Source: Cymbomonas tetramitiformis
Lineage: Eukaryota; Chlorophyta; Pyramimonadophyceae; Pyramimonadales; Pyramimonadaceae
DNA length: 64,000 bases
Direction of reading: 5' to 3'
Assembly: GCA_001247695.2 (NCBI GenBank)
Contig: LGRX02034765.1
Location: 1-64,000 of the forward strand
Part shown: positions 1 to 64,000 of the stretch, piece by piece
Numbering within the stretch: position 1 is the first letter of the stretch
Layout: each line of letters begins with the position of its first letter
Position numbers and translations under genes: made by a program
Notes under the pieces: model-generated
Database searches by the model: none
What the model was told of the DNA's origin: nothing
Seen by the model: only the letters and a program-made list of their open reading frames with translations

Positions 1-212
1 TTGATACCCGTGTCGCCTCGACAACTGTGTCACTTGATACCCGTGTCGCCTCGATGATCCTTGATGTGAGAAATGTGCGATCCTTGATGTGAGAAATGTG
101 CGATCCTTGATGTGAGAAATGTGCGATCCTTGATGTGAGAAACGTGCGATCCTTGATGGGAGAAACGTGCGATCCGTGATGTGAGAAATGTGCGATCCTT
201 GATGTGAGAAAT
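1..212. repeat. 23-bp tandem minisatellite, seven copies
   Basis: Seven near-identical copies of a 23-bp unit (GATCCTTGATGTGAGAAATGTGC) start at 56, 79, 102, 125, 148, 171 and 194. Bases 1-55 hold two copies of a different unit that begins TTGATACCCGTGTCGCCTCG. The minus strand stays open through the array, but the peptide is only the translated repeat, so I do not call a gene. Confidence 0.9.
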
Positions 213-1181
213 TGTGGCGTTCTTCTCTCGCCTTTCCAACCTGCTTGAATACTATGGCCGTGAAAGGCAGAACATCGATTCAATGAATGTAATGCCAATT
301 TTTTGTGTGCGCGGCAGAGCTGAGTGTGTCGGATGTTTGCTGCACAGACCTTGTTCAAGTCCAAAACGCTCTGGGTGGATGGGATGGCGGGAATCATCGG
401 ATCCATCGAGGGCATACTGATCAGCATCTGCACGCTTATATACATGGTGGATGCTGAGGTTTGTTCACTCCTTCACCTCTAAGCACCCCCAGTGGCAAAG
501 CGGGACACAGGGGTCATTGACAATTTATTGTGATCCCGAGCTTGCAACGGGTTCGACATATCCCCTTCATCGCAGATAGTTTGCCTGTCAGCATCTGACG
601 CGAAACTCTAAGTCAAACTAAGTCACTGCCCGTAAAGGACACACCTGGCCGGCGGTCAACATCAATGCTACTCTCGACAGAACCTTGTGAGACTCGATCG
701 AGTTGGTGATGATCGAAGGCAGGCAATGAGCTTTGCCCTATTCGAGCAGGATATGTGCGTCATAGCACCGAAAAGTGACCATGATGCCATATACATCGCG
801 CTGCAGAGTCAAATTTTGCGTTTGTAATGTTGCTGCCCAGCTTGTTGGTATCCAAAATTATGGAGAAAATCTGGGTTTCTGTGTGTTAACAGCACTTTCC
901 CATGTGGCAACGGTACAGTCACCCTGGGGAAAGGTTCAAATGTCTTTGGAGACTTCAAATTTCAATTTTCGAACCTATAAATTACGAAGTGCAGCTCCCC
1001 ATGTTCAGGCTAAACGGAAAGTGGCATGCACGGCGTGGACACGACAGGAAAACAGCAAATGTGATTTTACATGCACGAATAAGCAGCACAGCGTTAGTTA
1101 GTATTATCCAAAGGCTGTTGGGAACATTGTCATTTCCCCATCCCAATTTGACTTTAATATTTGGAGCTTCCGGGGTCCACA
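213..1181. other. no recognisable feature
   Basis: Mixed-composition sequence. The open frames (for example 775-1101 on the plus strand) are short, overlap each other and resemble no family I know. I see no RNA gene or strong repeat. Confidence 0.5.
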
Positions 1182-1856
1182 TCATTGTTTTGTAGCAAAT
1201 GTTGAAGGTCGGAAGATTCTGATCTGAAGGTTGGAAGATTCTGGGTATGTGCAGGTTTGGTGGATCGATGACGTATTGTCCTTGGTAATGGCTCTATTCT
1301 TGAGCATCTTTGCGGTGTACACTTTAAATACATTAGCCGCACACGAGTGGTGGAAAATCGCATTCTGGATTGATCCATAGAATAGCATGTCCGCATCCGT
1401 TGCTCAACTTTTCATTCATATTATTTGCCCAAAACATGTATCTCTTTCCACGCACATCAACAATAAGAACTGTACTCCCGATATAGGCAAAGGTATAGAC
1501 TGTGTCTCGTTGAATGCTGATGTTGTGACACAGTTGCAATGCACTTTTGGTCGAGGGGTTCTGTGTTGAAGGCAAAGTGCATTGAAAGGTGATGTACCTC
1601 GAAGGCCATCTGATCGACGGGAAAGGGAAATATGTTCACCTTCCCCCGACCGGCATGCTAACAGCATATCACTCGTTTGACCAAACCGAGGAAATAGTGT
1701 TGTGAATTTTCGTTCTTGAAATTGAGGGTTAAATGCGCGAAGCACAGTAAATAGATAAACATACTGATGTACATATAGCAAACTATTCAAATAACTTGAT
1801 AACTTGAAAACAAAATATGAAAATCGTATCAAATTAAAAAAAAATCGCCATGACAC
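1182..1856 (-). pseudogene. decayed unrecognised coding region
   Basis: Protein-like segments occur in more than one minus-strand frame. One frame (1457-1639) reads VNIFPFPVDQMAFEVHHLSM; another (1333-1575) reads YIGSTVLIVDVRGKRYMFWA. They run in the same direction and nearly abut, as expected of a single gene broken by frameshifts. The hydrophobic and charged pattern looks coding, but I do not recognise the family. No single frame spans the region. Confidence 0.25.
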
Positions 1857-2099
1857 GTCTACAAAAGCCTTTTGTTAAAAATCTCCGAACTAAAATTCTT
1901 TATAAAAATTAAATATTTAAAGCTTTGCACCTTTTGAGCGAAGCATGGTGAATACAATGTTTGCTAACTCTTCTGGAGCTGCTTTTAAAAGAGAAATGCT
2001 AACAGAGTTCACTGCAGGCACTGCTACAGTTTCTGGCGTGACGGCCTGAGCCTCGGTCGTGGTAGCACGGGCTTGTGCCTCGGCACCAGGAACAAAATA

Positions 2100-2576
2100 T
2101 TATGCCTGCTGTCTCGGTGGAGTAACATTCATGACAGGTGTGGTCATGGTGACAGAAGACAGGATGTCCTCAACCCCGAATCCCGCACCGAGATTATACT
2201 GATAAGGGGCGTGTGTCGGCACTTCTTCAGTTGCCAACTCAGCAGTTTCACTAACATTCGCTGTGCCACTCGGTCCAGCTTCATCTGCATTCAGAGAAAC
2301 TCTCCCACGCTCTGTCATCACCTCTGCCTGCGTGTCAGAAAAATATCTACTATATTTAGGAACATTCTGCCGTGCGTCGTAAACTCGCCTAGTCTGCTCT
2401 TCTTCAGTGTCAGACACGTCAAATTCTTCATATGGCATTTGCCTGATCTGAGTGTCTGAGTTCACAATCTGGTTATTAAAATACCTGCACAGACAGTCGG
2501 ATTCAACAATGTTAAAATCCAACGATACAGATGCGAAACTCAAGATGTGAAGGCGCATAACAAGCCGGCCCATCAC
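2100..2576 (-). CDS. hypothetical acidic protein downstream of the Rep-like gene
   Basis: A 158-codon ORF rich in Glu, Asp, Thr and Ser, with a stretch around EEFDVSDTEEEQTRRVYDAR. It has no domain I recognise and no membrane segment. It lies about 90 bp downstream of the Rep-like ORF on the same strand and could be a second gene of the same unit or a downstream exon. The first codons may not be the true start. Confidence 0.35.
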   Translation of the reverse strand: MMGRLVMRLHILSFASVSLDFNIVESDCLCRYFNNQIVNSDTQIRQMPYEEFDVSDTEEEQTRRVYDARQNVPKYSRYFSDTQAEVMTERGRVSLNADEAGPSGTANVSETAELATEEVPTHAPYQYNLGAGFGVEDILSSVTMTTPVMNVTPPRQQA

Positions 2577-2666
2577 GTTCAGTATCTGGGCCGGTGAGGG
2601 ATATTCACTTGTGATGGGTGGGTGAGTCAGTATGTGAGGAATTCAAAATTCATGAATCTCTAGAAT

Positions 2667-3652
2667 TTAGAATGTATACCTGGATCGATCGAAGTAGCAG
2701 GTCGAACTAGGGAACAGGACGTTGGTGATGTCCGTGTTCACAGTTAACGCGGGCATGCTAACCATCTTCCACAGACTCTCACAGCGCTCCTCCGACAGTC
2801 CACGCCCGTCAGTGATGAGGTCGGTACAGATCACGTACTTGCCAGATCGTACCATGCGTTTCAAAGTAGACTTAAAGCTCGCGAACTTCCTCTTCATGCG
2901 GAAACGTCGGAAAAGATCTGCCTTCGCGAACAAATTGTACTTTGTCAACTCCATCCTTCCTTTCAGCTGAGAAGAACCGTAAAGAAGGTACGTGTCCAGT
3001 CCGGCCTTATTGTCTGCTTCGCTGACGTTCTTGTTCCGGATGATGGCGTCCTCCAGTCTCTGTACATTCTTATGGCAGTAGCCGATCATCCCGAAACGTG
3101 TGTGTACCTTATTTTTGTATGTAAGATATTTGACAACCAGATTCCAGTTCGACTGACGGTTGACATCTTCCCATCCGAGTGCAGACTTCAGGGCAGCGTG
3201 AATGGCGTCCGTCTTGATGTTCGTGCCGCCGCCAGTACACTGCGCGTGCCAGTGGCCTTCTTCATCCCCTTGCTCGTAGACACACGTCATGTAGTCCAAG
3301 ACCCCCTCCAGATAATCAGCTCCCTTGTGGAACTCGTCCTCAGGTAAATCTGTACCCAGTTTCGAAAACGTGATACTGAACTCGTGATAACAATCTGCAG
3401 CTGGTTGCTTTGATTTTGGTGCACGCTCGTGGTTTTGCTGCGGGTAGAAGTAGTTCCAGTGTAATTACGCTGCGCTGACTTCCGCGCTGCTGTTGTTCGT
3501 GCAGGTCGGGAAATAATGTCGAAATCAGAATCATCAGCACCCTCATCGTCGCTACTGTATACATCCAGGTGAGTTTCTTCCTCATCAGCGTCTTCATCTT
3601 CGCTGCTAAGTACGGGATTTGACTGCCGTACACATGTACGTTTCTGTCGCAT
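2667..3652 (-). pseudogene. HUH endonuclease (Rep-like) gene, frameshifted
   Basis: Three ordered motifs of rolling-circle Rep proteins are readable in one minus frame. Motif I-like HEFSITFSKLG is near 3370. The HUH motif HWHAQ (His-Trp-His) is near 3255. The Tyr motif GYCHKN (YxxK) is near 3080. Enzymes of this type nick DNA and stay covalently linked through that Tyr. An acidic N-terminal segment (about 3450-3652, rich in Asp/Glu, then Arg/Lys) is in another frame, so one frameshift or a missed intron lies near 3400-3480. No helicase domain follows the endonuclease; the C-terminal part (to 2667) is basic and unrecognised. The source could be an integrated single-stranded DNA virus, a polinton-like virus or an HUH transposon. 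The motifs are seen; the family assignment is inference. Confidence 0.55.
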
Positions 3653-3735
3653 CTGCTTTCAAAATTAACCGGTCAGTGACATGTTTCCTTTTGGTGGCGC
3701 AGGAATTCTGCAATCTTCGTTTGGCGGCGCACCTT

Positions 3736-4119
3736 TTAATGAAAGGGCTTCCCTTTTCGCCAGCAGTACTCCTTGCACGGTGCCAGCGGTAGTGGCAATT
3801 GCTCTTCTTCCTTCACGTCAAACACGCAGACAATCTGCTTGCAGAAAAATGTAAAAGTGTAGCATTGTCCATCATAATTTCTGTATTCTACTACTACTTG
3901 CTGTGAGTTGTACAATATTTTTTGAACTCTGCCGTAGACTAACGTTTCTGCTGTGAAAACCACGATGTCTGTAATTGCAATGTCTGTGCCATTGTTGTCG
4001 ATTGCCTTAGGCCTCTTGAACTCGATTGACAGTTCTCTAGCTATAGTTAGCCGTTTCCCCCTAGCGTTGTCCTCACGCCGTTTCCGGAGGTATTGCTTTT
4101 GAGCTAGAGCACGCTGCCT
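3736..4119 (-). CDS. hypothetical basic protein or exon
   Basis: This frame is open from a stop near 4120 down to 3736, about 125 codons, longer than a count from its only convenient start (GTG at 3963) suggests. The N-terminal half is strongly basic (RQRALAQKQYLRKRREDNAR). The rest alternates beta-type hydrophobics (VVFTAETLVYGRVQKILYNS). There is no ATG at the front, so it may be a terminal exon. Family unknown. Confidence 0.3.
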   Translation of the reverse strand, partial: RQRALAQKQYLRKRREDNARGKRLTIARELSIEFKRPKAIDNNGTDIAITDIVVFTAETLVYGRVQKILYNSQQVVVEYRNYDGQCYTFTFFCKQIVCVFDVKEEEQLPLPLAPCKEYCWRKGKPFH

Positions 4120-5218
4120 CTAAATACTTAACAAGTGGTCCATTTAAAAATCTGGCTCCGATGAAGCCTCAACACAAGACATACACATGAACATATTCTT
4201 GCCACAAGATACGTTCACCTCTCCGACCGAAATGTAGACCGCGTTACTTGCTCTATACGTAGGTGCAAAACAGATCATAATCCTAAATAGCGGTGGGGGG
4301 TGGAAAGGGAATGGCTCCCTTTAGAATCCAGCCCACACCAGTCAAATGGTGTCTTTATTTTATTTTATTTTTACGTTCACCTCTCATCCATATACAGCGA
4401 CCAAAGCCTGCTTGAAACTCCACCGTCCGCAGCAAAAGCACTCCCAATAATGTCCATCAGCAGTGTCAATAAAATAAACATTTGCGGGGCTACCTGAGTC
4501 GACGCTGCCCACGCTAGGAGGTTGATACATCTTGTCAGTTGGTTAGAATGAAGTCGTCGTCGCTTACTAACTATCAGTTATCAGAAACAGTTGACGCTGT
4601 TTGAATATCTGTCAAAATGCCATTGGTTCATTACAATTCACAAAAATTCATTGGATCCGAACTCCCTTTTAGGCTAAGATCGAAGATTGCATAATCTGTT
4701 AATTGGCTGAATTATTATCATTCGTGTAATGATCATTCTGTGTCACCTACAAATCAGCCAGCAAACAGCCATGATCATCAGCCACCATCAGCCACCATCA
4801 GCCATGCATCAGTATCATCATCCACCATGACTATTTGACCTAGGTCTAAGGCAAAATTATCAAATTCTGAAAACGAATACAAGCCAAAACGCCCGCAAAT
4901 TCTACTTTTTCGCCATGGTCCTTTGCATGTGTGTCAAAATAAACACCTCACAACACTTACATCACTTAACATTCACAAATACACATGAATTTCTCCGCGC
5001 GCGAGTGTCATAAAAAACACCGAAACTTGTTGTGGGACATATGCGCGAAGCACAAGAAAATATATCAATGTAGCTTCCTTCTTTCCAAAAGATGGTATGC
5101 TACACACGCAGGCAGCATGCACGGAATGTCATTGCAATGCCTTAGTATTTGGTGTGACTCGACATATCAATACTCGCATTGCGCACCTGGATCCTGCTCC
5201 TGTTAAGTGTTTCCTGAA
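4120..5218. other. no recognisable gene; short CATCAGCCAC repeat
   Basis: AT-rich, no convincing ORF. A short run of about 10-bp units (CATCAGCCAC and variants) lies at 4776-4820. Nothing else stands out. Confidence 0.5.
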
Positions 5219-5800
5219 TTAAATGAAATTGCGCTTCCACCGGAACACCGCCAATGAAAAGCGGTGAAAGCGGTTTAGTGCAAAGTGCTTCCAAAAATTC
5301 GGGTGACGGGTCATTCCTATGTGAACTTTAACGAGCGGTCTCTTGTCCATCCCTTGCGCCCTTTTCTTTTGTTTCGCCAGCGTACTCAGTGCGTCTATTA
5401 CAATGTGTAGTGCCATGACTTTAGCCCCTTCCATTTTCATAACCTCGCTCGGTCTACCGACCTGCCTGTGTTTCTTCGCCCACCGATGATTGTTTATTTG
5501 TTTTGTTGCGAGTCTCACCTCCTCGCTGCATCTTACCAGCTTGTACCCGCGGCATCCTGCGTGTTGTATCCATCTGCAGGTTTTCCCTACTATATGCTCA
5601 TCCCAGTACCTTCTTCCCCGTTTGTGTGAGTACGCATGTTCCTGTCGGTTTGCCTTAAGGAAGAATGTGTCTATCATTTTATTGTTTATCCTGCTTTTCT
5701 CCCTCTCCTTCGTTTCAGCGGTGTACCACCTTGGCTCCCCTTTTTCTGTGACTGTATTGGTGTTTCCTTCGTCGCCATGCGCTGCACCACCTTCGGTGTC
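5219..5800 (-). CDS. hypothetical protein, C-terminal part
   Basis: The ORF runs from ATG 5677 to 5219 (152 codons), but the same frame stays open upstream to about 5800 with plausible residues (GNTNTVTEKGEPRWYTAETK), so this is probably the last exon of a larger gene. The product is very basic (many Lys, Arg, His) and contains a Trp/His-rich core. I do not recognise it. The next minus-strand ORF (5922-6584) could be an upstream exon of the same gene, but I could not place a clear splice pair. Confidence 0.3.
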   Translation of the reverse strand, partial: DTEGGAAHGDEGNTNTVTEKGEPRWYTAETKEREKSRINNKMIDTFFLKANRQEHAYSHKRGRRYWDEHIVGKTCRWIQHAGCRGYKLVRCSEEVRLATKQINNHRWAKKHRQVGRPSEVMKMEGAKVMALHIVIDALSTLAKQKKRAQGMDKRPLVKVHIGMTRHPNFWKHFALNRFHRFSLAVFRWKRNFI

Positions 5801-5921
5801 TTATTTTCAACCCTGTTGTCCTCATGTGGTGTTCGAGCACCCTGGTCTCCCTCACCTCTCCTCCTGGTGCCTTCCGGTCGCGCGTTCCCCGCAGCTTGTT
5901 ATCAAAGTTTCTGGTTCCGTA

Positions 5922-6584
5922 TCATCTGTGTGTTTTTCCAGTATTGCCTTCTGTGCATTTTTTTTGCATCGTCTGCATCGGCTTTCTGTTTTCTTCACCC
6001 ACACATCGCAGTAACCACAAGGTCATCCCGCATACTGCTGCCATTATTGCTGCGGTTACCTTTACACGCAGGGTTAGGTTAGGGTTTGCTCGTGTTTCCG
6101 CTATTTCGCCGTCCCGTGGCGGGTTTGTTGTCACATATGCTATATCACACTGCCTGCATTTATCCATTTTATCCATTATTTTTCCCGGGTGGGGCACCGC
6201 ATTGGCTTCCCTCCCTTTTTGCGTTACATCGTTACATATGTCTAGCGCAGGCTGTATGGGCGCTTTCTGCATAATCGCAGCTTGCCTCCACATTTTTATT
6301 ACTTTGGGGGTTGACTTGTTGAGGAATTTCCATATTCTGCGTAATATTCCGACCTTCCAAAATTTTACGTAGAGCTCCGGCAGCAATTCGCTAAATGTTA
6401 AAGATTGTCCATTCAGCCTAGAAATTTCCCTCCCGCCCGCTTTTGGTGTATATATACTCCCTCTAGAGTTTTGCAGCTTGGTATGCAGCGCTTTGTGAAC
6501 AAGGCTACAATCGAGCAATTGTAATATCTTTATGGCAGGAAAGATTGACCAGTATTTTAACGGGGTAAGACAAAGCTCTTCCAA
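5922..6584 (-). CDS. hypothetical protein or upstream exon
   Basis: A 220-codon ORF, basic, with one hydrophobic segment near its C-terminus (VKVTAAIMAAVCGMTLWLLR) that could span a membrane. No known domain was seen. The opposite strand is also open here, so the choice of strand rests on residue composition and on the neighbouring minus-strand ORF. Confidence 0.25.
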   Translation of the reverse strand: MEELCLTPLKYWSIFPAIKILQLLDCSLVHKALHTKLQNSRGSIYTPKAGGREISRLNGQSLTFSELLPELYVKFWKVGILRRIWKFLNKSTPKVIKMWRQAAIMQKAPIQPALDICNDVTQKGREANAVPHPGKIMDKMDKCRQCDIAYVTTNPPRDGEIAETRANPNLTLRVKVTAAIMAAVCGMTLWLLRCVGEENRKPMQTMQKKCTEGNTGKTHR

Positions 6585-8300
6585 ATAATTACTTCAAGCT
6601 AGAACAGCCTCCACTGGGCTACAATTCATGTCTTATACTTTCAGGGCGCGCATTTCAAATCTCTGATGGATATGTCCTTTGTCGGCTGGCATCAATCATA
6701 ATCTGCCACCGACCTATACAAATCCTGATCAGGGAATCTACATCACATTAATATCCCTCTAGCTTATCTAGTTGCCTCTGACCCTCTTCCTCCGAGGGGC
6801 CAACTCAGATTCGTATATACATGTCAGATTACCAGGTAATGAATATTCCATCCCGGTATTACCAGGTAAATTACCGGGAATTACCATGCTTGGTAATACC
6901 GGGTAATTACCATCGCTCGGATTTGACACACCTTGTAAAATGTAAATTTCCAGGGTTTGGAATTTCGTAAGGGACCCTTAATGAATGCCGTAGTAGTCTG
7001 GATACGAAAAGGCTGTTGCAAAACAAAATAACACCATAGCAAGATAAAAATGTAACTACATAAGTGGGCATCTGCATGATTAAAGATGATGATTAAGTAT
7101 GATCAAAGTCTTACTCAATATACTTAAAACATTGACCATGACCGGCGTTCCAACCGTAGTTTGCACTACGGCATGTTTATCATATCACTTCAAGTATTAT
7201 ATACATATCAGGATAGGCCTCAGCACAGGCCAATGCGATGGACCCCGAAGATTCCACAGACTTCCGCTTCTTGTGCCAAGCATCGCGCCACTCGACAGCA
7301 CAGGATGCGTGAGTGAGCCCCATTCGTCAGCTTTTGCTTCACGTCATCGGGCACGTCTGGATGGGATGGCAACTTTGGCAATAGCTTCCCGGTGTTGATG
7401 TTACCTGTAGCGTAAGCGCACGCAAAAGGTTTTCACGTCGGTAGGTGACAACTTCCATAAGGAAACGTCAAACTCAGACTGTAAAAATCGTCGCGCGTGC
7501 ATACGTGCGTGGGCTAACCTGGAGAGTACACATGGGCGAACTTGGAGTCGAACTTGCACACGAGCCGACCTTTGACGTTGTTAGCGGTCGTCAGTGTAGC
7601 ACCGCCAGAAACTGCAGGAACTAAAATCGGGATCTCGTGGAAGGTGGAACTGATCCAAAATTCGGGTGTGTTTCTTCCCGAAGGTCTGACCCCGATAAGG
7701 GGTGCTAAGCGAGATGTGGAGCGCTTGAGGCACTTCGACTCCTTTCCACTCGAAGACGTTTATGGTGACGATTGCAGCTGCTTCCACCCTGTTCGCAGCG
7801 AGGGTTGTGGAAGGAACAATAGCGACGTTGGCATCGTCCTCGATACCGCCAGAAAGCATGATGACTTTGAGGAACAATGTGCTGAAGTACCAGGGTATGG
7901 AGGTCCTTCCGCAGGTTGTGGAACTGGTAGGGTTTCTGAAGGTGTTCTGAGAATCATCATGCCTTTATATAGTTGAGAATGCGAAATCCTGAGCTGGTCA
8001 TACATCTCGAATATTTTTTTAAAAATTACCAAGAAAGCAACCCTTCAACTTCAGTTTTACCTCGACTTTGCCCTTTCGGTTTGAGGTTCACTCACTCGAC
8101 TGCGACTCTTTGTGTGCTCTCCGAGACACGTTCTAGTCACGAGTCGATCCGCGATCGCGCTGAAACTCTGCGAAAACGAATGCTTTCGATGAGAACACAC
8201 GATTTAGGCCAGTTCCCACAGGAATTCATTTCTCAGGTCGCCTCTCGGATAATACCAGGCAATTGTGGGAGGACTGCTCCTCACAGGCACTGTAACTACT
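6585..8300. other. no assigned gene; GGTAATTACC-rich patch
   Basis: Short ORFs on both strands (for example 7542-7976 plus, 7581-7877 minus) overlap in several frames without a recognisable product. Bases 6830-6912 are packed with GGTAATTACC-like palindromes and inverted pairs (GGTATTACCAGGTAA against TTGGTAATACC). Confidence 0.4.
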
Positions 8301-8336
8301 GGTGGAAGTCATATATGGACTGCATATAATGACCAA

Positions 8337-8768
8337 CTGCCTAGGTACTGCTAGGTCAGCTCTTTAGACATAGGACTGCTATGTCTAGACTTACTACATA
8401 TACTTGCATGTAAGAATTAGGTATTATATTTGACTTTTGCCATGCGGCTGTTTTTACTCTAGAAATCTCAACTGTTTCTTTGGCCTTGGCCATTACTTAT
8501 TCACTCAGCTCTCTGAGGTAATCCTAGTCAGCATGGCCAAGTCTCATCAACCTATCATATGCTTGTACTACATTATCATGCAGTATGATGTGCCAGTATT
8601 CTACATGTCACATTATTACACAGTACAGTGGTACTGTGTACTCCCATATAAGGGGGTCTCTTCCTCAACAGGGGTCTCGGGCGCTAATGCTGTAAGGCGC
8701 GTATGACACTTCTGGCATGTATGACATTGCTGAGTCATCCGCGCATGACACCGTGTGTTGTCCTAGCA
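8337..8768 (-). repeat. probable 3' LTR of the minus-strand DNMT retroelement
   Basis: Read on the minus strand, the methyltransferase ORF is followed by a purine-rich run ending GGGGGGGGAGTTGTGCTAGG (about 8762-8785), which looks like a polypurine tract next to an LTR start (TGTGCTAGG). A TATA-like CCCATATAAGGGG lies about 110 bp further on, near 8645. The same arrangement (G-run, AGAGTTGTGCTAGGG, TATA-like box) recurs at 54470-54630. The far end of the LTR is not resolved; 8337 is an estimate. Confidence 0.45.
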
Positions 8769-8825
8769 CAACTCCCCCCCCCTGCAGGTGGGAAGCGTCC
8801 TCGCTTGTGCTTAGATGCACAGTTG

Positions 8826-10286
8826 TTAGGCTGATTCGGAGCCCATGGTGTCCCACTCGCTGTCGTCGGACATCACCGGTGGCGGCGTAGGGTTGTACTC
8901 CGGCATCAAGGTCACAGGCTCCTCGTCAGCTTCTTCCAGATTAGCGCAGACTCTTTCATCCTTGAGCTCTGTCTCATTTTCATTTCTCCAGAGCATCTCC
9001 GCTAGGTATTCACACACCGCTGCGATTGTTCCCACGGGTTGTTCCACCGGTAGAGAGCTGAATAATTGTTTAAGCAAGGCCGCGGGGATGCCATACACGT
9101 GCCATCCAGCTCCCATGCCTGGCCTAGGATCGCCCGACTCTCTGCTGGTGGAGCCGCTCTGCGCCATCTTCTCGTGTCGCCCATAGCGGCGTTTGAAGTC
9201 GCAGGGGTTTTCGGGGTCGCAAGACTTCAGGGTGGTGATAGGCGCGTTGGTCCAGAAGTGGGTGGGTTTCTTGTAGGGCATACCATACTTGCAATATGTA
9301 GCCAGATGCGGAGGTGGCAACCCTTGCATGCATCGGCGAGTGTGTAACCCATGAGGAGCTCGGCCACGCGGGTTCTCGATGAAGTAGAAGCTCGGCTGGA
9401 GGTACTTGATGATCTCCATGGATCTCCGCACTTGCCTGTCAGCACCACGCAAGTTTCGTATCCCTACCGTTTTGGCTTGGCTATACTCCGTGCATGGAGG
9501 GCTCGCCCAAATGACGTCAAAGTGCCTGGGCGAGAACTGCCGATAGTCCCAGTGCAGGATGTTTTCGCAGTGAGTGGGCTTCCATCGGTTCTGGATGTCC
9601 ACCGAGACCACCTCGCACCCTGGAAACTGCTTGCTGAACTGTCGTTCGACAGAGCCCGTGCCACAAAACAACACCAGGATCCGTATTGGGCGTCGAGACG
9701 GTTGTAGGTGTGCTGCTCCTCGACCAGGTCCTTGGGATGGCATGAAACTGGTGGGCGACACCGTCGCGAATGTGCCCACCTCGTCGTCGGCTCGTTCTTC
9801 CGGGATCCAGGCCATTCCGTCCGCCTGTAACTCTTCAGGATCCGTCAACCATATCGCTCCAGCTGTCTCCTCGCGTTTGCGAGTGACCCTGCTCTTTTCA
9901 CGTTCTTGCCTCTTGGCCTCGACCTTCTCGAACTCCTGCAGAGCGCGGTTAGGTATCCCTTTTCGGCCAACTCCATCGAACTCGAGGTCCTCGCGAGTTT
10001 TCCATTCATTCTCGAAGCGCGGCATACTGACCCACTTGACCATGCACTCCGTCCATGTCCGCCCGCTACGTCTCCTCCTATCCATTCTAAAATCACAACC
10101 AAAATCATGTTTGTCGGGGTTTTCTTTAACAATTCTTGGTTTAACATATATAAGTTCGCAAAGAATGTTTTGAGATTCCTCTTCATGCTTTTCTTTGAGT
10201 AAATTGCAAAATTTCAAATATTCATCACTTGATAATTTTGTTTTAAGTTCGTTAACAAGATTTTGGATATCATGTGAAGTAGTCAT
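8826..10286 (-). CDS. chromodomain-like plus cytosine-C5 DNA methyltransferase (retroelement-encoded)
   Basis: A 486-codon ORF. Residues about 75-105 (WTECMVKWVSMPRFENEWKT) resemble a chromodomain core, as found at the end of Ty3/gypsy integrases. Residues about 200-400 are a C5 methyltransferase: motif I LVLFCGTGSVERQF (SAM binding), motif IV ASPPCTEYS (catalytic Cys in PPC, with Thr where PCQ has Gln), motif VI FYFIENPRG (catalytic Glu), then a YCKYGMPYKKPTHFWTN block typical of phage and retroelement enzymes. The tail is acidic. The reaction would be transfer of methyl from SAM to cytosine C5. Position just before a polypurine tract and LTR marks it as the 3' gene of a retrotransposon whose gag-pol is missing here. 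Eukaryotic retrotransposons with captured C5 methyltransferases are known in algae. The catalytic motifs look intact; the N-terminus is probably fused to upstream pol in the full element. Confidence 0.85.
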   Translation of the reverse strand: MTTSHDIQNLVNELKTKLSSDEYLKFCNLLKEKHEEESQNILCELIYVKPRIVKENPDKHDFGCDFRMDRRRRSGRTWTECMVKWVSMPRFENEWKTREDLEFDGVGRKGIPNRALQEFEKVEAKRQEREKSRVTRKREETAGAIWLTDPEELQADGMAWIPEERADDEVGTFATVSPTSFMPSQGPGRGAAHLQPSRRPIRILVLFCGTGSVERQFSKQFPGCEVVSVDIQNRWKPTHCENILHWDYRQFSPRHFDVIWASPPCTEYSQAKTVGIRNLRGADRQVRRSMEIIKYLQPSFYFIENPRGRAPHGLHTRRCMQGLPPPHLATYCKYGMPYKKPTHFWTNAPITTLKSCDPENPCDFKRRYGRHEKMAQSGSTSRESGDPRPGMGAGWHVYGIPAALLKQLFSSLPVEQPVGTIAAVCEYLAEMLWRNENETELKDERVCANLEEADEEPVTLMPEYNPTPPPVMSDDSEWDTMGSESA

Positions 10287-10355
10287 TCTTGCTTTGTTTA
10301 CCCTACTTAGTTACACTCTTTAGGTGGATTTTATTTTCATTTTTATTCATTTTAT

Positions 10356-11231
10356 TCATTTACTTATTTTTATAAAATTATTCTCGTCAACGTATAAACA
10401 ACCTAACGGCAATGTTGAAACATCAGTCGCAACTGGAAACTTATCAACTTGAAACTTAAATATAGTTTTATTCCTTTGTGTGTCTTCATCAGTCTCTAAA
10501 AAGAAAAAACTAAAACCCAAATTCCCATTTGGTAATGTGTTATTCATCGAATTGGCACCGATCACAGATGCAGAATCATCAGTTTTATATAATATAATAC
10601 CATTTGTTGATTTATTATTGACAGATGTAACCGATTGTAAATTTGGCGTTTGTACTGATGTGCCAAGATCAATCGCTTTGATAATATTATTATCCCAAAC
10701 TAAAACTTCTTGATTTGGAACAGATGCTATTGTGTCCGGTTTGGTCATTAGTTCCAATGCCGTTTCAGCTTGAATAGTAGTTGCTACTACGTTACGAGCT
10801 CCATTAATATCACCTGACATGTTGATTCTGAAAAACTTATTTGAAGACCTATCAGGTTTCTTTTCCATTTGTACTAGATATATAGTTTCAGCATTTTGGA
10901 TGTCAACGTCGGCGGTATTGACATCTATGTATGTTGAACCATTATATCTGTCTCCTCCCATTAGTAAAATGTCTTGAGAACCCAGTTTCGCAATTAGTCC
11001 CGTTTTACCATGCAACAGTGAAGGTCCGTCCTCAACTGTCAAATTATCGTTGATTGTTACAGTTTCAGCTATTAATTCATTCTTTACTATTACATTTTCA
11101 TTTGTTCTTTCAATGTCATTTGTCGTACCTGACACATTTGTCCATTTGCTCGATCCACCGTCTGGGGGGTTGCCATTAATCGTATCACATGTTAAATTCT
11201 TACAAACTAAACTTTGTCCAAAACTACTCAT
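10356..11231 (-). CDS. viral fibre/structural-like protein
   Basis: A 291-codon AT-rich ORF, clearly different in base composition from its neighbours. The N-terminus (LVCKNLTCDTINGNPPDGGS) matches the style of structural proteins of algal giant viruses and polinton-like viruses, where a short 'N.T..ingnPP.GG' leader precedes beta-rich repeats. The body is rich in Asn, Thr and Asp with beta-strand alternation and no transmembrane segment. It ends 10 bp from the next gene on the same strand. A second locus (about 40064-40190) keeps only its first 35 or so codons. Probably an integrated viral gene; exact function unknown. Confidence 0.6.
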   Translation of the reverse strand: MSSFGQSLVCKNLTCDTINGNPPDGGSSKWTNVSGTTNDIERTNENVIVKNELIAETVTINDNLTVEDGPSLLHGKTGLIAKLGSQDILLMGGDRYNGSTYIDVNTADVDIQNAETIYLVQMEKKPDRSSNKFFRINMSGDINGARNVVATTIQAETALELMTKPDTIASVPNQEVLVWDNNIIKAIDLGTSVQTPNLQSVTSVNNKSTNGIILYKTDDSASVIGANSMNNTLPNGNLGFSFFFLETDEDTQRNKTIFKFQVDKFPVATDVSTLPLGCLYVDENNFIKISK

Positions 11232-12051
11232 ATGTTTATACTATACTGATGTAAAATAATTGAATCCTGGGCTTACCCAAATCAATACACCGCCACCAGC
11301 ACCGGCAACTTTAGATTCCATAGCTGTTCCGATATATGAATCACCCGCTGTGATCTGAGCACTATTGATTTCCCCACCTATTATGCATTTCACACGTTTG
11401 CCCTTCACATACGTATTATCTGTAGCAGCGGGATTTCTACATGTGGTGAAACCGCGTCCGATCAACACGAAACAACTCTGAGATGCAGCACTGTCTTGAA
11501 TACAGACACCGATGGGTGTGCAGTTTTGGTTACTTTGAGTATACGAGTTATTGAATGGTTGAACTCCATTCACGGTGTTTATTCCATCATCATCAAACAT
11601 GACAATTGTTGAAGCAGTAATCGTATCGGCGGTGTTATTTACAAATGTAAACACATCCCCGGTGAATCTCAACGGGTTTGCTGGAAGGGTGGTATGAGCG
11701 TACGTTTTCGTAATGAGTGTCAAAGGTACGCCCGTTAGTGTGAGTGAGTTGGTTGAACTTGGATAAGCATAATTTAACGAGTTACTTAAAATAACAGATG
11801 CAGAATTTGATTCATCCAATTCCATGATCGAACCGGTATTTCCCACAGCCAAAACTTCACTCAATGAACCAATACTTCCATTGTTAACAGCTCCACTTCT
11901 AACTTCGTTTGATGCTGAATCGTAATACAATTGTAGACTTTCTGAACTTACATCAGGACTGACCCTGATAGGTCTGATATAACAACTATTTGCGACCCCG
12001 GCGTTCATATCAGCCCCGCTTGCGTTCAAAACGATCGTATTATCGGTGTTT
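11113..12051. repeat. recent segmental duplication, copy 1 (partner 40064-41009)
   Basis: About 935 bp match 40064-41009 in the same orientation with only scattered differences that I could see (a GGG/GGC codon change, a 3-bp insertion, a few substitutions near the 5' break). It spans the start of one fibre-like gene and most of its neighbour. Confidence 0.9.
11241..12051 (-). pseudogene. fibre-like protein, 5'-truncated copy 1
   Basis: Open from the break at about 12051 to the stop at 11241 (about 262 codons). Contains NSCYIRPIRVSPD followed by a small LYYDSASNEV block, a pairing typical of tail or head fibre collar regions in giant viruses and phages. The C-terminal domain carries a Cys-containing beta-rich region and ends in GGVLIWVSPGFNYFTSV. 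The N-terminal AIG-type repeats present in copy 2 (40196-41271) are absent: similarity stops at 12051, where unrelated sequence begins. Copy 1 has GF where copy 2 has AF and lacks a three-base insertion; otherwise they are nearly identical. Confidence 0.6.
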
Positions 12052-12775
12052 GGCTCGTTGGCTCGTTTCTCCAGAATTCGCCCCCATGGGTGTGAATTCT
12101 CTAGGCAGCCGAGGCACAGGTAATTGTTGGGGGCAAAATCATTTAGAATTTAGAGTCTAAGACGACGTTATATCATCTCCCTAATTAGTATTGGACAGAT
12201 AATGATGTATCTGGCATTTGTCAATCAAAATACGCAGAGATGTACCATCAGCGAGGAAGGATATAGACACATGCTTTGAAATGCGAACAATATATTTCAG
12301 CAAGTGCAGTTTACTGCTACTAGGAGATTTGGATGATTGTTGGATTGTACGGTTACACGGTACATTGGCATGGTGTAAAGCGTGAGGGACACCTGGAACT
12401 ACTAATGTTGAGGAGTACTATATGATATCGTAGCCCGTGTTGGGATGCTGCGGAATATATTTAATCGGGTATATATTATGTGGTACAATTACGCGATCTT
12501 GCTAACCATCAACGTTGAAACATGGAAGGATAAGTGCAATTGGGCTTGATATGTAACGAACTAACAATATCGTGTGGCCTGTCGATCGGTATATACTAAG
12601 GAAACATATACGTTGGGGCAGTAGGTCATTTCTCCTTGATGAGACCCGCCCGACTCTCCACACTTGATGTATTCTCATCAAACTGCTGAAGCCAAAAGCC
12701 AAGACGACCTGATAGCTCAACATTACTATAGCTTATATTAGTACAGGTGATATAAGCGTTTGCATTCCTACCTTT
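12052..12775. other. no recognisable feature
   Basis: AT-rich sequence with only short ORFs. No repeat or RNA gene recognised. Confidence 0.5.
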
Positions 12776-13290
12776 TATCTTGGGGGTTGCCATTGTCGTG
12801 CACTTTTCAGGATTTTCAGTTCGCCTTGTAGGGCGAAGGCGCAACGTTCCATTCCAGTTCTAGCATTAGGAATACAAGCAAAAGAAACACAAAAGGCAAC
12901 AATGGCACGTTGTGCGATGTTTTCGGAAACAACTTCAAATTCTCTCCGGTCGCAAAGGTGAAAGTACAGTACTTGCCCTTGTCGTGCACTTTTCAGGATT
13001 TTCAGTTCGCCTTGTAGGGCGAAGGCGCAACGTTCCATCCTAGTTCTAGCATAAAGAATACAAGTACGTAATAGGAACACTAAAGGCAACAATAAAACGT
13101 TATGCGACATTCTCTGAAACAACTTCAAAATCTCTCTGATCGCAAAAGTTGAAAGTATTGGGGACTGTCCTTGTCGTGCACTTTTCAGGATTTTCAGTTT
13201 GCCTTGCAGAGCGAAGGCGCAACGTTCCAGTTCTAGCATAAAGAATACACGTAAGAGGAACACTAAAGGCAACAATCAAACGTTATGAGA
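12776..13290. repeat. about 190-bp tandem repeat, three copies
   Basis: A unit beginning TGTCGTGCACTTTTCAGGAT and including a GCCTTGTAGGGCGAAGGCGC block occurs near 12794, 12978 and 13172 (spacing about 184 and 194 bp). The minus strand is open across all three copies (12775-13275), giving a triplicated peptide with CAFALQGELKILKSARQ; this is most likely a property of the repeat, not a gene. Confidence 0.85.
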
Positions 13291-13725
13291 TATGTTTTCG
13301 GAAAGGAGGACTTCAAAATCTGCTTATTTACACTTATTTACATATTCACAAATTTAAACATAGATAGCGACCAAAACTCCAAACATCTCTCTAAAACTTT
13401 CCTCTTTGAATCTTCTAAGTTGGTCTAAGTAGTCTCTTTCCAATATGTTTCGCCGCCTTCGTTTCCTCTGACCTTTCAGCGCTCACAAACCAGTAAGATG
13501 CATGCGTTCGTTTACGCATTTGTGAGGCATGAGGGCTTGCGTACAGGTTGTAGGCAGTGCAGGCAGTGTATGTAGGTGCAGAGAGCGCATCGTGCACCTG
13601 TCGTAAAGCACAAGTGTTGTGAGAAATTTCAAGATCATTTCCAAGCGAGCAATAATTCCGAGGTACGACACGATTCCAACCCTCAGGCACTTGTCATCGA
13701 TTTCGCGATGTGGGAGCGTACCTCT

Positions 13726-14043
13726 TTAGATTGGTTTAGTACGTTGATTCGTACACATCTCCTTCATGAAGGCGGCCAGGTCACTCGAAAGCTTCGCGGT
13801 GACGGTCTTGAGTTCCATATTCTCCGCCGAAAGCTTCGCGGTGACGGTCTTGAGGTTGTGGCCTTCTACCTCCAGCTGGCTCACGCGGGAACTCAGCTGG
13901 AGAGACCTTTGCTCGCAATCTCGAACTTGGTCTGTTTTTTCGACAAGACCTTGGCTCAGATGTTGTACAACTTCATTTACGGAGTCATATGAGTTGTGGG
14001 AGGATGGGGTCATGTTTTCCTTCTGCTGGCGAGACATATTCAA
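13726..14043 (-). CDS. coiled-coil protein, probable first exon
   Basis: The ORF opens with MNMSRQQKENMTPSSHNSYD and continues into heptad-like sequence (LSSRVSQLEVEGHNLKTVTA) that predicts a coiled coil. A 14-15 residue segment (LKTVTAKLSAENME) is tandemly duplicated at the DNA level (repeat GAAAGCTTCGCGGTGACGGT at about 13786 and 13831). Further minus-strand ORFs at 13415-13690 could be later exons but are not convincing. Family not recognised. Confidence 0.45.
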   Translation of the reverse strand: MNMSRQQKENMTPSSHNSYDSVNEVVQHLSQGLVEKTDQVRDCEQRSLQLSSRVSQLEVEGHNLKTVTAKLSAENMELKTVTAKLSSDLAAFMKEMCTNQRTKPI

Positions 14044-15807
14044 TCGGGTGTACTACGGAGTGTCCTTGAGGTGTGAGGTTGGTGTTCGCAACTGGTGTTC
14101 GCAACTGCAAGCGTAGGAAATACTATAGGATACTTCTAGATTAAGCTTCAAGGTGCATTTGTCACTTTTATGGGATCGATACTTTTGAATGCTAACGTCA
14201 ATTTCCTACCGGTACGCTACGGACGGTAGATCGACATGCACCACGATGATTCATACTGTACAGATGGACACTTGGACAGACGAGAGACCAAATCGTAGAA
14301 GTATAGAAGTTGGAACTCTCGTCTGAGCTGTCGATCGGATGACGATTCGCCGATTCGTGCGCGCGCCATATCCCACGCCAGCTACTCTGGCTTTAGCCTC
14401 GGGACGCGATTTTTCTCTTCACTTTTTAAAGGATTTTTTCTGTACTAGACCGGAGGTTTCGACGAGCTGCTTTCCATTCTTGTTGTGTCGAAACTCGCGA
14501 TCGGCCGCGCAGCGGCCGCGCAGCGGCCACAGCTCTAGTGTCTGGTCTCGGCCAGAGTTGAGAGTATTTCAGTATATCCCAGCCATAATAATAATACAAC
14601 ATTTACACCGAGTCGAAGAGGACAAGGTCCTGGGAGTGTCGCGCTAACGTGCTGCGGTTGGCGCTGGTGGGAGTGTGGCGGTGTTGTTGAGTGCGTTGCC
14701 CATGCGGGGCGTGCGTGCTTATCGGCTGCGGGGTGATGGCCTTGTTGGTGCTGGTGGTGACCTCGTGTTGTTGACGTAGGGGTCTGCGTGCGGCGTGCCC
14801 GTTGCGTGGCCTGATGTCGGGGACGCGAGCGTGTGGTGGGGGCTTGTAGGTGAATAATTTAATTTCTTAATTGATAGGTTCAGAATCCAGACAAGGGAAG
14901 TAAGCGCAGCGACGTGTCGTGCGCCATATGGGGAGTTTCCCCCGTACGAACGGTGGGCCGCGTCACGTGATAGTGCTTACCGCGAGCGCGGGCTGACTTG
15001 CTGAATCTTGGCCGTTTACTCGGTTCGCGCGCTTCTGGACAATTAGCCGTACGCCTTTACGTGCTTGTTTGAGCTGAATCTAACTAGCAAGGGCTATCCA
15101 CTACTTCAAGGTTGCAAGTGAGAAGACAGATTTAAGTTAAATTATTCGGGCTCCAGAGTTACAGCAGTGAGGTGTTTTCTAAAGGTTCAGAATGAGTTTC
15201 ACGGGCACTGGACTAGGGCCTTATAGATACGTTCAGGGTGCGCGCGCGAGTGGTGACAGGTTATAATGTCATTCGCGGCATTTCGTCATGCGTGGTGTCT
15301 GTTCGGTGCTACAGACGACTATTGGTATTCTAGCTCTCGCGATCGTTCGCGGCTTTGTATTTTGATGGTACGGTCGTAGCGGCCGATTTGGGGTGCCATT
15401 GGCGTGAGTGCGGGTCTGCCGTTGATCTGGTATGGCGATATTTGTAATGAAGGGTCGGCGTGGTGGTCGATGCTGCCAGCGGGGACGTGAGGTGGTGGCG
15501 TCGTGGTGACATAGTGGCGTCGGCACTGTGGGTGTCATGGGTGGTTGTTCTGTGTGGCGTGCGACCCCTGGGGGGTAGTACTGGGGGTGCCTGTGGGGTT
15601 TTTGCGATGCGCCCCTATGGTGGTGGCGTTGGTCTCGTGCGGTTACTGTGACAGGAGGCCATAATTGAAAATAAGTATATCAATATGTGTTGGGATCTGC
15701 CCGGCATCCCTCCCGCAGCGGGGAGTCCCGACATTTTGGTATCTTGGGCATGTGACCGCCTTTTTAGCTCGCTCGCGCTCGCGCATGCAACTTGGGTCTG
15801 ACGTACA
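14044..15807. other. no recognisable gene; GC-rich and G-rich stretch
   Basis: Contains a GCGGCCGCGCAGCGGCCGCG palindromic patch at about 14507-14532 (a similar one at 62217) and a strongly strand-biased GT-rich region at 14640-15650. Open frames there reflect composition, not coding. No RNA gene seen. Confidence 0.5.
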
Positions 15808-15988
15808 GTTGGGTCTGACTCGTCGCGATTAATCGTGGACAGCCCAAAATGCGATTAATCGTGCGATTAATCGCGGGCAATGGGGCTCCCCACACTCAAA
15901 ATGTTAGTCGCGATTAATCGCGGACACCCCAAAACGCGATTAATCGTGCGATTAGTTGTGGCATGGCGCACGACTAGTTAGACCCAAC
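15808..15988. mobile_element. small fold-back element with GCGATTAATCGC palindromes
   Basis: Bounded by inverted ends GTTGGGTCTGACTCGTCG (15808) and its near complement ending 15988. The interior holds two similar blocks, each with CGCGATTAATCGYGGACA and a second GCGATTAATCGTGCGATTA. The palindromes are dense enough to fold into a near-complete hairpin. It looks like a short non-autonomous inverted-repeat element. A clean target duplication is not visible, so the superfamily is open. Confidence 0.5.
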
Positions 15989-16088
15989 ATGCAACGTCAG
16001 GACCTGTGGATAACGGCTTTCGGACTTCGTTGCGCACTTCGGATATGTTTTACGGACTTGTTTTGGTGATATTTGCGGCTTTGCGGGT

Positions 16089-17538
16089 TAGCGTCCTCGG
16101 ACGGGACCGTTTTTAGCTGCGCATGACGACAGTTTTGGTCTTTTTTCGCTCGCTCGCGCTCGCATTCGGATATTTGAATTGTGCAGCACATGTTGGGGGG
16201 GAGATAATATGGCTTGTACCAACTTTTGGACATTATTTATGAGTTATTTGCAACTTTTCCAACCGGCATCAACTCACAGTATAGCCTCAGAGATTCAGTA
16301 GTTCAGTATCGTATGCCGTATGACGATGACAATGATAGTAAAATGACTTCCTACCCGTGTACTCCGTAGTTCGACTTCGGTAGCTTAGACTGTGACACAC
16401 GGTATGATCGCCTAGTGACGGCCTCAGAGCTTGATATAGCCTGAGAGTCGTGTATTCATTCTATCTGTTATGATACCCGATAGCCTCGCTCAAACCTTGC
16501 AGCGTTCAGCGTTTTCACTGTGTCACTAGGACATTCCAGTAGGCTATAGGCTCACCACTTGCCGAAAGTGGTTTTGATTCAAAGCCACTAAATGGCTGGC
16601 TAAAGTTGTAGAGGGGCGAGCGTGGCTGAGTAGGTAGAATTGCTAGATATATAACATTTACTGTGATATAAAACTATAACGAGTAATAAACCCTGAGTTA
16701 AGGGTTTCGGATATCAGAACGGTCGAATAATAATGTGATACAAGAATAATTGAGTCCGAAGATAACCTACGGGTCGGGGTTTCGGACTGCACGTGACAGT
16801 CACCCAGACTACCCTAGGATTAAGGCATGTGACACATTCGGTGGTCACTCTGCCACATCCAGCAAGAATGGTGCGGGGTGCCGCGTTTACGCGGTACGAT
16901 TGAGGATGGAGAAGTAGGGTAGAGCGCGACGAGTGGCGGAGGAGAGTATGGAGTAGACGGGTCAGCGAGTGCCGGGGCCCCCGTTTGTATGGAGCATCGC
17001 GCAGAGTTTGGTACCGAGTGGCTCGCGACACGCAAGAGGACCAAGACAACGGAATTCGACAAGCGCAAGGAACTCGACCCCCCACTCTTACTCTCCACCC
17101 ACCCCCGCCGCTCCGCATTTCCCCCCTCTTCTCGCCTTCATTACCCGTATCATTTTACCTCATTTTGCCACGTTCGCCGCTTGTTTCTATCTATTGACAT
17201 CGAACTATCGCTAGCGAAGTCTGAGTACGGGTAGGACGTCACTGTACTATCACGGTCATCCTCATACGTCATACGATACTGAACTACTGAATCTCGGCAC
17301 CCGAATATTAAGCACACATTTGAAGAAACGGGATGTTTGAGGCTATACTGTGAGTTGATGCCGGTTGGAAAAGTTGCAAATAACTCATAAATAATGTCCA
17401 AAAGTTGGTACAAGCCATATTATCTCCCCCCCAACATGTGCTGCAGAGTCCAAATATCCGAATGCGAGCGCGAGCGAGCGAAAAAAGACCAAAACTGTCG
17501 TAATGCGCAGCTAAAAACGGTCCCGTCCGCGGACGCTA
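16089..17538. mobile_element. 1.45-kb element with about 300-bp terminal inverted repeats
   Basis: Bases 16089-16380 are the inverted counterpart of about 17222-17538: both arms share a GGACGGGACCGTTTTTAGCT block, a GGAGATAATATGGCTTGTAC block and an AGATTCAGTAGTTCAGTATC block. The 840-bp centre has no convincing ORF. One arm holds an AG-to-T type mix of small differences, so it is not brand new. TTCGACTTCGGTAGC occurs inside the left arm (16370) and just outside the right arm (17547). The centre contains a pol III A-box-like TGGCTGAGTAGG at about 16630. Long arms without coding suggest a fold-back or Mutator-type non-autonomous element. Confidence 0.65.
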
Positions 17539-17605
17539 CATGAATTTCGACTTCGGTAGCATAGATCTGTTGCAGGTTGATTGTTCGCTAACGGCACCCA
17601 CGTGA

Positions 17606-17886
17606 CATAGTATATTGCTTACCGTGGCGGGCCGGCCCGGGGCCGTAGCTCACCACTCCGGGCCGAATGCGGGCCGATGGGATGTATGGGTGCGGGCCGT
17701 GACGTTTCGGATATGAAAATAGCAAAATTTATGCACAATTATGCGATTTTTGCATTATCACCATACTTAAAATTAAAATTTCGCGCCTGCGGCGGGCAAT
17801 TTTGGAGATTGGCCGTATTGACCGAAAGCGGGCCAGTGGATTCGCCGGCTGCGGGCCGTAAAGAAAAAAAGAAGCAATACACCCTG
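17606..17886. mobile_element. hAT-type MITE, copy A (281 bp)
   Basis: Flanked by 8-bp target duplications CCACGTGA (17598-17605) and CCGCGTGA (17887-17894). Ends are CATAGTATATTGCTT and the complement of CAGGGTGTATTGCTT. The interior is AT-rich around a GCCTGCGGCGGGCAATTTT block and GC-rich GGGCCGG blocks near the ends. It is the same family as 55865-56143 (opposite orientation) and 63466-63744. No coding capacity; it would depend on a hAT transposase elsewhere. Confidence 0.85.
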
Positions 17887-18103
17887 CCGCGTGATCGCGG
17901 CCCAAGACGACAGAGTCAGCACCACGAGCGGTAGTGTCAATATTTGCATGAACTCTTACGACACTGGTACAATCACGACCATTATCATGAACGAATCGCC
18001 ATATAATTTTGGCTACGGGGCGTGTTACGAAGATCACTACAGCGTGGCGTACGCACTGAACACTGTTCACTTAGTAGATGCTACATACGTGGGTGACATA
18101 TGA

Positions 18104-18358
18104 ATGGGATATTACATTTTTACAGTGGATGATGCCGTCGTGCAGTCTGGCACGAGGTTTACGGATGCCAGTGTTATGGTTACAAAAACATTACCATTCA
18201 CGGCAGCGCAACGCACGGACGCGTGCGTCGTGTCTGGAACCCATATTGAGGGTCGTCGCCTCATCGGTGGTGGCGATGTTGTTGGCGATGGTAGGGAGTG
18301 CAGATTTGTGGGCTCCCTTGGAAATTTCAGATCTGATATTTTGCATTCTTGTGGGGCT
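18104..18358 (+). pseudogene. serine protease (S1 family), 5' half, interrupted by the CACTA element
   Basis: Reads as the front of a chymotrypsin-fold protease: a pro-region, an activation site RR|LIGGGDVVG (the usual form is R|IVGG) near 18245-18275, the CRFVGSLG strand, and the start of the cysteine-bridged HSCGA strand. It stops exactly at the GCT target duplication (18356-18358), where the transposon begins. Codons resume in the same frame at 29415. The ATG at 18104 may not be the true start: a TTTTTACAG acceptor-like sequence ends at about 18123, so an upstream signal-peptide exon is likely. See the 3' half for catalytic residues. Confidence 0.8.
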
Positions 18359-18384
18359 CCCTACAAATTATTGCCTCATTCATC

Positions 18385-19535
18385 CGTGTGGATTTGCATA
18401 TGGACAGCGTATGAACATCGCAAGGACCCATATGGACAACCGTATGGACGGTCTGGACAGATTTCTGGCGAAACCTTGATGCATATGTAAGAACCATACG
18501 GACGACGCGTAATTGTGGTGTCCATATGAAAATGTCCCATGGACACCGTAAGGATTTCGTATGGACACCGTATGGACAGAACACATGTCCACATGGTGTC
18601 CATACGCATGGACAGAGGCACTATCCAACCGCACGACAGCGCAGGGACACCGTATGGAAACCCGTATGGATAGCATATGGACGTCGTAACCGGACGTGCG
18701 GACAACGTATGGACTACCGTAAGGACAGCGTATGGATAGCGTATGAACATCACAGTCGCACGTGCGGACACCGTATGTAATGCCGCAAGGACGGCATATG
18801 GACGGCGCATGGACATCGTAAACGTGCGTGCGGATGGCATATGGACTCCCATAAGTACAACGTATGGACGTCGCATGGACATCGTAACCGGACGTGCGGA
18901 CAACGTATGGACCACCGTAAGGACAGCGTATGGATAGCGCATGGACCTCATAATCGCACGTGCGGACACCGTATGTAATCCCGTAAGGACGGCATATGGA
19001 CGACGCATGGACATCGTAAACGTGCGTGCGGACGGTATATGGACTCCCATATGGACAACGTATGGACGACGCATGGACATCATAATCGCACGTACGGACA
19101 TCGTATGGACCACCGTAAGGACAGCGTATGGATAGCGCATGGACATTATAATCGCACGTGCGGACACCGTATGTAAATCCGTAAGGATGGCATATGGACG
19201 ACGCATGGACATCGTAAACGTGCGTGCGGACGGCATATGTACTCCCATATGGACAACGTATGGACGACGCATGTACATCATAATCACACGTACGGACACC
19301 GTGTAGACTACCGTATGGACATCGTAAACGTGCGTGCGGACGGCATATGGACACCCATAAGGACGGTCAATAATAGATAGTCCACACGCATGGACATCGG
19401 TGTCCGTACGTGTGGATAGCTTGTGTTTATAGATATCAATGCGTATGGACGATGCAGTCCACGCGTACGGACATCGGTGTCCGTGCGCGTGGATAGCTTG
19501 TGATACACAAAATATTTACAAGGTACAGGGATACA
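18385..19535. repeat. left subterminal repeat array of the CACTA element
   Basis: Dense 11-12 bp units of the form GGACNNCGTAT (both orientations) tile this block. From about 18745 to 19330 they are organised into a higher-order repeat of 198 bp (for instance GCACGTGCGGACACCGTATG at about 18757, 18955 and 19153). The reading frames open on both strands are a by-product of the regular unit. Such arrays are binding sites for the accessory protein in known CACTA elements; here that is inferred. Confidence 0.85.
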
Positions 19536-19573
19536 CAAAATATTTACAAAATGTTTACAAAATGTTTTCTAGC

Positions 19574-21867
19574 CTAGCTTTTCGACTTCTTTGCTGGCTT
19601 TTCACCTTCTTCCTTTTTTCTGTCAACGTTTCTCTTCTTTGGAATTTGGAATTTGGAATTGGGAGCGGAACCGCCCTTAACCTTCTCATCCTTCTTCCCA
19701 TCCTTATTATTGTCCTCCTCCTCCTCCTCAGAGGTGGTTTGCTCCTCGTCCTCGTCCTTCTTGTCGACGCCCTCGCCCCTCTCCTCATCCTCCACAGTCT
19801 CTCCGTCATTAGCAGCGGCGGGATCCTCGACAGCCTCAACAACAGCATCATTAGCATCACCATCGGCCGCGTTCTCCTCTTCAACTTCCGATTCTTGTGC
19901 ATCTTGCTTCTGACACCCCCGCACGTCCTGGAACCAGTGACGGCTCGTTCCTCTCGTATGGAACTGCAAGTGAATGCAACCTAAGTAAGTGCATTAAGAG
20001 CAACGACAACAATTGACAAGCTAAATGCCACTAGAACAATACAAGCAAACACACCGTGACGGGGGGGTATCCACGGTCCCGTTCCGATACCTCAGCAGGC
20101 TCCAACTTCAGGCCGGCCAGTTTTCTCGCTGTCAGCCTCTCGGGATACAGCTTCTCCGTGTTGGCGTGCCTCAAGTAGGCCTTGTGTATCCTGCGTACAT
20201 AAACCACTTGTTAGACGGCGTCCTTACGTATGTACACCGTCTTCCACCCGTATGGACGGCACAATAAATGGTGTCCACGCGTATGGACAGCGAAACAACA
20301 CCACGCACACATGTACACATGGACGTTCGCGTAAGTGCAAAAGGTAAAAATGTGAACGTTGCAGGGGAAGGCAGGGAGGGAGGGAGGACTTGCCAGATAA
20401 CATTTTTTCTTACTATAACTGACTGGAGGTTGTGCTCCAGCATCTCCATCGTTTTATTAGCCGTCCCGGTGCGGAGTTGCTCGGCACTCACGAGCTCGTC
20501 CACCATCGACATGTGGTGGGAAAGAATCCGCTCCACGGGGTAAACCTCCCCCTTATCTGGGAGGTGAACGACGAATTCAACGTACAGCTCGTAGGTATCT
20601 TTGGGCAAAATCATTGGTTTCTCGTTCAATGAATTTCCCGGCCCGATGGCGGCGACGGTAGCCCGACCAATGACAAGGTTCGGGAGGCCAGATTTGGTGG
20701 CCTTTCCGGTGTCGTAACCGGTACCGATACGACCCACGTCCGCCTGGGGGGTGGCGAAGACGTCCACCTGGTCCCCTACGGCCAAGGGGCCCCCGAGGTT
20801 GGGGGAGTGCTTCTCTGCCTGCGGGACCGGCTCTTCGGGGACCGTCTGTTGAGGCGCTTCCACCTGGACACCGTGCGGACGACGTGTGGACTAAGTCGTT
20901 CGTACGGGCGACACACGCGTGGAAACATATAAGAAAAACAGTGAAGAACTGGCGCTCACTGGCCAAAACGTACACCCCTGTGGACAACGTGCAAACTACG
21001 TGGTTCATAAGGGTGGAAACAATCAAGCGGCACAAGTTGAAAAAAGGTTCACATAACCACGAGCTTGGACACCGTTGCACAACGTGTGGACACCGGCGCT
21101 CACAGGCGGAAGAGCACAAAAGTTACCTTTACTTCCGGTTTCTTTTCAGGGGCTTCAGGGGCTTTGGCACCAAGCGCTGTGAAGATCTCAAAGTGCTTCC
21201 CTTCAGTGAGTGGCTTGCCAGCAGCAATTGCCAGAGCCACCTGCAGGCACGCCTCTGTCTCCTCCGGGTCCGGCGCATCCCTGTGCCCGTATACCTTGTA
21301 CCCGGCCGCTGGACCCTTGTACCGGATGTGAAAACCGTCGGGGAAGTCCTGGGTGACCTTCCACTTCCAGCGACCGGGCCCCTCCGAGTTATTTTTCAAA
21401 TAACTCAACCGGTTGGTGACGTATGTTTTCACCATCCGCAAGGGCACCTGCGGGTGGCGGGACTGGATATGCTTGGCGATTTTGGTGTGCTTGGCCGCCC
21501 CAATGACGGCGACCGTCCCAGGGGGTATCAGGCCTTTTTCCTGCCAGTCGTCGATGACCTCCCGGGCGTCTTCCTTCATGTCATTTAAGACTTGGGCGCC
21601 CGGGTCCACCACCAACCGCGCTGTATTTGCGGCCTGCGCAGCCTCTGCAGGTTGCGCTGCACCCCCTGCCCCGGCAGCCCCTGCAAACAGCAGCATTTGC
21701 TGCTGCATGCTTTGCATCTGCTGAAACATCTGCTGCATGGTGGTGTTTGACGCGGCCGCCTCCACCAAGCTGGTTTGGCGACGCTGGTTTGGCGAGGGAG
21801 TGGGGGCGGTGGGTGGTGATTTCGGGATCTGTGCGCGTTGTCTACTGGGCTGAACTCGTCTGGCCAT
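19574..21867 (-). CDS. CACTA-element accessory protein, four exons
   Basis: Exons (minus strand): 21867-21127, 20863-20394, 20190-20091 and 19963-19574, which join in frame to 566 codons. The first intron starts AAG|GTAACT and ends CAG|GTGG; the second appears to use a GC donor (CTG|GCAAGT), since only that junction keeps the frame into exon 3; the others are GT-AG. Exon 1 begins MARRVQPSRQRAQIPKSP, contains a Gln/Met-rich helix (MQQMFQQMQSMQQQM) and a conserved-looking domain with VIDDWQEKGLIPPGTVAVIG and HPQVPLRMVKTYVTNRLSYL. Exon 2 is beta-rich (GDQVDVFATPQADVGRIGTG). Exon 4 is an extreme acidic tail with a Lys-rich nuclear-type end (EGEKPAKKSKS). I know no family for it. Location beside the transposase and among motif arrays suggests a DNA-binding partner, like TnpA. 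Introns 1 and 2 contain the same CGTATGGAC repeats. Confidence 0.75.
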
Positions 21868-22183
21868 GTTGGGAACTTACGAAACAAAATTTGCGAGGAG
21901 GTTCGTTTGCTGGAGGACTGTGGGCGTTTGTGGGCGTTTTGGCGGCGATGGGATGAAAACGGTACTCACGGGCGTGGACAGCGCTGACTTCGTGGCGTTC
22001 ATCCGTACAGTACGGGCATGAACGTATGGACGTTTGACCGTTGAGCTGGTGCATGAGACAGCATCTTTTGAAAATGCATGTCTCAATTTCTTTTTTCTCT
22101 TTGAAATTGGTATCAGAGTCCTCTCTGTAGGGAAACGCGGTTTTATGAATATAATTTTTGCCGTGCGGCGGTTTTTCATCATC

Positions 22184-22342
22184 GTGGGTGCATGGCCGAG
22201 TGGTCAAATGTTGGTAAGCCGAACGCGTTCTCGCGAGGGTGAGGGGTTCGAATCCCCTTGGAGGCATTGGCATCCACGATACCCCTTGTGTTCTAGCGAT
22301 AAGAGGCGCCGCTAGTGCACAAGGGGTGTCGTGGGTGCCAAC
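22184..22342 (+). other. tRNA-Leu-like head joined to a long hairpin
   Basis: 22193-22203 (TGGCCGAGTGG) and 22245-22255 (GGTTCGAATCC) are exact pol III A and B boxes in a class II (Leu/Ser-type) tRNA layout with a long variable region. The arms do not close into a normal cloverleaf: no acceptor strand pairs correctly after the T arm. Instead a 22-bp inverted repeat follows (22269-22290 with 22318-22339, 20 of 22 matching), enclosing CTAGCG...CGCTAG, and 5' GTGGGT can pair with ACCCAC at about 22340. It looks like a tRNA-derived SINE-type module or degenerate tRNA gene inside the transposon. Confidence 0.55.
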
Positions 22343-23267
22343 CCACGCCTCCATGCCATTTTCAGTTTCTGTAACTCATGGAGACCGTCCGATTAAGACG
22401 GGGGGGTTCATCTGGGCCGTCGATTGCACTGTCCGCTGGGAAACAATCCCACTGAGTGCCTGTTCTGGGGTAAATCGCAAGCAGCGAGAGGGCGCCTAAC
22501 CCCCCTCTCACTTTGTTTTTTTTTTTGTCCCCACGCTCCGATTTTAGCCCTCCATCGACCTTTTTTAGGGGTGTTTTGTTTTTTGCCATTTTTTCGCTAA
22601 GTATTTCTACCCAAATGTCCACACGTGTGGTAAAGTGTGCTGTCCGTACGTTGTCCATACGGTTTTTATGTTTTTAGTTTCCGTGAGGTCAGCTTTTTTT
22701 TGCGTCCGTGCGTGTAAAAAAACCGTCCATGGGACATGAATCATACGGACAGTCAAGGCTAACTCGAATGGACAGCGTATGGACTGCTAACTGACGTTTC
22801 CACGCGTGTGGACAGTTTTCAACAAAAAACGTACAAACACTATAGAGTCGTACGAAAACACGTAATTCACCGTGTGCTTTTGCTATCCATCCATGCGGAC
22901 TGCTCAAAATGTGTGGTTATTTCCAACCACATGGACAGACCGTCCATGGGACATGCAGACGTACGAAAAATGTGCCATTTCATACGAAATTCGTACAAAA
23001 CCCACATGGACAGCTAACTGACGTTTCCACGCGTGTGGACAACCGATCTCATGGAACCGTATGGACTAGAATGCTTGCGGCATCCACACGGACAACACAT
23101 AGCGTACATCCATAATCTAACGTGTGGACGACGAGTTCACAACCTTGACGTAAGTGTTGGTGCATGCGCGCAGATGTGACATGGAACGTATGAACATCGT
23201 TGTCCATACGCTGGAAACCTAAGCCGGGCGTACGGACACCGTACGGACGACGCACGGACGACCAAAT

Positions 23268-26200
23268 ATGCCATTTTGTCCCTGCGTTGAATGCAATGGT
23301 GAAAGGTGGTTATCCAGTAAGCAAACTCTCCGGCACGTGCGTGCCAATGGACTTCATGGTGATCGATCGCCGTCACCAGAGCGACAACAAGATGAGGAGG
23401 AGACACAAGAACGCAGTGATGAGGAGGAATTCCCAGAAGATGTTGCCATCCACGAGGCAGCAAATGCGACGATCGAAAAAATCAATCGGCTCTTCTTGGG
23501 ACCTCAAGAGGACCCAAGCGCAGAGGTAGGTCCTCCTTATCAGCTAAGTCAGCAATTCAGCATTCATCACATTCATGTGTTCTTTGAGGATGTGTGTGTG
23601 TGTGTGTGTGTGAGCAGGAAAGTGTAGAAAACGTCCAAGCGTCCGCTAACGTCGTGGCGAACAATTTCGTGTTGGATCTTCTCGTCTCCCACAACCACCA
23701 CAACAGCTCGCAGGCCTACTTCGATGCGATTCTGAACATTCTGCGTGTTCACTACATCGACAATGTAGCCGATAGTGCACATACTCTTATCGCAGAGGTT
23801 CCATCTACATATGCACAAGTGATGCAGAAGTGGAAGGAGATGTTCAAGGGATACAACGAAGTGGACGTTTGCCCCGAGTGCTCCGAATTCTTTCAGGACG
23901 AGCACGCCAACTGCGACAAGTGTCCGAAATGCCTGGAACCGAGATACGAGGACGGAAAGACGGTGAACGGGGTATACATTCCAGGTCGAGCTCGCTGTAT
24001 TTTTCGATGGTGGCCGCTCGAAACGCTGTTCACCGTATTCTTCCTGACGCCGGAGTTAGCCATGCTAGCGCGTACGTGGTGGAAAGAAGGCATGTTGGAC
24101 AAAGACCCCCGAGCGGAAATACATGGTATACTCGGTGAGTTTACTCCGAAATTTCAATCCATGACTGTGTACACCGCATGGACGTAAGGGCAGTACGTCG
24201 TCCGTAGGTACGATTGGCATCGTCCGCCCGTGTGGACAAAGCAAGTGCGGAATTCGTATGTCGTATTTCCCACTGCTCGTGCAAGCTCGTCCATGTAGGT
24301 GAACACCATATGGATGGTATGCACGTACGCCGTCCGTACGCACGGACAATGTTACCCACCCATGTGAACAGTTTAATTGCGGAAATCTTAGGTCTCATTT
24401 CCCAGAGCTCGTGCAAACCTGTCCATGACTGTGAACACCGCATGGACAATACGTTCATTCGTTGTCCGTACGTGTGTAAGTAGTTATTCACCCGTGTGGA
24501 CAGTGAGTGTAAGGAATTCTTATGTATCGTTTCCCAATGCTCGTGCAGACTCGCCAGGATTTCTCAACTTCGTTCGCAACAAGTGGGACATATTTAAAGA
24601 CCCGAGGAACATTGCCATTATGGCGTGTGCAGATGGCGTCCAATCCTTCAACGACGGCATTCGCACGGTGACTCCGCTGTGTTTTACGATTGTCAACTTC
24701 CCGGGATGGAGAAATTCGCTGCAAACGAGAATACGTGATGACTTGGGGAATCTGGGATGGAAAACCGAAAGTCAGCAGCAAGTTCTACGACATGTTCACC
24801 TTGGAGGTTAACAGACTGACTAACGGCGTACGCATGTTCGATGTGATTACCAACACGGTTTTCACGTTCAAGCTCGTGCTGTACAAAATGCTCGAAGATT
24901 ACATTGGCTTGAGCGACGCGGCGAGACGATTCGGAGCTAATTCGTACTACGCTTGCCTGAAATGCTGGATCCGGGGTACCGAGAAATCTACAACTGGTCT
25001 AACGAAAATCATATATTCCTCACTACACCAAGGACTGCAACCAGGTAAACGCATGACCCCGTCGCTTGTCCCCTTTCCTTCTTCGGCCGTACGTACGGAG
25101 TATGTGTGCCCACCGTGTGGACACCCCACGGACAGCTCGTGGATTTTAGCTTAAATTATGTGTTAAAGAACACCCTGTCCGGGCTTGTGGATACCGGCGT
25201 CCGCACGCGTGGACGCCTGGAGTCCGATGTGTTCCGTACGCGTGATTCACCGTCTAAGCGTGTCGTGTTGATTTTCGCCGTCATTGAGCAGGTGAACCAA
25301 TCCCTTTTCGCACCAACAGCGAAGTCCGTGAAACCCAACAGCTCCACGCCAAGATGATCAGAGAGGGACGAGTGCCTAAACAAATCGTCGAGGAATTCAT
25401 GAAGCAGAGCGGGGTTAAGGAACCATGCCCGATGTCAATCATTCCTGATTTTGACGTTGTACGGGACTACCTTCTCGACCTGATGCACATCTTGTACAAC
25501 CTGATTCACGGCGTCCACTGCGTGATTTTTGGTGATGGTTGGGGACCGAACACACGCAACTATGCGCGGAAGATGAAGGTCCATCGATCGTGGGTTATCG
25601 CACCCCCACCCAGAAATGTAAACGATCGAAGATCTGCTGCGAAGCGACTGGCAGGTAAGCTTGTAGGTCGTTTGCGAGTTTCTGCTGTTCCACACGGGTG
25701 AACACCGTGTTGCCGCCGGACGGACGGCGCATGTAACCGTACGGACGACGTATGGACCATCCACTGTATGCCTAACAATGTAAAGTCTTTGCAGACAAAC
25801 CATCACCGTGGGGACTGTCACCGATCGCAAAGACCGGTGCAATCAAGTGGGTACGAGGTCTGAAGCTCGCGACAAATATGGGACCTCTAGCTAAGAAACT
25901 TCTGCAGGAAAAGTACAAGAACCCGAAAAAGGTGCGGAAGATGAAGGCCGCGGAGCTGGTGGTATCCCTCACTTCTGGGATACTGGGCGTTATTGCATCC
26001 TGGCAAAATGCTGACGGGCAAGTTCTCCGACCACAATACGCGAGGTTCGTTGGTGAATTTTCGGTGGTGGTTCGAGAATTAACCGCCCCCTCAATTCATC
26101 CAGAGGTACGTTAAGCCTAATCAACCCGTGTGCTTCCGTGTGGATGTTCTCGGACACCGTACGGACGCCGCACGGACGGCGTATGAAGCCGTTGTCCATC

Positions 26201-27924
26201 CGGTTGTTCCTCCACCATTCACACCTGGCATGTCCCGGTTCGAGATTAAGGTTGCCTCTCATTATTTTGCCTTTCAGGAAATGAACAAGCTGCAGAGCCG
26301 AGTCATGCAGTTGAGAGATGAGATGGAGCGGAACAACTCCCCTGAGGCGTTGGTGATTATGTCGCATCTTCTCGTGCACATTGTCGACCAGCTGAAGGAC
26401 AACGGCCCTGCACGGGAAATCTGGATGTATGTCTTCGAAGACTATTTCGGGTTGTTGAAGCTGTCCATCAAGACCCGCTCACAACCCGTCGCCAGCATGA
26501 TGAAAGGACTGGAGTTGCGGCGAACGGTTTCCATGGTTGCTGGCATCAAGCGAATGCATCGAAGTGGTCGAGCTCCCCAGTATCGACCTCCTGCAAAGCA
26601 GAACATCTTTACAACGAAATCAAGCACTGTGCGGCCAACCGCTGGTGAGCACATCCCTAAGTATCATGTGTGCCATGCATGTTAGTCTTTCCATGCGTGT
26701 GGATGCTTTTTAAGTACGTGTGCACGTAGTCGTTCACACGTGTGGCCAGCGATCCATACGCACGGACGGTACTTTACTATTGTCCGTTTGGTCAATACCA
26801 CCTGTCCAAGCGCGTGGACGAAGAGCCCACCGTGCGGACGACGTCGTCCACATGTGTGGAATACCTGTCCGTACGTACGGATGGGTTTTCACTATTGTCC
26901 GTTTTTTTTCCTCTTCAGTCTTCTTATGAGACAACTAATTCGCTTGCGCGGCGTCAATCGCAACAGATGACAGAGAAAAGATTCAAGTCTACCTTCGTAC
27001 CGAGTTCCCCGAGTACGACACTCTGTGCAAAAAGTTCGACGACACACTCGACTCATTCAACAGGTACCAACTTATGTGCATGTCTGTAAATTGTGCGAAC
27101 GCCACGTGGACGGCGTACGGACGGCGTACGGCCACCGTATGACAACGTACGGAACATTGAGTCCACCCGTGTGTACTTGCGAATGCAGGAACGTTGGACA
27201 ACGGAATCGTCGCAACCGACGGGCGGGTCGTCGAAGGCCGATGACGAATGACGTGGTTCCGGTGTTTCTACAACCAGACACGTGGAGAAGGTGCCCAAGA
27301 ACTTTGCAGATTCAGCCTTTCACCGAGGAGGAGCAGACCTTCGCCTTGGCCGGGATCGCCCCGTGGACGGAGTATCCTAGCATCAAGATTGGGCGTGAAG
27401 ATTTTCGAGTGCACGACAGCGACATTGGTTTGAAGAGTTATCAACGGTATTTCAAGAGCATCTTTCGAAGTCCGGGAGTGCCAACTCCAGCTCAACTTCT
27501 TACAGGCGAGATACCGGACGATGACGTTGAAGATAGGTATGGGGAAATCATGAAGATCGTCAAGCTTGATCTTCCCGGTCACGAGATCTTTCTGTTGAAG
27601 GCCCGTTGGTACCCAAAGGCGGCTGCGCTTGCGGACGATATCAGCAAGAACATTTACCTGCGCAAAGACATGCCATGGGACGTGTCTCAGCCATTCGTTC
27701 GCGCAAACAACATTGAGAATCAAGTGGTAATTCAGGATGTTCCTTTCATGCCGGCTTGGCTTGCCCGGTACAAAGGAAATGTTGTCCCTTTGGCCATTCG
27801 ACGACGAACTGATTGCTTGCAAGTTGTGTTGGATCGCAAGGCGGATTTCTTCCGTGAAATCGATGATAACAGTAGTAGCGAGGATGACCGTAGTAGTTCA
27901 TCTGATTCAGATGATTGCGGATGA
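23268..27924 (+). CDS. CACTA/EnSpm transposase (Transposase_21 type), eight exons
   Basis: Exons: 23268-23525, 23618-24134, 24549-25044, 25292-25654, 25795-26105, 26278-26644, 26967-27063, 27189-27924; introns are GT-AG and the phases agree. N-terminus MPFCPCVECNGERWLSSKQT is the Cys-rich transposase-associated domain. Exon 2 has a CPEC...CPKC...RY zinc-type block and LETLFTVFFL. Exon 3 has IAIMACADGVQSFND, matching the DGfnPF motif. Exon 4 has DVVRDYLLDLMHILYNLIHG (D.mH motif). Exon 6 has GPAREIWMYVFEDYFGLLK (DUF4218-like). The acidic C-terminus ends at 27924. One frame problem: inside exon 3, near the CCCGGG at about 24703, reading must shift by one base to pass from VNFPGWRN into IRCKREYVMTWGIWDG. 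So this copy is either mutated there or contains a sequence error. Function: cut-and-paste of CACTA termini. Confidence 0.85.
24135..27188. repeat. CGTATGGAC-type repeats filling transposase introns
   Basis: The introns at 24135-24548, 25045-25291, 25655-25794, 26106-26277, 26645-26966 and 27064-27188 all contain copies of CCGTACGGACG / GTCCATACG / CACGCGTGGAC, while the adjoining exons lack them. The same motif family forms the terminal arrays. The first intron (23526-23617) instead ends in a (TG) run. Confidence 0.85.
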
Positions 27925-27949
27925 TACACGATGTATTATATATGCAAAT

Positions 27950-29395
27950 AAACCGTATGTGCGCGGACACCTGTATTCACACGCATGATTCCGCTAATCC
28001 ATACGGGTAAACCCTTATCCACACGCGCGGATGTATGTGTCCACACGCGTGTTTCAACAAACTCCAATTTTGACGTCCATACGTATGGATTGGCGAATTC
28101 CGATCGTCCATACGTCTGTCCACACGTCGTCCGTACGCATGAGTTCGTTCGTTGACACGCCCCCGTGGTGCCCATATATGGCTGATGAAGGGGCAAGCAA
28201 CGCTCGGGCACACCCAGGCCCGGGTGCAATGGCTGTCCACACGTGCGGACAAGCGCAAACGAGTGGCACGGCACGGGCCTCACACTGTCCATACGCCCGT
28301 CCACACGTCGTTCGTACGCGTCGGTACGACCCAGGGACACGCCCCCATGGTGTCCATGTGGCTGATGAAGGGGAAGGAAATGCTTGGGTACACCCAGGCC
28401 TGGGTGCAATGGGTGTCCACACGTGCGGACACGCGCAAACGAGTGGCACGGCACGGGCCTCACACTGTCCATACGCCCGTCCACACGTCGTCCGTACGCG
28501 TCGGTACGACCCAGGGACACGCCCCCATGGTGTCCATGTGGCTGATGAAGGGGAAGGAAATGCTCGGGTACACCCAGGCCCGGGTGCAATGGCTGTCCAC
28601 ACGTGCGGACAAGCGCAAACGAGTGGCACGGCACGGGCCTCACACTGTCCATACGCCCGTCCACACGTCGTCCGTACGCGTCGGTACGGTCCAGGGACAC
28701 GTCCCCATGGTGTCCATGTGGCTGATGAAGGGGAAGGAAATGCTCGGGTACACCCAGGCCTGGGTGCAATGGCTGTCCACACGTGCGGACAAGCGCAAAC
28801 GAGTGGCACGGCACGGGCCTCACACTGTCCATACGCCCGTCCACACGTCGTCCGTACGCATCAGTACGTCCAGGGACACGTCCACATGGTGTCCACATGG
28901 CTGAGGAGGGGGCAAGCAGTGCTCGGGTACACCCAGGCCCGGGTGCAATGGCTGTCCACACGTGCGGACAAGCGCAAAAGAGTGGCACGGCACGGGCCTC
29001 ACACTGTCCATACGCCCGTCCACACGTCGTCCGTACGCGTGGGTACGGTCCAGGGACACGTCCCCATGGTGTCCATATGGCCGAGGAGGGGTAGAAGCGG
29101 CATTTCTCGCAGTCCGCACGTGTGGACAACATTTTCCAGTGGTTCATGCGTATGGACGGCACCTATCCATACGGTCGGAGCGTCCACACGCGTAATAAAA
29201 TCAGGTAAACTAGCATATGTCGTCCACACGGATGCGCACGTACGGACGACGTATGGATTTATCGTATGGACACCGTATGAACATCACTTTTACAAATTAG
29301 ACAATTTCACACGTGTGGATTTAGCAAAAAAAGCGTCCATAGGGTGTCCGTACGCTGTCCACGCGTCGGACGGACGGTTTTCCACGCGTGTAAAA
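27950..29395. repeat. right subterminal array with 180-bp satellite
   Basis: CGTCCACACG/GTCCGTACGC motifs fill the right end. Within it, about 28155-29090 is a tandem repeat with an exact 180-bp period (unit boundary GACACGCCCCCATGGTGTCC near 28336, 28516, 28696, 28876 and 29056), each carrying CACACTGTCCATACGCCCGT. Because 180 is divisible by three, long ORFs appear in several frames on both strands; I do not treat them as genes. Confidence 0.9.
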
Positions 29396-29414
29396 AGGCC
29401 AATGATTTGTAGGG

Positions 29415-30410
29415 GCTAGTCTGATCGCACCCAATGTGATGCTCACCGCGGCGCACTGTTTTCCGAAGACGGTCGAGGGTTGGCCTTATTACAATCGAGC
29501 GGTATGTCGTGATACGTGCGCCTACGATGAGACGTACCGTGCTAACAACGGGCAGTGCGACGACACTCGAGGCACGAGCTACTGCAAGCTGAATGCGGAC
29601 TGCCAAGATTGCGGGACGTACGTCGCCAACTATAGCTGCACCACGGGATCCATAAATCGCGCATTATTGTTGAGTGTCACACGTCGCAATACCTCCAGCG
29701 CCGACACGTGCGCAGAAAGGATCCCATTGAAACGCGCATACGAGTATCCCGAATACGTGTCAGCGGAAAACGAGGCTGCCAACTTATATTTTTTACGACA
29801 CGATATTGCAATAATAACCCTGGGCGCCTACCCTCCAATATCGCTCTATAACGGAACCGCGGCTAACCTACTAAATGCGGACGTGATGGCGATCGGTTGG
29901 GGACGTACCGAGGCTACCGACCACGTAACGAACGAGCTGCGAAAAGTGCGTGGTAAGATCCAATGCGTTGGTACGACGTGTCACCCCACGTCCGCAAACT
30001 GCGTATACCTACGAGATTTTAACATAGACGACATGCTCTGCGTGCGATACGGTGAGTCGGACGAAGGTGGGGCGTGCAGCGGTGATTCTGGTGGACCGGT
30101 CGTGATGATCGATCCAAACATGGAGGCCGTGTTATCCTTGGTGGGTGTAGTCTCATTCATGACGGGTGATTGCGGCGCGTCTAATGCGCGGTATTTTGCC
30201 ATGAACCTGGCGAACGCGTCGATCACCGTCAATGGCTGCAGCAGTTCGTATGAACGCGTTCGCGTGTCCGATTACGGTCATTTCGACGACGGTGTGCATA
30301 ACTTTTTGACTACGTTGACTATGTCGCACGAATCAGTTTTTATGCATCATCGCTTTCGTGGTGATATTGCCGATATGTTTCGGCGAGTAGGGGTGGTAGT
30401 CGATGATTAG
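29415..30410 (+). pseudogene. serine protease (S1 family), 3' half with catalytic triad
   Basis: Continues the frame of 18104-18358. Catalytic His in NVMLTAAHC, Asp in LRHDIAIITLG, Ser in CSGDSGGPVV; all three are present. The residue six before the active Ser is Gly, pointing to chymotrypsin- or elastase-like rather than trypsin specificity. An insertion after the catalytic His holds a Cys-rich motif (CAYDETYRANNGQCDD then DCQDCG) resembling Notch-type LNR modules seen in algal proteins. There is a C-terminal extension of about 70 residues after the protease fold. Secreted or vacuolar location is expected but the signal peptide is not in view. The upstream GATTTGTAG just before the frame belongs to the transposon end, not to an intron. 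Confidence 0.85.
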
Positions 30411-31234
30411 ATTGCCACAAAATAAAACGCAGTAGACTGTGAAGTGATCTTGCAGTTCTGCCATGTTCTGAAACGCGCACGAATATCCACTACCCGGAGG
30501 TACATAATAGGGATATACCTAGGAGACCTTAGGTACATCCCTGTGTACCTAAGCTTATCGACCGTATATGACACCAAATCGAACGGTTTGGCAACGTACA
30601 ACTCACCAACGTTGACCAACTCGATGCTTGACATGGGGATATATCGCGCACCCCATGCGATCGAGAATATATACTCATTTGAACGTCAGGAAATGACCAT
30701 TTGACGGTTTTCAACAAAAAAAACATTTCAAACGTGCGCTAGGCGCGTAGGCGGCGTGTTTTTATTTTGGATAGCTAGCATTTGACATAGATATGTTGGC
30801 ATCATATGGCAACCCAGCAAATGCTAGTTGCTTTAAAGTGTATATATTATGCCTGAGGTGTTTTGTTGCGCTTTCTGTCACCATTAGCCCCTTAGCCGGT
30901 GACTGTTACGCTAGCGTAACAAAGCGATGTTGATCATTTTGCTTTCACACGTCGGTGTAGGCACGTAAGTTGTCATAGTCGACCACAAACTCGATATGCA
31001 TACGGGTGCATGTCCATACTATGCATGTATGCATGCTTGGGGATATGCTAGTATTTGATATCCATATACACTCACCATATCCATGCCAAGGTGAGCCGAC
31101 AAAAACATATTTTGGGGCCCTCGTTTCGGTCTAAAATGAGCTGAAATGGGCATATGCGGGAAGGTTTCGGCTTCGACTTGCACATGCATGGCCATATATG
31201 TTCGAGGTTTACAATATTCATCCATGGGAAACCA
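30411..31234. other. intergenic; one perfect 18-bp palindrome
   Basis: No gene recognised. TGTTACGCTAGCGTAACA at 30904-30921 is a perfect palindrome. Otherwise ordinary AT-rich sequence between the protease gene and the Mutator-like element. Confidence 0.5.
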
Positions 31235-31495
31235 ATATTCTAAGGCTCGGGGTTTATTCCGGATTAACTTTGGGCCGAAAACTAGATTAAAAATGATAGT
31301 GCCTACTTTCGAATTAAAAATGACACGTTACATGTCGTCCGCGTATGTCATATAGAGTACGCCCGCGCTGCCATATTGAGCGTCCACTTATGTCACATCG
31401 ATGCAAATTCGAATGTTGCGAGTGGAGTGAGCTGTCCGTTTTCGCGGTATGAATGAATACTCGAAAGGTTTGTGCTCACAAAGGTCTTATACTAA

Positions 31496-34169
31496 ATGGA
31501 AACAATGGCTACCGAAGGTGATATCGAATGGGCTAGTCCCGGTAATTTGAATAATATATATCACGACGATACCGAGGAGGAGGAGGAGGACGAGGAACAC
31601 GTGACTATGAAGAAACGTATTCGAAAGAACCTTATAGATGAGGAAAGTTGGGTATATATATATGCTAGTGTGACCTCGGAAGATCAGTGCCGTGACAAAA
31701 TAAGAGCCCTTTGCCCCGAGGGATTTTGCCGAGCCACCACACCCTATACTTCCAAAAAACATGGCGACATTACAACCACCTACCGTTGTTCTAAGAAACT
31801 CGCCCACCACTATGAACTCAGTTTCAAGATTAGAAGTAGGGTTTGCAGTGACGGCATCGAGAGGTTTTCCTTAAGTCAAAAGGGTGCACATACTCACGGG
31901 GAGTTCTATGGCAAGCAACTGGATCCTAAAGTTAAGGAAAAGGTGGTCAACCTCATCTTGGACCGTAAGCAACCGAGACAAATATGGGAAGCACTTCAAA
32001 AAGATCCTAAGATGCCGGCAACCAGCTACAAAACTGTCAAGGCGTTCGTGAAAAATCATCGTGGGGGACTATTAGCGGAGTTCGATATCAAAACCTACTC
32101 AGATCTAAAGGAGGTTGCCCTGAGCCACAATCTATTGTTTTTGCATCGTGCCGACGCTTCTACTAACGGCCATACCGCCGGCATCCTTGCGTTTTTCGAC
32201 AACGACATCCTTTCCGCCGACGGCTTCACCCGTTGTGATCGCTTTCCTGCGTCCACCACGTTGCCCCCTCTTCCACATGAAGCCGAGGGCTTGCTAGAGT
32301 TGCTTGGCAAATGGAAGAAGTCCAAATGGAATGAAACCGCTACCACTATGCAGCAGGCTCTCAACGAAAATATTCGGACTATCGGCAACAATGCTTCCGC
32401 CCCCTTTTTTCTTGACCTACTCAAGAATCTACTTGGGGCAAGTGGGTGGAATTTCAAGAAGAATGCTTTTCACACTCGTGAACTAAACGTGCAAGGTTTC
32501 TACAAGAGTTTCAAGTTACTCATCGAGGACTACGGCGCCCAAGTGAATAGGCGACGGTTCGTGGTGCTTTCTACAACGCTCGAGAAACTAAAGCTATTCG
32601 TAGATTTCAACATGTTGCAACGCGACGATGTCTACAAACTTCTTTGGAATCAATTTCCTGTGGAGACGGGCGGTACCTCCGAGAACCGTCGGTACTCTCT
32701 AGGTTACCTCGCCGTGAAGTCTCACGAAGATGCTATCGCCAGTGAGATCGTGAACACCCTACTCGTGCACGCTATCTATCACTTGGAGGACAAACTGTGG
32801 TGCCCACGCACCTTTGGTCTTGATCACTCCTTTGCCTTTTACAACGCGAACTTGACCTTCCCTGACGTCGTCAGCTGGATGTGCCACACCTTCCACATCC
32901 CCCCCCCACCCACACGTGGCGAGTTACATCGCTGGAGAGGTCAAACTTCTGCAAGCGATATGCTATGCGCATTGCCAACGCAAGGTCAACGAGAAAAAAC
33001 ACTTCTTTCTCACGGCCGAAAACTACCAGACCTTCAAGCGTGATGTCGGACTCCTTCGACGCATGTGGGACCCTACAGCAAAGCATGGAGAAGGGGACGC
33101 TCTGGCGGACGCCGCGCTACGCTTGCTGGTCACGAAGTTTGAGGGCAAGGATGAAACTTACATTAACGAGTGGTTCGAGAACTTTTGGTGTGGTAAGTGG
33201 GGCACTTGGCGCGACGGGTCACTCCCTGCGGGCAAGCCAACCCACAACAACGGTCCTGAGTGCTATCACAACCTCGCCCAAAAGTTCCTGGCAAAGAGAA
33301 CTTGCTTGCCGTTCGGACAGTTCGTGTCCGAGGCACTCGTATTTATGCATCGCGAAAGTGTGCGTGACTCGGAAAACCCCCTTCAAGTGTACGATGCCAT
33401 CGAGCTCCATACGTGGCGCAAGGGCTTGCTCCTACTTGAAAGTCATGCCCTAGAATACACTATGAAATCTACGGCCAACGATGGTCGTATCGTGTACGTT
33501 ATGCCCTCTGAGAAGACCTACAAGTCCCTTGAAGGCATGACTGCTGTGGACAAGAAGAGGGCGCTCGCGACTCAGGCTGCACTTTACATGTCCTTGGTTA
33601 AAACTCCTACTGAGCTACCTCCAACCATTTCTTCCTTCGATGATTTTCAGGAGGCATATTTCTCTTTCAGAATTCTAGAAGAACTCGTCGTTCCCAAGGA
33701 GGCCTACTACTACTACTCTTGCTCGTGCCATGAATATTTGGTGGCTAAAGTTTGTGAGCATACCTTGGCCTTCGGTGTTTACAAGGAGAAGTTCAAGGCG
33801 CCTATCGAGCGGAATCTGGACTTGATTGGAAGGCAGCCACAAATCGGTCGCCCCCCTAAGCCACGGCATGCGTTAGTGAGACAGCCAGGTCCTGATGAAA
33901 AGGTCTCCTTGACCAACAAGAGGAAGCTTGCAAAACGTGCAAAACAGGGAGGTGATGCGAGTAACTCGCCTGAGCTAGACTTGGCGTTTGGTTCTCAACA
34001 AGCGCCTCCAACCCTGAAGTGCCAGATCTGTAAGAAAACCAGTCGTGGTGACAAGATGCTTTTGTGCGATATATGTGACAAGGGCTTTCATATTTTCTGC
34101 CTGCAGCCTGAGTTGAAAGAAGTGCCAGTAAGCGATTGGTTTTGCTCTATTTGTATGTATGCTTCCTAG
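31496..34169 (+). CDS. MULE transposase with SWIM and PHD fingers, one frameshift
   Basis: Two overlapping frames form one gene: 31496 to about 32905, then the next frame to 34169. The switch falls in a run of nine C (32899-32907), typical of slippage, so this copy is either mutated or mis-sequenced there. The N-terminus has an acidic lead and a FLYWCH/WRKY-like zinc-binding region ending KGAHTHGEF. The core has the MULE-type ICYAHCQRKVNEK block and a PTHNNGPECYHNLAQKFL block. A SWIM finger (CSCHEYLVAKVCEH, CxC...CxH) is near 33720-33765. A C-terminal PHD finger (CQICKKTSRGDKMLLCDICD...HIFCLQPE...WFCSIC) follows at about 34020-34155. The PHD finger would read histone tails and could steer insertion; that is inference. 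Apart from the frame break it looks intact. Confidence 0.85.
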
Positions 34170-34754
34170 ACACATACTGAACACTGTGATCTAGTAGCAA
34201 GCTTCCTCGAGAAATACTAAACCTTGCACTCCAGTAGCACGTTTCTACAACTACTATATTGATTGTATTTTACAACAACTCTATTTGCAGTGATATGATC
34301 GTATTTTGTGTCCTTGTGCCTATATGTATGCATACCATATATACAAAAGCATGCAATATCACATACAAAGCATACTGAACCTACGTGCAGACTCATCACA
34401 TATTTCTTGATATACATATCCTCGCCTTGTAGGAGTGCATAACATGTATTCCGGCGTGTGGTCGACACGTTGATGTATATTACTATATGATAAGATCAAC
34501 GTCTCGACCATACGTCTTGAATTGGTACTCGTACGCGTACTGTACCTGCCATACATTAATACCTCTAGGTGTGTACAGAGCGTGGTGGTCTTAGAAATAT
34601 TCGAAATATATGTATGTAGCTTCGTTCGAAAGTGAGCGCTCTAAACGTTCCGAGCGTGCAGAAATATTTTCAGCAGTGGTATTCAAGTTTATTTATGTTC
34701 TTATATTATGTCCTATGACTTGGTATGAGAGACAGTTGAGTTTCACTTTGTGCC
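34170..34754. other. spacer inside the Mutator-like element
   Basis: AT-rich with no ORF of note. It separates two plus-strand genes and should hold the terminator of the transposase and the promoter of the next gene; no specific site is recognised. Confidence 0.4.
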
Positions 34755-37169
34755 ATGCATTCAAAAGATATTGAGAAGCCATCAAAAGCCATCAGGCCTC
34801 GGAGTGATGTTCTACGTGCCTTACTGACAAGAATGCTACAAGTTGAGAGGCAAAATATTAGATGGCAAGTGAATGGCGCAAGGCCAGGATGGTTTCCAGA
34901 ACATGTGCCGTGGGACCTATCAATATTTAAAGCTCTTCCTACAAAAGGTCTAAAGGTAGACGACATAGAGTTCGTTGTAAGAGAGCTTGCAGTAGAGCGG
35001 GCGCTTGCAAGGCCCTTTAGCGATCCTTGCTTCGATTGTTTTCGCCGCGACCTTCCTTTGGACGCTACAGCTAGGAGTGGATTTATCGCTTGGCTCCAAG
35101 GCTTCTTGCCTGACGCCTTTGCTGAGCACATTCCGAAAGCTGCGCCCATTCCCCAAAAGATCACAGAGTCAGCGGCAGTTGATTTTCTTAGAAAACTTCT
35201 ATCAGCACCGTGCAATGCGCCTGCAGTTGAAGAGTTTTTCGAAACAGGACAACCTCCAGCACAGTTCCAGCAGCTTCAGAATCCAGCTCAGATTCCAGAG
35301 AACGTACGCAAGGATATGGAAGCACAGCAGAGATATATTGCAGAGTTACAGGGAGAAGTTGAAAAAAGAAGAAACGATATTCAGAAACTAGAGCAAGAAA
35401 CAGTGCAGCAGTTTGCAGACTCAGACTCAGACAACACCGAAGAGTTTGTAGGTGTTGAGATGGAATACGATGAGAATAGAGGGGTGTGGGTTCACGATGA
35501 TGGAGAAGACGACGCAAGTTCGCAGCAGACGGTGGGCACAAGCAATCAGACGCCTGATAGACCGACAGTATTTGGCAGCCAGCGTGCTTTTGGAGAGTTG
35601 GAACAAAACTTGCCCCAGCATCGTATTCGACTAAGGCCAACTAGTTACAGACCGGCAACCATACGCAGAGTGCCTCCGCGAAAAAAACCACGTTCAGACA
35701 TTCCAAGGAGCGTGAACTACAACTGGTTCAATCTCACGTACGCACTCGCCCCTAGAAACAAGAACACCGCTTTTTACCCAACCCATACTTGGCAATACGC
35801 TGCTTTGAGGTGCATTCTAGGGGAGGTTTTTAAAGGGGAAGTCATATGCGATTACTTGTGCGGCATAGACTCAAGGGTTGAGCTAGAATTCGCGAAGTTT
35901 GCACCACGACGCATAGTGTTGCGAGATGAAGCGCACGAGGATAGTAGCCGCCGGCTTGACGTTTTGCATGCGCACGTATTTCCTATGGCCGAGGGGAGTA
36001 TTTGTGTGTCTTCTCTACCTTACACGAACACCGCCGCATTTCTAGAGCGGCTTCTTTTTTGTGGCGTTAAGGTAGTGATCGTGAAACTCCTCGACTCATA
36101 CAAGCGAGTCGCAAATAGCGACTGCCGGCAAGCATTGGAAGAGTATTTGGTGCTTCGCATTTCTTTAGGCCCTGCTGCTTACCCTCCATACGAGAGCACG
36201 TTTGGGCAGCCCGAATCTTGGTTTATTTACGTCCCACCAACGCCGGACGCGGACACCGTAAAGCATCAAGTCTACAAGTCGTGCAATGAGTTTCTAGAGA
36301 GGTGTAGAGGCACACCGCAAGATGCGGAAAGAAAACATTTTCACTTGCTTCAAGTAGAAAGAAGTTTGGACGTGTTTGTGCATGTTTACCCGACACAGAA
36401 CCTCATAACTTGGGACACTCGTGAGCGGAAAATAATTAGCCGAAAGTAACTCTTTATTTATTGGACATGTTTCCTTGTTGCCTTGCCTTGTTGCTTTTGC
36501 AGGGTGATGAAGCTTTTGAAAGGTGTAGAGGAATTCCTCTACACCGTGGAGGATAGTCAGTGCACGAGGTGGCGGGATCCTACCACAGCTAAGTGTACCT
36601 GGAGGTGGCAAAGGAGCACCGGGAGGACCTGCAATGCCTTCGGTGCAGGTCTTGGGATGTTTGACACACCACACAACTTTCTAAGGGGGAAGGGTGTTTG
36701 CATGACACCCGTTTGTGATCGGAAAAGTATCCGACCGTGGTTACTGCAGGTGTACACTATGTTACACCCCGTGATGCAAATTGTAGACCCGGTTTTTGCC
36801 GAAGGGGAGCACTACTGCCTGCAGGTTGCTCGGACCGACGATCCCAATGCACACGTTGTGCGTAGGCACAAGGAAACCAAAGACATAACCCACCAATACT
36901 TGTGTGCACTTGGCAATTTTTCTGGGGCCACACTCAGGCAGCACAGTGAGGGGGGTGGGAAGCACTTTGACATGAACACGCAATGCCGCATAGTCCGTAT
37001 GGACGGGAGGATAGATCACGAGGTGGTATTCCAAAACTTCAAGGGGGTTCGTTTTGGTTTAGTGTTCTACAAAAGTTTTGACCCAAAGATCCAAGCACCG
37101 ACTCCGAAGCTACACCGGCCGAGGTATGTGTGGCCAGTAGAGGAGGAGGTGGCTTCAGATGAGGACTAG
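34755..37169 (+). CDS. methyltransferase-like / TET-JBP-like 2OG dioxygenase fusion
   Basis: Two ORFs (34755-36449 and 36483-37169) join in frame across a short intron at 36446-36502 (57 bp, AAA|GTAACT...TTTTGCAG|G), giving about 785 residues. N-terminal 190 residues unknown, then a coiled coil, then an acidic linker. Residues about 330-540 resemble a class I DNA methyltransferase: ALRCILGEVFKGEVICDYLC (motif I region), then VSSLPYTNTAAFLERLL where an (N/S)PPY catalytic motif belongs, but the first Pro is Leu. The C-terminal 220 residues resemble transposon-linked TET/JBP dioxygenases: RRHKETKDIT (an HxE where HxD is usual), LCALGNFSGATL, then RMDGRIDHEV and KGVRFGLVFYKSFD, supplying the second His and the 2-oxoglutarate Arg. 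Such enzymes oxidise 5-methylcytosine or thymine using Fe(II) and 2-oxoglutarate. Domain calls are by motif; the fusion rests on the intron, which has good splice sites and preserves the frame. Confidence 0.65.
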
Positions 37170-37254
37170 GTAGCTAAGAATCTTGTACAGAACTAACCCT
37201 AATATGTAAATACCCATACGCGTATCATAGCATGCATACCTGAAATATATGTTC

Positions 37255-37986
37255 TTAGTCCAGGAAGTGAAGGGAACTTCTTTCCATAGCTTGCCCTTTC
37301 ATATACGCAAGATAGTCGAGGTACTCGGTGCGCCAGTGAACTGTTCCGTCTGTTGTAGTTGTGTCCCAAACACACCTCCTGTAGCCAGGGTTATCGGTGC
37401 TCACGATATGGGTGCAACACGTCGAGCATAAAAAAAGTGTAGGCACTCCTTTCATAGCGACGTGCACGTCGGCACCTCGTTTGCAAAAGTGCATAGCCTT
37501 GTTACGGTCCACGAGGAGCTTAGATAGACAACAAGTAACCCGAATAAGGTCTTGAATATTATTGTATCGGGCGACTTGCTCACGGAAGAGTGTCTGGAAT
37601 AAAGGATAGTCTTGTGGTGCGATCACCCCCAAGTAGGCATAATCGGGCTCGTAACCCGAAAGAAAGTGACGTTGACACGAGCGGTTGGGGAATACGCCCA
37701 CGTTCGGCGTAAGACCTCCAGCTTTGTTCGCGTATTCCGCCCCAGGCGTATACTCAATGAAGACGTATTCGCCGTCAAAGTTTTCCACGGGACCACCGTG
37801 GGCTCTAACCTCGTCGCGAAACTCGTGCCGACACTTGGAAACACTATTTGGAGTTATGATCTTACTTTCTTTTGGCGACGGATAAAAGTCTGTAAGCTTC
37901 CCTTGGTTATACGCGGGCGTTCCATTGGTTATACGAAGGCGGAGAGACCTTCGGGGAATGCACGCTCGTTTGGGATTTCTAGGCAT
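37255..37986 (-). CDS. PIP-box protein of the Mutator-like element
   Basis: A 243-residue product starting at the ATG at 37986 (MPRNPKRACIPRRSLRLRIT); the frame stays open further up but those residues look like 5' leader. Residues about 28-35 read QGKLTDFY, an excellent match to the PCNA-interacting PIP box (QxxLxxFY), embedded in a basic, disordered N-terminus. The rest has Cys pairs (VTCCLSK, LFLCSTCC) and Trp/Tyr-rich segments with no domain I recognise. It is convergent with the fusion gene, whose stop is 86 bp away. Docking on PCNA would tie the element to replication forks or repair; that role is inferred from the motif alone. Confidence 0.6.
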   Translation of the reverse strand: MPRNPKRACIPRRSLRLRITNGTPAYNQGKLTDFYPSPKESKIITPNSVSKCRHEFRDEVRAHGGPVENFDGEYVFIEYTPGAEYANKAGGLTPNVGVFPNRSCQRHFLSGYEPDYAYLGVIAPQDYPLFQTLFREQVARYNNIQDLIRVTCCLSKLLVDRNKAMHFCKRGADVHVAMKGVPTLFLCSTCCTHIVSTDNPGYRRCVWDTTTTDGTVHWRTEYLDYLAYMKGQAMERSSLHFLD

Positions 37987-38320
37987 AATTTGAGACGAAT
38001 GAATATATATATGTATGTGAATGGAAATACGAAAGAGCAAAAGAGAGCAAGAGAGCGAGAGAATGTCCGGCGAAATGCTTCGGTTCGTTTAAATGGTCGG
38101 CATTTTGGTGGTGATGACAATCGAGCGGGAAGACATGCGACTGCGACATGACACACCCAAACTTAATCTAGAATAAGGCACTGTCATTCTTAATCTAGTT
38201 TTGGGCCCAAAGTTAATCTAGAAATAACCTTTTGCCATATTCTAAGGGCAAGGACGATATATACGCACTTGTAGGCGAAAAACATCAAAATATTGCTTAA
38301 GTGTGGCAAAACATTGAAAA

Positions 38321-38640
38321 ATGAATGCTTTTTTTTGTTTTTTCTTGATTTTTGTGGCATATGGGAGTGACCAACGCACCTTTCATGATGACGTAATTTC
38401 TCTTTGTGAGTGGGTGCTAAAGAGAGTTGGCTCGATAAGGCAGGTGGAGAAAAAAGTCAACGAAAGAAGCCGGAGGGCTGGGTTCGTTCTTGCACGAAAC
38501 CACCCTCCTACAACCAAGCTGTCAAGAGGACGGTGCGTTGTGTGCAAAAAAACATCCTGGCATAGCCCGAGGATGCTCAGAGTGTGAGGTGATTCTTTGC
38601 GATGCCAAGTGTTGGAAACGTCACCACGAAGACATATAAT
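38321..38640 (+). pseudogene. possible piggyBac-type C-terminal zinc finger remnant
   Basis: GRCVVCKKTSWH in the frame of 38321-38587 is followed, after a one-base shift near 38578, by SECEVILCDAKCWKRHHEDI and a stop. The Cys/His order (CxxC, C, C..C, HH) resembles the terminal finger of piggyBac transposases. No DDD core is visible upstream, so this is at best a relic. Confidence 0.3.
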
Positions 38641-40063
38641 AGCCCACCGATATTTTCAACAGAGCGACACACAGGGTGTGCAGGTACTGTTCACGCGATC
38701 GGCGATGAGCGAGGTTCGCGTGAGAAAACGTTGGCTCAGATGCAGAAGCAAATCGGATAGGAATCTTACAATGTACCTTGCTTTGGAGTGAACGCTTGCA
38801 ACAGTTTTTTTAGTTACCCACATACTAAGTGTAAGACATATTGCACTGCCTCCTAGCCTCATACCTCCGCCCTTATGCAGCATTCTCGCTGAAAAATGTG
38901 GTACAGAAGTGTCTGAGAACAGATGTAAGTGTAATCTGAGTGAGGGATGAGGAATCTTGGGGGAAGCACCTCAAACTTTAAAATCAGAATATGTATGTAT
39001 CTGATATGTAGGAGTTTACAACTTGTTGGGGGCATTGGGTAGCACAGAGAAGGGCACCGAAACCCTAACGCGCAGTGCCCACAACAGCTAAAATATACCA
39101 CTTTCACACCCTACTCTTAGGAAGGATAAAATCTGTTTTTCTTGGTCTAGCAAGCTACACTCGGTAATAGGATATCATTGTTACATCATATTGAGTATGT
39201 AGAATCATTTTTAGCAGATTATGATAACATAGATGAGTAGCATAACATATTTGCTACAGGAATTATCCTCTAAAGCACTTCAAAAATTCATGCAACCCGA
39301 TATTCATGCATGTATTTCTTTGTCGTTAATGGTCGGATTAATATGTTCGATAGCTCAATTTATTGGTTTAGAAGCGACGCGTAAGCCTGCGAAATTTGGT
39401 GATAAGAGCATAAGTACTTCAAAAGATATGAACCCAAACCCAAACCCTATCGAATTTACGTGTAAAATGCAGCAAATCCTTGTGGCAACTTAGGGGTTAA
39501 CTACCATCGTTTCACTGGCTCACCCCCATTTTCCACTGTTTTCATTGCCCCCCCCCGCGACCGTGATTTCCTATAACGATTTCGAGGTCCCAAATGTTGG
39601 ACGATTATTTGCTTTTTGGCATTTCACAAATAATGACCTCGCATGACATCGCCGGATGTCAGTCGCGACAGGAGCCAATGAAATCGCTGCGATCAACACA
39701 TTTGCTTTCCCAAGTTTCGATGTAGCACAAGCCTTACTTCGTTCACTCGACTGTTGATCGCCGACTTTCCTTCCATCATCAGTGATCACCGTCATTCAGG
39801 AGGGATCGTCCGATCTCACTCCCCGGATCGAGGAAATGAAGGATCACGAAGTGGCTGTTCACCTCCACGTCCAGCTTCGGAGTCCAAGTGTCGCAGGGTG
39901 TTGCTCTTAAGTCGGAAATTGGTGAAAATACTTCACTTTTCCTACCTGCCGACGATTGCTGCGTCTTTCTCCTCCGTTTCCTAACACAATTTTGATGTGA
40001 AATGAGACTTTCAGCCCCCATAAGGTGGGGGGCAGTCACACTCTCTAATCACCCCTTGCCCCG
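38641..40063. other. no recognisable gene
   Basis: Short ORFs only (for example 39233-39493 plus, with a hydrophobic segment). A run of C at 39546-39556. No repeat or RNA gene recognised. Confidence 0.4.
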
Positions 40064-41009
40064 ATGTCATTTATTTGTCGTACCTGACACATTTGTCCAT
40101 TTGCTCGATCCACCGTCTGGGGGGTTGCCATTAATCGTATCACATGTTAAATTCTTACAAACTAAACTTTGTCCAAAACTACTCATATGTTTATACTATA
40201 CTGATGTAAAATAATTGAATCCTGGGCTTACCCAAATCAATACACCGCCACCAGCACCGGCAACTTTAGATTCCATAGCTGTTCCGATATATGAATCACC
40301 CGCTGTGATCTGAGCACTATTGATTTCCCCACCTATTATGCATTTCACACGTTGGCCCTTCACATACGTATTATCTGTAGCAGCGGCATTTCTACATGTG
40401 GTGAAACCGCGTCCGATCAACACGAAACAACTCTGAGATGCAGCACTGTCTTGAATACAGACACCGATGGGTGTGCAGTTTTGGTTACTTTGAGTATACG
40501 AGTTAATATTGAATGGTTGAACTCCATTCACGGTGTTTATTCCATCATCATCAAACATGACAATTGTTGAAGCAGTAATCGTATCGGCGGTGTTATTTAC
40601 AAATGTAAACACATCCCCGGTGAATCTCAACGGGTTTGCTGGAAGGGTGGTATGAGCGTACGTTTTCGTAATGAGTGTCAAAGGTACGCCCGTTAGTGTG
40701 AGTGAGTTGGTTGAACTTGGATAAGCATAATTTAACGAGTTACTTAAAATAACAGATGCAGAATTTGATTCATCCAATTCCATGATCGAACCGGTATTTC
40801 CCACAGCCAAAACTTCACTCAATGAACCAATACTTCCATTGTTAACAGCTCCACTTCTAACTTCGTTTGATGCTGAATCGTAATACAATTGTAGACTTTC
40901 TGAACTTACATCAGGACTGACCCTGATAGGTCTGATATAACAACTATTTGCGACCCTGGCGTTCAATTCAGCCCCGCTTGCGTTCAAAACGATCGTATTA
41001 TCGGTGTTT
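40064..41009. repeat. segmental duplication, copy 2 (partner 11113-12051)
   Basis: Near-identical, same orientation as copy 1. Outside both ends the two loci are unrelated. This copy keeps more of the fibre-like gene upstream (to 41271) but loses the neighbouring gene after its first 35 or so codons. Confidence 0.9.
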
Positions 41010-41271
41010 ACCGCTCTCTGAGCAGAGTTTTGTCCTGCGAGAGCCCCAATATTGATTGCATTTTCGCCGCATGAAAACTCACCACAGTATTTCCCGATAT
41101 TCACTGCGGCATCTTTGCAGTTAACTTGAGAGCTGTCGTCCCCGATTGCCACAACAAATGAACCACAATTATTGTTGGCCGCCCCCGAGCCGATGGCAAT
41201 CGTATCATTAGAAGTTGTATTGTTTAAAGATAAGGCATTTCGGCCGATCGCTATAGAACGGTCTCAACACG
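40196..41271 (-). pseudogene. fibre-like protein with AIG repeats, copy 2
   Basis: Open in one frame from a break at about 41271 to the stop at 40196. The N-terminal part consists of SIAIGRNALSLNNTT, DTIAIGSGAANNNCGSFVVA, IGDDSSQVNCKDAAVNIGK and INIGALAGQNSAQRA units. These AIG.xAg repeats form trimeric beta-prism fibres in giant viruses, phages and adhesins. They are followed by NTIVLNASG and NSCYIRPIRV and the same C-terminal domain as copy 1. No start codon with a natural leader is present and sequence before 41271 is unrelated, so the gene is truncated. Likely derived from an algal virus. Confidence 0.65.
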
Positions 41272-41411
41272 CTATTCGATGAAAACGACATTATGGAATG
41301 TCATTTTTCACTTTAATTATAGATAGCTAAATAATTCCAAGGCGTACGAAAATAACGTATTTTCCGACGAGACGTGAGACGCACGTATAAACGCGGGTGC
41401 CGTTGAGGCTA

Positions 41412-41757
41412 ATAGATACGTACGTATGAGTGCTTAAATAAATTCTCAAGCACATGCAAGCATTCAATGTGGTAAACACGATACAAAATATGATGCGGTG
41501 ACTAATTTCATTTTGTACATGTGTTTTATTAATGTTCAGGACTAGTCGTTAGCACTGCGACCACAATCTACGCGGTATCTGCTCGGATACGTACGTATGA
41601 GTGCTTATAATAAATTCACAAGCACATGCAAGCATTCAATGTGGTAAACACGATACAAAATATGATGCGGTGACTAATTTCATTTTGTACATGTGTTTTA
41701 TTAATGTTCAGGACTAGCTGTTAGCACTGCGACCACAATCTACGCGGTATCTGCGTT
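41412..41757. repeat. 172-bp direct tandem duplication
   Basis: The segment beginning TACGTACGTATGAGTGCTTA and ending ATCTACGCGGTATCTGC occurs twice in a row (about 41417 and 41589) with only a few differences. It lies just downstream of the stop of the minus-strand methyltransferase-like gene, in its likely 3' UTR. Confidence 0.85.
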
Positions 41758-41799
41758 CATTCCAGGTTCAAGACAGGCAGTTGGCACGGCGTGCACTAT

Positions 41800-44700
41800 T
41801 TACTCGGCTGGTGCGTCTCCGGCAGATGCGGGGGGGTCGCTGTCTCCTGGTGCGCCTTCTCCTGCCTCTCCTTCTCCCTCTTCTCCTTCTTCATGAGGTG
41901 CACCAGTACCGAGTGCCTCGGGTTGCCCAGAATCCGTGCCGGTTTCAGCGGGTGCACCTGCAGCGGGTTCTTCATCGTCGCCATCAATCAACTGGTTGAT
42001 GTCCGCAGCGCACTCGGCAATTTCTTTCGCCTTTTTGAAGTTTTCCTCCTCTATGCGTTGATCCTCTTTGAGCTTCGCCGTTTCCTCGAGTGACATGCAT
42101 TCCGTATCGCCGTCAGGCTCGTCGGTAATGTTCCCAAGCCTCTGACTGGCTGCTAGCACCATGTCTTGGTCGGAGTCGAACGCGACAGCGTTCAAGCCGC
42201 ACCGGAGAGCTGCCATTGTGGCCGTCGCGACCCCACACCCTGCATCCAAGACCCAGTTGGGTGACGAATTGTTGTTTAACCGGGCGAAAGGTGCGGGTCC
42301 CATCATGTGGCAGTTGATGAGGTCCATTAGCAGGTGCTGGGGCTTCTGGTGAGCGCATACCACTTTCCCATTGTCTCGGAAGGGTTGCTTGACGACAGAA
42401 TACCCCTCCAACAAATTCGCCCTCGAGCTCGCCTCCGCTTCCTTCGTCGAAAAGTCGAAGTGGCACATCCATGGTTTGCGAGTGGATTTTCCCCCGGACT
42501 CCACGTCCGCCATTTGGAACCCGATGACAGCCGCTTCGAGGACATTGTACCGGATGGCTTTATTGGCACCCACATCTTGGTTCTCCTTGCGCCACCATAT
42601 GCGCTGGGCCCCACCGTTGCATTTGCTCTCCAGGATCTTCAGGAACCCGGTCTGCTGAGCAAATCCACAAAATGTCAATATTGTCCAGTCCGGCGAGGTG
42701 GTGAGCGCCGCAAAGGCATCTATGAACTTGATCAGGTCGGGCTCGGATAACGCGTGCTCTGACACCTCCGTATCGAAGTCGTAAATAACGTCCAGTATCG
42801 TCCCCACGTAATGCAACTTCGGGACAGACTCGAGTTTCGTCAACTCGTCTTTGTAGATCATGTAGCCGGTTTGAACCTCCATCTTCTCGTACTCTTTCTC
42901 AAGCAGTGCCTCCTTACCATCCTCCACAAGGGGGGAGGGAAGTGCCACCTATTATACCGCAAACCGCATGTTAATATTTGAATGACCCAAAATTGCTAGC
43001 GCAATAAAACATGCAACTACACGACTATTACAACAAAGAATGTTGAAAGAACGCACACCTTAACTGTATTGGGGACGTAGTTGACGGTCAGCTGCCCGAG
43101 GTCTCCCTCTCCGGCCTGACACCGGGAAAGCCACGTGTTGCAGTCTGAGACGAGTTGGACGATGGCCTTGGGAACCGTGAGCTCACTCCCCCCTCGCCCA
43201 GTTTTACCTTGTTTCACCGCTTTGATGCATCGCTCGATGGCCTCCTGGCAAGCCCAAGTCTCACCGTATTTCTTCTCAAAAGCATCCCAATTCTCCACCC
43301 CAGATTGCGACACGATCCAGGCCTGAACGTTGCGTTGGTTCTTGAACCTCTTCAGGGTTTCAATCGCCTCTGGGATGGTGATCTCAGTGGTCAGGATTTT
43401 CTTCAGAACGCCGTTCAAGTAATCAACCTCCACGTCCGAGTGAAACCCGAGCATCGTCTGGAACAGGGGCATGTTCAACTCCTTCTTCTCGCTCTCCTTC
43501 ACGATTGCCTGCTGCAAAGGCTGTGCCGGCTGACCGACACTCAACGTGTTACCGGCGCTTCGAGGAACACGCCTAGACTTGGCCTTGCTACCCGACTTCT
43601 TCTTCTTGAGGTCGACACCTACATCCTTCAACGCCTCCTCCGCCCCAGACGTCTCGGTAGTCATGTCAACGATCTCACTTTCCGGAGCCCAGATCTTGCG
43701 TTTCTTACTCGACCCCTTGGTGGGGGTCTTAGTCTGCCCCTTCAGAATACCCGCGCCGTACGCATGCATGATTCTAACAATGAACTCCCAAGCAAGTGTC
43801 CTGACGCACTGTAGCGATCGACCAATGCGTTGCGTAGTCGTTGGCGTAGGAGATGTGATTCGTTTGCAACACCTCCGCCTTAATCTGCATATGCTGAGGC
43901 GATGTCAAATAGCTCCAGACCGGGAACCATTTGCCACTTTCAACGTCTCCCCCGAAAAGCTGCCAGTCATTCACATTGGCCCAGTCCCCCTTCGACAGCT
44001 TCTCGTAGACCTGCTTCCTAACTTCCGGCCTCCTTGGAAGCTTGAAAATCCTGGGATCGTGCTTTTCCAACTGCTTCACCAGGCCGTCCTCCGTCCAGTC
44101 TTGGAGCTGAACGTCCCAGTCGGTGATGCCACAATGCCAATAGAGTTTGTGGAGAGGGCCCTTCGATGCCTGCATGGTTTGCCGAGAAATTACGGTCAGT
44201 AACATTCTTTTGCTTTAAGTAAGTAAGAGCTTTAAGTGACAAAGATGGATAAGTTACATTATTTTCTCAGAAATCACCTGCATGCCAACTCGCATGGATT
44301 TTATGATTTGCTGGTGCGACTTGCCCTTCATGTTCTGGTCGACGCTGTTCTGCTCGTCAGCCAAAAATCGAACCATGTCAGACTGTAGATTAAAATACAA
44401 TTTGCACTCGATCTGCTGAAAAGCTTCGTTATCTGGTTGTTCTTGGTGAAGCTCCCGCCGAGCGGTGAGGCTATGTTGGTGCCCGAAGCACACGAAACGA
44501 TACAGTAATCACCCACCTTTAAGAAAACAGGAGATATGGGGCCAGCCAGCGATATTCACCAACTTGGGTACCCCCGCCAGCGCCAGCTGTCCTATGAAAA
44601 CGCTATGAATAGTGGACCGCGATCTCTTCACTCAGCCAGCGCATTTCTTAGCCATCCACATTGACACGCACCTAGCGCAGACATTTTCTTAAAATTTTCA

Positions 44701-45530
44701 CAGTAATGAGCGTATGAACACCAGCTGTCCACACATATGTATCTGATGTGTTGTACTAGTTGTCCCTTATTATTTGAATTGTGGTTGTATATCGATGTAC
44801 ATGAAATATTGAGAGAAGTGATATATTGATGTTACATATCTATAATATCATATGTAATATTTGCAAATGCCAGCAATTTTTTCTTAGCTATAAGAAATTG
44901 GAGAATCAAATCTTAGGCCGGCCAGCCAGCACCAATAATTCTTATTTTGGTCCGTGCCATAACCTTCAAAAACCAGCCAGCGATATTCACCAACTTGGGT
45001 ACCCCCCCCCCTGAAACGCTGGCTACTTTCTTATCGTCGGGTTTTCTTAACGGTGAGTGATTACTGTATACGCCGTCGTACACCTTACTGGGGTCAAACT
45101 CCTCCGCGCTTGTGAGGTGCTCCCCAGAGTCCGCCCATATAACGTACACTAGGGAGGTGTTCTGAAAAGAGTGTGGGTTCCAAGCCATGCTCTCTTTCAA
45201 GTTCACGACTTGCGCACGGTCCTCATCCCTGATGCGCTCGTAGTCCTCAGCCTGTATAATGTACTGGATAGGTATGTTGAAGGTACACCCCTTGACGTCT
45301 TTGGCGTTAACGACTCTGGGGTACCGGTGGTTATACTCAATCTGATACCGAATCGTATTAGAATGAGATATTGAACGCCGCTGTTTCGGCAAAGTGAGCA
45401 AGGACTGCCAGTCCTGCGCTGCTTGCTGAGCATTCTGTTCTTTGGCCGCCTTCGCTGTCTCTCCAGGCCCGTAAGCCAACAATGAGCCGCCCGGACCACG
45501 ATTAGCAGCCAGATCGCTTTCTGCTGCAGG
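41800..45530 (-). CDS. multi-exon gene: ParB-like exon and beta-class DNA methyltransferase fold
   Basis: Coding blocks on the minus strand: about 45530-45050, 44510-44270 (one base out of frame near 44430), about 44171-43800, 43769-43057 and 42948-41800, with plausible GT-AG borders (for example ATGCAG|GTGATT, CATGCAG|GCATCG, AATAG|GTGGCA). The first block has CTFNIPIQYIIQAEDYERIR and RAQVVNLKESMAWNPHSF, resembling a ParB/Srx nuclease-like domain. The last block ends in a beta-class methyltransferase layout: HQKPQHLLMDLI, then motif I NWVLDAGCGVATATMAALRC and FDSDQDMVLAASQRL. The catalytic DPPY position reads DVIYDFDTE, so catalysis is doubtful. The C-terminus is a Glu/Gly/Ala tail. ParB plus methyltransferase fusions are known in phages and plasmids. 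Further 5' exons and the start are not identified. Whether it is a host gene or element cargo is unclear. Confidence 0.55.
44544..45007. repeat. 33-bp direct repeat bracketing a 395-bp insert in an intron
   Basis: CAGCCAGCGATATTCACCAACTTGGGTACCCCC occurs at about 44544 and again at about 44973. The copy at 44973 sits at the 3' edge of the ParB-like exon, so the stretch between may be a duplication or an insertion that copied the exon edge. There is also extra CCAGCCAGC sequence at both. Confidence 0.6.
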
Positions 45531-45574
45531 TGTCAATGGTACCTATATTGTAATATAAAAGTACAAAGTTAGTC

Positions 45575-46540
45575 ACTAACAGGTAACACCTCATTAGGTT
45601 AATGAGCAATTCGAAACAATACTCATATTCATTATAAAACTGTTAAGGGGAAAACACAAAGGTTAGAAACTTTGCACAACTGCTCATTAAGCTAATGAGA
45701 CATTTTGAACAGCTCCGGCAAGACGCCGGATATATCGATTTAAGCAAATACACATGTCATATTACGCAAGAAGATTTCAAGCAAACTGTAAAAAAAAATA
45801 CAAAGAGAAGAAACTTTGCACAGCTGCTCATTAAGCTAATGAGACTTTTTGAACAGCTGCGGCCAGACGCCGAATTCATCACAGTCCCATTTACATTGGT
45901 TAACTATGTGTTACAATCGTTCCCCGCCCCGTGCATGCAGACAGCTGGCAGCGCTATTTATTTGCAATGTGCACACACAATAGACACATATACATATTTT
46001 ATTAACATCGGTCTTGATCAATTACGGTTGTCAATGTAAGTTTATGCCTACTTCTTTAGCTTTGCTTTACTACATTCCTGTCGATGGCTCGACTTCCAGT
46101 GCTGCTTCGCACAATCATGGGAACAATATACTGCTTGGTGACAGCCACCACACCGCTTCTCTCCTTGTTTACCACAATTTATACAGAGACACTGGTGTGC
46201 TGACACCGAGGACTTCCCGAACCGATCTTTGTTTGCCTTCCGAACAGCAGATTGTGTGAAGCACGCGGTCCAGCCGTTGGGAAGCTTTACTGGTGAATTA
46301 AAGTCGGTTGTGCCAGAATCATGCAGTAAAGGGCAAAAAAGAAAAACTGCTCATTAAGCTAATGAGACTTTTTGTTCAAGCTTTGGTCAGTCATCGAATT
46401 TATCCGGTAAAAACAGTCACACATGTCATATAATGACAGTAGGTATCATACTGACTATAAAGAAAAAAACACGGAAAGGTCAGAAACTTTGCAAAACTGC
46501 TCATTAAGCTAATGAGGCTTTTTGTTCAAGTTTTGGTCAG
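45575..46540. repeat. dispersed unit with CTCATTAAGCTAATGAG palindrome
   Basis: The 17-bp palindrome CTCATTAAGCTAATGAG occurs at about 45685, 45824, 46350 and 46497, each preceded by GAAACTTTGCA.AAC.G and followed by a TTTTTG(A/T).CA block; a diverged copy (CTCATTAGGTTAATGAG) is at 45590. Spacing of neighbouring pairs is 139-147 bp, so these are two tandem pairs separated by the MYND exon. Confidence 0.8.
46048..46350 (-). CDS. MYND zinc-finger protein, terminal exon
   Basis: A minus frame, open from a stop at 46353 to a TAG at 46048-46050, encodes a textbook MYND finger: CINCGKQGEKRCGGCHQAVY then CSHDCAKQHWKSSHRQEC (CxxC, CxxC, YCxxxC, HxxxC). All eight metal ligands are present. A basic tail of seven residues ends it. 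Upstream in the same frame is KLPNGWTACFTQSAVRKANK, which may be real exon sequence after an acceptor such as TTCACCAG. MYND domains bind proline-rich partners in chromatin and signalling proteins. The remaining exons are not identified; palindromic repeats flank both sides, so this may be an isolated fragment. Confidence 0.7.
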   Translation of the reverse strand, partial: AVFLFCPLLHDSGTTDFNSPVKLPNGWTACFTQSAVRKANKDRFGKSSVSAHQCLCINCGKQGEKRCGGCHQAVYCSHDCAKQHWKSSHRQECSKAKLKK

Positions 46541-46639
46541 TCATCGAATTTATCGGGTAAAACAGTCACGCATGTCATATAATGACAGAGGGTATCATAC
46601 TAATGGGTTGATGCGGCTGTAGTTGCGGTGTGTGTGTGC

Positions 46640-47190
46640 GTGCATGTACACGCATGTGCATGTGATGGAATAAATATCCCTTGCACGCCCACAATCTCCT
46701 GTGCGTGCGTGTGAGTGAATCCTCCCCACACCAACACAACCCCATACACGTGTGTGCGCGCCGGAACCATAATGCGGCTCCCGAGCTGCGCCTCGATTAT
46801 GCGGATGTTGCGCACATCGCTAGACTGCGAAGGCTGTGCGAGAATAAATTCCCCCCCGCACCAACACAACCCCATACACGTGTGTGTGTGCCAGAATAAT
46901 AATGCAGCTCCCGAGTTGCGCCTCGATTATGCGGATGTTGCGCACATCGCTAGATTGCGAAGGCTGTGCGGGAATAAATCCCCCCCGCACCAACACAACC
47001 TCATGCACGTGTGTGTGTGCCAGAATAATAATGCGGCTCCCGAGCTGCGCCTCGATTGTGCGGATGCTGCGCACATTGCTAGGCTGCGAAGGCTGTGCGG
47101 GAATAATGAATCCCCCCCGCACCAACACAACCCCATACACGTGCGCGTGCGCCGGAATAACAATCCCCCTTCGCACGCATTGTGTACGTG
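46640..47190. repeat. about 130-bp tandem repeat, four copies
   Basis: The block CACCAACACAACCCCATACACG recurs at about 46729, 46858, 46988 and 47119. Each unit has a (GT)-rich stretch and CCCGAGCTGCGCCTCGATTA plus a (C)5-8 run. The C-terminal end of the long minus-strand ORF runs through it, which makes that end of the protein doubtful. Confidence 0.85.
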
Positions 47191-50100
47191 TGTGTGTGCT
47201 GCCCTCCAGGATGAGCACACCATCATTTGCAACGCTACCATAAAGATGTTGCAATAGCACCGAGTCATCGTCACCATTTACAGCAGCTGCGTCACGTGAT
47301 AATGATGTAGACGACAATTTTGCCCACTCCATCGCTGATGATGGATGACCTGGGCGTACAGTTGGAGATGGTGGAGATGGTGATGATGCACTAGCAGCCG
47401 CAGCTGCCACAGCCGCAACATGCTCACATCTTCTTCGTAGGGAGTTATTTGCCGCCGATGGGGGCACCAATAATGGTGCTGAATCGGAAGGGTATCGCGG
47501 CGATGCGGATCCAGAGTGAACAACCAACAAAGTATATGCGTACGCGATCGGTGACGTCGAATGGCATTTTGTCGCCGGTACGCGCATGATGAAACACTCA
47601 TGTGATAATCTAAGGTGTATACACAGTGCCGATGGTATAATATGCAAGCCATGCGCATCACCATTCGTATTGTTATGTATACTCTTGTCGGTCGCGCAGT
47701 GATGAAACGCACCGTCATCCGTGCATGGGACAACATCGCCGTGGGCAAGCTGTCGCACCTCGCATGCGTCATTGGTTGCGCCCATATCACCGGTATCGCT
47801 GGCTACATAATGATGTGCTGACAATGCCGATGTGGCTGCACGATATTCGGCCGTGCAACAATCAGCCACACCACCGGCTGTATAATAATGATCCATTGCT
47901 CCATCCATATCGACAGCTTCCGCACAGGCATGCACGAGTGCGTGCGCACCTCCGCAATGATCAGCCGCATTACTAGATGCGCAATAATGATCCACCGCCC
48001 AATGATCATATACGCAGTCAGTGTGCGAGGCAGCAGTGGCTGCACAATGTTCGGCCGTGCAACAATCAGCCACACCACCGGCTGTATAATAATGATCCAT
48101 TGCTCCATCTGTATCGACAGCGTCCGCACATGCATGCACGAGTGCGTGCGCACCTCCGCAATGATCAGCCGCATTACTAGCTGCGCAGTAATGATCCACC
48201 GCCCAATGATCATATACGCAGTCAGTGTGCGAGGCAGCAGTGGCTGCACAATGTTCGGTCGTGCAACAATCAGCCACACCACCGGCTGTATGATAAGGAT
48301 CCATTACTCCATTCGTATCGACAGCGTCCGCACATGCATGCGCGAGTACGTGCGCACCTCCGCAATAATCATCAGTTGTGTCGTGAGATAATAAATCCAC
48401 ATAACCATTCGACAACGACGACGTTGGATGCACCACCGATATGGCACACAATGATGAGGCCGAGTGATGCCGAGCCCCTGGGGCATTACTATACTCAGTC
48501 GTGCAATAACCATCTGCTGCCCGATCAGTATTACATAATAATGCGTTGACCATACTCTCAGGTGGACCATCGCAGTGACGGTATACTGACGGCGGTGGTG
48601 TATACATTGCTGACGAGACGGTCGATGACTCGCCGGTGCTGTATGCCGTCGGTGCTGACACTAACGATGAAACAGCATGCGCGGCGGGTGATATACAATC
48701 TTCCTCATCCGATTGTTCATCATTGCTGCCGATGATTATATGTCGTTGCTCAAGGCAAACGCGAGCCCGCCGCTGCCGCAATTGCTGAGACAGCGCAATA
48801 ACCCGCTTGGATTCTGCGATCAGGTCTTGTGTGCGCACCGAAAAATCAGAAACACGAAGATGATGCGATGCTGATGGTGCAGAAGTGTCAGCACACATAG
48901 TTGTATCGGCAAAAACGGATGATGACGACAGTGATGACAATTGAACATTATCAATATCCGGCTGCCGCTGCTCGCCACCGTTCTCAACTGCATTGCCACT
49001 GAATTCTGCACCATCAATAGTATACAATAATCCCAATTGATGATGTGCTGACGACGCCGATGTCTCATCATTCATGGCCGATATGTCACAATTACACTTC
49101 GATAGTGTTGCAGCCATGTCCATACTCAAGGCTGTATCACAATAATGAAGGCAATGTGACGGCCCATCAGCATTAATTACAAGTGCTGCATCATCGTTAT
49201 TAGTATATACTATATGGGCAGATTGCCGCACCTCACATGCATTCCAAGTATCAGCAGGGTCATCAGCCGTATAACAATGTGTTGCTTCATTAGACGAAGG
49301 GTCGTCATATGTGAGTATACGATGTGTAGCTGATAGTGACGGCGATGATGATGCTCCATGATTTCCAGCACTCACAGTCTCAGCATGATGCTCAACCACG
49401 TCGCAAAATACATCATCAAAAGGCGGCTTCGGAGGTGGCGATGGTGCCGTGCCGATGATGCACTGCCGATGTTCATCATAATGAGACAACGACGACGTAT
49501 GCTTGGCAGCCGGCAACGTTTCATCACTGCCAATGATTATCTGCTGCTGCTCAAGGTGAACGCGAGCACGTTGCTGCCACAACCGCTGAGACATTGCAAG
49601 AACCCGATCGGACTCTGCGATCACGTGCTGCGCATACACCGAAAATTCGGAGACACGAAGATCGTCATATGATGCTGATGATTCAAGTTGTTCGGGGTAT
49701 TGCGATGATGCCGAGCCGTTATCCTTTGCAGATTTGCACGTTGCTATCGTAGCTGATACTGACATTGCCGATGAATTGCACGATGATAACGTATCCGCAC
49801 GGTCAATACATGGGGGTGCATGATAGTCGGCTGTACGATATCCTGCCGTGCAGTTGTCAGCCGCTTCATCATCAGCTGTGCAATAATCCGTACCAATCGG
49901 TGGCGGCTCTGGAGGTGGCGACAGACTATGGACATCCTTACCCGAGTCACCGGATGAAATATAATGACCAGTCGTGACATTAGATATATCAGGCGGCTCT
50001 GGAGGTGGCGAATCTGCATGGTTATTGCTGATGATCACTCCTCCCCCTCCCTCAAGGTGATCGAGACGCGGCGAGATCGGCGCCTGCGGCTGCTGCGAGT

Positions 50101-50825
50101 GCACACCCAGCTCAGGTCGCGCGTCGTCTTGCAGCGACCGGCCGTGCACACCAAGCCGTGCAGCAACTGCGGAAGGCCCTTCCATCCAGAGGCAACGCGG
50201 ATGCTACTGCTGCGCGAGCGTTCTCATCATCAACGCAAGCCCAGACGACATCATCATCATCATCAGTTGTTATTGCTAACGTTGTCGCAGCCGACTGTCG
50301 CCTGGCAAGAGCAGCGTTAGCATCGGCAGCAACCTCAGCATCGCAACTCCAGAAGTCATCCTCCTCCTCTGGGTCCGGCGACTCCTCAACCGCATCCACC
50401 GCAGCCCAGAAGGCATCGTCATCCATAGCCAATAACTCGGATGGAGTTACGGATAATAGTGTCACCCCTCTGGGTGACGCCGCGATATCCGGAGCAGAAA
50501 TACGTGATGCTGCTGGATCATCGGGCGAAGACACACACTGAGTCGATGACATTTCAGAGCTGCCATCACGTATCGGCAGCGTCTGCTGCTGCCGTAACCG
50601 CTGGTGATGTCGTATGGCGATCCGATGCTGGCGACGATGCTTGGCGTTTAACCACCGCGTGCACCCAGCCAACTCCTCCGTTTGCTGCCGATGCAGCCGT
50701 TGACACCGTCGCTTGGCGATAAGTTGTTGGCGCCGATGCTTGGCGGCCAGCCACCGCGAGTACTCAGCATGCGGAATCCGTACGTCCACGCGCGCATGAC
50801 GCCATAACAACGTACTATACGACAT
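46820..50825 (-). CDS. long low-complexity repeat protein, family unknown
   Basis: A minus-strand ORF of 1,121 codons (50185-46820) is preceded and overlapped by 50825-50112 in another frame, which starts MSYSTLLWRHARVDVRIPHA; one frameshift or intron near 50150 would link them. The first part is Arg/Gln-rich with a repeated WLxAKHRRQ motif. The middle has two copies of an amphipathic helix (AESDRVLAMSQRLWQQRARV) followed by HIIIGS. The later part has three 68-residue repeats rich in His, Cys, Asp and Ala (HCGGAHALVHACADAVDTDG). No known domain. The length of open frame in mid-GC sequence favours real coding, but the end at 46820 lies in a simple tandem repeat and may be an artefact. Confidence 0.4.
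47853..48470. repeat. 204-bp coding tandem repeat, three copies
   Basis: GTGCAACAATCAGCCACACC recurs at 47853, 48057 and 48261, an exact 204-bp (68-codon) period that preserves the minus-strand reading frame. The in-frame period is the best argument that the ORF is, or was, translated. Confidence 0.85.
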
Positions 50826-52260
50826 CTCAGGCCGACAAGAGCCAACGGTAGCACTTCACTTGTGTCGCATGATCTTTTATTTTTGTCGCACCATGCGACA
50901 TATCAATTATATTCTGGGACGACAAAACTGAGTACGGGACTCATTATTGTCGCAGTGCGACAAACAGTGAGTGCGGGGCTGATTATTGTCGCAGCGACAC
51001 AAAGAAGACTATATTTTTGAACCGAATCTACAAAACTTATACAAAAGATTATGGAGTATACCATATCACATTACGGAAGAAAAGAAACAATTTGACAAGC
51101 TAGCATATGCAAATTAACTAACAATTGGCAGGGAAATGTGCTCACGTTAGCACAGCATGCACTATTTTCTACTCTACTTTAATTACATAACTATGCTTAT
51201 ACATCTTAACAATAAATGTGCAGTGCATACTGTTATTAAGTCAGGTACAAACAAAACAAATCCTATAAAAGATTGACTTCTAAGTTCTAAAATCTAAAGG
51301 CTAAGCAGGTTGCTGGATACAGCAACATGCAATTCGCCAGCGATAAAGGTGAACCTGAATTACCTGCACACAGCGAATGCGAAAACGTCAGAACGAAGTG
51401 AAAAAATATTGCAATCATCACAAAAACACGCAGGCAAATACGCATCGGAAGCCAATAAGCAAAATAATTCAACACTCTTCACAATTTCCACACCGTAACA
51501 TGCGTCTCGCCAACGAGCATGAGATATTTGAAATACCTGCACACGGTAATCGCAAACAGGTCAGAAATAAAATGAATAACAAAACCAAACGTACACGCAA
51601 CGACCAACAGCACACATGCGAAACAGGCGTTCAGGAATGCGAAACAGGCGTTCAGGAATGCGAAACAAACGTGCAGGAGTGCGGCGAAACAGGAAAACGT
51701 GAAAAGTATCCTGCAAAATTACGGAGGGAAAAGTCAGTGAGAGAGGTGGGGCTCGAACCCACGCTGCACAAACTGTGCAGACATCGCCCTCGAAAAATAG
51801 ACTCACCACAGGAGAAACAGAACGAATACAAAACAGAAGCTCGAAAACCAAAAGTAAATTCCTGCAAAATATCAGTCAGTGAATGCTTGCGACAACATCA
51901 AAACGACGGGCAGCGGCACAGCCCGTCAGCCGGCCTACAAGAATGCCGCCAGCAATACCCGAATGTTGCTGGGGGCGTCACACATATAGCAAAAACGAAC
52001 GCGACCTGTAGAACAATGAAACACAACTCTGCAAGGATGTTAGGATATACCGGAAATTAGTTAGTATGAAGGGAAAAAATACATGCAGCAGTACAAAGCA
52101 GGGCACAGCAAAAAACATTGTGAGGTGCGCCGCTAAACGAAAGGGTCAAGAATGAATGTGAGAGTCAACATCGAGATATCTCATATGTGAAATCAGCCAG
52201 CCGCGGCCCGCGTGGGTCTCACCGGTGAACCGATTTCGCCATGACATGACATGCGTTGCC
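50826..52260. other. no assigned gene; tRNA 3'-half-like sequence
   Basis: The plus ORF 51377-52060 is basic and Gln/Asn-rich with a short tandem repeat (CETGVQECE); I do not consider it a gene. Within it the minus strand (about 51815-51742) has a T-arm-like GTGGGTTCGAGCCCCAC preceded by a 7-bp stem CTGCACA/TGTGCAG and followed by TCTCTCAC, able to pair with GTGAG upstream. No proper D arm is present, so it is a tRNA-like remnant at most. Confidence 0.35.
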
Positions 52261-52305
52261 ATGTCATGTAGTCACACAGTCGAGTGGGATTCCATTGTTC
52301 CCCTT

Positions 52306-52350
52306 CTGTCCCATTTTACACCTGTTCTCGACAGGTGTAAAATGGGACAG
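52306..52350. repeat. perfect 20-bp hairpin, 5-base loop
   Basis: CTGTCCCATTTTACACCTGT (52306-52325), loop TCTCG, then its exact complement (52331-52350). It could extrude as a cruciform or fold in RNA. No gene is adjacent, so a terminator role cannot be argued. Confidence 0.9.
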
Positions 52351-53958
52351 TAGCAGTAGGGGACGGTACAGTATGGTTTCGGGTACTGTATGGCATTCAA
52401 CTGTGACACTGTAATCTTCGTCGCAACCCCATGCCATGTCAGCATGTCTGCCAGGCGAATTTTTTTTGTCGTGTCGCAAACCCATGCCATGTCAGCATGT
52501 TGCGAAAGTCTGGAACCAGTCGCATCGCATTTGTCGCGAGGGAGCCACACTTAAGGGCTTTTTGTGGTGCAGTTTTTTAATTTACCAATATATAAATCGA
52601 AACTGATCGCGTCGCTGATTGGCTTATCCATCGTCTGCAAAACCATCTCGTTTTTGTCGTGTGATCCCTTTCCCTTGTCGTCCCATATTCATGGTGCCTA
52701 TCTCAGGCGCTCGCACTTCTTATTGGCGGTTATGGGCGATCAGTCCAAAACATCTCATGTAAGCCACCCTGAAATCTGTAGCACGTGCGCCTTCTATAAT
52801 TATACAAAAAAAACGTGCTCCTTGTACGTGCACAGTCAGCTTATGGTATTTCGCGTGTGACCCATATTCATGGAGTTTATCTAATCTCATGGCTTCTCTG
52901 ATTGGCGATCGGTCGGAAATATCTTTTATACGCCATCTGAAATCTGTCGCGCTGATAACTTCTGCATGAATATCCATAATTCGATACTACGCCCAGGAAT
53001 ATTCTATGCGTCTCTGATTGGCGGCAATGCTCCACCGATTTGTATAACTCTCCTGCTTGCCATCTTAAGGTGACCGGTGTGGACTGCAATATAATTATAT
53101 ATGGGCGGTTACTCCCGATCTGACAGGGAAATCACACTGTTTCCGTAAAAAAGGGCCCCAAAGGTGGACAGTTCTGGTAGTATCGTGTGCGTCGATGTCA
53201 CTTTTTCCAGGAAAACCTGTTTCGCTCCTATAAGGGAAACGCAGGACCTTGCAGCTTTTTTTTGAAAAAGCTGCGAACCGTCGGTGTATAATGTTGAGTA
53301 TAATCGGATCTGTTTGCGACACGACCAAAAAAATACACCTCGCGACACAAAAAAGGCGCTTCCAGAGCCAACGCCCAGCGGACATGACGACATGTGATGG
53401 AGCTGAAGCACGGGCAACAGAGGCGAATAGAAGTCGTACAACCCAATACACGCACAATCGTGCGACAAAACTCGTTCCAAGGTGCACAAGTCATGCGGCT
53501 GCAGCATACACGGTTGCATAGGGCGCTGCGCGTACGCGCACCAATTTACGTACTGAGCATGGGTCGCCAGTCGACGGTCGATCATGCCGTGCAATACATG
53601 CGCCTCCAGTCGTACAACAGCACTCGAATACTCTCCCACAGGGGACTCTAATAAAATCGAGAATGGCACGCAGTTCATCGATTATACCGATTGACGACGT
53701 GTAGATATTCGCTCGCAATATTCGACAATATTCGCAGCCTTGACGAAAGGCGGACGCGACCAACGCGTTTTTAAGGTCGACGTCTTCAGAATCTTCGCGG
53801 GTTTCCGTGGAAAACCCTCCCGGAACTTGCGTACCGGCAATTGTTGTTCACCCGCTACTGCCGGCACAGACAGGCCGCGTCTAACGCAACCACGCTGATA
53901 CCATTTCCGGGGGGGGGGAGAGAGGTGAGCACTCTTCACTGATCGGAGCAAGATGTAA
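52351..53958. other. no assigned gene; diverged 140-170 bp tandem units
   Basis: From about 52600 to 53070 a diverged unit with ATATTCATGG..., CTCTGATTGGCGATCGG and CTGAAATCTGTCGC recurs three to four times. Two copies of CCCATGCCATGTCAGCATGT lie at about 52430 and 52478. The minus ORF 53109-53678 (189 codons) matches nothing known. Confidence 0.4.
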
Positions 53959-54465
53959 TTGTTGGGTGAATTGACATCCAATTGCCGAACCCGGCAGATC
54001 ATTGAGTACTACGATCCAGCATACTACTTCATTGAGAACCCGGCTGGAGATGCACTGCGAGGGCTGCACACGCGATCCGTGATGAAGGGTTTGCCCGATC
54101 CTCACCCAGTCTCTTACTGTAGGTATGGGACGCCCTACATGAAACCTACACATATTTGGACGAATGCCCTGTTACCCATACCCCTGCTGCAGTGTACCCA
54201 AGCAACACCATGTCCCGCGAGAGCTGTGCTGGGAAAGCACGAGAACACAGCGCAGGAAGGAATTTCGGCGTCCAGAACACGAGGCATGGGGTCAGCCCAA
54301 GCAGTATACGCGATCCCACGCACCTTGTTGCACCACCTGTTCTGTGGGCTGAAGTTGGGAAAGCGCATGACCGAGGAAAGCGCAGCAGCAGTCATGGACC
54401 TCATCGCCACTTTGACAGCGCAGACGGACGAGATCCCGATGCAGGAACAAGATACTGGGGTGTAA
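53959..54465 (+). pseudogene. C-terminal half of a retroelement C5 methyltransferase
   Basis: Contains motif VI in AYYFIENPAGDALRGLHTRS and the downstream block YCRYGTPYMKPTHIWTN, closely parallel to the enzyme at 8826-10286. Motifs I and IV are missing: the fragment begins within the upstream helix. It ends IPMQEQDTGV and a stop. The first 30 or so codons (before EYYDPAYY) are probably not part of the enzyme. An inverted second copy of its last 95 codons lies at 54954-55241. Confidence 0.8.
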
Positions 54466-54640
54466 GCATGATATATTGCGATACCAGTTCTGTATCTGAT
54501 ACAACTCGTCATCTGGTCATATAAATGCCTGTCATTGGTGACTGTCATAGTACCAGTCACTCGTCATTCTGACACGTCTGTCATTCTGTCTCGTGACTTA
54601 CCCTAGCACAACTCTCCCCCCCTTTTAGGCACGCGCTTAC
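54466..54640 (-). repeat. LTR edge and polypurine tract (minus orientation)
   Basis: Read on the minus strand: AAAAGGGGGGGAGAGTTGTG then CTAGGGTAAGTCACGAGACA, followed by a TATA-like TTTATATGAC about 100 bp on. It copies the arrangement next to the DNMT ORF at 8.8 kb and belongs to the minus-strand DNMT copy at 54954. It directly abuts the plus-strand fragment, so the two copies are from separate insertions. Confidence 0.45.
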
Positions 54641-54710
54641 GTCCTCGCTAGCGTTTAGTGTTCGCCTGTATTTACATTGTCTGGGGATCAACAAGCATGC
54701 ACAGTGATGC

Positions 54711-54832
54711 TGGCTTCTAAGCCTCGGGTTCTCGGGTCCCGTGCCCCTCAGTCCTTGGGTCTGAGTCCCCCTGGCTTCTAAGCCTCGGGTTCTTGGGTCC
54801 CGTGCCCCTCAGTCCTTGGGTCTGAGTCCCCT
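54711..54832. repeat. 61-bp tandem duplication
   Basis: TGGCTTCTAAGCCTCGGGTT through GGGTCTGAGTCCCC is present twice head to tail with one difference (CTCGGG/CTTGGG). Confidence 0.85.
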
Positions 54833-55235
54833 TCCGCGCTGGAGGTTTCCCGAGGTTCCGTCCCCGAATTACGCTGCCAACGCTTAAACGGTTCTGTCGC
54901 CCTGGTACTCCTCTCGCTCTGCGGGTCTTGCGCTGCTTTGCGCCCTGAGGGTTTTAGACCCCAGTATCTTGTTCCTGCATCGGGATCTCGTCCGTCTGCG
55001 CTGTCAGAGTGGCGATGAGGTCCATGACTGCTGCTGCGCTTTCCTCGCTCATGTGCTTACCCAACTTCAGCCCACAGAACAGATGGTGCAACAAGGTGCG
55101 GGGAATCGCGTATACCGCTTGGACTGACCCCATGCCTTGTGTACTGGACGCCGAAACTTCTTCCTGCGCGGTGTTCTCGTGCTTTCCCAGCACAGCCCTT
55201 GCGGGACATGGTGTCGCGTGGGTACACTGCAGCAG

Positions 55236-56735
55236 GGGTTCTGCGCGAGCTGTTGGGGCAGCGAGGTCTGCGCGAGCCGCAGGGGCAGCGAGGTCTGCGC
55301 GAGCCGCCGGGGTAGCGAGGTCTGCGCGAGCCGCCGGGGTAGCGAGCCCAATGCGAGCTGCCGGAACTGCGAGTTCCGCACGAGTTGCAGGGGCAGCGAG
55401 GTCTGCGCGAGCTGCCGGGGCAGCGGGGTCTGCGCGAGCTTGCATTGTGGGCTGCGTCTTAGTGCTGCTGATAGGGCAGCATGCTTGCGCCATGGGCTGC
55501 AGCTCAGCGCTGCTGATGGGGCAGCGTGCTTCCGTCGTGGGCTGCAGCTCGGTGGTGCATGCGCAGCACGCCGCTGTGGGCTGCAGCTCAGCGCTTTTGG
55601 GGCAGCGAGCCTCCAAGGGCTGCAGCTCAGCGCTGACGGGACAGCACATCGCCAAGGGCTGCAGCTCAGCGCTGCATGGGCAGCAAGCCGCCAAGGGCTG
55701 CAGCTCTGCGCTACCAGGGCTACATGCTTGCGCTGTGGTTTGCAGCTCTGCACTGCTGGTGGGACAGCGCGCTTGCGCCGTGGGCTGCAGCTCAGCGCTG
55801 CGGGTAGGGCAGCGCGTTTGCGCCGTGGGCCGCAAGGCTTTCCCAGCGCTGCTGATGGGGCAACCAGTGTGTATTGCTTATTTTTTTCTTTACGGCCCGC
55901 AATCAGCAAATCCACTGGCCCGCTTTCGGCCAATACGGCCAATATCCAAAACTGCCCGCCGCAGGCGCGAAATTTTAATTTTAAGTATGGCGATATCGTA
56001 AAAATCGCATAATTTTGCATAATTTTGGGTATTTTCATATCAAACGTCACGGCCCGCATCCATATATTCCATCGGCCCGCATGCGGCCCGGAGTGGTGAG
56101 CTACGGCCCCGGGCCGGCCCGCCACGGTAAGCAATATACCCTAGGGGCAACACGCTTTCGCCAAAGGCTGCAGCTCTGCGCTGTTGGGGCAGTGCGCCAC
56201 CGAGGGCTGCAACGCAGCGTTGCATGCGCAGCACGCCGCCAAAGGTAGCGGCTCAGCGCTGCATGAGCAGCCCACCGCCAAGGGCTGCAGCGCAACGTGG
56301 CATGCACCGCACGCCGCCAAAGGTTGCAGCTCAGTGCTGTCTGCGCGAGCTGCCGGGGCAGCAAGGTCTGCACGAGCCGCAGGAGCAACAAGGTATGCGC
56401 GAGCTGTCGGCGGGGCAGCGAGGCAGCACGCCGCTGTGGGCTGCAGCTCAGCGCTTTTGGGGCAGCGAGCCACCAAGGGCCGCAGCTCAGCGCTGGCGGG
56501 ACAGCACATCGCCAAGGGCTGCAGCTTTGCGCTGCTTGGGCAGCAAGCCGCCAAGGGCTGCAGCTCTGCGCTACCAGGGCTACATGCTTGCGCCGTGGGT
56601 TGCAGCTCTGCACTGCTGGTGGGACAGCGCGCTTGCGCCGTGGGCTGCAGCTCGGCGCTGCGGGTAGGGCAGCGCGTTTGCGCCGTGGGCCGCAAGGCTT
56701 TCCCAGCGCTGCTGATGGGGCAGCACGCTTTCGCC
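55236..56735. repeat. 27-bp and 39/45-bp minisatellite arrays
   Basis: 55236-55440: about seven 27-bp units (GCGAGGTCTGCGCGAGCCGC). 55440-55858 and 56150-56735: 39- and 45-bp units that each begin GGGCTGCAGCTCAGCGCT. All periods are multiples of three. Parts of the two outer arrays are near-identical (for example 55578-55858 and 56440-56720), so the array was also duplicated as a block. Confidence 0.85.
55865..56143. mobile_element. hAT-type MITE, copy B (279 bp)
   Basis: Exact 8-bp target duplication GGGGCAAC at 55857-55864 and 56144-56151. Ends CAGTGTGTATTGCTT and the complement of TAGGGTATATTGCTT. Same family as copies A and C; orientation is opposite to copy A. It sits inside a 39-bp minisatellite unit. 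Confidence 0.92.
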
Positions 56736-56765
56736 AATTAACCCCTCGGCAGGGGGGGAGAAGTT

Positions 56766-57959
56766 GTGCAAGCACCAGTGAGCCCAGCACCACCGGGTAC
56801 ATTGCCCAGTGAGCCAGCAGGGGATATTCAAGCATTGGTGACCCCTGTTCATTCCCCTGTTTTCACTCCTGTCGCCACTAAGTTGCAGGAGCTGGAAAGA
56901 ATGAAAATGGCGTCATTGGCAGCACAGCCAGTCTCTGCGACCGCGTGCCCGAAAGTGGGGGATAGGGTCCCCACATCGACCCTGTGCGCCGGAGGCCCTG
57001 GCGAAATTTCGACATCGCCAGTATCTGGAAGAGCAGCTGTGGTCGCTTGTTCAACGGTGGGGGATAGGGTCCCCACATCGACCCTGCGCGTCGGAGGCCC
57101 TGGCGAAATTTCGACGTCGCCGGTATCTGGAGATGCAGCTGTGGTCGCTTACCCGAAGGTGGGGAATCGGGCCCCCACACCGACCCTGTGCGCCGGAGGC
57201 CCTGGCGAAATTTCGACGTCGCCCGTATCTGGAGGAGCAGCTGTGGTCGCTTGCCCAACGGTGGGGGATAGGGTCCCCACATCGACCCTGTGCGCCGGAG
57301 GCCCTGGCGAAATTTCCGCGTCGCCAGCATCTGGAGGTGCAGCTGCTGTGCTCGCTTGCCCAACGGTGGGGGATAGGGTCCCCACATCGACCCTGTGCGC
57401 CGGAGGCCCTGGCGAAATTTCCGCGAGCACGCTGACAGGCTCGACGACGACGCCGGGAGGACTGGCAGCGGTGGCAACACCTGGTGTGACCAGCGCCTCA
57501 GCAGTAGCCAGCGAGAAGCGCACGACTGCCACGGTGTCCCCATCTTCAACGCCGGAACAGCCAGCAAACGTTGCTTCAACGGGCAATGCAGGTGCGGCCC
57601 CGGCCGTCCAAGCAGGCGCGGTCCCAGCGATCCACGGCCAGAATTCCTCACCTGTAGCTGAGCAGGATAACGCGACCACTTGCCTAAGGATGGGGGATAG
57701 GGTCCCCAACCCAACCCTGAGCGCCGGAGGCCCTGGCGAAAATCCGACTCAGCCAGCGTCAGGGTTACAACACGCGGATTTTGTATTACCAAACTCCAGT
57801 GTCTCCTCAGAGGATTTCCCAGCACTGCCCCTTCCAGCAACACCGCGCCCAGTAATGGTTACAAGGAAGGATCTGGCCAGCCAGGAGTTGATAGCTGCCC
57901 TATGCAGCAGGAACAGCGGAGGAGCAGGGGGCGAACCACAGGAGATCGCGCAGAGTTAG
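56766..57959 (+). CDS. retroelement gag-region protein with 34-35 residue repeats
   Basis: A 397-codon ORF immediately upstream of the pol frame. Residues about 60-220 are five to six tandem units of 34-35 residues (CPTVGDRVPTSTLCAGGPGE then ISASPASGGAA), with a sixth diverged copy near residue 310; at the DNA level the period is 102-105 bp. Pro, Ala, Ser and Thr dominate and no zinc knuckle is visible, so it is gag-like mainly by position. It overlaps the pol frame by about 100 bases (57856-57959), where a +1 shift would carry ribosomes into pol. The minus strand is also open but that is a shadow of the repeats. Confidence 0.5.
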   Translation: MQAPVSPAPPGTLPSEPAGDIQALVTPVHSPVFTPVATKLQELERMKMASLAAQPVSATACPKVGDRVPTSTLCAGGPGEISTSPVSGRAAVVACSTVGDRVPTSTLRVGGPGEISTSPVSGDAAVVAYPKVGNRAPTPTLCAGGPGEISTSPVSGGAAVVACPTVGDRVPTSTLCAGGPGEISASPASGGAAAVLACPTVGDRVPTSTLCAGGPGEISASTLTGSTTTPGGLAAVATPGVTSASAVASEKRTTATVSPSSTPEQPANVASTGNAGAAPAVQAGAVPAIHGQNSSPVAEQDNATTCLRMGDRVPNPTLSAGGPGENPTQPASGLQHADFVLPNSSVSSEDFPALPLPATPRPVMVTRKDLASQELIAALCSRNSGGAGGEPQEIAQS

Positions 57960-60900
57960 CGAGCCAGTACTTGCAGCACCTATAGAAGCTGAGACAGGAC
58001 AAAGCAAAGATGGGTATAGCTGTTTCAGGAAGGAGGCACCAGCTGCTACGGCGACACCTGGTGATGAGCGGAGCAGCGGCACGGACGGCAAGGTCAAGCA
58101 GCACGGAGGCGAGACCAAGGAGGCCAAGCCGGATGAGGAGGACGCAGAGGTACCGCAATGGATCCTGGACGAACTGGTGAAGCTGAAGCAGCGGTACCAG
58201 GACGTGGTGGGAATGGAACTACCCAAGGGCGTGGTTGATCGAGAGCACAAATCGCCGCTAGTACTGGATCTTGAGTACAAGGAGGGGGCTCGGCATAAGC
58301 GATGCTACAAATTATCCATGGAGGAAATGAAGCAGCTGCGTGCACAGCTAGACGAGCTTCTGGCAAAAGGGTACATCCGCCCTTCTTCCTCGCCATGGGG
58401 CAGCCCGGTGTTGATGGTACCCAAACCTTCTAACCCGAAGGAACTGAGGCTGGTGATTGACTATAGGCAGATCAATGAGATCACCGTAAAGGACCGTTAC
58501 CCCTTACCGGACGTGCAAGCTCTTATTGATGACATGCAAGGATCAACCATCTTTTCTACCGCTGACGCACTGTGGGGGTTTTGGCAAGTCCCTATGGAGG
58601 AAGAAGCAGTGGAGAAGACCGCCATGACCACGCCGTTTGGAGCATATGAGTGGTTGGTCATGCCAATGGGGCTGTCCAACAGTCCTTCGTGTTGGCAGCG
58701 GATGATGCAGAAGTACTTGGGCCACCTACCGTTCGTCAGAGTTTTGTGGATGCCATTATGATCTTCTCGCGCAACCCCGAGGAGCACCTGGACCACCTGC
58801 GGCAGGTTTTGGAGGTATGTCGACAGAATAAAGTCAAGTTGAAGGAGTCCAAGCTGCGATGCTTTAAACGCTCAGTACGATTCCTGGGACATGTCATTGA
58901 CCGCACTGGCTGCCGACCACAGCAGGACAAGATAGCATCCATACGGGACTGGCCGCGACTGGAAACGGTGAAGCACGTGCGGCAGTTCTTGGGTTTAGCT
59001 GGGTTTTATCGACGGTACATACAGGGTTTCGCTGACTTGGCGCACCCCCTGATCAAGCTAACCAAGAACCTAGTGCCATGGGAATGGGGGCCGGAGCAGG
59101 AACACGCTTTTACACGCCTCAAGACCGCCCTCACCACTGCACCGACCTTGATCTTGCCCGATCAGGAAGCAGCTCATCGCGGCACCAGCCCCTTTGTTGT
59201 GCAGACCGATGCGAGCGCAGTAGCATTAGCTGGCGTGCTGATGCAGGATCTAGGCAAGGGCCTGCAGCCCATAGCCTTCGAGAGCAAGCAATTCTCTTCA
59301 GCCGAGCAGAACTACCACGCGGGTGAGCGAGAGCTGGCCGCGATTCACCACTGCACCACACAGACGTGGAGGCATTACCTAATCTTCACGGAGTTTAGGC
59401 TGATGGGGGACCATGCTCCACTGAAGTGGCTGTTTGCACCTGGACGTGAGCTCAGCCGACGACAGGCCAGGTGGTATGAAGATCTGGTGGAAGTAGGAGT
59501 GCATGCAATGGAGCACGTGCCAGGACGCACACTGGTGGTACCGGACGCTGCCTCACGGCGACCGGACTATGTGCAGGCGACGGCGCGAGAAGGGCTTAAG
59601 GAAGCAGGGTATGTGGACCCGAGCACCGACCAGCCAGTATCTGCAGAGGAGGGCAGAAGAGCAGCGGGAGCTAAAGGGAAACCAGAGGAAGAAGGGAACG
59701 TGATGGCTGGCCTGAAGAAGGTTGTAGAGGAGGAGGATCCCACTTCACCTTTGGACTTGGAGCTCAGCTCGTCGGATGAGGAGGAAGATGAGTACCCACC
59801 GGTCAGTGTGCCCAAAGTAAGCGGTAAGCTAACTCAGCTGAACGGTCTCTGGTGGGCAGAAACACCGGACTTATGGCTGGACGCTATGGTCACAGTGGAA
59901 AGGATGGCTGCGCTACCAGCAATGGCGGGAGTCCAGACACGAGCTCAGAATGAGCAGCAGCCAGCAGAGAAGCAGCAGCCAGCAGCGGAGCAGCAGCAGT
60001 CCACGCCAAGGATGCAACCTGGGGAACCCCTGGTAGACAATCAGGACTGGAAGCTAATTCCGTCCGAGTTCCGTCGACTACAAGCCAAGTACGCGCGAGT
60101 GTTGGGCGGCCGGGTCCAGGTGGACGCATGCTGCGATCTCATGGGGCAGAACCGGCAGGTGGACACTTTCTGGACAGACTGCCTAAAAGAACAGTGGAGG
60201 GGTCATGTGGTGTGGTGTAACCCACCCTTCTCGGATTCCAAGGTGAGTATTGCAGACATCCTAAGGCACTACGCTTCAGAGGCCCGGCACGCCCCCCAGA
60301 GCACAGCCGCGCTGTTCCTGCTGCCTGACTTTCCGCAGGCTGACTGGCGGCCCTTGCTGCGAAAATATGGGATGGAGATCGTGGAGACCATACCTCGCGT
60401 GAACGAGCAAGGTGAGCCCAACCGAATGTTCATCTCTCCTGGTGAAGAGAGGGGGCACCGCACAGCCTTACAGGAGTTGCCCATCCCATGGCCCGTCTTG
60501 GTGGTATTGGCCAAACCACGGCGTAAGCACTTCGACGAGATCACAGCTCCGAGAGAAAGACCTTCAGCATCACCAGCAGTGACTCTCAAGGGAGCCGCAG
60601 CAAAGATCAGGGACCAGGCAGGTGTGGTGGAACCGGGAATGTTTCTGCGTGCCTTACGGGCAGAACACAGGCGCGGTGATTACCTATCAGCCCTGAAGCA
60701 GGAATTACTGGCCACACAGCACCACCGCACCGAGCATTTTCGGCTGGTAAGTTACATCATCTGGAGAGTGGCGGAAGGACGCTATCAGGTGGTGTTAGCT
60801 CCCGACTCCCCTCTGAGAGAGCTGGTCTTGAGGGCAGCTCACGAAGCCCCTGCAGCAGGTCATACAGGGAGGGACAAAACCTTGGACAGAGTCAGACGGC

Positions 60901-61562
60901 GATTCTGGTGGCCGCGAATGGACCTGGACGTAGCTGAATGGGTGAAGACTTGCGTAACCTGTCAGCAAACCCAGCCGCGCCAAGGATACCCAGCAGGCTT
61001 GTTGCAGCCCCACACTGTGCCCAACCGGTTGTGGGAAGTGGTAAGCATAGACTTCGTCACTGGTCTCCCCACGACAGAGAGGGGTGTGAATGCCTTCGCC
61101 ACATTTACATGCGTAAACTGAGTAAGATGGTGCACGTGGTCCCAATGACGTATAACGATAGTTCAGCAGAGGTGGTGACCAGGTTGTTCATGGATGTAGT
61201 GTGGCGACTGCACGGGGCCCCGATGAAGATTGTGTGCGACCGGGATCCGCGCTTTCGAGATGCCCTGACACAGGAGTTCATGCGATTGATGGGCGTAAAG
61301 GTAGCCAGCACCACTCCCTATCACCCGCAGAGTGATGGCCAGGCTGAGCGTAGTAACCACACCGTGGAGCGCATGCAAGAACCAGGAGGACTGGGACCTG
61401 TGGGTGGCTCCAGTGGAGTACGCCATCAATGACTCCAAGTCAGCAGTAACAGGGTTCTCACCATTCGAGCTGGTGTACCGACACGCGCCAGCAACCCAGC
61501 TGGATCTCTTCATGGACGCGGCACTGGAGGGAGGCGCAAAGAGGAGAAAGGATAAAGCCTAA
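57856..61562 (+). pseudogene. Ty3/gypsy pol with an embedded DNA adenine-type methyltransferase domain, frameshifted
   Basis: Frame 1 (57856 to about 58735) carries reverse transcriptase: LAKGYIRPSSSPWGSPVLMV, LRLVIDYRQINEITVKDRYP, MPMGLSNSPSCWQRMM. A shift at about 58735 leads to FVDAIMIFSRN, where the YxDD box should be: the second Asp is Ala. RNase H follows (VVQTDASAVALAGVLM), then a Glu/Gln-rich linker. Next is an inserted domain at about 60040-60510 with VDACCD and WRGHVVWCNPPFSD, the NPPF catalytic motif of N6-adenine-type methyltransferases. Integrase follows: an HHCC finger (AGHTGRDK ... CVTCQQTQP), D1 in VVSIDFVTGLP, D2 in IVCDRDPRF, E3 in PQSDGQAERSNHTVE. Two more shifts lie near 61105 and 61378. 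No aspartic protease DTG/DSG motif was seen. The element is dead as written. Confidence 0.85.
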
Positions 61563-62053
61563 TGAACACTGGGTGGGAAGGGTGTCATGACCAGGTCGTG
61601 GCATCGTGACCTGAAATCGCGACCTGACGTGGTTTCCTCGGCGATTTCTGGCGAAATCGCTTCATCGTCACGCGTCTACAGTTTTCCTATGTAGTTAAAA
61701 TATGGAATTTACGGAAACGTGAAAAGTCCATTCTATATTTTAAAGCATATAATTATATAATTGTATTATTGTTTAAAGGATATAATCGTACAATCATATA
61801 ATTATATAAAGAAATTACGGTATTTAATATATACATTGTACGTCATAATATACATACGTATCATATTTATATTTATATGTATATTTATATTTATGACATA
61901 TCGTCGGTATGGAGACGAGGGCGATGTGGTGGGGGAAGGTGGGGAGGGGGGTTGGATATGTCGATAACCGTGGGTGGGGGAGGAGCCGGAAGGATCCATG
62001 GACATGAAAGTCGGGTATTGACGCCCGATAATGTTTATCGATTAATCGAAGAA
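61563..62053. other. no gene; AT-rich
   Basis: Low-complexity TATAT-rich block at 61735-61905 and a short region with paired TCGTGACCTG/CGCGACCTG motifs at 61600-61640. A possible LTR remnant of the gypsy element, but no boundaries are visible. Confidence 0.4.
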
Positions 62054-62160
62054 ATCGTGCCTATCGATTTTATTCCGTTGCCAAAATAATAATAAAAACA
62101 CCCTCCATCTCCCCCATAGTTGATTTAATTTATCCCCCTAATAAAATCGATAGGCACGAT
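62054..62160. repeat. perfect 21-bp inverted repeat, 65-bp spacer
   Basis: ATCGTGCCTATCGATTTTAT(T) at 62054-62074 and its exact complement at 62140-62160. These may be ends of a tiny inverted-repeat element or a cruciform site. No TSD identified. Confidence 0.85.
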
Positions 62161-62343
62161 ATTGCAATAGTAAATAAATATATTGTAAAAAACTTGTGTC
62201 CTACTTTTATTGCATGGCCGCGCAGCGGCCATGGCCGCGTAGGGGGCGGGAGGGGGGGGTTCATGTCGCTTTTTACAAAAGGGTATGACTACTCTTAGCC
62301 CCCTCTTAAGATGTGGAAGTCTAGGTTGGCCTTTGCTAACCTA

Positions 62344-62512
62344 GCTTGGGTTAAATCTCAACTACATCACTATTGTGCACACATATTTATTCGTGCTAGC
62401 TTGGGTTAAATATCAACTAAATCGTTATTGTGCACACATATTTATTCGTGCTAGCTTGGGTTAAATATCAACTAAATCGTTATTGTGCACACATATTTAT
62501 TCGTGCTAGTTT
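62344..62512. repeat. 55-bp tandem repeat, three copies
   Basis: GCTTGGGTTAAATATCAACT begins units at 62344, 62399 and 62454. The second and third are nearly identical; the first is slightly diverged. Confidence 0.9.
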
Positions 62513-63361
62513 GCACATCCTTGAATGTGAGTTTGCGCATATTGATGGAAGGACAAATATATATATATATATAATATTAGTCAAGCCAAACAGCGGAAAC
62601 AGTCGGATGCTGCAGAAACGAAGGCTAAGATGGGATAATAAAATAACTTAGGTGTTTTATTATCGGACGGAACTGACGACAGGCAAGGTGCAAGTGACAC
62701 TACACGGCGAGGGGTGAAACAGGAAGAGACAGTCACCCCCATTTTATGGGGGGGCGAAAGTCTGTCTCCCCATGCCATATTCAATCACGTGCGACTTAGC
62801 GTTGTCTGCGGCGGCAGGCGCGTTGATCGTGTAGTTGAGAGCGGAACGTATGTGGCAGTGAGACGACCGCGATTGTGGTTTTGGTGTCTGGAGAGGAAAA
62901 TTTTGAAATGATACCCCCCCCCGGCTGTCGGTGTAGAAAGCGACGTCGTAGTTTGTGGCAAATTGCTGCATGGTGTACGTGGAGAGCTGTGGTATTGATT
63001 TGTTGGGTACGGGGTGATCTGACGGCTGCGTGGGACAATCTTCTGGTTGCGGGAAGTGGGAGATGACGTCGGCATTGTTTTGAGTGCGGGAGGCGTGGTG
63101 ATATGGGAATGTAGATTGATGGAAGGGGTTGGGTGGGCGATTGTGTCAATACTTCCCCCCCCCAGTCTTGAGGAATCTGTGAGGAAGACGTGAGACTGAC
63201 ATGGTTTTTTTTTTGTTCTTGGGGGTTGGTGGCCGCTGGGAGAGTTGTGGAGGCATGGTGGTGAAGGGAATTTGTTGTACTGTTGGGCTGCTGTATTGCC
63301 TGTACCTGTGTAACAACAATCAGAATCGGGTGCTGTCCCGCGCAGCACCCGGGTCAGTACC
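62513..63361. other. no assigned gene
   Basis: Minus-strand ORFs (62785-63348) are Thr/Pro/Ser-rich and overlap in two frames; they mirror the GT-rich plus strand and are not credible proteins. Short AT run at 62560-62575. Confidence 0.4.
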
Positions 63362-64000
63362 TTTCAGGAGTGGTTGCCCCACTGAATAGTGAGGTGCAAC
63401 ACTGAATAGTGCTGCTACACTGAATAGTGCGTTTGTGTCGTGACCTGGAATTTCCAGGAGTGGTTCAGGGAACATATCAAACTTTTATGTCGTACGGCCA
63501 ACACTCAAAATTTCCATCGGCCAAGTTTCGGCCATCTCGGCCAAAATCTAAAATTGCCCGCCGCAGGCGCAAAATGTTAATTTTAATTATGACAATATCG
63601 TAAAAATCGCACAATTTCGGGAAAATTTTCATATTTTTACATACTTCGTCTCGGCCGATAAGCAAAAGCACCCTCGGCCAAACCTCGGCCACAGCCTTCG
63701 TCGTACGGCCACAGACCGGCCATAGGAGGTTGATATGTTCCCTGGAGTGGTTGCCCCACCGAATAGCGAGGTGCAACACTGAATAGTGCTGCTACACTGA
63801 ATAGTGCGTTGTGTTGTGACCTGGAATTTCCAGGAGTGGTTGCCCCACTGAATAGTGTTGTATTGTGACTGGAATTTCCAGGAGTGGTTGCCCTTGCTTT
63901 GAATAGTAAGTTGCAACAACGAATGTGTGAGGTGCAACAGCGAGTGGTGAGGTGCTGCAACGAATGAAGATGTTTGCTACAGCGAATAGTGCGTTGTGTG
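63362..64000. repeat. GAATAGT minisatellite, about 100-bp higher-order unit
   Basis: Units of CACTGAATAGTG spaced by GAGGTGCAA or CTGCTA, closed by CCTGGAATTTCCAGGAGTGG, occur on both sides of MITE copy C and continue to the window end, where they are more diverged. The CCTGGAATTTCCAGG block is itself nearly palindromic. Confidence 0.85.
63466..63744. mobile_element. hAT-type MITE, copy C (279 bp)
   Basis: Perfect 15-bp inverted ends CAGGGAACATATCAA, exact 8-bp target duplication GAGTGGTT (63458-63465, 63745-63752). The core (GCCCGCCGCAGGCGCAAAAT, then AATATCGTAAAAATCGC) matches copies A and B, but the subterminal parts differ (CGGCCAA repeats rather than GGGCCGG). Confidence 0.92.

Follow-up and report, generated by a model that had tools for sequence, protein, structure and literature searches.

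TET/JBP-encoding DNA transposons of fungi were reportedly described by Iyer in 2014. According to the portion of Kojima (2025; PMC12730594) that deals with them, TET genes are borne by ten lineages of fungal DNA transposons; like the element reported here, these combine a transposase with a TET/JBP dioxygenase gene, occur in many copies with mostly open frames and have been proposed to act against silencing, whereas that portion describes fungi only, no Mutator/MuDR lineage and no PIP-box partner. Within the Mutator superfamily itself, plant VANDAL elements (MULEs) carry an extra gene that counters epigenetic silencing, and their VANC products appear in the sections concerned as sequence-specific anti-silencing proteins (PMC10398659; PMC12730594). 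The element described here carries instead a TET/JBP-type dioxygenase. To our knowledge, VANCs are not dioxygenases. The MULEs of Phytophthora, with a SET domain, and Rehavkus, with a PHD finger, likewise associate a Mutator-type transposase with chromatin-related domains, and Rehavkus makes 9-bp duplications, but their tabulated descriptions list no TET/JBP or PIP-box gene (PMC6446971). A reading of the present locus made from the sequence alone (hereafter the sequence-only reading) knew of no described Mutator-type element with such cargo, and our search of the open literature, within the portions of the papers that it returned, likewise found none in print.

The 64,000 nucleotides of Cymbomonas tetramitiformis DNA analysed here (the window) support the existence of a MULE whose conserved cargo comprises a TET/JBP-type dioxygenase and a PIP-box protein. 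If a Mutator lineage from a non-fungal host indeed retains such an enzyme together with a clamp-docking protein, mobile elements would have recruited base oxidation once more, and the TET/JBP enzyme family would extend beyond what Pfam recognises.

Ends of the element

The Mutator-like element spans positions 31244-38236 (6,993 bp), limits that were set because other copies begin with GGCTCGGGG and finish with CTTTTGCC, the termini printed for 14 copies.

31235-31243, no strand: target site duplication, left copy ATATTCTAA; other copies have 9- or 10-bp duplications
31244-31360, plus strand: left terminal inverted repeat region, about 117 bp common to non-autonomous copies
38126-38236, minus strand: right terminal inverted repeat region, about 94-111 bp common to most non-autonomous copies
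38237-38245, no strand: target site duplication, right copy ATATTCTAA

The direct repeat originally given as 11 bp exists, with a length of 9 bp (ATATTCTAA), the adjoining GG being a chance match. The proposed inverted repeats of about 100 bp were borne out by arms at 31251-31317 and 38163-38229, 81% complementary over 67 nt, and by ends of about 100 bp that recur in non-autonomous copies. Duplications were tested in 20 copies, namely that of the window and 19 of the 20 fetched from the genome (L030 was left out, its left end lying outside the match). The right terminus was recognisable in 15 of these and was not found in the other five (L022, L023, L028, L039, L040). A script that tested 9 bp only found a perfect 9-bp duplication in 11 of the 15, and a perfect 10-bp duplication was read in the flanks of the remaining four, L021, L031, L032 and L035, among which L031 and L032 have the same flanks and represent one insertion. 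The duplications of 9 or 10 bp in all 15 copies lie within the 8-11 bp that the relevant section of PMC6446971 gives for MULEs, and the element has the long terminal inverted repeats of this group.

Transposase

The transposase of the window is frameshifted near a C homopolymer (about 32899-32908), and with its frame broken this copy would be able to move only with help from an intact sister copy.

31496-33043, plus strand: transposase, first frame; an open 889-aa frame in L027, L028 and L029
31781-31903, plus strand: N-terminal C..C..HxH stretch
32627-32659, plus strand: putative D1
32816-32848, plus strand: putative D2
32916-34169, plus strand: transposase, second frame
32961-32972, plus strand: CxxH
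33246-33260, plus strand: putative catalytic E
33720-33761, plus strand: SWIM pattern CxCx7CxH, by eye
34020-34154, plus strand: PHD finger, by Pfam

MULE transposases have a DDE catalytic domain with a CxxH between D2 and E, and a SWIM-type zinc finger is common, not universal, among them. The residues placed by eye as D377, D442, C488xxH491 and E587 in the L027 protein are identical in a 54% relative (P0004), in which the CxCx7CxH pattern is also conserved, as a pattern and with no Pfam call. Pfam detects no MULE domain in the transposase even at E 10. Of the SWIM+PHD transposase announced by the sequence-only reading, the PHD finger stands (PF00628, E 6.4e-12), while SWIM is a pattern recognised by eye to which Pfam gives no call, and the frame is broken in the window.

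Dioxygenase gene

The second gene consists of two frames (34755-37169) parted by a 57-bp GT...AG stretch, whose splicing would keep the frame.

34755-36445, plus strand: exon 1, a conserved N-terminal part and a conserved domain without a credible Pfam, NCBIfam or PDB match
35850-35864, plus strand: DYLCG of exon 1
36009-36023, plus strand: SSLPY of exon 1
36446-36502, plus strand: presumed intron, 57 bp, GT...AG, from sequence only
36503-37169, plus strand: exon 2, TET/JBP-type dioxygenase
36867-36875, plus strand: HKE, first iron motif
37014-37025, plus strand: distal H, in DHEV
37044-37052, plus strand: R, in GVR

Exon 2 resembles NgTet1 of Naegleria (PDB 4lt5) with a score of 64, reached by none of 2,000 shuffles (mean 28.6, sd 4.4, maximum 52). 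The aligned core reads HK(D/E)..DIT...GNF ... H/HEV ... G.R.GLV, and identity is 31% over 72 columns, the element having HxE where NgTet1 has HxD. The dioxygenase of the original description is thereby supported, although with this HxE motif and with no Pfam match. Against NgTet1, P0001, P0003 and L041 each score beyond all of 500 shuffles and L042 beyond all but two, whereas four of the nine TET relatives, taken alone, are clearly not above shuffles (L044, L045, P0002 and L043, with 295, 148, 61 and 39 of 500 reaching the score). In the hhalign comparison with NgTet1, P was 0.0016 with four sequences, the probability being only 16%, and 0.012 with nine, at a probability of 4%. No model of Pfam, NCBIfam or PHROG recognises the dioxygenase or its relatives in L042-L045; Tet_JBP (PF12851) has no match at E 10 in any of four members and none in the genome, but the 14 control genomes gave no match either. 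The H...H...R positions are present and conserved, and at the putative iron/2OG ligands (H, E/D, H, R) all six aligned sequences have either the same residue or a conservative replacement. The first iron motif is HxE in the window family and L044 and HxD in L045, L042 and L043, an exchange that could entail weak or altered catalysis.

The methyltransferase-like domain that had been read into exon 1 is not supported: Pfam, NCBIfam and PDB give no credible match, and the likeness to SAM-dependent methyltransferases is a loose one, with SSLPY where the catalytic (N/D)PP(Y/F/W) is expected. Nor is exon 1 similar to the Dam-like domain of the window (935 of 1,000 shuffles score at least as high). 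Structure prediction stayed below pLDDT 40 for both exons, the single-sequence model of exon 1 (37) being useless and the AlphaFold model of exon 2 from four sequences (30) worthless. Viral contigs scanned with the transposase (second frame and alignment), exon 1, or the TET exon and its alignment yielded no relatives.

PIP-box protein

37255-37986, minus strand: PIP-box protein, 243 aa, CxxC towards the C-terminus
37882-37905, minus strand: PIP box QGKLTDFY

PIP boxes follow the pattern Qxx(I/L/M/V)xx(F/Y)(F/Y). The putative PCNA-binding motif already proposed for this protein persists in two diverged relatives, the pattern being kept with changed letters (QGKLTDFY, QRKVSDFY, QPKVTTYY) in all three proteins with a readable N-terminus, those of the window, L041 and C24715 (L044 and L045 are not readable there). 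A homologous-protein search with the PIP protein returned nothing at E 0.001.

Copies in the genome and diverged relatives

Gene content was compared among copies with the same ends, those without the cargo being the ones that the sequence-only reading had counted as evidence against itself. Seven of the 20 further copies fetched have the full gene set (transposase, exon 1, TET, PIP) at 98.3-99.6% identity (the stretch fetched for L030 stops inside the PIP gene), and the cargo is absent from 13, none of which has an intact transposase within the fetched stretches, which suggests derivatives that are non-autonomous or broken. With the window included, the TET exon is open in all eight full copies, exon 1 in six, and the 889-aa transposase frame in the three already listed. 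Ratios of pN/pS among the 99% copies run from 0.30 (TET) to 0.89, on few differences and too noisy to use. C5130, a copy outside the fetched set, is 98% identical over transposase residues 30-811 with one stop, and has no TET match among the matches listed.

The pairing of transposase with TET was typed at 49 transposase loci (53 rows minus four pieces of the same loci) with 44 of 151 TET rows. The 107 dropped rows comprised second pieces, shorter 66-96% pieces on other contigs and matches of at most 46%; inspection by eye showed that those on contigs of transposase loci were only second pieces of loci already counted. Among the matches listed, no TET lies downstream at 5 of 15 and 7 of 19 loci of the two closest transposase families, nor at any of the 12 loci of the most distant one (35-37%), where the 4-4.5 kb downstream, read at three of the 12, also hold none. 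In the 52-57% family, four of the 12 positive loci have their TET match at distances above 6 kb (6.5, 7.0, 8.1 and 9.0 kb), which exceed the spacing in the intact unit.

A diverged element, L041 (on C588), has the same four genes as the window in the same order and orientation, with protein identities of 51-57% (transposase), 50% (exon 1), 82% (TET) and 51% (PIP). Values of pN are 0.12-0.32 against a near-saturated pS of 0.74-0.79 in all four genes, which, judged by these values, are under purifying selection. The right end of L041 matches that of the window element (28 bp, 86%, E 9e-5), and a left inverted end was looked for and not found. In the C24715 relic, dN is 0.12 for TET and 0.22 for exon 1 with dS saturated, and dN/dS of the PIP gene is 0.19, where +1-frame controls give ratios above 1. 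L044 and L045, loci yet further diverged, keep, in the same order, TET (45 and 40%), PIP (32 and 24%) and the first 110 or so residues of exon 1 (28 and 32%).

What the cargo may do

On balance, we incline to the view that this MULE family, with its SWIM+PHD transposase, TET/JBP-type dioxygenase and divergently oriented PIP-box protein, erases or alters silencing marks on the element. The transposase cuts and pastes the element, as near-identical copies with 9-10-bp duplications indirectly show, and its PHD finger probably steers it to a histone mark. The most likely substrate of the dioxygenase is a modified base, by analogy 5-methylcytosine, in the DNA of the element or its surroundings, and its oxidation may lift host silencing; the PIP-box protein most likely binds PCNA, which would bring the module to newly copied DNA as marks are re-set. 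Precedents for this anti-silencing reading are the fungal TET-bearing transposons (PMC12730594) and the anti-silencing genes of VANDAL MULEs (PMC12730594; PMC10398659), as far as the sections concerned describe them. CpG statistics lend no support to the proposal of the sequence-only reading that DNA modification is edited by the cargo in the course of replication or afterwards: neither CpG depletion nor an excess of CpG transitions as a trace of methylation was seen in window, element or copies (observed/expected 1.00 in the window and 0.95 in the element; transitions at 11 of 742 CpG sites and at 55 of 2,596 other sites, P 0.37). It is worth noting that one genome holds near-identical copies with the full gene set, copies that share their ends but lack the cargo, and more distant relatives located beside DNA methylases. 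This makes it a natural experiment, in which long reads can show base modification directly.

Rather unlikely, in our opinion, is that the dioxygenase hypermodifies DNA instead of erasing marks, the new base shielding the element in a strategy common to virus-like loci that combine a methylase with a TET relative. The relevant passages of PMC12730594 report DNA hypermodification by such dioxygenases for CMD1 of Chlamydomonas and JBP of kinetoplastids. In the same genome as the element, the TET relative of L042 (35%) adjoins a C5 DNA methylase (PF00145, E 2e-8), a DUF5906 frame (E 7e-5, below the cut-off) and a frame resembling by eye an A32-type ATPase, and that of L043 (33%) lies near an N6_N4 methylase (PF01555, E 3e-27); the two split from the rest of an unrooted ten-sequence tree with support 100, and the difference between HxE in the window family and HxD in L042, L043 and L045 also speaks for this reading. 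The element itself, however, has no recognisable methylase or glycosyltransferase, and L042 and L043 are the only two loci opened among many TET matches of 32-38%. The viral look of L042 is judged by eye, and viral contigs scanned with its protein gave nothing.

A replication-coupled form of anti-silencing, in which the clamp-riding PIP-box protein hands half-modified DNA to the TET-type enzyme so that new copies are born unmarked, and in which transposons and viruses of the alga trade the enzyme, is in our judgement unlikely. It is still more doubtful that the proteins of exons 1 and 2 and the PIP-box protein act in transposition itself (donor-site repair, replication timing or PCNA target choice), the dioxygenase working on protein or RNA or being a dead binder; the conserved PIP-box pattern, the HxE motif and the exon-1 domain well conserved in L041 would suit such roles, but the putative iron/2OG ligands retained in all six aligned sequences argue against them.

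Very improbable, finally, is that the extra genes are passengers, taken on by the element and multiplied along with it to no benefit of its own: Mutator elements tend to pick up host gene fragments (PMC6446971, in the section concerned), 13 of the 20 copies fetched are without cargo and several transposase loci have no TET among the matches listed, but L041 keeps the four genes in order and orientation at about half identity, the recognisable cargo pieces of L044 and L045 keep the same order, TET (82%) is more conserved than the transposase (51-57%), and the strong synonymous excess in the selection test strongly disfavours a passenger. The retention of the four-gene set in a distant sister element suggests that this kit is part of the element's way of life.

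Structure and copies of the element

The unit proposed in the sequence-only reading is real and has inverted arms of 67 nt (31251-31317 and 38163-38229, complementarity 81%), but once copies were compared its limits fell at 31244-38236 and the direct repeat, first given as 11 bp, proved to be a 9-bp target duplication. In our searches of the Cymbomonas tetramitiformis genome itself (851.7 Mb, 25,745 contigs), the left end gave at least 42 matches (40 of 202 candidates scored), and 20 of these places were retrieved for copy comparison. The right terminus was recognisable in 15 of 20 copies tested (that of the window and 19 of the 20 retrieved); a script found a perfect 9-bp duplication around 11 of these 15, while the other four have a 10-bp duplication, read from the flanks, two of them sharing flanks and hence representing one insertion.

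The cargo had been taken as part of the element, and this stands for the seven of 20 retrieved copies (L021, L025-L030) in which the transposase, both exons and the PIP gene are all present, at identities of 98.3-99.6%. In one of them, L030, there is an insertion of 1.07 kb and the retrieved stretch stops within the PIP gene; L028 has no right end, and its 98.3% takes in sequence past the break. The remaining 13 are short or broken, which is why no intact transposase without cargo occurs among the 20. Eight (L024, L031-L037) span 0.7-2.4 kb with both ends present, transposase residues being found only in L024 (the first 115); L038 retains about half of the transposase, L022 and L023 are truncated (L023 stops after 557 transposase residues, with 664 unread bases), and the right end region is partial in L039 and absent in L040. 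Outside the retrieved set, contig C5130 matches residues 30-811 of the transposase, a single stop included, and no TET is among the matches listed for it. Of the eight cargo-carrying copies, that of the window included, the TET exon is open in all, exon 1 in six, the PIP gene (241-243 aa) in five and the transposase, over 889 aa, in three.

The non-autonomous copies L031-L037 have in common internal direct repeats (period of about 180 bp) and inverted repeats (about 330 bp). On contig C24715 (L018, L036), a diverged relic from the same clade is interrupted, between its TET and PIP parts, by an inserted non-autonomous copy with a 9-bp duplication.

Conservation of the gene module

The module is conserved and its genes are under selection. 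The diverged element L041 (contig C588, 82%) has the same four genes in identical order and orientation, with pN of 0.12-0.32 against near-saturated pS of 0.74-0.79 across all four, and the C24715 relic agrees with this pattern. The TET exon gave at least 151 matches in the genome (150 of 720 candidates scored), some being pieces of one copy, and those listed fall roughly into identity bands of 96-100, 66-82, 40-46 and 32-38%. Among more distant loci, L045 has, in order, the end of a transposase, ~110 residues from the start of exon 1, TET and PIP, and L044 has the same series from exon 1 onwards. The second domain of exon 1, strongly conserved in L041, was unrecognised in both.

Linkage was scored at the 49 transposase loci among the matches listed (51 of 3,257 candidates scored) as a TET match downstream, within 10 kb and on the same strand. 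It was found at 10 of 15 loci of the 94-100% family, 12 of 19 of the 52-57% family, all three of the 37-38% family and none of 12 of the 35-37% family; 4-4.5 kb read downstream of three of these 12 contained no TET. In one of these three stretches (L048), downstream of a 35% transposase relative, a frame at 1484-2731 (+) has by eye an HxD...H...R-like pattern, with no library support, and possibly represents a different dioxygenase cargo; two CxxC proteins there, 129-710 (-) and 2915-3457 (-), resemble each other by eye.

The encoded proteins

The closest annotated relative of the transposase is CYMTET_55594 of the same species (52-54% identity). Of the SWIM and PHD assignments made earlier, Pfam confirmed the PHD finger, while SWIM is a pattern only. 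Pfam detected neither a MULE nor a SWIM domain in the transposase; the superfamily assignment therefore draws on the termini, the target duplications and the motifs. The 54% relative P0004 shares the SWIM pattern, as well as a CxxH and three acidic residues that, placed by eye, follow the order of Mutator transposases.

Exon 1 comprises an N-terminal part that is conserved and, in L041, the strongly conserved second domain noted above. Our tests gave no support for the methyltransferase-like domain once attributed to it, and we reject this assignment as unsupported. A 57-bp GT...AG stretch separates exons 1 and 2, and its predicted splicing, judged from sequence only, would preserve the frame. 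The predicted PIP box is retained as a pattern, with altered letters, in two diverged relatives, which is better evidence than a single match.

The TET/JBP-like reading of exon 2 fared well, with support that is good but not final. Against Naegleria Tet1 the window protein scored 64 (2,000 shuffles: mean 28.6, maximum 52; reversed protein: 27). P0001, P0003 and L041 exceeded all of their own shuffles, L042 was surpassed by 2 of 500, and P0002, L043, L044 and L045, each alone, were not above chance. With hhalign, four sequences gave P 0.0016 (probability 16%) and nine gave P 0.012 (4%); Pfam Tet_JBP did not match the exon-2 protein. In the core alignment, RR-HKETKDITHQYLCALGNF of the window protein faces RKPHKDNLDITPSSLFYFGNF of Naegleria Tet1. 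Putative ligand positions are retained across the aligned TET relatives, the first motif being HxE in the window family and L044, and HxD in L045, L042 and L043.

Distant TET relatives near methylases

Two loci of the 32-38% band were examined. In L042 the TET relative (1957-2955 and neighbours) adjoins a C5 DNA methylase (PF00145), and the locus, which also has a DUF5906 frame below cut-off and by eye an A32-type-ATPase-like frame, reads by eye as viral; viral contigs scanned with the L042 protein gave no match. In L043 the relative (1424-2419) lies near an N6/N4 methylase. An unrooted tree of ten sequences sets both apart from the remainder with support 100, which would be compatible with one exchange in either direction.

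The window has a methylase of its own:
8829-10286 (-): C5 cytosine DNA methylase (PF00145, E 6e-6), resembling that of L042 by eye
10356-12029: adjoining frames, virus-structural-protein-like by eye; 10359-11231 without Pfam match

Novelty and possible function

Our searches of the open-access literature found no Mutator element with TET/JBP, nor a Polinton-like element with TET and dioxygenase. Table passages of a Mutator survey (PMC6446971) list SET, PHD, SWIM and others; TET is not among these.

Enzyme class and the precedent in PMC12730594 (section 4.2) make an anti-silencing role likely for the dioxygenase. CpG observed/expected is near 1 and an excess of CpG transitions is absent among copies, which lends no support to heavy CpG methylation here; the enzyme may therefore act on a different mark or context, or its mark may be kept off. 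The predicted PIP box suggests that the activity might be coupled to replication.

Other features of the window

2670-3299 (-): similarity to Replitron-type HUH endonuclease (PF21859, E 7e-5, below cut-off)
11241-12029 and 40196-41152 (-): frames about 29 kb apart with translations near-identical by eye
58650-61118 (+): Gypsy-type pol in which a Dam-like N6-adenine methylase domain (PF05869, E 1.6e-4, below cut-off) separates RNase H from the integrase zinc finger
29436-30407 (+): trypsin-like protease frame upstream of the element insertion (PF00089, E 3.5e-14)
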